From a virus: a stretch of DNA of 31,121 nucleotides. The DNA lies in IMG/VR virus record IMGVR_UViG_3300017991_001349, positions 1 through 31,121 of that record. One strand, written 5' to 3'. A model generated the notes under the pieces. It worked only from the letters and a program-made list of their open reading frames with translations, ran no database searches and had not been told where the DNA came from. How positions within the stretch are numbered: the first letter of the stretch is position 1; every line of letters begins with the position of its first letter. Made by a program: the position numbers and the translations under genes. This document shows, in pieces, positions 1 to 31,121 of the stretch.

Positions 1-65
1 TCAGTCAACAGCTTATAAGCCCCGACCAACTCGTCGTCGGGATGCGCAATAACGATAATAGGCAT
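1..65 (-). CDS. PIG-L/LmbE-type deacetylase, N-terminal fragment
   Basis: Only the first 21 residues are in the window; the gene runs off the left edge. The reading begins MPIIVIAHPDDE, and the AHPDDE motif right after a hydrophobic beta strand is the hallmark zinc-binding motif of the PIG-L/LmbE family, which removes N-acetyl groups from GlcNAc-type sugars (PIG-L, MshB, BshB). The ATG lies 6 nt past the stop of the glycosyltransferase gene, so it is probably the next gene of the same operon (queE, queC-like, glycosyltransferase). A weak AGG lies about 9-10 nt upstream. Family membership rests on one motif in the right position. The substrate, whether a nucleobase-linked sugar, a cell-surface sugar or something else, cannot be told. 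Confidence 0.6.
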   Translation of the reverse strand, partial: MPIIVIAHPDDELVGAYKLLT

Positions 66-71
66 ATTACT

Positions 72-761
72 TTACCTGGGGGGTTCTTTACTTGAAATGT
101 AATCCGTTACAAGAGGAACTATCCGATCCCAGTGTGGGTTTTCCGGGCGCGTATGAAAAACGCCAGCACCGGGAACGGACGTGGGACGTAAGACACGACA
201 CATAGCCTCGTCAATTCCCATCGTTAGCGGCTGCACCGTCGTCGCCAAGTCTACCAGCGCGGAGGACTCAAACAGGATTCCCAAGATCGGCCCGCGTAAC
301 GGCTTCCCCTCTTTGCTGGCGCTGACACCACTGATACCGCTAACCTGTTGCGGTAACTGCTGTCGTTCAACATCATCAGACGGCGCGAAGTCGGGATACA
401 CGTTGACAGGAACAGCAGCAGCAACATCGGCCTTCAACAGAGTCTCCAGGCATAGGTAGTCCGCTACGGCGTCGTCCTGAAAGAACCAAACGTACGGCGT
501 GTCTATCTTACCTGCGGCGATTGCGAAGGCGCTGGCATGGACCGCGCCCAGCGTCCCGTTAGCTACACGCGTAAGCGTAACTGGAATTATCTCTGATATG
601 ATGTCGAGGGACGCACCTATGTTACTGGCTACCCAAGCGCCCGTGTTCACAATCAAGATTTCGCGCAAGCGGGCGCTCGCGGTCTGCAACGCCACGCTCC
701 AAACGCAGGCGTTGAGACGCACAGGGTCATTGCACGTAAGAATAATAGCGGTAACGTCCAT
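72..761 (-). CDS. Glycosyltransferase family 2-like protein (GT-A fold)
   Basis: This 229-residue protein probably transfers a sugar from a nucleotide-sugar donor. It starts with VTAIILTCNDP, the first beta strand and nucleotide-binding loop typical of GT2 enzymes. An acidic QDDA motif follows a hydrophobic strand (VWFF) near residues 95-98, where the metal-binding DXD motif of GT-A enzymes sits. No membrane segment is seen, so it should be cytoplasmic. Its ATG shares one base with the stop of the queC-like gene (TGATG), so the two are likely translationally coupled. The PIG-L fragment starts just after it. The context of deazaguanine genes makes glycosylation of a modified base or nucleotide an attractive idea, but surface-polysaccharide modification is equally possible. 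It is short for a GT2, and the acceptor is unknown. Confidence 0.65.
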   Translation of the reverse strand: MDVTAIILTCNDPVRLNACVWSVALQTASARLREILIVNTGAWVASNIGASLDIISEIIPVTLTRVANGTLGAVHASAFAIAAGKIDTPYVWFFQDDAVADYLCLETLLKADVAAAVPVNVYPDFAPSDDVERQQLPQQVSGISGVSASKEGKPLRGPILGILFESSALVDLATTVQPLTMGIDEAMCRVLRPTSVPGAGVFHTRPENPHWDRIVPLVTDYISSKEPPR

Positions 762-1552
762 CAGTCTATCTCGTAGTCGTAGGTGTCGGACAAATGTTCT
801 CTGTAGCGTTCAGACCAATAATCATCTCCAATGCCCTTCTTGCGCAAAGAGAACGGCAACGGGCGCCCGATTGCCTGCGCGGTATGCCACGCGACTTGGC
901 ACTTAGCGCAACGCCCACACCAACAATCAATCTCGCGGCGGTCCTTTGTCTTGATGCAAGAAATAATACGCGAGTACCAGTCGGGGCGCAGCCGCGCCAG
1001 CGCCACGGCTATCTCGTCCTTAGTCATGCCGAGCAACGGCATGATGACAGTCTGCCCGCTGTACTCAAACCAACGAGCGCAAAACTCCGCATTCGCTTCC
1101 GGGAGGTCGCCTAGTCCAAAGCGCCACTCATTCCCCATAATAACCGTGCTGTAGCCAAGCCCGGCCAACAAAGCCGGGACTCCACCTTCCATATAACTCT
1201 CCATCCAATAGTCGAACACTTCATACTCCAACACACCGTCGAAGTTGGGAAGATAATCAAGAGAAATACGATGGACGTGCGGAAAGGCGGCAGCGAGATA
1301 GGTGGACTCCAAGCCACCTGAGAACGGAAGCACTACTTCTCCCGTGTAGCGGTACTCGTGTAGCTTTTCCTTGGAGCTAACTTCGAGGGTGCGGCTTACG
1401 CCCTGTGCCTCCCCGTATGCCGAAAGCATCCAAGACCAAAAGCGCAAGCGATCTTGAGACATCGAAGGAACAACGACCTCGGGACATTCCTCGTCAAACA
1501 GCATTGCCCGCGCGGAGAGGTCCTGTCGCGCCCTGGCAGATATATTGGACAT
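761..1552 (-). CDS. QueC-like PP-loop ATPase (7-cyano-7-deazaguanine synthase-like)
   Basis: QueC converts 7-carboxy-7-deazaguanine to preQ0 using ATP and ammonia. The protein (263 residues) has the PP-loop SGGLEST at about residues 78-84. A C-terminal Cys cluster (C199, then CWCGRCAKC at about 210-218) matches the SC...CGxCxxC zinc site of QueC. It lies just after queE, with only a 9-nt gap that carries a GGGAGG ribosome site. Oddities: the usual SGGxDS loop has Glu in place of Asp, and about 70 residues precede the PP-loop, whereas QueC begins almost directly with it. It may therefore be a diverged QueC that acts on a related substrate, or another PP-loop amidating enzyme. The pathway assignment is supported by neighbours but the exact reaction is inferred. 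Confidence 0.65.
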   Translation of the reverse strand: MSNISARARQDLSARAMLFDEECPEVVVPSMSQDRLRFWSWMLSAYGEAQGVSRTLEVSSKEKLHEYRYTGEVVLPFSGGLESTYLAAAFPHVHRISLDYLPNFDGVLEYEVFDYWMESYMEGGVPALLAGLGYSTVIMGNEWRFGLGDLPEANAEFCARWFEYSGQTVIMPLLGMTKDEIAVALARLRPDWYSRIISCIKTKDRREIDCWCGRCAKCQVAWHTAQAIGRPLPFSLRKKGIGDDYWSERYREHLSDTYDYEID

Positions 1553-1562
1553 GACAACCTCC

Positions 1563-2153
1563 CTAACGTATACCGATTAACTTGTGTGTTTGAAGGGATA
1601 GACGCCAACGGGGATTGGCATAACAAAGGTCGATGACTTCTTTGACGTGTTTGGGGAAGTCTGCGTCGTCGCACGGCTGCAAGAAGAGATGGTCGAAGTC
1701 CATACCCTCCCACTTCTTGAGCGATCCGCCAATGTAGGGGTAGATCAACTTCAGTTCGTCTCCGTACGTCTGACGCAGCTCGAATCCCTTCTCTTGCGGT
1801 TTAGGGCTGACCGTTATCCAGTCGAATCCCATCCCGGAAAGCGGCACAGTTCCATTAGTCTCTATCGCACACTGGAACCCACACGACTTTAACCTGCGCA
1901 ACAAAGTCAAGTCCACTTGCAACGCAGGCTCGCCGCCGGTGAACACGATATTATTCACAGGCTTGTACTTAACACACAAGTCTACCAACTGATCCGCATC
2001 GGCGCTGAACTTGCCGGAATAGTCGGTGTCACACCAAGCACACTTCAAGTTGCATCGCGCAAAGCGCACCATAATAACAGGGGTTCCGGCGTGTGCGCCT
2101 TCGCCCTGTATGGTTTGATATACCTCGTTCAGCTTGTACTCAGACTCGCTCAT
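1563..2153 (-). CDS. queE: 7-carboxy-7-deazaguanine synthase (radical SAM)
   Basis: QueE makes 7-carboxy-7-deazaguanine from 6-carboxytetrahydropterin with S-adenosylmethionine and a 4Fe-4S cluster. The 196-residue protein shows the N-terminal QGEG motif (about 16-19), the cluster motif C34-x3-C38-x2-C41 followed by D, and TGGEP at 72-76. The C-terminus, LSLQTHKLIGIR, is typical of QueE. Length fits the family. The ATG is preceded by GGAG with a 6-nt spacer, and the 19-bp palindrome sits directly upstream of that site, so expression may be controlled from it. It heads the operon queE, queC-like, glycosyltransferase, PIG-L. In phages this enzyme usually supplies a deazaguanine for DNA modification; tRNA queuosine metabolism is the alternative. 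Confidence 0.93.
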   Translation of the reverse strand: MSESEYKLNEVYQTIQGEGAHAGTPVIMVRFARCNLKCAWCDTDYSGKFSADADQLVDLCVKYKPVNNIVFTGGEPALQVDLTLLRRLKSCGFQCAIETNGTVPLSGMGFDWITVSPKPQEKGFELRQTYGDELKLIYPYIGGSLKKWEGMDFDHLFLQPCDDADFPKHVKEVIDLCYANPRWRLSLQTHKLIGIR

Positions 2154-2163
2154 ACGATTCTCC

Positions 2164-2182
2164 GATTAAACGTCGTTTAATC
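2164..2182. repeat. Dispersed palindrome, site 1 (19 bp perfect)
   Basis: GATTAAACGTCGTTTAATC is a perfect inverted repeat around T2173 and the longest form of the nine dispersed sites. It lies just upstream of the queE ribosome-binding site, where a bound protein could block or steer transcription into the queE operon. Confidence 0.85.
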
Positions 2183-2203
2183 TGAGGGGGAGTGACCCTT
2201 TAC

Positions 2204-2854
2204 CTACGCCTCTTCTTTCTTTTCAGACTTTCGTCTATCTGTTCCTTCGTCGGGTGAAGCGGCCTGTCGTTTGCGTTTACGACGCCAGCGGGCCGCTTCA
2301 GCACGCGCTGCCCGTTCGATGTGTCCACCTCCAGTGCGTCGGAATCTTCTGTTAGGAGTTTCGACGGTTCTTGCGGCTTCTTTCGTGAGGTCATCTAACG
2401 TTCCCCGGTTAATGGCGTGATCCCGGATGTATCGCTTCATCTTAGTCGGGAACCACCAAGCAGGCTTTGAGTACACGGGATACACCCGAGTCTCGCCGTC
2501 CTGATTCAACACGTCCACTTTAATTTTCAGATCGCGTAGATGTCGGACGTACAACACACCTACGAACGGAATCCCAGAAGCCTGCCCATCGACCATACGC
2601 CGCGCAATGACTTTGCCCAGCGCCGTCAGCATGTGCCATGCTTCTTGAAAGGTGCTTGAAGCCTCAACGGCTAAATCTTCAGCGAGAGGTATAGACAGCG
2701 TAGCAGCCTTGTTGCTGCCCCATAACCGGAAGGGGCCGCTGCGTGTGTGAGGAAGCGTAGACGTACTACCTTTTCGCCTCCCCGGCCTTCTCCCGGCTTC
2801 CAGGTGCTTCTCCACCTTCTCCCTCGATGAGAGCCTGGATTTCTTCGTCTTCAT
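2204..2854 (-). CDS. Basic hypothetical protein downstream of portal
   Basis: Unknown function, 216 residues, rich in Arg and Lys at both ends. The middle (about residues 65-115) is a plausible folded domain with an amphipathic helix followed by IPFVGVLYVRHLRDLKIKV, which faintly recalls the beta-arm region of HU/IHF-like proteins; this is only a guess. The ATG at 2854 lies inside the end of the portal gene (89-nt overlap) and is supported by GAGGGA about 10 nt upstream; no other ATG fits before residue 75. The last third overlaps another open frame (2200-2394, 64 codons) with its own GGGGA ribosome-like site, so the C-terminus, or the existence of a second gene, is uncertain. The position after the portal would suit a head-assembly or DNA-binding role. 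Confidence 0.6.
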   Translation of the reverse strand: MKTKKSRLSSREKVEKHLEAGRRPGRRKGSTSTLPHTRSGPFRLWGSNKAATLSIPLAEDLAVEASSTFQEAWHMLTALGKVIARRMVDGQASGIPFVGVLYVRHLRDLKIKVDVLNQDGETRVYPVYSKPAWWFPTKMKRYIRDHAINRGTLDDLTKEAARTVETPNRRFRRTGGGHIERAARAEAARWRRKRKRQAASPDEGTDRRKSEKKEEA

Positions 2855-4583
2855 CGAACTGGTCCCTCAATGCCTTATCGCGGGGATACGCCGCGAGTTT
2901 TTCTCTACCGCTCCTACCACTACTAGTGAGCGGAGCGAATAGTCTCCGAGCCTGTGAAATTGCTTCCATCAGACTAGGGTTAGACACAACTACCTGGGCG
3001 AGCCGTTCACGCTCGCTCTTAGACAAGTCACCATTAGCACGCAATATACGCTCGGCGTGCTTCAACTGATCGTCATAACCTTCCTCGGGGGCAACGCCCG
3101 GAGCCGCGCCACCTTCCGGCGCTCCCTCTCCTCCCTCTGGCGCCGGGGGCGGCGGGCGCTTAGTCACGCGGTTGATCGTGCTCTCGTCCAGTCGCGCGTA
3201 CTCCCGCAAGATATAACGCACCCACTCGTACTCGTCGTACGATTCCTTGCCCTCGCCAAGCCCTTGAACAGCCGCCGCAACCTCCGCGCGGATACGCAAC
3301 AACTCCAAGCGTTCCAGTTCCGCAAGGTACGACGGCGGCTCCATGTGGACGTCAAACTCTTGGCCGGGAATCTCGAAGTCGTAAGCATTCCCTAAGTCCT
3401 GCGCACCAAGCAACGAATAGTGAATCTCCAGCAAGCGCACGACACCCATGATGTAACCATGCTGCAGGCGTCCGACCGTACGCGCAAAACGCACGGACTG
3501 ATTCGACAGCGTTTGCTTTTGGTTCATCGGCTCGCGGGCTTCCAGGAAGCCGAAGTAACCGCGAGGGACGCGCAGGGCCGCGAGTAGCTTTCCGCCGAAG
3601 TATTCAACGTCCTCGATGTCGTTGACGTTGGGGGACCCCGCCAGCTTCTCAATGCTCGTCTCCGAACCCTTGCGCTTCGCCATAAACACATCGTCCATCG
3701 GCGACAGCGTTTGGTGCTGCTGGTCGTAGTTGGGACTGGACGGGTCCACATACTCCCACTTCTTGACGCGTCGCTTCCACTTTTGAAGGGTCGCGTGCGC
3801 CTGGGCAAAGTCCATCGAGCCTACGTCCACCAAGAACAAGTTACGGTCAGGAGCACGGGCCAGCCGATAGAGCAGCGCGGCGTCCTCAGCCAGTACCTTT
3901 TGACGCCACGCACGCCGGGCGCCGTATAACAACGACGTACCGTACGGGTGCCTGCGGAAACGCCCCATAATGCGAAAGTGTACATAATCCCACGGCCAGG
4001 ATAAGCGCGATTTACCTTTGCCGCCGTCCTTCCCCCGGAACGTCTTTCCGTCCTGAGAGAACCCGGCCAGTCGCGCCGTGCGATTGTCGTAACGCTGGAC
4101 CTTGCGCGGATCGATCCAATGGATAGCCTGTATGCCTGCACCTGACGAGTAGACGATACGCTCGAAGTCGTCGCCCATCTTCGCCAGTTCCCGGAGCATC
4201 GGGAACACCTTCTCCTGCATGTCGAGCGTATGGAGCATGTCGTCGCCAGCCTCGACCATGCGTCGCGACTTCGACGTTACCCAGATACGCTTGTTCGTGT
4301 CGGGATTGGGGCGTGAGGCGTCTTCCGCCACCAAGTCCAACAGCGAGAAAGCGAGGGTAGTCTCGTCCATCAGATCAAAGAAGTCATACAGCTTCTCGCG
4401 ACGCTCCTGGTAAGCGAATGACTTTTGAAGCATCTGCCATTGATGACTCCCGCCATACAACGCCAGGATCGGATCGAACTCGTCCTCGGTGTTTGCAGGC
4501 TCCGTATCCAGCCCGAAATGCCGGTACAAGTTAATACGCCAGCCCGTAAACGGTATCGGGATTCCATTCTTGAACAATCCCAT
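2766..4583 (-). CDS. Portal protein (T4 gp20-like)
   Basis: The portal forms the dodecameric ring at the capsid vertex through which DNA is packaged. At 605 residues the length suits a myovirus portal. The central region has gp20-like features: a YGTSLLYGARRAWRQ segment, ED-x-LLYRLARAPDRNLF followed by VDVG, a block with DDVFMAKR and the LAGSPNVNDIEDVEYF stretch, then KLLAALRVP. The C-terminus is a Pro/Gly/Glu-rich linker followed by charged helices, probably flexible. It follows the large terminase with a 12-nt gap. The ATG has AAAGG 6 nt upstream. The TerS-TerL-portal order is standard for tailed phages. Confidence 0.9.
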   Translation of the reverse strand: MGLFKNGIPIPFTGWRINLYRHFGLDTEPANTEDEFDPILALYGGSHQWQMLQKSFAYQERREKLYDFFDLMDETTLAFSLLDLVAEDASRPNPDTNKRIWVTSKSRRMVEAGDDMLHTLDMQEKVFPMLRELAKMGDDFERIVYSSGAGIQAIHWIDPRKVQRYDNRTARLAGFSQDGKTFRGKDGGKGKSRLSWPWDYVHFRIMGRFRRHPYGTSLLYGARRAWRQKVLAEDAALLYRLARAPDRNLFLVDVGSMDFAQAHATLQKWKRRVKKWEYVDPSSPNYDQQHQTLSPMDDVFMAKRKGSETSIEKLAGSPNVNDIEDVEYFGGKLLAALRVPRGYFGFLEAREPMNQKQTLSNQSVRFARTVGRLQHGYIMGVVRLLEIHYSLLGAQDLGNAYDFEIPGQEFDVHMEPPSYLAELERLELLRIRAEVAAAVQGLGEGKESYDEYEWVRYILREYARLDESTINRVTKRPPPPAPEGGEGAPEGGAAPGVAPEEGYDDQLKHAERILRANGDLSKSERERLAQVVVSNPSLMEAISQARRLFAPLTSSGRSGREKLAAYPRDKALRDQFDEDEEIQALIEGEGGEAPGSREKAGEAKR

Positions 4584-4595
4584 AGCAAACCTTTA

Positions 4596-6671
4596 TCAAT
4601 TGCGAGGCGGTCGCCTCAATTCCTTTAGTAGCTCTTCCCGGTTCAACACGTTATGCAGAGGGCCGTCGCTCTCTCGAACGTTGAGCAGCGGCCTTGTAGA
4701 ACCGCTGACAAGCGCGAGTGTATCGTAGTGGAGGGCTGTAGGATCGGTAGAGCAACTATGAACCGATCCCGCAACTCCGTCCGCGACGTCCTTACTCCCT
4801 CCGTCCGGGTGATCTACTTTACCCGTTTCGGGATCGCGTTCCAAGTCGCACACTTCATCGATGAACGGAGCGTACTGATAGTAGTTGATACGACGCTCCG
4901 TTATCGCCCCGCGCAAGTATCCGTACGCCTCGTCGTTGCGGTCAACAGACAACAACTTAGAGTCGAACCCGGCCTTGCGCATGATCTGCATCGTATCCAT
5001 CGACTGCCAGCCGTCGCACGTTACCTTCGTAATCGGCAACCCCATGTCTCGCAGCGATATGATAAACGATCTGATTCGGGACAAGTCAATTTCGCCACCC
5101 CCGGCAGGCGGCAATATCTGAAGCATTAAATCGACTACGATCTCCGGTTCCTGAGAATCATAGAAGGTGGCGTCGCGGCGTTGACGCCGTAGCGTACGCA
5201 GCCCGGCAACGTGTGAGATTCCCAGCCCCGCACAGTCACCATTCTTTGCAAGGTCCAAGTGAGCGAATCGCGGCGCCCCTGGATTAAGGATCGGGGTGTA
5301 GCGCGAGTGCTCGACACGGAACATTACATACGTGTTAAAGAACTCGTTGAGGTCGAAGTCCATCCGGTCGTCTAACACGATGGACGTACGCGTGAAGGGG
5401 TGCTCCCTCTTTTTATCTACGCACTCCAGAACTGTATTCCGGTCCCGGATGTAAGGCATAACGCCATACGTGGCGATGCCCGCGATGTCACGCAACGAGC
5501 GATCAACGTCTCGCTCGAAATCAACCTTGAACTCGCCAGGGACGCTTATGACCTCCGCGCCCTTACGAGGAACATCGTCGCTTTCCAGGATACGCGGCGG
5601 ATTGATAACGTCTCCGATCTCGACGTTGAAGCGGGGTAGCGTGTACAGCTTGGGGCTTTTGACATGCCACAGCGGATAGTCCGACACGTAGACGTGACCG
5701 TTCGCTATTTCCTCGCGGCACGCCTTCAAGTGCTGCTCCAGGAAGTCCGTCTGCGACCGCTTCGAGGACACTAAGAACATCATCCCTGGCACTTGACCTC
5801 CGGGGCGCATGAACCTGGACTTGAGACGCGTCTTAGCCGCGTTGTAAATCTGATAGGCTTGACCTATCTCTTTCGACGTGTTGGCGTTCTTAGCGCCTTG
5901 CTGCATGAAGTTCACCTCGTCCAAGAACAGCGTTAGGATGTCTTGGCCTAAAGCGTGGAACTCCCGCGAGCCAGGTATGACTTGCATCTGGCACTTGCTG
6001 AACACCACGCGCGTTATGATACGCGGCGTGAACGGGAACTTCTCTTGGAACCACGGCGTAGCCTCCAGGAACGTTCTCAGCTTGTGATACCCTACGTCAT
6101 AGGCTTGTGCTTTCGTGACTGAATAGACTCCGTAGACGATTAGAGAGTCGTCCAGGAGTCCGTAGTACCTTTGAGGGTTCTTCAAACAAGCGTTGCGATA
6201 GATAACGTATTCCTTGGCGAGCATAGCCACAGTAGTCTTACCTGTGCCAATAGCGCCAGTGAATATCCATTCGTAGACTTGAGAGCCGGGCGCGAATACC
6301 TTGCGCAAGTCTTCGCGCCACTTAGGATAAATGCCGTCCGTGAAGTTGCCGCAATAGTACGGGTCCTCGATGAACGTATCGATGTCCACCGGCTTCTCGT
6401 CGTAGTCCAGGCTCCATAACTCACTGAGCGTAGGACTCTCCATGTCCTCACTGGTAAACAACTCAGTGAGGATTCTACGGGCTACCGCTTGATCGTCCTC
6501 GGACAACTCCAGCAAGGTACTCTCGATCTCATTCAGCGTGGCCGCGATCCTTCTTCTTTCTTCGCGGTCGTCGGTGTTTCTTAACAGTCGCTCGACTGGA
6601 TCGGGATGTTTGCTTCTTGCTTTCTTTTTTGTGCGGTAGCCTCGGCGTCGCTTTGACGGTCGCGTCGGCAT
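4596..6671 (-). CDS. terL: Terminase large subunit (packaging ATPase and nuclease)
   Basis: TerL powers DNA packaging and cuts the concatemer. In 691 residues the ATPase domain shows Walker A GAIGTGKTT at about 139-147 and Walker B LTLFLDE at about 246-252. The C-terminal RNase H-like nuclease domain begins near FAHLDLAKNGDCAGLG (about 465-480), with further acidic motifs at VTCDGW and near KDVADGVAGSVH. The chosen ATG at 6671 has a strong AAGGAAGAGG about 9 nt upstream. It gives a 143-nt out-of-frame overlap with the small terminase gene. A later ATG near 6443 would avoid the overlap but has a poorly spaced ribosome site. The N-terminal 60 residues are very basic and may bind DNA or the small subunit. 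Confidence 0.93.
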   Translation of the reverse strand: MPTRPSKRRRGYRTKKKARSKHPDPVERLLRNTDDREERRRIAATLNEIESTLLELSEDDQAVARRILTELFTSEDMESPTLSELWSLDYDEKPVDIDTFIEDPYYCGNFTDGIYPKWREDLRKVFAPGSQVYEWIFTGAIGTGKTTVAMLAKEYVIYRNACLKNPQRYYGLLDDSLIVYGVYSVTKAQAYDVGYHKLRTFLEATPWFQEKFPFTPRIITRVVFSKCQMQVIPGSREFHALGQDILTLFLDEVNFMQQGAKNANTSKEIGQAYQIYNAAKTRLKSRFMRPGGQVPGMMFLVSSKRSQTDFLEQHLKACREEIANGHVYVSDYPLWHVKSPKLYTLPRFNVEIGDVINPPRILESDDVPRKGAEVISVPGEFKVDFERDVDRSLRDIAGIATYGVMPYIRDRNTVLECVDKKREHPFTRTSIVLDDRMDFDLNEFFNTYVMFRVEHSRYTPILNPGAPRFAHLDLAKNGDCAGLGISHVAGLRTLRRQRRDATFYDSQEPEIVVDLMLQILPPAGGGEIDLSRIRSFIISLRDMGLPITKVTCDGWQSMDTMQIMRKAGFDSKLLSVDRNDEAYGYLRGAITERRINYYQYAPFIDEVCDLERDPETGKVDHPDGGSKDVADGVAGSVHSCSTDPTALHYDTLALVSGSTRPLLNVRESDGPLHNVLNREELLKELRRPPRN

Positions 6672-7227
6672 CTATCACGTCCTCTTCCTTGAATCCACCA
6701 TCCTTAGTGGCGTGTTGCAGCAACCCCAGTAGCTTTCCTACGGAGCCGCGCAACTTCTCTCTGACTACAACGGCTGTCGGGTTGTTGTCGCTAGACTCCA
6801 AGCCGATAGCGAGATTGAATTGCTTGATGTCGATTGTAGGGGGCGCGGCGTCCGCTGAGAAGTTACCAGACACCTTGCATCTGTTGAGAATATCAATTGC
6901 GGCGTATACCTGGGCGCTTGTCGGGGCAGCTTCTTCTACTTCCCCGACTCTGTTCACCTTGTCGCCCTGTAACGCACGGGCCAAGACTGTCAACGAAGGC
7001 CACGCCAGCTTATTCAACTCTTGTTGAAGGTAAAAGGCGGCGCGTTCTTGTATTGAACGCCGGTCCTCAAACGCGGACATTTGCCGCTGGACTTCTCGCG
7101 CGACCAGCGTCCGACCGAGAAAGCGATCAAACTCTCCCTTCTTCATCTTCAGTTCCGCACGCGCACCCTCCGCGCCCAGAACGGCGATCAAGCGGCATTG
7201 TTCTCTATCTTTATCAGTTAGGGCCAT
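6529..7227 (-). CDS. Probable terminase small subunit
   Basis: This 232-residue protein lies directly upstream of terL, the normal place for the subunit that recognises packaging sites. The N-terminus (about 5-45) resembles a small helix-turn-helix: DKDREQCRLIAVLG followed by GARAELKMKKGEFDRFLGR. A central helical region follows. The C-terminus (about 190-232) is an extreme Arg/Lys tail that overlaps the start of terL. The assignment rests mainly on position and the HTH-like start; no diagnostic motif is visible. The ATG abuts the 17-bp palindrome at 7228-7244 with no recognisable Shine-Dalgarno in between. Translation may therefore be leaderless or coupled, and a protein on the palindrome would cover the whole initiation region. 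Confidence 0.65.
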   Translation of the reverse strand: MALTDKDREQCRLIAVLGAEGARAELKMKKGEFDRFLGRTLVAREVQRQMSAFEDRRSIQERAAFYLQQELNKLAWPSLTVLARALQGDKVNRVGEVEEAAPTSAQVYAAIDILNRCKVSGNFSADAAPPTIDIKQFNLAIGLESSDNNPTAVVVREKLRGSVGKLLGLLQHATKDGGFKEEDVIDADATVKATPRLPHKKESKKQTSRSSRATVKKHRRPRRKKKDRGHAE

Positions 7228-7244
7228 ATTAAACGACGTTTAAT
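7228..7244. repeat. Dispersed palindrome, site 2 (17 bp perfect)
   Basis: ATTAAACGACGTTTAAT ends exactly at the start codon of the presumed small terminase gene. The minus strand reads TTTAATATG across the junction. It replaces the usual ribosome-binding site, which is unusual in this genome and suggests direct control of the packaging genes. Confidence 0.85.
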
Positions 7245-7249
7245 CGAGA

Positions 7250-7834
7250 CTACCTGGGTAAAAACACGTCGTCGATCAACGCGGCGACCGACGGCTTATC
7301 ACGCACCACTAGCTTTAGCATCTGAACTACGAAAGAACGTGACAGCGTTGTTATCTCCGAAGATACGCCAATGCCGATCTTGCGGTATCGAATGTAGTCG
7401 GTTATCTGCAACATCCGAAAAGCAACATAGGGCATCATTATCCAATCAGGCGTATTGTTGCGGTGAAAGACCAAAAGGGGGAGCCGTTCTTTAGCCAACG
7501 CTGCCACGACGCATTGCTTCCACCACTTGAACACAATCCAGTCGTCAGAGCGTTTGAAGAACGGGTCCCAGTTCCAACCTTCCTGATGCTTCAACTCCAG
7601 AGCGAAGGGAAAACTCTCAGGAGTAACGAGGTCGCCCGACTGCGACTTGACGGCTACGTTATCATCCTGGCGTTTACGGCGGGTCGCCCAACCGCCAGAA
7701 CCCGACGTGCGAAAGAACGGAAGATCGTCCGCGCGGCACCGTAGACAATCATCGTTGCCCGTCCACCAAGCGGAGAGCACCCGGCACAGCTTTAGCTCGA
7801 ATCTTTGCCCCTTAGCCCGCGAATTGACGCCCAT
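7250..7834 (-). CDS. PD-(D/E)XK nuclease, possible Holliday-junction resolvase
   Basis: The protein (194 residues) carries a PD-(D/E)XK catalytic core: E13 in the first helix (GQRFELKL), G67-D68 after a variable loop, then E80-L-K82 at the end of a beta strand. FRTSGSGGW near 41-49 resembles the Ser/Gly-rich loop often seen in phage resolvase-like members. Such enzymes cut branched DNA during recombination or packaging. The gene is sandwiched between gp46-like and small terminase genes, which fits a role in resolving branched replicated DNA before packaging. The ATG has GGAG 6 nt upstream and is only 3 nt past the gp46-like stop. Restriction-type or repair nuclease roles remain possible. Confidence 0.7.
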   Translation of the reverse strand: MGVNSRAKGQRFELKLCRVLSAWWTGNDDCLRCRADDLPFFRTSGSGGWATRRKRQDDNVAVKSQSGDLVTPESFPFALELKHQEGWNWDPFFKRSDDWIVFKWWKQCVVAALAKERLPLLVFHRNNTPDWIMMPYVAFRMLQITDYIRYRKIGIGVSSEITTLSRSFVVQMLKLVVRDKPSVAALIDDVFLPR

Positions 7835-7837
7835 ACC

Positions 7838-9667
7838 TTACTCCACAATGTACTGAGAACATCGGTCCTCTTTGTTTACTAATATACTATGCGCTGACGC
7901 GGATTTCAACCCCTCTTCATGCGTCACTAAAAACACCGTCTGTCCACGAAATACGTCGTTTAATAATGCGACTACGGATTCCGTACCGTCCGCATCCAGA
8001 CCGTCGAATATTTCATCGAGGAATACCTGTGCGAACGTACCAGCAGAGCGCACGGACATTAAGTCTCTGATAGCCAAGAGTACGCACAGATCAACGCGAG
8101 TCCTCTCGCCCTTACTCGATCCAGCGTATAGGTCCGCGCCATTGGGATTGACAACTTCCACAGCAAAAACAGTTCCCTCACCCTTCTCCTGCGCCGGATT
8201 GAAGCGTATCCGCGCACCGGGCATGAGATGGGATACATAACGCTTCACGGCCCTATTGAGGTCGGGAGCTACAGCGTCGAGAAGCAGCGCAGGTATCCCC
8301 TGCTTGGAGAATGCCTTTACCCAGTAGTGAACAGCAATAACTTCGGCGGCGGCTTCCTCCAAGTCGTCGAGCAGATCGGGCAACCGCGCCTTGCGGTCGT
8401 CTACTTCCGCCTGTCTGTCCTCTATCATGTCCACGTAAGGGTCCACAGGCGGCGGGAGCGCCTGTATAGTCTGCAACGCGGTTATATACGTGCGGTAGAA
8501 CGCGTCGCATATCTGCTGTGCTTTCCGAATAACAGCTTTATCCGGCGCCACGGGTTCGTCTCGTGATTCCAGCTTCGCACGCATTTTAGCCGCCTTATCC
8601 CGCAACGTATTGAGGGTATGGCGGGCCTTCTGCACGTTGGTTTCATGCTGCGTGATATTGTACTTCAAAGGCTTATCGTCAACGGCCAGGGACGAAGGCC
8701 AAGGTTGTCCGCACGTAGGGCATGTCTCCGGGTGCTTCCCTTCTTCGTACTTACGCAATTCCTCACGGGCGATTGTCAGTTGATCCTCGGTAGCGCGGAC
8801 TATGCCTCGTTGCTCACTAACAGCTTCGTCGGCGGCGGCGAGGTCCTGGGCTTGTGAGCCTACCCATTTCTCGTACTCCGCATAACGTTCGGCGTATTCT
8901 GCTTCTTCAGCAACGTGGGCTTCACGCACGCGGCACAATTGGTCCCTAGCGACCCCCCAGTCGTCAACGGAAGATGCTAGTGCGTGCCTCAGTTGACGTA
9001 ACCTCCCGCGCCAAACTCCAAGGTGCTGCGCCGACTTCTCCCGGAGAGATTCTATCTCCGATGTTGCGCTCTCTATCACCTCCTCCGCTTCCTGTACCGC
9101 CGTCCGCAGCTTGTGCTCTTCGTCAGACAGACGAGACACTTCCTTCGCGGCTATCTCCCGCGCCTTCAAGAAGTACCCGACGCCAATCAGTTCTTCCAAT
9201 ACCTCTTTACGCTGGGCGTCGCCTAGCTGGCAAAACGACGCGATGCCTTCCCCGCCAAACACTACCGAGTTAGTGAATAGCGTATGATCCATACCCAGCA
9301 GACTATTTATAGCCTCTTGCTTGCCCGTAGCCGTGCCACCCTTGAGGCCGGTAACGTCCAGCGTCGCACCGCCCGTACGCGTACGCGCCCGCGTGATCGT
9401 GTACGCTCGCGAGTCGTCGCGTAGGTCCTCGATACAAACGCTTACGCTACACTCACCGCGCTTGGCAAAACGATTCATAATCTTAGCCACGGGAATCCGC
9501 CGAAGCATCTTCCCGTAAAGACACCACGACAAGGCGTCGAGAATGATGGTCTTCCCGGCGCCGTTCTTGCCGTGGATAACGACTAATCCCGTTAGCTTGT
9601 CCAACGCCAAGACAACGTTCTCCACCCCCAAGAAGTTCTGTATGCGAATAGACGATATAGAAAACAT
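7838..9667 (-). CDS. SbcC/Rad50-like ATPase (T4 gp46-like)
   Basis: This subunit works with the neighbouring Mre11-like nuclease to process DNA ends for recombination-dependent replication. The 609-residue protein has Walker A GKNGAGKT near residues 33-40. Long coiled coils flank a zinc hook, CPTCGQPW, near the middle. The C-terminal head has an ABC signature-like SSKGERTRVDL and Walker B VFLDEIFDGLDADG. The signature lacks the canonical LSGGE, as is common in phage forms. The ATG at 9667 overlaps the stop of the gp47-like gene (ATGTGATG), so the two are translationally coupled; a GTG one codon earlier is also possible. A degenerate half-copy of the dispersed palindrome lies inside the gene near 7952-7964. 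Confidence 0.92.
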   Translation of the reverse strand: MFSISSIRIQNFLGVENVVLALDKLTGLVVIHGKNGAGKTIILDALSWCLYGKMLRRIPVAKIMNRFAKRGECSVSVCIEDLRDDSRAYTITRARTRTGGATLDVTGLKGGTATGKQEAINSLLGMDHTLFTNSVVFGGEGIASFCQLGDAQRKEVLEELIGVGYFLKAREIAAKEVSRLSDEEHKLRTAVQEAEEVIESATSEIESLREKSAQHLGVWRGRLRQLRHALASSVDDWGVARDQLCRVREAHVAEEAEYAERYAEYEKWVGSQAQDLAAADEAVSEQRGIVRATEDQLTIAREELRKYEEGKHPETCPTCGQPWPSSLAVDDKPLKYNITQHETNVQKARHTLNTLRDKAAKMRAKLESRDEPVAPDKAVIRKAQQICDAFYRTYITALQTIQALPPPVDPYVDMIEDRQAEVDDRKARLPDLLDDLEEAAAEVIAVHYWVKAFSKQGIPALLLDAVAPDLNRAVKRYVSHLMPGARIRFNPAQEKGEGTVFAVEVVNPNGADLYAGSSKGERTRVDLCVLLAIRDLMSVRSAGTFAQVFLDEIFDGLDADGTESVVALLNDVFRGQTVFLVTHEEGLKSASAHSILVNKEDRCSQYIVE

Positions 9668-10710
9668 CACATGACCTTCCGCAACAACCTCAAGCCGTGC
9701 TGCACAGCGCGTTTCCGGCTAACACCTGACGGCGGGGCGAACTGTTTAACGTAGCGCCGAATCATGTCGTCAGCGGATAACCCCGACAGCTTGATTCGCT
9801 CGGCAACTTCATCTTCCTTGTCAGCCACTTCCACTACCGCACGCGGATTGCGGTCGCGGACTTTCTTAGCGGCTTCCGGCGACTCTACTACCGCGTGTAC
9901 GTAGTCGTCCTCCGTAAACTTCTCGCTCCCAGTAGTCACCCGTACAAAACGCGGGGAGACGTCGTTGGGGACGCTAGTAAACTTGCGGAGGTTGTCAGTA
10001 TCAACGACGATATAACGCTTGTCCTCGCCAGCCTCTCCGAAATTGATCTGCAACAGGGAGCCTACATAGTCCACGCCGGGAACTACCTGTTGCGGCTTGT
10101 GGTAATGCGCCAAGTAAACGGGAGTCCGACAGTCTATAAACGGCTGCAGCGCCTCAAGGGGTATCGTCCCTGGAATCTCGATGTTTGAAGGACCTACCTT
10201 TCCGCCGACAACGCCAAGATGCCCCACCGCAAAAGCTACGGGCTGCGCCTTCGTGGCGAGTTCGACTACGCGGGCGACTACCTCCGGATCTTCCGTGTAG
10301 GGGATAAAACACACGCTCGCGTTACCAACGTCCGCGATACAAGGTCCTCGAATAACTCGGCAGTTGCTCGCAAACATCTCCAGACTGGTCGCGCCGTCGC
10401 CAGTAGGTGACATATCGTGATTGCCCACTAACAAGTAGGTATCGAACAGCATGGCGATTGAATTAATCACCGACGCAATTTCCGCGACGACGGGAATTGT
10501 CAAGGCTCTCCGATCATGGAACAGATCGCCCGCAATGATTATGTGCTCGACCTTGCGCTTGGTGGCGTCCTCCACAAGCCAGTCGAGGGCGTCCAGCGTA
10601 CACTTCAAACGTGAATTGATAGTACGCCCTTTATAGTCCTGCACCAAACGCGAGTAAGGACCGCCGAACGTATGCGCGTGTATGTCGCCTGTGATTGCAA
10701 TCTTAGTCAT
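9667..10710 (-). CDS. SbcD/Mre11-like nuclease (T4 gp47-like)
   Basis: A metallophosphoesterase-fold nuclease of about 347 residues that pairs with the gp46-like ATPase. Visible metal-binding motifs in order are GDIHAH at the N-terminus, AGDLFHDR, GNHD, a later GHLGV and AHYHKPQ. These are the phosphoesterase signature blocks of Mre11/SbcD. The ATG at 10710 is chosen because it puts the first strand (TKIAITGD) at the N-terminus and overlaps the upstream stop (ATGACTAA). An upstream GTG at 10749 would add 13 residues unlike the family. The ribosome site is weak, so coupling with the gene before it is likely. Confidence 0.92.
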   Translation of the reverse strand: MTKIAITGDIHAHTFGGPYSRLVQDYKGRTINSRLKCTLDALDWLVEDATKRKVEHIIIAGDLFHDRRALTIPVVAEIASVINSIAMLFDTYLLVGNHDMSPTGDGATSLEMFASNCRVIRGPCIADVGNASVCFIPYTEDPEVVARVVELATKAQPVAFAVGHLGVVGGKVGPSNIEIPGTIPLEALQPFIDCRTPVYLAHYHKPQQVVPGVDYVGSLLQINFGEAGEDKRYIVVDTDNLRKFTSVPNDVSPRFVRVTTGSEKFTEDDYVHAVVESPEAAKKVRDRNPRAVVEVADKEDEVAERIKLSGLSADDMIRRYVKQFAPPSGVSRKRAVQHGLRLLRKVM

Positions 10711-11155
10711 GGCGCGGCACCAGGGGGACGGCCTTTCCGCACTTGTCACAGATAGCCGTGCGAGTGACAGGCTTTACCGCCGCCACAGACGGCGTGCGGA
10801 AATACAACTTGCCAGTACAACCCTCCTGCTGACAATCCAGGCCGGTCGGCTCGCCTTGAGGCTTGGGGACGAGCGCGGACTGAGGAGGTTTCTCCAGCGC
10901 ATAGTACGGCTTCTGAGATACCGGCGTTTGATCGGGAGTGACAGAGGGCGCCGGTTCGCTAGGGCCAGCTTCTAGCTGGCGCTGTATAGCCGCGTCGTCG
11001 GGCGGCGGTACGTAGAAGTAGGCGCGGAAGTAGGAACGCTGCGCGACCCACTTCCGCGCCAGCTTTTCACTGGACACTACTCCCGCAACCTCATCGGGGC
11101 GCGAGAACGTAGTACCGGCGTTGTCCTCCATAAGTACATAACGCTTCTTAGCCAT
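10703..11155 (-). CDS. Hypothetical protein with C-terminal zinc-ribbon-like Cys pairs
   Basis: Unknown function, 150 residues. The first 50 residues look like a small folded domain (KKRYVLMEDN, then SEKLARKWVAQRSYFRAYFYV). A Pro/Gln-rich linker follows. The C-terminus has two Cys pairs, CQQEGC (about 107-112) and CDKC (about 136-139), that could bind one zinc ion. The ATG has GGAG 6 nt upstream, and the stop overlaps the start of the gp47-like gene. It sits between another small zinc-ribbon gene and the recombination nucleases, so an accessory role in DNA metabolism is plausible but not shown. Confidence 0.7.
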   Translation of the reverse strand: MAKKRYVLMEDNAGTTFSRPDEVAGVVSSEKLARKWVAQRSYFRAYFYVPPPDDAAIQRQLEAGPSEPAPSVTPDQTPVSQKPYYALEKPPQSALVPKPQGEPTGLDCQQEGCTGKLYFRTPSVAAVKPVTRTAICDKCGKAVPLVPRHD

Positions 11156-11164
11156 TGAACACTC

Positions 11165-11356
11165 CTACGGCATAGCGCCGGGCGTCCACTCGCAAGGAAA
11201 CCAAAGATCGGCATCGACTCCGATACCGCACTCAGGACAAGTCCAAAGAATGCCCACTAACACTCTGCGGCCACGTCGATTGGTACGTGTCGCCCGGTAT
11301 TCGCCAATCGCGTCTTCCTCGACCTCCGCCTTGCATTTAGGGCATAAATAACGCAT
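11165..11356 (-). CDS. Small zinc-ribbon protein
   Basis: A 63-residue protein built around two Cys pairs, CPKC at residues 5-8 and CPEC near 40-43. This is the classic zinc ribbon seen in transcription and replication accessory factors. It follows the FEN gene by 10 nt. Its ATG overlaps the dispersed palindrome at 11355-11371. The nearest GGAG is 13 nt from the ATG, farther than in most genes here, so initiation may be weak, coupled to FEN translation, or affected by a bound protein. The target is unknown. Confidence 0.7.
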   Translation of the reverse strand: MRYLCPKCKAEVEEDAIGEYRATRTNRRGRRVLVGILWTCPECGIGVDADLWFPCEWTPGAMP

Positions 11357-11371
11357 TAAACGACGTTTACT
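11355..11371. repeat. Dispersed palindrome, site 3
   Basis: The 13-bp core is perfect and the outer right arm has one mismatch (CGTTTACT). It bridges the stop codon of the FEN gene and the start codon of the small zinc-ribbon gene, overlapping both. Confidence 0.8.
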
Positions 11372-12473
11372 CCATGCGCCACTCGGCGGTAGCGCCCCTA
11401 AAATTCCCCACGATGAAACGGAGGTCAGCGCCGACTTGACGCATCTTGAATCGTCGCGTCACCGCACGCAAGCCGTCGAAGTCGATACGCCCGCGCACAA
11501 TGTCGCGCTCCTGGTTGAGAGAGCGAGCTACTAGCTTAGGTGTTAAGCGTAGGTCCATACAGAGCATATTAGCCAGCACTCGCGCCCGTTCATCATACAG
11601 CCGTTCCAGTATCTTACCCTTGCGCTCCATCGACGCAATATAGTCGATGAACTGCCAAGGCTTAACGAAGTTACCTCGCGATTCGATAGCCGCGTCGATA
11701 ACGTCCTGCGCCTTTTTCTCTCCGATGCCGTGAACGCCGGGAATCTTATCGCCCTTGTCTCCTACCATCGCCCGGCGTGGCAAGTAGTACCAATCGGGCT
11801 TGGTGATTAGTTCATCTGGATTCTTGAATACGCCGGGGCGAAAGAGACGTACGCGACCGTTGACAAGCTGGATCATGTCCTTGTCAGTAGTCACAATCAC
11901 TACGTCGTCGTCCTCGACCAAGTAACGCGCAATCCACGCTATAACGTCGTCGCCCTCCCACCCCGGCACGCGTATCGTGTTGATTCCAAGCATGGGGAGT
12001 ATTTCTTCGACCAAGGGTAGCTGCGCCCTGTATTCCTTCAGGAACTGCGCACGCTTTTCATCTTCTTCGGTCGGGGCGAGTCCTAAGCCAAACTCCATAG
12101 CGTGAGCGGCACCTGTCTTCTTGCTGGCTTCCTTCACGTAAGCCTTGAGCAAAGAGACGTGGCGACCTTGTGTTAGGCACTCTCGCGGAGTGCAACGGCG
12201 CGGGGCTAACAGGTCGTCCAGGCTATACTCGGTGTAGTACGATCCTGGCCGGTCTATCTTGTACGTCGGCACTAGCTCTCGACGGAAGTCGGGACGCCCC
12301 TCATCGAAAACTACAAAGATGCCGGTAAAGCCACGCCCGCGTATAAACGCGTTTAGGGATATAATCGAGCCGTGCAACGCACCTGTGTAAGTTCCATCAG
12401 GGGCTTGTAAGCCAAGATGGGTATGAGTTTGTCGCCCGACAAGATTATTCCCGTCAACAACGAGTACCGGCAA
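11367..12473 (-). CDS. 5'-3' exonuclease / flap endonuclease (T4 RNase H-T5 D15 type)
   Basis: Removes RNA primers and 5' flaps during replication. The 368-residue protein has the FEN layout: VLVVDGNNL at the N-terminus; FVVFDEGRPDFRRELVPTYK in the first third; GWEGDDVIAWIA and VIVTTDKDMIQLV in the middle; then the helix-hairpin-helix block GDKGDKIPGVHGIGEKKA. These supply the acidic metal ligands. The start is a TTG directly after the upstream TAG (TAGTTG). It is chosen because it alone gives the conserved first strand, and no ATG or GTG is available there. An even-spaced relative of the dispersed palindrome (TAAACGCGTTTA) occurs inside the gene at 12344-12355. Confidence 0.9.
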   Translation of the reverse strand: MPVLVVDGNNLVGRQTHTHLGLQAPDGTYTGALHGSIISLNAFIRGRGFTGIFVVFDEGRPDFRRELVPTYKIDRPGSYYTEYSLDDLLAPRRCTPRECLTQGRHVSLLKAYVKEASKKTGAAHAMEFGLGLAPTEEDEKRAQFLKEYRAQLPLVEEILPMLGINTIRVPGWEGDDVIAWIARYLVEDDDVVIVTTDKDMIQLVNGRVRLFRPGVFKNPDELITKPDWYYLPRRAMVGDKGDKIPGVHGIGEKKAQDVIDAAIESRGNFVKPWQFIDYIASMERKGKILERLYDERARVLANMLCMDLRLTPKLVARSLNQERDIVRGRIDFDGLRAVTRRFKMRQVGADLRFIVGNFRGATAEWRME

Positions 12474-13106
12474 CTACCGCTTACGGGGCTTACGACGTTT
12501 GCCCTTCCCGTTGGGCTTCGGCTTTGGGGAAGCGGCCTTCGCGGCGTCGCTTACCGCAACGTCTGCGGAAGTCTCAGCAGGCGGCTCTTCCTTGTCGCCG
12601 GAAGGACCTTCCTCGCCTTCCGGCTCTCCGAGCGGGGCATCGGCGTCGGGGCCTACCGAATCCTGCTTCGCGATGGTCGCCGGATCGACGTAATCCGGGT
12701 CGGACTCGACAGGTTCCTCGGGCTTCACGTCGTACTCACCGCTGTACTTGCCCACGCAAGGCGGATCGTCGTCCGCTACTACACCGCCGACAATATTGTA
12801 GCCCGCATCACCTAGCGCCTTGAATATTTTATTCCAGCGTTGCTTCTCACGCGCCAAGCCAACCTCGATTTCGGGAGTCTTTTCCGGGCCTTCCGTTTGG
12901 CCGACCTTGATGATAACCCCGAACATCGTCGCCACCATGTTATCGCCAAGCTGCATGAACGAATACATCTTGACGGCGTGTAGGTGATGATATTCCTTTT
13001 CCTTCACGGGCTGCACGCGGTTGGTCATGTACGTACAGACCGGCGTCATACTTCCTTCCCCTACAGTGGAAAGGAACTCGGTCATGTCGATAAAAGATAT
13101 AAACAT
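12474..13106 (-). CDS. Hypothetical protein with acidic linker and basic tail
   Basis: Unknown function, 210 residues. The first 110 residues look folded (MFISFIDMTEF at the start, later MVATMFGVIIKVGQ). A Pro/Glu/Asp-rich linker follows, and the C-terminus is strongly basic (KGKRRKPRKR). The ATG at 13106 is chosen over an earlier one because GGAG lies 8 nt before it; the extra 23 residues would run into the upstream spacer. The gene starts about 90 nt past one dispersed palindrome and precedes the FEN gene with no gap. A folded domain with acidic and basic tails suggests a nucleic-acid-associated phage protein, but nothing more specific can be supported. Confidence 0.7.
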   Translation of the reverse strand: MFISFIDMTEFLSTVGEGSMTPVCTYMTNRVQPVKEKEYHHLHAVKMYSFMQLGDNMVATMFGVIIKVGQTEGPEKTPEIEVGLAREKQRWNKIFKALGDAGYNIVGGVVADDDPPCVGKYSGEYDVKPEEPVESDPDYVDPATIAKQDSVGPDADAPLGEPEGEEGPSGDKEEPPAETSADVAVSDAAKAASPKPKPNGKGKRRKPRKR

Positions 13107-13195
13107 GTTACACACTCCGAAGAGAGAGAGGACAAGAAAATGACGGGCCGCGCGACTGAGCGCCGAAGGATTCACCAGCCGCGCGGCCTCACCGG

Positions 13196-13212
13196 ATTAA
13201 ACGTCGTTTAAT
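13196..13212. repeat. Dispersed palindrome, site 4 (17 bp perfect)
   Basis: ATTAAACGTCGTTTAAT lies in the 116-nt spacer between the ParB-like gene (its stop is 10 nt away) and the 12474-13106 gene. The remainder of the spacer, 13107-13195, shows no other clear signal apart from the GGAG ribosome site. Confidence 0.85.
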
Positions 13213-13222
13213 AAGACGGAGG

Positions 13223-14335
13223 TTATTCCTCTTCTTCCTCGCCTTCCTCTTCTTCCTCGCCTTCCTCTTCTTCCTCGCTGGACATCTCCGCGACCTGTTC
13301 TACCAAGCCCCCGAAGGCTTCCAAGAAGGAATTGTCGTCCAGGTCGTCGGGATGCTCGCACTCCCCGATGGACCACAGGCCGAAAGCGACGCCGTGCTTG
13401 AGACGCAACGCCATTTCTTCCTTGCCTTCTTCCTCGTAGTCCACAACGTCGCTGGTCATCAACAGCAACATCCGACGCACGTCCTTCATACCGCGCCGTA
13501 GCGCGATCTTGTCGCCGCTGGACCCCGGCGTCGGGCGCTTGGACTTGCCCTTACCGGCCTTGACGCCCTGCGCCTCGGCGAAGTCGTTCGCCAGTTCCTT
13601 GACCTCGCGCTCCGTGGCGCGGTCGCCGAGATCGGGCAGGACCGCCTTCTGGACTTTCGTGTCCAACTTCGTGACGGCAATCGCAGCTTGTTTGCTCAGG
13701 GTGCCTTCCGCAAGCCGCCGCTTGACTTCCCTCGGAGCATCGAGCAACGGAACGGACTTGCGGACCTTCATCGCGGAGCAACCACAAGCCGAAGCAACTT
13801 CCGCGAAGGACATTTCGTTCTTCTTGTCGCCGTCGCCGGTAAGCATACGGTTGAACGCCGCCGCTTCGTCGAGCGGCGGCAGGGCGTAACGAGCGTCGGT
13901 ACTGTTCTCCGACATCGCCAAGCCCAATGCGTCCAGGTCGTTGTCCATATCCAAGCGGACAACAACGGGGACAGCCTTGAGGCCAGCCGCTATCGCGGAC
14001 GCCTTACGGCGATACCCGCATAGGACTTCGTACTCACCGTCAACCGAGTTGCCCCTCTTGTCCTTCTTGGGACGCACAACCGGCGGCTGCAGAAGGCCCT
14101 TCTTCTTGATGCTCGCCGTCAGTTGAGAGATGTCGCCCAGGTCGGACCTGGGATTGAACTTCTTGATTTCGTGCAGGTTGTCGAGCGGCACTTCAGCGGC
14201 GATACCGATGTTCTTGCCCTTCTTGCCCGTACCGAACACGACGGCGGAGGGATCAGCCGCCTTCGTCTTTTCCTTCGTCGCGGTTGCGTTGCCCTGAGAC
14301 TTGGCTTTCGCCTTCTTGGCTTTCTTCTTAGCCAT
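13223..14335 (-). CDS. ParB/KorB-like DNA-binding protein
   Basis: A 370-residue member of the ParB/Spo0J family. The N-domain carries NPR at about 61-63, GLLQPPVVRP near 80-89 and CGYRRKASA near 106-114, the ParB box II region (usually GERR). This domain binds CTP in studied ParBs. A helix-turn-helix follows at about 175-195 (SFAEVASACGCSAMKVRKS), with a further helical region (REVKRRLAEGTLSKQAAIAV). The last 20 residues are almost pure Glu. Known ParB proteins bind palindromic sites for DNA segregation; KorB of plasmid RK2 also represses genes from many dispersed sites. No ParA is visible in the window. A promoter lies upstream and GGAG is 9 nt before the ATG. Site 4 of the palindrome family is just past its stop, so it is the leading candidate to bind these sites. 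Confidence 0.85.
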   Translation of the reverse strand: MAKKKAKKAKAKSQGNATATKEKTKAADPSAVVFGTGKKGKNIGIAAEVPLDNLHEIKKFNPRSDLGDISQLTASIKKKGLLQPPVVRPKKDKRGNSVDGEYEVLCGYRRKASAIAAGLKAVPVVVRLDMDNDLDALGLAMSENSTDARYALPPLDEAAAFNRMLTGDGDKKNEMSFAEVASACGCSAMKVRKSVPLLDAPREVKRRLAEGTLSKQAAIAVTKLDTKVQKAVLPDLGDRATEREVKELANDFAEAQGVKAGKGKSKRPTPGSSGDKIALRRGMKDVRRMLLLMTSDVVDYEEEGKEEMALRLKHGVAFGLWSIGECEHPDDLDDNSFLEAFGGLVEQVAEMSSEEEEEGEEEEEGEEEEE

Positions 14336-14394
14336 AACTGGATTCTCCTATACGCTGTACCGTGGGGGTGCCTCAATAGAGACTGAACTGAGAA

Positions 14395-14422
14395 ATAGTA
14401 AAGTAACGTTAATTGCTGTCAA
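14395..14422 (-). promoter_or_regulatory. Sigma70-type promoter for the ParB-like gene
   Basis: On the minus strand TTGACA (14417-14422) is separated by 16 nt from TACTAT (14395-14400). It sits in the 105-nt gap before the ParB-like gene and would give a leader of about 50 nt. The rest of the gap shows no clear terminator for the UvsX gene. Confidence 0.7.
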
Positions 14423-14440
14423 GTGCAAGATTGTTTTTGA

Positions 14441-15541
14441 TTATTCCTCCTCTCCATCATCATCGTCGATAGGGTCGCCAGTGGTGGAGACCAAAGCGTC
14501 GATCTCGTCCTTGTAGGATTCGTAAAAGTCTCCGAAGTCTTTCCGTAAGAACCTCTCTTTCGAGAGCGCGGGGATAGTGCGATATGCCCCACCCGCAGGC
14601 TTAATAATTTTCTCTTTCTTCAGGAAGTGAAAAAGACTAGCGGCGGGGTCGAAGCCTTTATCGAAGCCTAATATCAACTCGCAAGTCTGGTGCGGGGGCG
14701 CCATGCGATTCTTTATGGCTTCAATCGTCACTTTGTAACCGCTAACGGAGCCTTTGGCTGGGCCTTTCTCTTTGGACTTGTACATCTTCAGGGTGACAGA
14801 TACAAGATGATCCAGAGCGTTACCGCCTGGACGACTCCCCTTATCCCCAAACATAACCCCGATCTTCTCGCGGTACTGATTGAGGAAAAGGATCGTGCAA
14901 TTCGCCTGCTTCGCACGGAGGGGCAGCCAGGGCTGGACCCGCGATAGCATACGCGCGAGGGGCGAGTACGATTGGTCACTAGCCGACTTGTCAGCTTCGT
15001 CCTTCGGCATACACCCCGCAACCGAATCCCATATCACAAGCAGCTTGCAAGTAGGATCATCGGAGATCAGTTCTCGCCGGTCGGGGAATACCTCAAACTT
15101 GAGTTTATCAAACGCTTCATCGGCGCTCTCTACGGCGACGTGAAGGTAACGCCGGGGATCGAACCCCTCGTATCCCGTGATATGCTCTTCCTTCGTAGCC
15201 AACTCGAAGTCGAAATGCAAAACGTCTCCGTTGGCGGCTTGCCACGCAGGTATTATCGCCTCAGCAAGCGCAGACTTGCCCGCTGAGAACTTCCCCCATA
15301 GCTCGATACCCTTACCGACTGGGATTCCCTTGCCGCCAGATATAACGCGGTCCAGGGCGGGGTATCCACTCTTAACCCAGTCAGTGACTTGCGAGACAAG
15401 AGGCCCCTGACCGATTATCGATGCGGTCATTCCCTCGGCGTCCATAAAGTGTTCGCGCAAACGCATCATAGAATCCGGCAAGGTCTTCTGCCGTTGCCGG
15501 TGCGTAGACATCTTGGCCTTCTTTTTCTTCTTCTTAGCCAC
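14441..15541 (-). CDS. RecA/UvsX-like recombinase
   Basis: Forms filaments on single-stranded DNA and catalyses strand exchange. The 366-residue protein has Walker A GKFSAGKS at about 83-90, a Walker B strand LLVIWDSVAG, and an ILFLNQYREKIGVMFGDKG block typical of RecA/UvsX proteins with the SRPGGNALDH loop after it. The C-terminal tail is acidic. The start given is a GTG (VAKKKKKKAK reading) overlapping the end of the gene before it. An ATG ten codons later (15511) with AAGAAGG upstream is almost as good, so the true start is uncertain. It lies between the ParB-like and SSB genes. Confidence 0.9.
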   Translation of the reverse strand: MAKKKKKKAKMSTHRQRQKTLPDSMMRLREHFMDAEGMTASIIGQGPLVSQVTDWVKSGYPALDRVISGGKGIPVGKGIELWGKFSAGKSALAEAIIPAWQAANGDVLHFDFELATKEEHITGYEGFDPRRYLHVAVESADEAFDKLKFEVFPDRRELISDDPTCKLLVIWDSVAGCMPKDEADKSASDQSYSPLARMLSRVQPWLPLRAKQANCTILFLNQYREKIGVMFGDKGSRPGGNALDHLVSVTLKMYKSKEKGPAKGSVSGYKVTIEAIKNRMAPPHQTCELILGFDKGFDPAASLFHFLKKEKIIKPAGGAYRTIPALSKERFLRKDFGDFYESYKDEIDALVSTTGDPIDDDDGEEE

Positions 15542-15812
15542 GACGTTTGCCTTTCTTCTTGGGGCTTACCAAGTGCTTGACCACATCCTCTACGTCCTCT
15601 GCGCTCTCGCATTCCTCGACGCGTTCGATAAGATCAGTCTCCATCGCCAGGGCGTGACCGTAGAGCACGCGCAGGGCGCGCTTGGCTTCCTCCAAAGGCA
15701 CTTGCGTCGGGTCGAAAGTCACGGTAGCCGACGCTTTCACGTACGCCCCGCTGAATAAAGAAAGCGTGGGGCCAACCGAAAGCGTAACACTTTTCATCTT
15801 CTCAATAACCAT
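15534..15812 (-). CDS. Small hypothetical protein
   Basis: Unknown, 92 residues. The first half is predicted beta-rich (VTLSVGPTLSLFSGAYVKASATVTF); the second half is helical (LEEAKRALRVLYGHALAMETDLIERVEECESAEDVEDVV broken by a short turn), ending in a basic KKKGKRRG tail. It lies between the SSB and UvsX genes and overlaps the GTG start of the latter by 8 nt, so it is probably a recombination accessory protein. The ATG has a modest AGGTG upstream, and a half-copy of the dispersed palindrome (GTCGTTTATT) lies about 10 nt farther up. Confidence 0.65.
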   Translation of the reverse strand: MVIEKMKSVTLSVGPTLSLFSGAYVKASATVTFDPTQVPLEEAKRALRVLYGHALAMETDLIERVEECESAEDVEDVVKHLVSPKKKGKRRG

Positions 15813-15843
15813 AACGCACCTGTCGTTTATTGTAGGGGGACTC

Positions 15844-15865
15844 TCCCGGCCCCGAAGGGCCGGGA
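15844..15865 (-). terminator. Strong UUCG-loop hairpin after the SSB gene
   Basis: A perfect 9-bp GC-rich stem closes a TTCG tetraloop on the minus strand. It stands 27 nt beyond the SSB stop and 31 nt before the next gene. No T-run follows, so it may be an RNA stability or processing element instead of a true intrinsic terminator. Confidence 0.5.
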
Positions 15866-15892
15866 TGGTCTGAGACTACCGCGTGCGTCGGC

Positions 15893-17302
15893 TTAACGCT
15901 TTTTCTTCTTGGCTTTCTTCTTACCGGCCTTCCCGGCCTTCCCGGCCTTCTTCTTCGCGCTGCGGAGGGACTTGCGTACTTCCTCGGCGCTTTCCTCGGG
16001 TTCTTCTTCCTCTTCTTCCTCTTCTTCCTCTTCTTCCTCGCCTTCCTCCGGTTCCTCACCGGCTTCGTCGTCTTCCTCCAACAATGCGCGGAGGTCGTCG
16101 GCGCTCGCGGACTTCTTGAACTTCAGACCGCGCTCTTTGGCTTCTTCCTTGAGTTCCTTCTTGGACCATTCCGAGTAGTCGGCTTCTTCTTCCTCCTCTT
16201 CTTCTTCTTCCTCTTCTTCTTCCTCTTCTTCTTCCTCCTCTTCTTCTTCTTCTTCCTCGGGTTCTTCTTCCTCCTCTTCCTCCTCTTCCTCACCGGCTTC
16301 GTCGTCTTCCTCCAACAACTCGATGAAGTCCTTCTTCTTCTTCAGGCCGTCGATGTCGAGGTCGCGTTCCTTGGCCTCCTCTTTCAATTCTTTCAACGAC
16401 CACTCCGAGTAAGGAACTTCTTCTTCCTCTTCTTCTTCCTCGGGTTCTTCCTCCTCGCCTTCTTCCTCGGCGTCGTATTCCTCCAACGCCTCAATGATGT
16501 CACGCTTTTTCAAGTCCTCGGTGTCGATGTCTCGTTCCTCAGCCAGCTTTTTAAGCTGCTTCAGGGTCATTTCGTTGTAGTCCATTTCTGCTTCGTCCTC
16601 GGATGCGGTGTCCAGTTCGATACCAGAGTTTTCTAAGAGCACCTGGACTTGCGCCCCTAGTTCCTCGTCGTATTTGATGTACTTAGCGAGGTCCAATTTC
16701 CTCGCGTCCTTGATAAGTCTTTTTACCTCCTGGGGGTCGTCGTGTAAGGGGGTAGATTCCTTCAGCACGCGCGTCTTGTATTCCTTGTTGAAGCCGCTTC
16801 CCTCGGCCTTGACCCGGAAGTCCGTCCCTTCCTCCGCGTCGTCCAGGATTTCCTCGTCGGTATCCATCGCCTCAAACAAAGTCTCCCATACTGTACGCGG
16901 CACCTGAGCGACTTTGACTATCGGAGGATCGTCCGAACGATCAATGACTTTGACCCAGAAACGCACCGTGACGCGCAAAGCGTCCATCAGGTCCTGCGCT
17001 TCCTTGTCCTCGGACTCCGCGAGTTGCCGCACCGCTTCACAAGCCGGACACACTTGGCCGGAATCGGGATGGGTCATCTCCGGGCAGATAAAAGAGCGGC
17101 CCTGCCCGCCAACCTGAATAAAGTGTGTACCTACAATCATCTCGATTGACGGATCGTCATCCGGGACAGGGAGTAACCTAAGAATAACCTTCTTGCCGTC
17201 CGTGAAGTGAGACGAACGGATAAAGATGCGCTTACCAGCCAGCCGCTTCTTTGACTGGGCCAACACGGCCTTCCGCTTCGCGGACATTTTCTTTTTCGGC
17301 AT
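15893..17302 (-). CDS. gp32-like single-stranded DNA-binding protein with three SAP/HeH-like repeats
   Basis: The first 200 residues match the T4 gp32 type of SSB: VILRLLPVPDDD, then a zinc site with H60 or H78, C73, C85 and C88 (FICPEM...VCPAC), followed by VRFWVKVIDRSDDPPIVKVAQVP split over two strands. The remaining 270 residues are unusual. Three copies of a 35-residue helix-extension-helix motif (MTLKQLKKLAEERDID, WSLKELKEEAKERDLD, WSKKELKEEAKERGLK) are separated by linkers made almost wholly of Glu. A Lys/Ala/Gly tail ends the protein. SAP/HeH motifs usually bind nucleic acid, so this is an SSB with built-in tethered domains. T4 gp32 ends in one short acidic tail. GGAG lies 6 nt before the ATG and palindrome site 5 is just upstream. 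Confidence 0.85.
   Translation of the reverse strand: MPKKKMSAKRKAVLAQSKKRLAGKRIFIRSSHFTDGKKVILRLLPVPDDDPSIEMIVGTHFIQVGGQGRSFICPEMTHPDSGQVCPACEAVRQLAESEDKEAQDLMDALRVTVRFWVKVIDRSDDPPIVKVAQVPRTVWETLFEAMDTDEEILDDAEEGTDFRVKAEGSGFNKEYKTRVLKESTPLHDDPQEVKRLIKDARKLDLAKYIKYDEELGAQVQVLLENSGIELDTASEDEAEMDYNEMTLKQLKKLAEERDIDTEDLKKRDIIEALEEYDAEEEGEEEEPEEEEEEEEVPYSEWSLKELKEEAKERDLDIDGLKKKKDFIELLEEDDEAGEEEEEEEEEEPEEEEEEEEEEEEEEEEEEEEEEEEEADYSEWSKKELKEEAKERGLKFKKSASADDLRALLEEDDEAGEEPEEGEEEEEEEEEEEEEPEESAEEVRKSLRSAKKKAGKAGKAGKKKAKKKKR
16184..16292 (-). repeat. Poly-Glu coding tract (GAA/GAG repeat)
   Basis: The plus strand is an almost pure run of CTT/CTC triplets that codes for about 35 consecutive acidic residues in the SSB linker. 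Such tracts change length by slippage. Shorter relatives lie at about 16000-16055 and 16420-16470. Confidence 0.8.
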
Positions 17303-17319
17303 AATAGTCTCCGATACAG

Positions 17320-17336
17320 ATTAAACGACGTTTAAT
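17320..17336. repeat. Dispersed palindrome, site 5 (17 bp perfect)
   Basis: ATTAAACGACGTTTAAT lies 17 nt upstream of the SSB start codon and just above its GGAG ribosome site, in the 44-nt gap after the UvsY-like gene. Confidence 0.85.
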
Positions 17337-17346
17337 ACCAGGACCG

Positions 17347-17874
17347 TTACTTTTTCAACGTCCTAACAGGTCGGCCCCCTTGCCTGTCATCACGCATGTT
17401 TGCACCAATGGAGTTCAACAGGGCGCGTCGCGCCAACCACGCTTCGCGGATATGCTCTAATAGACGGACCTCAGCTTCAGCTTCATCCAACGACTCTTGA
17501 ATGGCGATCATCTTATCGTGCAACTGCACTTCCGAATGCAAATCGTCGAGCGAATAGTTATCGCCCTTGACCTTACGATTCCTTTCATACAGTTCTCGGT
17601 ATGAACGGAAGTAGGTTGCCTTAGTTATCGCGTGTTGTGACCTTATGCTGTCCCGGCGAGTTCGGGCGTCTTCCAAGGCGGCTGCCCACCAAAGGAATCT
17701 TCCCGGATGTTCAATCATAGTACGATTTATATCCTTTCCTGTCAAGGATATTTCTTCGTAAGGATTCACCTTGTACTTATTACCTGCGACGTGGACGACT
17801 ATTGGCCCCAGGTCTTTTAAGGCTTCCAGGGAGTCAACGACTTTCAGTTTACGCGTCTTTCTCTTAGGCGACAT
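17347..17874 (-). CDS. UvsY-like recombination mediator (tentative)
   Basis: A 175-residue, mostly helical protein. Residues 55-160 follow the pattern of T4 UvsY-type proteins: a short HPGRFLWWAAAL helix, a long charged helix with ATYFRSYRELYERNRKVKG, then a second helical pair ending in AWLARRALLNSIGANMRD. UvsY loads the UvsX recombinase onto gp32-covered DNA, and this gene lies directly next to the gp32-like SSB and near UvsX. The match is a pattern, not a diagnostic motif. The N-terminal 50 residues form a separate small beta domain. GGAGG lies 6 nt before the ATG, and the start overlaps the polymerase stop by 11 nt. It could instead be another phage helical accessory protein. Confidence 0.5.
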   Translation of the reverse strand: MSPKRKTRKLKVVDSLEALKDLGPIVVHVAGNKYKVNPYEEISLTGKDINRTMIEHPGRFLWWAAALEDARTRRDSIRSQHAITKATYFRSYRELYERNRKVKGDNYSLDDLHSEVQLHDKMIAIQESLDEAEAEVRLLEHIREAWLARRALLNSIGANMRDDRQGGRPVRTLKK

Positions 17875-20845
17875 TCAATACCTCCATGTCCCGCTTGTTG
17901 CACGCGGCCCGCGACTTGCGCAACAAGTCACGCAACGTTTTGTCTCCGATGTCCTTCCCTACCTTCTGCATGTCGCGCCAGTTTACGCCGATCTGAACGT
18001 CTGCCTTGCACGGCACGCGCTCCAACACCGACAAGTCCAAACCGTCTCCCCATATCTCTGGGATATGCTCGATCATGTTCGGCATAACGTCTTGGAGCAA
18101 CTTGATAGCGTCCCGCAAAACCTCCCGCCTCACGTCGAATACGATACTGTCATGCACCGTCAGTATCGGGAACGCCTTACCCGACAGATGCTTGGAGTCG
18201 TCCATCAGTTCCGACATGCGAGTCAACGCGGTTAAGGTCATATCGCTTGCGGAGGATTGGATTATGTGATTGACCGCTTGCCTACGCGCACGCGCCTGCG
18301 TGTCCTCATTCTCACTGTATATCTCGGGCAACCGCCGACGCCGCAGGAATAACGACTCGATAAAGCCCTGCTCTTCGGTGAGATCGATCATATCGTAGAT
18401 CCACCGCTTAACAAGCGGATACGCGTCATAGAAGGTATCGATGTATCCACGCGCTTCATCGTCGCTAATGTGAATCGGCGGCTCTTGGGACGCCAACTGC
18501 CCCGCAATACCTCTGCCACCAATGCCATACGCAATACCGAAGTTTACTCGTTTGGCTACAGTACGCCAGAACGCCGCCTTCTCCGCTGCCTTGTGACCTC
18601 CCTTCGCCAGTATCTTCAGGTCCTTCTTATCCAGTTTGGCTCGCATCTCCGAAGTGAACAGCGCCGGATCGACAGGCTTCTCCGCTTCCGCCAAGTAGTA
18701 TATCTCAGGTGTTATGCCAAAGATTTTACACGTAGTTAGCAAGTGGAGGTCTTCCCCCCGTGCGAACGCTTCCAGCATTGCAGGGTCACGAGAGAACGCG
18801 GCCAGCAACCGCAGCTCAACCTGTGAATAGTCAGCGTACAGCAGCGCCCCGTCGCCGCCCCACCGGGATATAAGCGGGCGATAAGGATCGCCGCCGCCTT
18901 GGTGGCTTACATTCTGCAGATTCGGGTTAGAACTCGACAGCCTGCCCGTAACGGCGACGTGTAAGTTAAAGTTACCGTGGACAAACCCCTTTTGCTTCCG
19001 GCTTGCGTCCCACAGTCCGTACAGGTAATCCGAAATAATCTTATCCAGTCGATAGCGTTTGAGGGCCTGACAGAAATCGCACTTGTAGTCCTGGATTAAA
19101 TTGACTAGCACGGTCTTGTCAGTCGAAGGTTGGCCTTTCTTAGTAAGGTAATACGGCGCGTAGTCGAAGTATTTCTCGCTAAACAACAACTCGGATAACT
19201 GCGGGGTGGAGTTAAGCGAGAAATCCGACTTGCCATTTTTCTCACGCGCCTTGATAAACCGCCGCACTTCGGGAACCTTCTTGATCGAAGCAAGCGTTTT
19301 CTCCATCTTCTCGTCGTATACCGCCTGATATTGCCGGGCTTTCTTGTGGTTGACTCGCGCCCCGCGCCACTCCATACGCATCAACGCCCGGCTGGCGCGG
19401 GGCATGAACCTCTCGGACAACCGGAACAGCGCGTGCGGATCGTGCTCGTCCAGCGCCATGTCGTCCTTCATCGACTGACGTATACGCTTGGTCGCGTCAA
19501 CGTCCATCGCGTTATAAGGCAGGAATGACTGAGGCGAAAGCCTGTGTAGTTGCCAATTAGCCTCCTCCCTGTCCTCACCGCCAGAGGCATCTTCGTATCC
19601 GCCCATACCTGTATAGTGCCACGCCAGAACCTTGAGGCCGTGACCTGGATTCTCGTTTATGCCGACACAGTGCTGCAGCATAGTATCTGGGGCCGGGGGC
19701 GGCACACACCCTAAATGCTCCAGGACGTACTGGTCGTCAAACTTTCGGTTGTGTGCTATGAAAGACAGCCCTGGCGCGTCAAACAGCTTGCGAATCTCCG
19801 AATCTATTATCTGCCTTTCCTTCTTCGTCCAGCGGTACTCGTCGTGGTCGAGTAGGATCGAGAAGCCGAATCCTTCCTTGTCCGAAAAGGCGATTGAACA
19901 CAGGCGACTTTTCTGTCGGTAGGCGTTGAGCGAGTTTGCTTCAATATCATACGCGACCTCAAGAGCCGGGAGATCAAAGGCCCATCGATAGTTACCTTTG
20001 CGGCGCAGCTCACGCATCTTCGTACGCCAAACGATTAAATCCAGCGGACCTCCAGGCCAGAACGTCCAATAAGTACCGGAGCCGCGCAATTCCGCGTATT
20101 CGTTCTCCTCGTCCTCAGCCACCCCAGCTAAAACCGCCAGACGTATAAAGTTCTCGTAGTAGTCTTTGATTAAATGATCGGCGCGGAGTACGTAAGCCGG
20201 GTGGAACATCGGGAAGATCGTCGCTTCGCGCCCGCATACCTTGGCTTTAAACTCCGTGGATTGGCAATTCATCCTATTTACGTACGTACCTACTGCCGCC
20301 TTGGAGTTACCTGTCACAGCGCGTAACGCCGTCGCCCCCAGCGGGACTATAAACTCAGGCTTGACTTGCTCGATCTCTTTCGCCAGGAAGGTAGTACACG
20401 GTATGGACTGCGGGTACGTCGGCGTACTGTTATCGGGAGGGCGGCACTTAACGGCGTTGGTGATATAAACGTCGTTTAATGTGAGCGGGACGTACTCCAG
20501 CGCCGAGGTCAATATCTCCCCGGCGGGGCCTACGAATGGCTCACCCTCCCTATCTTCCACGCTCCCCGGCGCTTCGCCGATGAGCATTATGTTTGCCGAC
20601 TTGGAACCCTTGCCGCCGAGACAATGAGAGGTAACGACGTGTTTAACTCCCTTCGCGTTCTTTCTCCCCTTCCACGCAGACAGGTCAGCGCCCTTCACGT
20701 ACTGAAAAAACGTACAGTTGTTGCAACCAAAGCGGGCTTCGTTAATATTGGGAGTTAGCTTTGAGGTAGAACCAATTTTAGGACTACGTTTCGCACTAGC
20801 TTTGCTAGTACGTCGATTTCGTCGGGTGCTAGATTCCATCGCCAT
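17864..20845 (-). CDS. Uracil-DNA glycosylase/family A DNA polymerase fusion
   Basis: A 993-residue replicative polymerase with an N-terminal family 4-type uracil-DNA glycosylase. The glycosylase part (about 38-240) shows GEAPGSVEDREGEPFVGPAG at 90-109, NAVKCRPPDN, HPAYVLR, and four Cys (C41, C44, C134, C150) spaced like the 4Fe-4S ligands of the family. A 3'-5' exonuclease domain follows (VAYDIEANSL). The polymerase domain has motif A ADYSQVELRLLAAFSRD, motif B KRVNFGIAYGIGGRG and motif C TVHDSIVFD. A similar fusion is known in phage SPO1. AAGGA lies 8 nt before the ATG, and the start overlaps the preceding gene by 91 nt. Palindrome site 6 is inside the gene. It probably replicates the genome while checking for uracil. 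Confidence 0.93.
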   Translation of the reverse strand: MAMESSTRRNRRTSKASAKRSPKIGSTSKLTPNINEARFGCNNCTFFQYVKGADLSAWKGRKNAKGVKHVVTSHCLGGKGSKSANIMLIGEAPGSVEDREGEPFVGPAGEILTSALEYVPLTLNDVYITNAVKCRPPDNSTPTYPQSIPCTTFLAKEIEQVKPEFIVPLGATALRAVTGNSKAAVGTYVNRMNCQSTEFKAKVCGREATIFPMFHPAYVLRADHLIKDYYENFIRLAVLAGVAEDEENEYAELRGSGTYWTFWPGGPLDLIVWRTKMRELRRKGNYRWAFDLPALEVAYDIEANSLNAYRQKSRLCSIAFSDKEGFGFSILLDHDEYRWTKKERQIIDSEIRKLFDAPGLSFIAHNRKFDDQYVLEHLGCVPPPAPDTMLQHCVGINENPGHGLKVLAWHYTGMGGYEDASGGEDREEANWQLHRLSPQSFLPYNAMDVDATKRIRQSMKDDMALDEHDPHALFRLSERFMPRASRALMRMEWRGARVNHKKARQYQAVYDEKMEKTLASIKKVPEVRRFIKAREKNGKSDFSLNSTPQLSELLFSEKYFDYAPYYLTKKGQPSTDKTVLVNLIQDYKCDFCQALKRYRLDKIISDYLYGLWDASRKQKGFVHGNFNLHVAVTGRLSSSNPNLQNVSHQGGGDPYRPLISRWGGDGALLYADYSQVELRLLAAFSRDPAMLEAFARGEDLHLLTTCKIFGITPEIYYLAEAEKPVDPALFTSEMRAKLDKKDLKILAKGGHKAAEKAAFWRTVAKRVNFGIAYGIGGRGIAGQLASQEPPIHISDDEARGYIDTFYDAYPLVKRWIYDMIDLTEEQGFIESLFLRRRRLPEIYSENEDTQARARRQAVNHIIQSSASDMTLTALTRMSELMDDSKHLSGKAFPILTVHDSIVFDVRREVLRDAIKLLQDVMPNMIEHIPEIWGDGLDLSVLERVPCKADVQIGVNWRDMQKVGKDIGDKTLRDLLRKSRAACNKRDMEVLNVA
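20464..20480. repeat. Dispersed palindrome, site 6 (intragenic, polymerase)
   Basis: The 13-bp core TAAACGTCGTTTA (20466-20478) is perfect and the outer left arm has two mismatches. It lies about 370 nt inside the polymerase gene and encodes LNDVY. Confidence 0.75.
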
Positions 20846-21261
20846 TTATTCGTTCCTTTTATGCGCTTTAGCCCCGTGTACCCTCGAAGGATCGGGACTG
20901 ACGCCAGCAATACAACCACGTCGATCTCACGCACGTCGGCGCGTGTTACTTCCACGATCTCGTAAGCCCGCGTGCCGTAGTCATACACCCATAGGCTTCG
21001 CCCAGTCTCCGAAGCACAACGTAATCCTACGTCTCCCAGAGCGCGGTGTATCTCAACCCACACAGCGGGATCGTCCTGCTTAATAGTTAATACGGGTTCG
21101 GCGTCAATGACAGACACGGCCTCTGCGACGGGGCGCGGGGTCGGCAACAGTTTGATCGGGCTTCCCTCATTGAATCGAGTCAAACACCTTGCCCAAACTG
21201 CACACTCCCGACAAGTCGTGTCTACCAAAGGCGGCGACACTAAACAAGTGGGATACTTCAT
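20755..21261 (-). CDS. Hypothetical protein with N-terminal four-Cys cluster
   Basis: Unknown function, 168 residues. It starts with a compact cluster C6-x10-C17-x2-C20-x5-C26 that could bind zinc or an Fe-S cluster. The same spacing, except for one residue, opens the 25965-26738 protein. The rest is an alpha/beta domain ending in RIKGTNKWRWNLAPDE and a hydrophobic helix. The ATG lies at the end of the DUF932-like gene (overlap 4 nt), and the stop lies 91 nt inside the polymerase gene, so the three are likely co-translated. The position in the replication block suggests a DNA-metabolism accessory role. Confidence 0.65.
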   Translation of the reverse strand: MKYPTCLVSPPLVDTTCRECAVWARCLTRFNEGSPIKLLPTPRPVAEAVSVIDAEPVLTIKQDDPAVWVEIHRALGDVGLRCASETGRSLWVYDYGTRAYEIVEVTRADVREIDVVVLLASVPILRGYTGLKRIKGTNKWRWNLAPDEIDVLAKLVRNVVLKLVLPQS

Positions 21262-22292
21262 GCGGCCTTTGCAGCCCGTCGCATAATATCAAACGCGTAA
21301 GACTCCATTTCACGGGCGCGGTCCATGCTGTCCTGTTCGTGCGCCTGGGACGTCAAACCGTTGGCGATGTCAAACGCCGTGACGCCAGTAACAGGAGCCT
21401 CCGCGCGTGCATTAGATAGCGACTTGTTAGCCAGGACCATCGAGAACCGCTCCGCGATGCCCCGACCTATATCACGCATACTCGTATCAGACAAGACGTA
21501 ATGCGCCGCTTTATCAATGGTGGAAATCATACTGCCACTGGCGATAAACGAAGTCTCGATACAGGCTGCCGCCCGTTTGATAATGTCGTCGGTGTCGCCT
21601 CGATGCACAATACGCCCTATGTGAGTCTTGACAGACGACACCACGCCGTTAGTACACACCAAACGCAATACGTAAGCCGACGTCTTGAAAGCGTTGTATC
21701 CCTCCATTGAGTTTACGAAGTCAACGCCAGTATGGTGCGGGTCGTCTCCGCGCACCTTCACAACGTTCTTGTCCACAAAACGTCCGCGCATTCGTACGCC
21801 TTCCATCGAAAACGAAGACGGGCGCATAGAGTGGCGTTCAAGTAAATCGGGCATAACGCTGATGATACCCTGGTTGGACAGAACGGCGTACTTCTCCGAT
21901 ACGATCCCCACGACCTTGTTGTCGTACATAACAAACTTCAAGCCGCGCCCCCTACGGTTGTTGGCGCGAGCGTTGACGATCCGCGCGGCGAGGTCGGGGC
22001 GGAACGCCGACTCTTCCTCGATAAAACGCATCGGGACATCCAGTATATTCATATAGGACGAAAACCCGTAGCGCGTTAGGCGAGCGCCCGCCGCAGCACC
22101 GTAACTGAGCACGCCGTCAGGACTGATCTTGTGGTCGTCTGCCGAGACGTACTGTGTTTTCCGCTCACGGTCTGCTACGAGGTCCTGTATTTCCTCGAAC
22201 GACGGCTGCTTTAGAGTCGTCATAGTGAGCGGTGCGAACAAAAAGTTACCCAAACGATTCCATCGCCGCCTACGCGGCATGTTCGCTTCCAT
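21258..22292 (-). CDS. DUF932-like protein
   Basis: A 344-residue protein whose middle resembles DUF932: VGIVSEKYAVLSNQGI (about 128-143), a later FVNSMEGYNAFKTSAY block and LRLVCTNGVV. These correspond to the family's VSERY..l.N, nsHDGs and R.VCtN positions. DUF932 genes are common on phages and plasmids and their function is not established. The ATG at 22292 is chosen for GAGG 5 nt upstream; a GTG at 22334 would extend it by 14 residues into the promoter leader. It is the first gene after its own promoter at 22346-22373 and is followed by the Cys-cluster protein and the polymerase, probably one operon. Confidence 0.75.
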   Translation of the reverse strand: MEANMPRRRRWNRLGNFLFAPLTMTTLKQPSFEEIQDLVADRERKTQYVSADDHKISPDGVLSYGAAAGARLTRYGFSSYMNILDVPMRFIEEESAFRPDLAARIVNARANNRRGRGLKFVMYDNKVVGIVSEKYAVLSNQGIISVMPDLLERHSMRPSSFSMEGVRMRGRFVDKNVVKVRGDDPHHTGVDFVNSMEGYNAFKTSAYVLRLVCTNGVVSSVKTHIGRIVHRGDTDDIIKRAAACIETSFIASGSMISTIDKAAHYVLSDTSMRDIGRGIAERFSMVLANKSLSNARAEAPVTGVTAFDIANGLTSQAHEQDSMDRAREMESYAFDIMRRAAKAA

Positions 22293-22345
22293 GACTACCT
22301 CACTAGGATATTGACCAAGGGGGACGGAGAACACTGGAGACTGCT

Positions 22346-22373
22346 ATAATATATTTTATACGATAGCTGTCAA
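22346..22373 (-). promoter_or_regulatory. Sigma70-type promoter for DUF932-polymerase operon
   Basis: TTGACA (22368-22373) and TATTAT (22346-22351) with a 16-nt AT-rich spacer on the minus strand. It is the strongest match seen, in the gap between the primase stop and the DUF932-like start, and probably drives the polymerase gene. Confidence 0.8.
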
Positions 22374-22376
22374 GGA

Positions 22377-23372
22377 TTATTTTCCTAATAGCTGTTCGAC
22401 CATATCCAAGAAGCCATCGACCTCCACGCGTTGCGACAACATTTCTTCGAGATGCGGCCTGTGGTCGTCGGGATCGCCTTCCTCGAAGGGCAAGTAACTA
22501 ACCCGCTTACCTGTAGCTTCGGCTAGTTCAGCGGCGAGTTCTCTTGCGCGGTCTTGGGCGTCTGCGTCCAGTGCAACGATTATCTCTTTCGCCTGGACGC
22601 GAGACAGCAACCGTCTTTGCTGTCTCGATAGATTCTGCCCCAGCAGCCCTATCCCATGCTCTCCGAAGGCAATAGCGTCCATAGGTCCTTCAACAACAGC
22701 TACCCAATCGTCCACAGTCGCTGCGCGGTCGTAACCGTAGAGAAAGGCGTCCCGCGAGCCTTTCGGGTGTAGACTCTTGGACGTGCTAGAAATGAACGCC
22801 CGCGACGTGAAGTAAACCATCTCGCCGTTCATATACAGCGGAAATATAACGTGGCCCGCGTACAGTCCTTTCGTGCAATACCCCAACCCCCAGTCGTCGA
22901 TGTCGTCGTCTGTAAGCCTTCGCCCGAAGGGTCGAGGGCTTGTCAGCCAAGAGTACATGAGTTTAGCAAACACACCGCGAGGCGGTACGTGTAGACGCTT
23001 GAACTCCTCCGGGAGCATGATCGTCTCGGTAGTGTCTTCCTTGAATATTTCCTCTACTATTTTCACGATGTCTTCGGTCTGCTGCGTCACACGCTGGAAG
23101 GCGATTCGCGGCACGCGCCCGAGAACGTCGCGCAAAAGGTTATACATCGAGCGCGTCTTGTACCCGCACTTGTGACACAAAGCCGCCCCGTGATACATCG
23201 CGCCGTTATGCCGTCCGCGCTTGTTGGGATTTACGTGCAACTTCGAGGGTGGGTGTATGCCCGCCTTAATACAGAAAGGACAGGTGAAGTCTGATTCCTG
23301 TCCTTTCTTTTTGGGCGAACCTAATCGCGCCGACAGGGCGTCGATGACAGTCAAACGCTTGCGCTTTGCCAT
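22377..23372 (-). CDS. DnaG-like primase (zinc finger and TOPRIM)
   Basis: A 331-residue primase that makes RNA primers. A CHC2-type zinc finger lies near residues 28-70 (CPFC, later CHKC). The TOPRIM domain shows VVEGPMDAIAFGEHGIGLLG and IIVALDADAQDRARELA, giving the catalytic Glu and Asp pair. The ATG at 23372 follows the methyltransferase stop by 1 nt (TAGAATG), so translation is probably coupled; a TTG seven codons earlier is less likely. The C-terminal helicase-interaction region of bacterial DnaG is absent, as in other phage primases. It works with the DnaB-like helicase encoded two genes upstream. Confidence 0.9.
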   Translation of the reverse strand: MAKRKRLTVIDALSARLGSPKKKGQESDFTCPFCIKAGIHPPSKLHVNPNKRGRHNGAMYHGAALCHKCGYKTRSMYNLLRDVLGRVPRIAFQRVTQQTEDIVKIVEEIFKEDTTETIMLPEEFKRLHVPPRGVFAKLMYSWLTSPRPFGRRLTDDDIDDWGLGYCTKGLYAGHVIFPLYMNGEMVYFTSRAFISSTSKSLHPKGSRDAFLYGYDRAATVDDWVAVVEGPMDAIAFGEHGIGLLGQNLSRQQRRLLSRVQAKEIIVALDADAQDRARELAAELAEATGKRVSYLPFEEGDPDDHRPHLEEMLSQRVEVDGFLDMVEQLLGK

Positions 23373-23373
23373 T

Positions 23374-24606
23374 CTACTCAAACCTATCAACAAACCGACG
23401 AACAGCTATACGAAATGCCTGCGGATCGCTGTCGATGCCGATGAATCGACGCCCTTCCAATAGCGCAGCAATGCCCGTCGTGCCAGACCCGGCGAAAGGG
23501 TCAAGCACTATGCCACGCGCGGGGGTCTTAGTCAGACGGCATAGGTAACGCATTAGCTTGATAGGCTTAACCGTCGGCACGTCGTTGTAGTCTCCGCGCT
23601 CTCTCCGACTAGCCTTCGCGCAATAGAAGAACCGAGCCGCCGAGCCGTCGTCTCCCAATCCGCCCGCGTTGCGCCCCACCTTGTTCCGCGCCCAGCCGTC
23701 GTTATACACAGGGCCAGAAAAAGCAGCTTGGCGTGTAGCCTTCCCCTTACCGCCCGTTGACTTGCTCCGGGGGAACGAACGCGTTACCTCTTTGCTCCCA
23801 TCGTGTATCAGATTCGCGGGCCAGCGGCCTTTTAGCTCGCCAGGGTGTTCCTCACTATATGACTTCGGACGGGCTGCCGTACGCCAACCAGAAGGGCCTA
23901 CCGAAGCAACGGGAGCACCGTAAGCACGCCGCGCTACGGAAGGGCTGGGGCCGTCGGTAGGAACACGGCATTCGTCTATGTTAAGACCGGCAACGCCATG
24001 TGTTAAGGCATTTTGGGCGTAATTGCCGTCAACAGGATTCAACGCGACCACAATAGGCTCCCAAGCTGGCTTGAGCGCGGTGCCGTATCCCTCCCAAAGT
24101 TTAGACTCGACAGACGCGGGGGATGTCTCGAACGTGACTAGGTTCGTACCTTGGCCGTCCCCGTATTTCTTGTTAGGACTCCGAACATGCCTGACGCCGG
24201 TAACTTTACGCTTCTCTCCCAGTTCTTTATCAATCGCCTTGGATACATCGATGCTTTTCGGGAACCCGCTCCCGTAAACCCACATGATCGTGTCTACGAT
24301 CTGGAATCCCGCGCGTTCGATCCCCATAGCCAAGTGGTGCCACATACGCGTGCCGCCAAACGCCAGCAACAACCCGCCGGGCTTCAATACGCGTCGCATC
24401 GCATTCGCGGCGCGTTGCATAAACTTCTGGAAGTCGAACCCAGAATCAAAGCTATCCCAGGCCCTGCTCATAAACGCTAAACCGTATGGCGGATCGGTGA
24501 TGATCGTATCGACGGAGTTTTCCGGCATACTCCGCATGATCTCCAGGCTATCCCCACGATACAGGTGGGCGTGAGCGAAAGCAGTATGACACTTCCTAAG
24601 CAGCAT
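23374..24606 (-). CDS. DNA N6-adenine/N4-cytosine methyltransferase
   Basis: The 410-residue protein has the order of a beta-class amino-methyltransferase: catalytic motif IV TDPPYG at about 37-42, then motif-like VLKPGGLLLAFGG, and at the C-terminus PTVKPIKLMRYL followed by the SAM-binding motif DPFAGSGTTG. The DPPY motif fits adenine-N6 methylation better than cytosine C5, but N4-cytosine cannot be excluded. Residues 130-330 are a long target-recognition insert. The recognition sequence is unknown; no restriction enzyme lies next to it, so it is probably a solitary protective methylase. The start overlaps the helicase stop by 11 nt. Confidence 0.88.
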   Translation of the reverse strand: MLLRKCHTAFAHAHLYRGDSLEIMRSMPENSVDTIITDPPYGLAFMSRAWDSFDSGFDFQKFMQRAANAMRRVLKPGGLLLAFGGTRMWHHLAMGIERAGFQIVDTIMWVYGSGFPKSIDVSKAIDKELGEKRKVTGVRHVRSPNKKYGDGQGTNLVTFETSPASVESKLWEGYGTALKPAWEPIVVALNPVDGNYAQNALTHGVAGLNIDECRVPTDGPSPSVARRAYGAPVASVGPSGWRTAARPKSYSEEHPGELKGRWPANLIHDGSKEVTRSFPRSKSTGGKGKATRQAAFSGPVYNDGWARNKVGRNAGGLGDDGSAARFFYCAKASRRERGDYNDVPTVKPIKLMRYLCRLTKTPARGIVLDPFAGSGTTGIAALLEGRRFIGIDSDPQAFRIAVRRFVDRFE

Positions 24607-25975
24607 CGTCCCCGTCCTTCCTACTCCTAGAAATCCGCTTGGCTTTGTTCATCACCCGTTTCTGTATCTCGGCCTTATCACCTTTCTTCTTGCGGCGGGA
24701 CTTGGAGGGCTGAATTATCTCCAACGACCGCCACAGCGAGCGCGAGTGATCTACCGAGCAGCGAATAAACTTGCCGTCCTGCACGTCACGCAGCGCCGTC
24801 ATGTATATCCTGGCTTCGTTGACGCTCTTTTCGTCCTTGGTCTGACACAGAGCCAATATCGCATCGGCAATCTGCACCTTCTCGAAGGACTCCGCGACGT
24901 CCTCGATGGTGACAACATCTTTCGAGAGCGATTTACGATTCGCTTGCGTAGCCGTCCAAACAGGCAAGTCAAACTCACCCGCGAGTTCTCGAAGATCCTC
25001 CATGTTCGCCGCTTCCTGACCTCGACGCTGTTCATCGAGCCTACGTTCCGGCTTCATAATGTCCACGTAGTCGGCAAACACCACATCGGGTTTGAAGCCG
25101 CACGCTATAATCTCCGATAACACAGCCCGCATGTCAGTCGCCCCTGCCGAACGCGTCGGCCACCACTGGACTACGGCTTCCCCTCGTACCAACAACTTAG
25201 CACGCGCCTTGAGCGCCGTCGTGAAGCGGCGGGGGTCGTCATACTTGTGCTTGGATACAGTCCCCGCGAATCTGTTGTCAAACCGTTCCAGTACCTTCGT
25301 GTCGTGTAACTCCCACGAAAAATAAACGACGTTTAATCCGTGGAGCGCCCCGATCATGTTGGAGCCGAAAGACACCAACACATGCGACTTACCTTTCTTA
25401 GTAGGAGCCATTATAACCCCGACTTCTCCGGGGCCTAATCCTCCAAGCATACACTGGTCGAGATGAACAATCCCCGTCGGAATTAAACGGCGCAAGTCAG
25501 GGTTGAGATAGCGGCGGATACGGGAATCCATGTCCCGCAAGAAGTAAGATCGGGAGCCTTTGAGCGCCCGCCCCAGGTTATCCGCCGCACGCACCATTTC
25601 CAGAACGCCGGTAGACTCGCCCTGTCGCAACTGTAGCGCCCCGTCTTTGATAGCGCCAATCAGGGCTTTGTCACGCAACCAATCGACAACCTCTCTCACA
25701 ATGTATTCGTGATCGCGTACGTCTTCCTCCAACAGTTCGTCAATCAAGTCGGTGTCGCCGCACGCGTCGATCAATACAGCGCGAGACGGCATTCCGCCAC
25801 CCTGCTTATGTACCTCTATCGCCCGCTCGACAATCTCAGCTAAATAATCCAACGTAAACAATTCAGGGTCGATTATCCCAACTAGGCGAGCTAGTACCTT
25901 CGGCAGACGGATGATGCACGCGGCTATATGCTTCTGCATCTCCCCACCGAACTTCCGCTCTGGTTTAATTATCAT
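24596..25975 (-). CDS. DnaB-like replicative helicase
   Basis: Unwinds DNA at the fork. The 459-residue protein has a DnaB-type N-terminal domain and a RecA-like motor. Walker A is APTKKGKS at about 190-197, with Ala where Gly is usual. A VVYFSWELHD segment, the Walker B strand VVFADYVDIM and the WTATQANRKS motif follow, matching DnaB order. The tail is basic. The ATG has GAGG 5 nt upstream and overlaps the preceding stop by 11 nt. The primase and methylase genes follow. Palindrome site 7 and a half-site (ATTAAACG at 25482-25489) lie inside the coding region. Confidence 0.9.
   Translation of the reverse strand: MIIKPERKFGGEMQKHIAACIIRLPKVLARLVGIIDPELFTLDYLAEIVERAIEVHKQGGGMPSRAVLIDACGDTDLIDELLEEDVRDHEYIVREVVDWLRDKALIGAIKDGALQLRQGESTGVLEMVRAADNLGRALKGSRSYFLRDMDSRIRRYLNPDLRRLIPTGIVHLDQCMLGGLGPGEVGVIMAPTKKGKSHVLVSFGSNMIGALHGLNVVYFSWELHDTKVLERFDNRFAGTVSKHKYDDPRRFTTALKARAKLLVRGEAVVQWWPTRSAGATDMRAVLSEIIACGFKPDVVFADYVDIMKPERRLDEQRRGQEAANMEDLRELAGEFDLPVWTATQANRKSLSKDVVTIEDVAESFEKVQIADAILALCQTKDEKSVNEARIYMTALRDVQDGKFIRCSVDHSRSLWRSLEIIQPSKSRRKKKGDKAEIQKRVMNKAKRISRSRKDGDDAA
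25321..25337. repeat. Dispersed palindrome, site 7 (intragenic, helicase)
   Basis: Perfect 13-bp core TAAACGACGTTTA (25323-25335) with one mismatch in the outer left arm. It lies about 650 nt into the helicase gene and encodes LNVVY, the same codon phase as site 6 but in an unrelated protein. Confidence 0.75.
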
Positions 25976-26738
25976 GCTGACCTCGGGTTAAAGAGTTCAC
26001 AAACTCGACGGCATCCGTCCAGCGTATTTTGTCGCCTTCGAGAGTGCCGCACTGGCGGGAGAGTCCAGGACGCACACGGTCAAGAACTTGCACAAGTGCG
26101 CGGGGAGTTGCGTAGGTCGGACGCTTCCACTTCGAGTACACCTTGCGTACTTCCTTCGCGGCAGCATCGGGCTTGTGACCAACAAGCAGCAACTCTCCGA
26201 ACAAACACTCTGCCAAGAACGTGTCGTCGTAGTCGGTAGCGTCGCGGGGGTCTTCTCGGACGTTCTCGAACAGGCCGGGAGTGTCTCGCAGGAACTCGCG
26301 GTAACGATCCGCAGCCTTCTCAGACGTGAATATGCCAGGGAACAAAGGCTTCCGTTGCGCTCCAAGCCACTTACCTAAAGCGGCGTATTGTGCCTTCAAG
26401 AATATCTCCGGGTCAATATCCTCACTAACACAGTACGCGAGCACCTTGTCCATAGCTTGTCGAAATTGGGCGTAGCGGAGGTTACGCTTTAATCCGCCGT
26501 ATTGCTGTTGGAACTCTTCGCAGGCATGAATAGCTTGCGGGACCGTCAATTCCTCCGCTTTGTTCTTCTTTTCTTCCTTTACCGTCTCGCTCTGCTCTTT
26601 CAAGGTGACAACGCTCACAAACTGAGCACTCATTTCCTCGCAAGCCTTCCGGTACATACAACGACGGCACGTCCACCCTTCCGGCGTGCTACCGAGACAT
26701 AACGGGCTTGCGCCTCTTGCAGCCTTTCGCTTTGCCAT
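25965..26738 (-). CDS. Hypothetical protein with Cys cluster; possible helicase partner
   Basis: Unknown, 257 residues. The N-terminus has C14-x9-C24-x2-C27-x5-C33, nearly the same cluster as the 20755-21261 protein, followed by a charged helix. The rest is mostly helical (VPQAIHACEEF, FRQAMDKVLAYC, an AEKAADRYREFL-like helix). It sits between the UvsW and DnaB-like genes and overlaps the helicase start by 11 nt, the place where phage helicase loaders often occur; that is position-based inference only. The start overlaps the end of the UvsW gene by 50 nt. Confidence 0.7.
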   Translation of the reverse strand: MAKRKAARGASPLCLGSTPEGWTCRRCMYRKACEEMSAQFVSVVTLKEQSETVKEEKKNKAEELTVPQAIHACEEFQQQYGGLKRNLRYAQFRQAMDKVLAYCVSEDIDPEIFLKAQYAALGKWLGAQRKPLFPGIFTSEKAADRYREFLRDTPGLFENVREDPRDATDYDDTFLAECLFGELLLVGHKPDAAAKEVRKVYSKWKRPTYATPRALVQVLDRVRPGLSRQCGTLEGDKIRWTDAVEFVNSLTRGQHDN

Positions 26739-28293
26739 TAGACGCCCCGGTTATCTCCCCGGCTTGTCGGCGCATCTGCACCAATAGACGCGGGAAATTA
26801 TCCACGTTGAATACCTTCCACTTCTGATCGACGTATGCTTCCAGCCGCGCCTCCGCATTCTTTATCAGGTAGTCATTGCATAAATGCCCAAAGTCGAAGA
26901 CCAGTACGTTGCCCTTTCCCGTCAACACACGCCCTACACGCTGGACAGCGGCGGGTTGTTTGGCGCGATGCTTAGTTCCCATCCCACCAGCCAGGATAAC
27001 CGCATTAAGCGCGGGCATGTCCTCGCCTTCATCGAATACAGTTGACGCCAGCATAACGAACCCGCCCCGCTCCTGCATCAACTGCTTAAAGTCCTCACGG
27101 GCCGCGTATTCGGTATTGCCTGTTACAAGACGACTCCGTACCCGGCGGGCCATTAGCTTCTCCTGTATGCTCCGTAATTGCGGGAGACGGTGCGACAAGA
27201 CCAAAACACGGCACTTCGCGCTGAGGAGTGCTTCAGCGAGTTCCGCAACGGCCCGGTTGTAGACGTTGTTCTGGACAATACCTTGACGATGCGCTTGCTG
27301 CCATTCCTTCTTGAAATCCCGGTCAGACTTCTTAGGTGGCAGAGGGCGATAACGCTTCTTGCGGCTCCCGTGCCACTGGATAGCCTTCTCGACCTCAAAG
27401 CCTCGCCCGAAAATGTTAGGGTCAGTGATAAAATAGATTAACGGCTGCGCAACACGCCCCATCGCGGCCATATCATGCGCGGTGCGCCTCACGCGTATCG
27501 GCCCTATCGCCGCTTCCAAGCGAAGGTCGCTTATCTCTTTACCCGTCTCAGGCGTCGCCGACACGCCCCAACGTAAGCGACACGGGGTCATCATAAACAC
27601 GTCGTACCAAGTCCGGGCCGATCCGTGATGGCATTCATCTCCGAAGAAGAAATCGGCCTCACGCAACACCTGATACTCAGGTCCGCTAATCTGCCCGCGC
27701 AATACCTTAGCCATTGTCTGCGACGTAGCGATAGTGATCTGCCCCGTCTTCTTAACCCCAGCCCCGAGTTGTCCGACTTCATACACGCCGTCCAGGCGTT
27801 CGTTAAAGCGTGCCACGGTCTGCCGTAACAGCCCCGCTCTGGGAACCAGCATGTAACCAAACAGCCCACGCTCCATCAACGCGGACGCCATAGCTATCAT
27901 AACTTCGGTCTTGCCTGAACGCGTGGCGGCTTCCAGGACGCCGCTACCCGCGCGTAGGAGCGTGTTCGCTGCCTCAACCTGATCGGGATAGAGTGTGATG
28001 CCAAATAGCTGATGTTTATCGACGCGTACGCCAGGGTCTTCACGCTTACCTTGCACTTTGATCGTATGGCCGTCCTTGATTAAACGACGTTTAATCCGCT
28101 CCAGGAATCCAGTCGGAAAGGTCTTCTTGGCGCCGTCGTAAAATCGGTGCTTCCCGTCGTACGATCCTGCCTGATACGAAGTCTTGAATCGCGCTTGCGT
28201 GTCTTCAAAAGTCAATATACGGTCCACGACGCCTGCCGGGCCGTCGAGCAGCTTCGTATACGCACCTTTGATTCTAAACCTTACAACAGACAT
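26689..28293 (-). CDS. Superfamily 2 DNA helicase (T4 UvsW-like)
   Basis: A 534-residue helicase that remodels branched DNA and R-loops. An N-terminal RFRIKGAYTKL region precedes the motor, as in UvsW. The first RecA domain has LYPDQVEAANTLL (Q-motif-like), Walker A AATRSGKTE, and the DEAD-box variant GDECHH; motif III reads VSATPE. The second domain has STVFDEGEDMPALNAVI and QRVGRVLTGKG, motifs V and VI. The second of two ATGs, at 28293, is used because GGAG lies exactly 6 nt before it, as in other genes here. It has its own promoter. Palindrome site 8 is inside the gene. Confidence 0.9.
   Translation of the reverse strand: MSVVRFRIKGAYTKLLDGPAGVVDRILTFEDTQARFKTSYQAGSYDGKHRFYDGAKKTFPTGFLERIKRRLIKDGHTIKVQGKREDPGVRVDKHQLFGITLYPDQVEAANTLLRAGSGVLEAATRSGKTEVMIAMASALMERGLFGYMLVPRAGLLRQTVARFNERLDGVYEVGQLGAGVKKTGQITIATSQTMAKVLRGQISGPEYQVLREADFFFGDECHHGSARTWYDVFMMTPCRLRWGVSATPETGKEISDLRLEAAIGPIRVRRTAHDMAAMGRVAQPLIYFITDPNIFGRGFEVEKAIQWHGSRKKRYRPLPPKKSDRDFKKEWQQAHRQGIVQNNVYNRAVAELAEALLSAKCRVLVLSHRLPQLRSIQEKLMARRVRSRLVTGNTEYAAREDFKQLMQERGGFVMLASTVFDEGEDMPALNAVILAGGMGTKHRAKQPAAVQRVGRVLTGKGNVLVFDFGHLCNDYLIKNAEARLEAYVDQKWKVFNVDNFPRLLVQMRRQAGEITGASNGKAKGCKRRKPVMSR
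28078..28096. repeat. Dispersed palindrome, site 8 (19 bp perfect, intragenic)
   Basis: GATTAAACGACGTTTAATC is perfect over 19 bp inside the UvsW-like gene, about 200 nt past its start. It encodes RIKRRLI, a different codon phase from sites 6 and 7. Confidence 0.85.
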
Positions 28294-28322
28294 CATACTC
28301 TCCGAATATTTACACACCGCCC

Positions 28323-28351
28323 ATTGTACAAAAGCGACAACAACACGTCAA
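28323..28351 (-). promoter_or_regulatory. Sigma70-type promoter for the UvsW-like gene
   Basis: TTGACG (28346-28351) and TACAAT (28323-28328) with a 17-nt spacer on the minus strand. It sits just after the terminator of the histone-like gene and about 30 nt before the UvsW-like start. Confidence 0.75.
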
Positions 28352-28365
28352 GGAATATCTTTCAT

Positions 28366-28407
28366 AAAACAAAAGCCCAAAGACTGAGGTAGCCCGAAAG
28401 CTACCTC
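28366..28407 (-). terminator. Intrinsic terminator after the histone-like gene
   Basis: An 8-bp perfect stem (GAGGTAGC/GCTACCTC, 28386-28407) is followed on the minus strand by AGTCTTTGGGCTTTTGTTTT. The T-rich stretch is interrupted, so termination may be partial. Position between a gene stop and a promoter fits. Confidence 0.6.
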
Positions 28408-28433
28408 GTCTCGTAGATGCTGTGCAGGTGAAG

Positions 28434-28604
28434 TTACCTCCGCCCCTTCTTGGCAGTCTTCTTCTTGGCTACCTTCTTCTTCGTGGCCTTCTTCTTCGTG
28501 GCCTTCTTCTTCTTCGTGGCCTTCTTCTTGGCAGTCTTCTTCTTGGCTACCTTCTTCTTGGTGGCACGCTTTCCGCCGCCACCGCCTTTTGCGGGTCCAC
28601 CCAT
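28434..28604 (-). CDS. Small Lys/Ala-rich histone H1-like protein
   Basis: A 56-residue protein made of GGPAKGGGGGKR and then repeated five-residue units of the type (A/V/T)(T/A)KKK. Nearly half the residues are Lys, as in bacterial and eukaryotic H1 C-terminal tails, so it should bind DNA or RNA without sequence preference and may compact or shield phage DNA. The ATG at 28604 is chosen because GGAG lies 6 nt before it. An upstream in-frame ATG at 28736 would make 44 more residues, but that stretch lies in the structured leader and reads unlike a protein. It is transcribed after an elaborate RNA leader and ends at an intrinsic terminator. Confidence 0.75.
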   Translation of the reverse strand: MGGPAKGGGGGKRATKKKVAKKKTAKKKATKKKKATKKKATKKKVAKKKTAKKGRR

Positions 28605-28616
28605 AACAATCTCCTC

Positions 28617-28762
28617 GGTTCGTGAGATGGGCGGTGTAGGTGTTTGCCCATCTCGGGGTTGGATTGACGCCTTCACGAACCTCCCTACACCTGTTGGGGC
28701 GTCCCCCTGCCGGTGAGTCGGCTTCTCGGCCCGCATAAGGCGTCAGAAAAGGTCGGGCCGGG
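28617..28762 (-). ncRNA. Predicted double-pseudoknot structured leader
   Basis: Five long complementary pairs occur within 146 nt upstream of the histone-like gene. D: 28617-28625 with 28673-28681 (9 bp). E: 28624-28632 with 28646-28654 (9 bp). C: 28633-28640, the loop of E, with 28684-28691 (8 bp). B: 28665-28673 with 28737-28745 (9 bp). A: 28725-28733 with 28754-28762 (9 bp with one G-U). C crosses D and E; B crosses D and A, giving two interleaved pseudoknots. Small hairpins GGGG/CCCC and GCCG/CGGC fill the middle. Helix D ends just before the GAGGAG ribosome site, so folding could control translation. No known riboswitch or ribozyme class was recognised. Confidence 0.5.
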
Positions 28763-28807
28763 ATAAGTAAAAGAACGTGCGCAACGTCCAAGAGGTCAAT
28801 AGTGTAA

Positions 28808-29212
28808 CTAAGAGCCAACCGCTTGTAAAGGTTTCCCAGAAAGTTTGGAATACTCCATGATAGAATCTTGCAGTTGCTTGCAACGCTGGCGGCTCAACCT
28901 GAATCGCTTCCCTGTACGCTCCAGGTTTCTAGTAGTTATCAACGCCCGGATAAGGCCGGGGTGCTTGTCACGCATATTAGCCAGCACACGCTCCAGACTG
29001 CGCAAAAGACGGCGCTTGTTGATCTTAGCCACAGCTTCCCGACCTCCATCCTCCACCTGACGGCGTAGCGCCTTGTGCTGCGCCCTCTTGGCGGAAGCAT
29101 GACTGATCTGGTATTTACGCATAGTATCAGTCACGTTCCGAACTAAAATGTCCGGGTCGTAGGATGCCTCGGTTAAGACTTTCTGCAACTCCGATTCGCT
29201 ACGTCTTGGCAT
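28808..29212 (-). CDS. Small protein with sigma region 4-like helix-turn-helix
   Basis: A 134-residue, highly basic helical protein. Its second half reads LERVLANMRDKHPGLIRAL, a gap, then KRFRLSRQRCKQLQDSIME. This follows the layout of sigma factor region 4, where a first helix pair is followed by a GxSRxRVRQIE-type recognition helix. It lacks a clear region 2, so it is either a very diverged phage sigma factor, a sigma-like activator, or another HTH regulator. A strong ribosome site (GGAGAGGAGGAA) precedes the ATG. It stands alone between spacers and ahead of the structured leader. No intrinsic terminator is visible directly after it. Confidence 0.6.
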   Translation of the reverse strand: MPRRSESELQKVLTEASYDPDILVRNVTDTMRKYQISHASAKRAQHKALRRQVEDGGREAVAKINKRRLLRSLERVLANMRDKHPGLIRALITTRNLERTGKRFRLSRQRCKQLQDSIMEYSKLSGKPLQAVGS

Positions 29213-29274
29213 TTCCTCCTCTCCAATCCCTTCGGTGCTGCTGCCTCCCTCGCGTACGCGGGCGCACGCGCGTT

Positions 29275-29280
29275 ATTATA
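29275..29280 (-). promoter_or_regulatory. Possible -10 element upstream of the sigma-like gene
   Basis: A perfect TATAAT on the minus strand lies in the 158-nt gap before the sigma-like gene, about 60 nt from its ATG. No good -35 hexamer is found at normal spacing, so this call is weak. The gap also holds alternating CGCG tracts and two TTGACG copies at about 29336-29352. Confidence 0.3.
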
Positions 29281-29370
29281 TACAGCCTGCTCAGAATGAC
29301 AGTAACACAGGTACAGACGGTACATGGCTACTATAACGTCAACAGCGTCAACAGAGAAGCCGGGGGCGGC

Positions 29371-30174
29371 TCAGAAGCGATTGCAGCGCAACCAGCGTCC
29401 AATCGCACCGTGCTCTCCCGCAATAGCTCCCTTGTTTATGCCCTCGTACAAAACCAGGGCGGCTATGTCGTGATGTGGCGCCAACATCTCGAACAACCGC
29501 TCCACAATGTTCTCAGCCGTAGCCTCTACGCCAGCGGGCAGCAAGAAGAACAGGCGCTTAGGTAGCGCAAGCAAGCAGTCGTCCGTACGCATCTCCCAGA
29601 CGCCCGTGTTGCTACTCTGATCCACCTTGTCCGAGGACACTACGAAAGCCCCACGCAACAACTCGACGGCTTGACTGGTCGCACGTCTATCCTCCGCGCC
29701 GTCTTTAGTTATAGCTACAACCCTTGAACTGTGACCGTGCATACGTTTACACACGCCCTTGTGCTTAAACAAACAATGAGCGTAGTGCGTAGGTAGCCCC
29801 ACATCGGTGTATGGATCAGCACAAATATTGCGGGCCGTCACAGAGGTAACAACGAGGGGTTTAATCTGATCTTCCAAGTCTGCCATAATAAGCAGACAGT
29901 ACATAGCTGGCCCCCACCGATCTTGCTTACCGTAAGCCCGTATAACGCCGCCTCCCGATGCCTTCACGTCACTACTGGTAACTAGTAGACGGTGATCGTA
30001 GTCGTCCAGGGCAGCTTTGAAGATAGGCTTTACGTCTCCGAAGTCGCTAATCATGCCGGTACATACATCCGGCTTGCCCTGAATCGTTACTGTTACACGA
30101 TCCGTATATCCCCTAATGATCGCACCATTGGCGACCGCATAGTCGATTGTCTCGGTTATAAATATCGCGGTCAT
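29371..30174 (-). CDS. Tandem T-fold QueD/6-pyruvoyltetrahydropterin synthase-like protein
   Basis: QueD makes 6-carboxytetrahydropterin, the substrate of QueE. This 267-residue protein looks like two T-fold domains in a row. In domain 1 (1-95), DRVTVTIQG is followed by TGMISDFGDVK (39-49) and D60-H61, which match the second half of QueD. Its zinc HGH position reads RGY (21-23). Domain 2 (about 125-235) has H130/H133, the catalytic-type C142, H146-G-H148, and ATAEN near 220, but no Asp-His pair where expected. Catalytic and zinc residues thus seem divided between domains. QueD is about 120 residues and oligomeric. The ATG at 30174 (GGAG 8 nt upstream) is preferred to the GTG before it. A promoter lies upstream. 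Confidence 0.7.
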   Translation of the reverse strand: MTAIFITETIDYAVANGAIIRGYTDRVTVTIQGKPDVCTGMISDFGDVKPIFKAALDDYDHRLLVTSSDVKASGGGVIRAYGKQDRWGPAMYCLLIMADLEDQIKPLVVTSVTARNICADPYTDVGLPTHYAHCLFKHKGVCKRMHGHSSRVVAITKDGAEDRRATSQAVELLRGAFVVSSDKVDQSSNTGVWEMRTDDCLLALPKRLFFLLPAGVEATAENIVERLFEMLAPHHDIAALVLYEGINKGAIAGEHGAIGRWLRCNRF

Positions 30175-30194
30175 CACGATCTCTCCTGTGTTGT

Positions 30195-30224
30195 AGTATA
30201 CGCGACCGAAATTAGTCGCGTCAA
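30195..30224 (-). promoter_or_regulatory. Sigma70-type promoter for the QueD-like gene
   Basis: TTGACG (30219-30224) and TATACT (30195-30200) with an 18-nt spacer on the minus strand, about 20 nt before the start codon. The leader is short. Confidence 0.65.
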
Positions 30225-30253
30225 GAGAAATCTTTCGCAGATGTAAAGTGAGA

Positions 30254-30278
30254 CGGGGGCGCTGGTCAGACGCCCCCG
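30254..30278. terminator. GC-rich hairpin between two promoters
   Basis: An 8-bp perfect stem (CGGGGGCG/CGCCCCCG) closes a 9-nt loop. It lies about 50 nt downstream of the 30333-30360 promoter and before the QueD promoter. The minus strand continues with TCTCACTTTACAT, a weak U-tract. It could be a terminator or attenuator. Confidence 0.45.
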
Positions 30279-30332
30279 CAAACTCTCCCGTGAACTCCGT
30301 CTATCCGCTCTTCCTCACACCGCGCTATCTAA

Positions 30333-30360
30333 AATATACCCCATAATGGCGCGAAGTCAA
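30333..30360 (-). promoter_or_regulatory. Sigma70-type promoter next to palindrome site 9
   Basis: TTGACT (30355-30360) and TATATT (30333-30338) with a 16-nt spacer on the minus strand. The palindrome begins 3 nt upstream of the -35, a place where a bound protein could activate or block it. The transcript would meet the 30254-30278 hairpin first. Confidence 0.65.
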
Positions 30361-30363
30361 GCG

Positions 30364-30380
30364 ATTAAACGACGTTTATT
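30364..30380. repeat. Dispersed palindrome, site 9
   Basis: Perfect 13-bp core TAAACGACGTTTA (30366-30378) with one mismatch in the outer right arm. It lies in the non-coding control region, immediately beside a -35 element. Confidence 0.8.
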
Positions 30381-30560
30381 GTTTACGGGGCTTTACATGT
30401 ACGTTAGACTGTACCTACCGTGTGGGAACCCTCTAGGGAGCGATGTTCCGTCGCTTACTCTCAAGTCCTTCCCTACACAGGAAAGATGCGCTTCCCCGGC
30501 GGCAGGTTCTGGACCATGCGGGACTTGCCCAAACTTCGGTGAGCGCAAGTGCTACACGGC
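30381..30560. other. Non-coding stretch with a possible 18-codon plus-strand ORF
   Basis: Together with the sites listed, this fills the 414-nt gap between the fibre gene and the QueD-like gene. The plus strand has an 18-codon frame at 30486-30542 (MRFPGGRFWTMRDLPKLR) with AGGAAAG just upstream, then a strong plus-strand terminator. That combination suggests a short plus-strand transcript, either a small RNA or a mini-peptide. No convincing plus-strand promoter was found, and no tRNA was recognised. Confidence 0.3.
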
Positions 30561-30595
30561 GAAAGGCTGGCTTCGGCTGGCCTTTCTTATTTTAC
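30561..30595 (+). terminator. Plus-strand intrinsic terminator
   Basis: GAAAGGCTGGC and GCTGGCCTTTC pair over 11 bp with two G-U pairs around a TTCG loop, followed by TTATTTTA. The T-tract is on the plus strand and none follows on the minus strand, so it ends a plus-strand transcript facing the fibre gene. It may also slow minus-strand readthrough from the fibre gene. Confidence 0.65.
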
Positions 30596-31121
30596 AACGC
30601 GTTCCAGTTCGGACCACCTGCGCCTGGAAGCGTAGACGGCATGTCAACAATACCAGTCGAAGTAACCAGAGCCACGTCGGGCGCGGAGCCGTACCAGACG
30701 TTCCCAACACCGACTATACGCGGCAGTCCCAAACCTAAGCCGTTGTAGTGCGAGCGGGCGTTAGCTGACTGCCGCTCCGACTTGTTACCATTTATAGTTA
30801 CAGTTCTGTTGTTGACCCCGTTGATAAAGTCGAAGATCTGCGCTTGTGACGCAGCACGCACGTCCAAGAAGTTATTTCCGGTCACAACCACGTTCCCCAC
30901 GTCCTCCGTACGACACGGGTCAGACGTATTGTCGCTACAGTCAAAGCGAATGATGTTTCCTGTAAACGTCAAGTGACTGGCGTTTACGTCAGCCGATATA
31001 CCTTTATTCATCGTTAGATCAAAAATCTTGGAACCAACCGTAGTAACGTTGGCTTCTTTTTCCGCGATTACTACAGTCAGGTTTTTGTGGTGGGTGATGG
31101 TGACGGATGAAGCTTCGGCGA
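30592..31121 (-). CDS. Tail fibre or spike, right-handed beta-helix (partial)
   Basis: The frame is open through the right edge, so only the last 176 residues are seen. They show repeated short strands of the type VTIT, LTFTGNIIRF, VVVTGNNF and VTINGN, the NN-rich coil pattern of right-handed beta-helix (pectate-lyase-like) proteins. Phages use these as tail spikes or fibres for host-surface polysaccharide binding or cleavage. The C-terminal 50 residues (LPRIVGVGNVWYG, then LPGAGGPNWNAL) leave the repeat pattern and may form a cap or trimerisation end. No intramolecular chaperone is evident. The stop lies 6 nt from a hairpin that faces the other way. An internal ATG at 31011 is not the start, because the repeats continue upstream of it. 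Confidence 0.75.
   Translation of the reverse strand, partial: AEASSVTITHHKNLTVVIAEKEANVTTVGSKIFDLTMNKGISADVNASHLTFTGNIIRFDCSDNTSDPCRTEDVGNVVVTGNNFLDVRAASQAQIFDFINGVNNRTVTINGNKSERQSANARSHYNGLGLGLPRIVGVGNVWYGSAPDVALVTSTGIVDMPSTLPGAGGPNWNAL

Follow-up and report, generated by a model that had tools for sequence, protein, structure and literature searches.

Evenly dispersed palindromes beside an orphan parB gene in an uncultured phage clade, probable loading sites of ParB clamps

The window analyzed here, i.e., the entire linear virus record IMGVR_UViG_3300017991_001349 of 31,121 bp, carries nine copies of an odd palindrome, and dispersed palindromes of this kind occur in 12 relatives. They are real and selected at the DNA level throughout the clade, and one of them adjoins parB in every contig holding both. 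Binding by the ParB-family protein encoded there is very probable, judging from sequence, and a function of the palindromes as loading sites of orphan ParB clamps along the phage genome appears probable as well.

Nine copies in the window and three within genes

The 13-bp core TAAACGWCGTTTA, set in a frame of 19 bp, is present nine times in the window, corresponding to a mean spacing of one site per 3.5 kb. After these copies, the next-best match shows 5 mismatches of 18, near-miss forms of the core are absent from the window, and the pattern read backwards as a control gave no match in it. Six of the nine sites are intergenic, though only 5.8% of the sequence is, and five touch or closely precede start codons, all annotated genes being located on the minus strand. 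Site 1 (2164..2182, GATTAAACGTCGTTTAATC) is perfect and lies 11 bp upstream of the queE start, site 2 (7227..7245, TATTAAACGACGTTTAATC) at the start codon of the gene upstream of terL, while site 3 (11354..11372, CATTAAACGACGTTTACTC) overlaps the stop codon of a FEN-like gene and the start codon of the next one. Site 4 (13195..13213, GATTAAACGTCGTTTAATA) falls in the gap separating parB, whose stop is at a distance of about 10 bp, from the following gene, and site 5 (17319..17337, GATTAAACGACGTTTAATA) is found 17 bp upstream of a SAP-domain gene. Site 9 (30363..30381, GATTAAACGACGTTTATTG) is situated about 3 bp upstream of a sigma-70-like promoter, TTGACT-N16-TATATT (30333..30360, minus strand), predicted by consensus match only.

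An earlier note, made from the window alone, had drawn attention to full cores inside the genes for a polymerase and two helicases, and these are indeed found at sites 6 to 8, three of the nine copies. Site 6 (20463..20481, ATATAAACGTCGTTTAATG), with the 13-bp core intact and four outer mismatches, resides in pol (17864..20845, minus strand), an ORF combining, according to Pfam matches, DNA polymerase A, a 3'-5' exonuclease and an N-terminal uracil-DNA-glycosylase (UDG)-family domain. Site 7 (25320..25338, AAATAAACGACGTTTAATC; two outer mismatches) is within the gene of a DnaB-like helicase (24596..25975, minus strand) and site 8 (28078..28096, GATTAAACGACGTTTAATC) within that of a UvsW-like (ResIII/DEAD) helicase (26689..28317, minus strand), the latter site being perfect over 19 bp, as had been noted, apart from the unpaired centre base. 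Reading of the coding strand agrees with the peptides and the two codon phases proposed: TTA AAC GAC GTT TAT encodes LNDVY at site 6, TTA AAC GTC GTT TAT encodes LNVVY at site 7 and ATT AAA CGT CGT TTA ATC encodes IKRRLI, part of RIKRRLI, at site 8, with the centre base of the palindrome at codon position 2 twice and at position 3 once. Given these peptides and the codon usage of the phage, where TTA makes up 9.5% of the Leu codons, the codons employed have probabilities of 3.3e-3 (site 6), 1.2e-3 (site 7) and 2.0e-4 (site 8). Across all window genes, three cores were observed in coding DNA versus 0.03 expected from 300 synonymous shuffles (maximum 1). Chance origin of the window sites is excluded by the counts, the backwards-pattern control and these shuffles.

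The claim that it is DNA and not protein that is conserved at these positions stands for pol and uvsW, whose peptides vary among relatives, but not for DnaB. There, the family typically has LNVV, and LNVV or NVV is kept in several relatives with other codons and without palindrome; at this site, the codons alone are special and the protein is conserved, too. In the relatives, the homologous codons do not form a palindrome and the own copies are located elsewhere, the pol sites of contigs G024 and G027, for example, mapping to window residues of about 260 and 338, with the window site at 122. Since the location of the sites changes from one relative to the next, an orthologous comparison of synonymous conservation is not applicable. 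As the palindrome could form an A+U-rich stem in the transcript, RNA hairpins in mRNA might be considered, but the centre, which is asymmetric, is found in either orientation with respect to the direction of transcription (A/T in the window; GCTGG/CCAGC in G017), so this explanation is next to negligible.

An uncultured clade with a drifting motif

Single-protein searches of IMG/VR resulted in one distant locus for ParB and none for the polymerase, and isolated phages reach TerL identities of up to 34% only. The clade was opened by an alignment of distant TerLs, resulting in contigs with TerL at 42–50% identity, and on these sequence grounds the window is a member of an uncultured phage clade, which is probably lytic. 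The gene order recA-parB-FEN-sbcD-sbcC-terL-portal is common to many clade contigs. A strict search for recurring words with symmetric arms, in contigs covered in large part or whole, revealed dispersed odd palindromes in 13 contigs, the window plus 12 relatives (G016, G017, G021, G022, G023, G024, G025, G027, G028, G030, G031, and G034), at 4–55 copies per contig when allowing up to 3 mismatches, a limit at which the lists include some false members that would blur, not create, even spacing.

The common form is TTGACAC-N-GTGTCAA, with half-sites mostly in the frame TxAC. In the ten motif contigs holding ParB, the half-sites read, from outside in, gATTAAACG (window), cCTGGACcC (G017), cgTTGACAC (G021), tCGTaACAC (G022), CAGTGACAc (G023), GAtTGACAc (G024), gtTTGACAc (G025), gATTTACGC (G027), aaTTGACGC (G028, site sequence TTTGACGCAGCGTCAAA), and GTTTGACAC (G031). 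Position 6 is a near-invariant A, position 7 is C in all but the window and position 4 is T in all but G017, the window half-site being the most diverged of the clade in its inner part. Compared in this way, the motifs are best described as one type of site whose sequence drifts. The near-identical ParBs of G022 and G042, which share the motif, are not independent, and G022 alone was counted among the ten.

Selection at the DNA level is evident clade-wide, with coding copies above synonymous shuffles in every contig tested: 10 versus 0.0 in G027, 8 versus 0.2 in G016, 5 versus 0.05 in G017, 6 versus 0.25 in G030, 9 versus 1.3 in G022, 30 versus 4.3 in G024, 17 versus 2.3 in G021, 10 versus 2.3 in G023, 18 versus 1.95 in G025, 16 versus 2.75 in G028, and 9 versus 2.75 in G034, whereby genes of the relatives were called by a simple longest-ORF scheme and coding/intergenic splits are approximate.

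Four further contigs with ParB (G012, G032, G036, and G039) show no clear dispersed palindrome in their short stretches of 18–24 kb; among them, G032 was set aside with two to four weak candidate sites, though its ParB recognition helix is closest to that of the window. Exact motif scans of IMG/VR resulted in 10 and 39 stretches with nearly all single copies, and the one two-copy stretch (L344) lacks any protein resembling those of the window. When palindromes were sought loosely, with up to 3 mismatches, codon-periodic words of the TCGNCGA type dominated the output, and the strict arm-symmetry search was used instead. In Arthrobacter phage Maja and Gordonia phage Bowser, both of which possess ParB, dispersed odd palindromes did not clearly rise above GC-codon noise. 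A ParB match labelled Acinetobacter phage MD-2021a (L343, CAKLQH020000011.1) was likewise discarded, as it sits among rpsA, gidB, parAB, and other housekeeping genes in what is apparently a bacterial chromosome.

Two of the contigs show additional peculiarities. The densest spacing of the clade is found in G016 (L123), where 19 TTGACAC-N-GTGTCAA-type sites (up to 3 mismatches) are placed within 17 kb at a mean distance of 0.85 kb, parB not being on the fragment. In G017 (L125:17679-19736), a recA-like gene contains an in-frame insertion of about 250 residues that bears HNH-like motifs and resembles an intein.

The ParB protein and its linkage to the sites

The parB gene of the window (13223..14335, minus strand) encodes an orphan ParB-family protein of 370 aa, recognized by Pfam, TIGR00180 and an AlphaFold model. 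The ParB N-terminal (CTPase-fold) domain (aa 51–134; 13934..14185, minus strand) matches Pfam ParB_N with E 2.1e-11 and 44.1 bits (cut-off 26.3), and the ParB HTH domain (aa 152–238; 13622..13882, minus strand), comprising the recognition region CGCSAMKVRKSV, matches HTH_ParB with E 4e-7 and 30.5 bits (cut-off 22.6). TIGR00180 scores 74.6 bits (cut-off 58.45), whereas the Noc profile TIGR04285 with 69.5 bits stays under its 315-bit cut-off. By sequence, the best solved relatives are Caulobacter ParB and then ParB-family proteins from, by their titles, Myxococcus xanthus; matches to solved Noc are weaker, and KorB is found at E 0.009. The model, predicted from a 15-sequence alignment with a mean pLDDT of 78, matches ParB, Noc and KorB in fold searches (KorB 8qa9 at a target TM of 0.75). 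Its C-terminal region (aa 283–360), the part in which ParB-family proteins have a dimerization domain, is predicted to be helical with pLDDT values mostly above 85, and the lysine-rich N-terminus is predicted to be disordered.

Alignment places Box II at 14006..14017 and Box III, ENSTDAR, at 13889..13909 (both minus strand), the E, N, and R of the latter being invariant in 15 relatives. Box II GxxR and Box III ENxxxxR are present in 15 of 15 clade ParBs, all of which keep the last Arg of Box II. Together, sequence and model identify the window protein as a bona fide ParB with a predicted CTP pocket. Box II reads GYRR in the window and GERR, GHRR, GFRR or GHKR in others, i.e., the Glu of GERR, which we take to be E102 of Caulobacter crescentus ParB, is replaced by Tyr in the window, by His in G024, G032, and G036, and by Phe in G025. 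In the C. crescentus protein, the exchange E102A results in defective CTP hydrolysis and clamp reopening, and the variant spread beyond wild type in E. coli (PMC8367383).

A site is found 8–84 bp from a parB gene end in 10 of 10 contigs with both motif and ParB, and parB is the sole shared gene flanked by a site in every contig. Within 200 bp, the corresponding values are 4 of 10 for FEN, 4 of 12 each for terL and portal, 3 of 10 for pol, 0 of 10 for sbcD, 1 of 9 for prim, and 7 of 10 for recA, the last due to the shared recA-parB junction. Combining the distance ranks by Fisher's method gives p = 0.0099, and the probability of all ten being within 100 bp, calculated from the proportion of genes lying this close to a site, amounts to a product of 2.9e-8. 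As this 100-bp limit was set after seeing the data, just above the largest distance of 84 bp, the linkage is considered strong, yet short of proof. Divergence of the half-sites correlates with that of the ParB HTH (Spearman 0.61, Mantel p 0.005) and not with that of the N-domain (-0.01), the values being 0.43 (p 0.089) for TerL and 0.58 (p 0.022) for portal. Since the portal correlation nearly equals that of the HTH, covariation of motif and HTH could also reflect phylogeny.

Alternatively, the palindromes might be operators or stoperators of another phage regulator, their nearness to parB being then due to a chance effect of gene-gap preference. Consistent with this, outgroup phages with a TerL identity of 31–35% (L093, L110, L112, L115, L117, L248/L249, and L251) contain a dispersed even palindrome, TRCAATCGATTGYA, at 6–14 copies per 11–22 kb (up to 3 mismatches), and a ParB-like ORF of 270–290 aa that has GHHR but lacks an obvious HTH_ParB was found at the outgroup loci L112, L249, and L261; dispersed phage palindromes therefore need not mean ParB. 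Moreover, L5 stoperators, the repressor sites dispersed along that mycobacteriophage genome, include short intergenic gaps; they are, in addition, asymmetric 13-bp sequences that follow the direction of transcription and are recognized by a monomer (PMC9283540). The clade sites, in contrast, are symmetric and lie beside parB, which alone among shared genes is flanked in every contig, and an integrase domain was absent from ten records of up to 156 kb, which as contigs are fragments. Another regulator is hence rather improbable. From the two models that the earlier note had offered for the intragenic copies, the stoperator is thus disfavored by the palindromic sites and the missing integrase domain, while the ParB clamp is favored because every one of the 10 contigs has a site adjoining parB, the CTP pocket is present and the spacing is even.

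A ParA-family protein (AAA_31) was absent from 10 records of up to 156 kb, which may be incomplete, at 14 of 14 positive controls, and an LGxGL-type ParA-binding motif was absent from 15 of 15 clade ParBs. Both results speak against a centromere of a plasmid-like prophage that borrows the host ParA or needs none, and so do the tens of sites over up to 156 kb in place of one cluster. Although ParB-only phages with suspected extrachromosomal prophages have been described in the Lacachita report (PMC10286716), such a centromere is very unlikely here.

Spacing, promoter context, and possible functions

In the ten contigs with at least nine sites each, the coefficient of variation (CV) of site spacing is 0.32–0.77, compared with about 0.85–0.97 for random placement. 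The sites are spaced more evenly than expected for uniform placement in 8 of 10 contigs (p < 0.05) and, likewise in 8 of 10, more evenly than random gene junctions, the window being among the most even (CV 0.32, p 0.0016). Intervals in most relatives are 2.3–9.3 kb, and about half or more of their sites are inside called genes. Even spacing argues for genome coverage and against control of chosen promoters. A promoter reading of the TTGACAC palindromes was dismissed, as aligned flanks lack a -10 element, and a shared promoter element was not found in the aligned flanks of up to 54 sites.

These findings also bear on KorB-like control, in which ParB, alone or with a partner, would silence near and distant promoters from the sites and intragenic copies would act as distal operators. 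KorB is a ParB-family CTPase clamp repressing promoters up to 1.5 kb away (PMC11790492), its structure 8qa9 matches the ParB model, and intergenic enrichment in the window, the sites at or near start codons and the promoter-like sequence next to site 9 would fit such a role. Nevertheless, the missing promoter signal in the aligned flanks, the large intragenic share in the relatives and a spacing evener than that of random gene junctions make KorB-like control unlikely. The operators of KorB/RK2 resemble the phage system in having a ParB-family protein and multiple sites, but the phage sites are without consistent promoter association and found also inside replication genes.

For the favored reading, we infer that the palindromes would be parS-like recognition and loading sites of the phage's own orphan ParB, including the one that neighbors parB. 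A ParB dimer would bind the odd palindrome through its HTH domains, one half-site each, and CTP would, by homology, close the N-terminal clamp, which could then leave the site and slide. With sites across the whole contig, inside genes if no gap is handy, clamps might cover the entire phage genome. The likely role would be in organizing or marking phage DNA; plasmid-type segregation is unlikely because no ParA was found, and modulation of transcription may be possible at sites next to promoters. Points against this reading are the rank-based p of only 0.0099, the portal correlation, the ParB records without palindrome, the outgroup, and GYRR. By analogy, and more tentatively, a lytic clade might coat its genome with sliding ParB clamps as a ParA-free phage chromatin that organizes, protects or identifies DNA, and loss of the Box II Glu in some members, the window included, could result in long-lived clamps.

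Chromosomal ParB-parS shares with the phage system the ParB_N CTPase fold with Box II/III, HTH_ParB, palindromic sites and a site beside parB, but the phages are without detected ParA or ParA-binding motif and have odd palindromes of about 17 bp, at 4–55 per contig, evenly spread and many of them intragenic. The ParBs known so far use a small number of loading sites, and in most cases their task is segregation driven by ParA. Noc of Bacillus subtilis is alike in being a relative of ParB that lacks a ParA partner and has numerous dispersed binding sites, with profile similarity below the cut-off; unlike Noc, the system is from a lytic-type phage, its site sequence is unrelated and its ParB has the lysine-rich N-terminus predicted to be disordered. 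The dispersed odd palindrome is also reminiscent of MatP-matS, but matS has the spacing GAC-N3-GTC (GTGACRNYGTCAC) and the clade consensus is GAC-N5-GTC. In E. coli, 23 matS sites in 800 kb organize DNA (PMC3330122). A phage counterpart is Lacachita, also with ParB and without ParA; its authors knew of no characterized phage with ParB alone, some homologues of its relatives are annotated as methyltransferase or DNA modification methylase, and the passages covered here mention no set of sites (PMC10286716). Dispersed ParB sites in ParA-less phages were not reported in the part of the literature covered by our search. KorB and Noc illustrate that dispersed sites can serve ends other than segregation, and a ParA-free phage ParB with tens of evenly spaced sites on a probably lytic genome would, if true, represent genome-wide use of CTP clamps in viruses. 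Besides, the divergence of half-sites and recognition helices among clade members provides a natural series for ParB-DNA specificity.

Further genes of the window deserve mention. A set of queC-like (761-1552), queE-like (Radical SAM; 1563-2153), and queD-like (PTPS; 29371-30177) genes makes 7-deazaguanine modification of the phage DNA possible. Downstream of site 5, a 469-aa protein is encoded (15893-17302) in which SAP and Rho_N domains are accompanied by extended poly-Glu runs. Finally, a 100-aa protein (28434-28736) is built from pentapeptide repeats rich in lysine (KKKATKKKA), which bring histone H1-like tails to mind, and the lysine-rich N-termini of several clade ParBs resemble this protein.

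Follow-up and report, generated by a model that had tools for sequence, protein, structure and literature searches.

A candidate structured leader RNA with interleaved helices upstream of a lysine-rich phage gene

The viral record analysed here (31,121 bases, hereafter the window) consists almost entirely of coding sequence. One non-coding exception is a 203-nt gap on the minus strand that holds a cluster of complementary segments of about 146 nt, located immediately upstream of an ORF whose product is small, very basic and histone-like. The question raised by this locus is whether the cluster is more than a product of chance and, if so, whether it acts as an RNA, and in which role.

Genomic context of the element

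The window carries a replication and packaging gene set of phage type, including a family A DNA polymerase, a DnaB-like helicase, a primase, a UvsX-like recombinase, a UvsW-like helicase and a terminase large subunit, the latter identified through its relatives. The coordinates of the element and of the surrounding features are shown in Table 1.

Table 1. Features of the locus and selected genes of the window. For the helices, 5' and 3' refer to the minus strand.
Feature	Sequence	Position	Strand	Remarks
Helix A, 5' strand	UCCCGGCCCG	28754..28763	-	7-bp core 28760-28754; mismatch 28761; outer pairs 28763-28762
Helix A, 3' strand	CGGGCCGAGA	28724..28733	-	Pairs with A 5' strand
Helix B, 5' strand	UGACGCCUU	28737..28745	-	In loop of hairpin A
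Helix B, 3' strand	AAGGCGUCA	28665..28673	-	Within loop closed by D
Helix C, 5' strand	GGUGUAGG	28684..28691	-	2 nt 5' of D
Helix C, 3' strand	CCUACACC	28633..28640	-	In loop of hairpin E; directly adjoins E 3' strand
Helix D, 5' strand	GGUUCGUGA	28673..28681	-	28673 common to B
Helix D, 3' strand	UCACGAACC	28617..28625	-	Ends at Shine-Dalgarno sequence; 28625-28624 common to E
Helix E, 5' strand	GAGAUGGGC	28646..28654	-	9 bp with 28624..28632
Helix E, 3' strand	GCCCAUCUC	28624..28632	-	9 bp with 28646..28654
Shine-Dalgarno sequence	GAGGAG	28611..28616	-	6 nt 5' of ATG
ORF, 56 aa	MGGPAKGGGGGKRATKKKVAKKKT...KKGRR	28434..28604	-	Lysine-rich; histone H1-like composition
Intergenic region housing the element		28605..28807	-	203 nt; second longest of the window
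Promoter-like site	TTTACA-17-TACACT	28801..28829	-	9 of 12 consensus match only
ORF, 134 aa		28808-29212	-	5' neighbour of the element; without family matches
QueC-like gene		761-1552	-	
QueE gene		1563-2153	-	Profile match
QueD/PTPS gene		29371-30177	-	Profile match

The lysine-rich ORF starts with the ATG at 28604. Its product was matched by the NCBIfam histone H1-like profile (NF038053) at E = 0.038, with a score of 14.3 against a cut-off of 80. It shares lysine-rich repeats of the KKAT/KKVA type with the bacterial histone H1-like DNA-binding proteins of that family, but lies far below the cut-off, the likeness being one of composition only. When the 56-aa protein was used as search query no confirmed relative was obtained, and a search with its start pattern, MGGPAKGG, returned three frames, all of them unrelated. 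A longer ORF of 100 aa, running across the element from an in-frame ATG at 28736, was rejected, as this codon has no Shine-Dalgarno sequence.

On the other side of the element, the C-terminal part of the 134-aa ORF, compared with PDB chains, showed a weak resemblance to sigma-70 region 4 at non-significant E values of 0.5-0.8. From the promoter-like site, a transcript start near 28794 was predicted. A weak terminator-like site separates the element from this promoter-like site, and none was found between the element and the lysine-rich ORF. A likely terminator is located 3' of this ORF, formed by the hairpin GAGGTAGC-TTTCGG-GCTACCTC (28375-28410, minus strand), a few bases and a T-rich stretch; a promoter-like site of uvsW is found beyond it, at 28351-28323.

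Helices and chance expectation

When all helices of the minus strand between 28763 and 28617 were listed, helices A to E were the strongest (9 bp for B, D and E, 8 for C and 7 for A). The four perfect helices of 8-9 bp announced by the first-pass annotation were thus located on the minus strand, as B, C, D and E. The same annotation had described helix A as a 9-bp helix with a single G-U (28762-28754/28733-28725), which needs correction: in minus-strand RNA positions 28761 and 28726 form a C.A mismatch, and the G-U form belongs to the plus strand only. Helix A therefore has a core of 7 bp (28760-28754/28733-28727, CGGCCCG/CGGGCCG) and two further pairs past the mismatch. The helices alone say little on which strand is the RNA.

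Five pairs of helices cross, namely A/B, B/C, B/D, C/D and C/E. The helix coordinates agree with the architecture first proposed, in which B joins the loop of A to the inside of D, C joins the loop of E to a segment adjoining D, and D abuts the ribosome-binding site; the gap between D and the Shine-Dalgarno sequence is in fact 0 nt. Helix D has 1 nt in common with B and 2 nt in common with E; D and E together therefore contribute 16 pairs and not 18. The maximum sets free of pseudoknots are A+D+E, B+E or A+C.

When the 146 nt were shuffled 20,000 times with dinucleotide composition preserved, a shuffled sequence contained on average about 0.16 perfect helices of 8 bp or longer, within the 0.1-0.3 estimated beforehand, against four observed. 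At least three such helices appeared in nine shuffles and at least four in a single one. No other 146-nt stretch of the window reached four; related phage DNA, 2.39 Mb with duplicates counted, contained a single further case, with 23% GC. Random placement of helices of the same lengths kept the segments separate, with a tolerance of 2 nt, in about 1.2% of the trials. With a threshold of 7 bp the margin is thin, the best total being 42 bp here and 40 and 39 bp elsewhere (2.42 Mb). Even with its selection from 31 kb taken into account, this interleaved complementarity in leader position is judged unlikely to be a chance cluster.

Predicted folds

The pseudoknot-free minimum for the 147 nt of the minus strand was -57.6 kcal/mol (z = -2.6; 1 of 200 shuffles), and the corresponding z value of the plus strand was -1.35. 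Taken pairwise and with duplex initiation included, the five duplexes sum to about -69 kcal/mol, a value that does not contain the pseudoknot loop penalties; compared with the nested minimum, it indicates that a pseudoknotted fold could compete. For a longer leader (28794-28590) the best pseudoknot-free folds containing B+E, A+D+E and A+C had energies of -73.6, -71.7 and -69.9 kcal/mol, all within 3.7 kcal/mol, and the minimum-energy folds of the growing transcript passed from A to B, then to A+C and finally to B+E. Given these nearly equal energies, competing states fit as well as one knotted body, and both a single ornate fold and a switch are possible.

A coarse rigid-helix geometric model admitted all five helices together, and also a control with shortened linkers; the model is too permissive and therefore gives no support to the simultaneous formation of the five helices. 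A first, loose pseudoknot descriptor was dropped, as it was without specificity.

Pairing between the start-codon region and the leader was equally good or better in 1066 of 2000 shuffled leaders, and the accessibility of the start site is similar to that of other genes of the phage, not unusually closed. Sequestration of the start codon by 28706-28691, seen in predicted folds, was discarded because shuffled sequences gave it equally often. With start-codon pairing at chance level, a role in translation control is argued from the position of the element and from analogy with the leaders of T4 gene 32 and S15 discussed below.

Searches for relatives

In a search of the whole window against Rfam 15 no family, preQ1 riboswitches included, matched the element at E <= 1, and a search with 211 nt gave chance matches alone (E 1.1-7.8), none above the gathering cut-off. 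Comparison by blastn with 50,697 phage and 72,556 plasmid records, up to E = 10, yielded fragments of at most 42 nt and no homolog, and no homolog was found among IMG/VR viral contigs with an exact 19-mer of the element. A covariance model built on the single sequence with helices A+D+E detected no further copy in 49 related viral records, the best other matches having E values of 0.16 and 0.46 per genome. Since no homolog was found, there is no covariation to support the structure.

Viral contigs scanned with UvsW or DNA polymerase as single-protein queries gave no relatives, and a distant DnaB was all that the search of the genome collection returned. Relatives were recovered by aligning terminase, DnaB and UvsW, the nearest being 46% identical for terminase and about 30-38% for the other two. 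Neither the lysine-rich gene nor the element is present in those relatives whose sequence extends upstream of uvsW; the best terminase relative stops inside uvsW and is uninformative on the element. Judged by the 46% terminase identity of its nearest relatives, the phage itself appears isolated. For this reason, and because very near records may be missing from the searches, the absence of homologs is weak evidence against function.

The proposal of a new structured RNA thus stands in part: the cluster is probably non-chance, rich in potential pseudoknots, placed at a leader and without an Rfam match, but without homologs it does not make a new family, which a single sequence cannot define. 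The element is an orphan candidate and not an established RNA class.

A structured leader of the lysine-rich gene

With a probability that we place slightly above even, the element is a structured, cis-acting 5' leader of the mRNA for the lysine-rich protein. This reading follows from helices in excess of chance, the z value of the nested fold on the minus strand, the location in a non-coding gap and the direct contact of the last helix with the arrangement GAGGAG-6-ATG. The promoter-like site just upstream fits a separate transcript. The nearly equal energies of the B+E, A+D+E and A+C folds and the precedent of phage leader pseudoknots in autogenous repression also speak for it. The reading is weakened by the lack of homologs, by helices that hardly indicate the RNA strand (the G-U form of A being that of the plus strand), by start-codon pairing at chance level, by the weak terminator-like site before the element and by related phages having neither the lysine-rich gene nor the element beside uvsW.

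In the proposed mechanism, the leader RNA would fold into a pseudoknotted body in which the loop of A is paired by helix B to the interior of the D-E arm, and the loop of E is paired by helix C to the segment preceding D. Alternatively, the leader may shift between two nearly equally stable states, A+D+E with C and B+E. In either case, the folded body directly upstream of the ribosome-binding site would set the efficiency of ribosome initiation. The likeliest signal would be the basic protein, which may bind the leader of its own mRNA in the way that T4 gp32 binds a leader pseudoknot; this autogenous regulation, which we infer by analogy, is a tentative suggestion to which a fairly low probability is assigned.

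In phages T4 and RB69 a leader pseudoknot of gene 32 is bound by gp32 and nucleates autogenous repression; the T4 pseudoknot spans about 28 nt, and the RNA after it, more than 40 nt long, is mostly unstructured and contains UUAAA (PMC535899). The present locus resembles that operator in having a pseudoknot, here a predicted one, in a phage leader ahead of the ribosome-binding site, with a gene product of nucleic-acid-binding type. It differs in its extent, as the five helices occupy about 146 nt and leave no space before the Shine-Dalgarno sequence, and in that a less structured stretch with UUAAA/UAAA repeats over the ribosome-binding site is absent (28616-28590 reads GAGGAGAUUGUUAUGGGUGGACCCGCA). 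Complementarities that cross (A/B and C/E/D) immediately precede GAGGAG, and their joint formation is a prediction. Leaders of S15 genes, of the E. coli pseudoknot type and others, likewise control translation of a basic RNA-binding protein by means of pseudoknots or kissing loops, and vary greatly across lineages (PMC4137082), so that an orphan leader is not odd. In contrast to them, the present element has no ribosomal protein gene and no Rfam match, and the Shine-Dalgarno sequence is outside helices A-E.

If the fold is real, the leader is an unusually knotted RNA for its size and would be a case of phages controlling a chromatin-like protein through RNA structure. Its small size would allow probing and structure determination to be quick.

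Alternative explanations

A free-standing small RNA, trans-acting or protein-binding, with its own promoter or cut from a leader and only incidentally beside the ORF, is considered unlikely. The compact, self-contained set of helices, a gene-free gap of sufficient length and the promoter-like site upstream are compatible with it, but a last helix that ends exactly at the Shine-Dalgarno sequence and the lack of a terminator-like site before the ORF make a leader the more natural reading.

A somewhat lower probability is given to a functionless chance cluster of complementary words. The element was singled out from 31 kb because it stood out most, helices of 7 bp reach similar totals elsewhere (40 against 42 bp) and conservation is not demonstrated; on the other hand, the rarity among shuffles (1 of 20,000), the single AT-rich case in the 2.39 Mb of related DNA, the disjoint tiling of the segments and their position in a gene-free gap argue against it. 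We rate at the same low level the boldest reading, a new phage RNA class of about 146 nt with five helices and two interlocked pseudoknot systems, controlling the histone-like protein as a riboswitch, a ribozyme or a protein-sensing operator with a new fold.

Small ribozymes and some riboswitches typically contain more than one interleaved pseudoknot, and the QueC-, QueE- and QueD-like genes of the phage make pathway ligands conceivable. That the element belongs to a new class of self-cleaving ribozymes or metabolite riboswitches is nevertheless improbable, and more so than the chance cluster. The downstream gene is non-metabolic, and Rfam gave no ribozyme or riboswitch match, the preQ1 classes included. 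The hammerhead core CUGANGA is lacking, with no CTGANGA on either strand from 27228 to the end of the window. The nested double pseudoknot of HDV-like ribozymes has the strand order P1 P2 P3 P3' P1' (P4) P2'; compared by hand, the minus strand follows the different order C5 D5 E5 C3 E3 D3, and the plus strand leaves only 2 nt between P1' and P2'. HDV-like, pistol and permuted hammerhead ribozymes are likewise compact folds with crossing helices (PMC10085705 for the permuted hammerhead), but the element has a different strand order and matches none of these families. The ribozyme option of the first-pass annotation accordingly loses the known self-cleaving families, which leaves a new class as an improbable candidate.

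Least probable of all is a DNA-level element, with inverted repeats serving protein binding, replication or packaging: complementarity alone cannot separate RNA from DNA and the site adjoins a DNA-binding-like gene and a helicase gene, but each of the five pairs has a sequence of its own, unlike repeated copies of a single site, and it is hard to see what their interleaving would serve in duplex DNA.

Additional genomic features

The longest intergenic gap of the window is that at 30178-30591 (414 nt), for which the predicted folding energy is low, at -0.40 per base. The gene at 15893-17302 (minus strand) encodes a protein that combines SAP and Rho_N-like domains with very long acidic stretches rich in E. 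The QueC-like gene is without a family profile match and its assignment to QueC is our own reading; based on the Que genes, the phage probably synthesizes a 7-deazaguanine, possibly for use in DNA modification.
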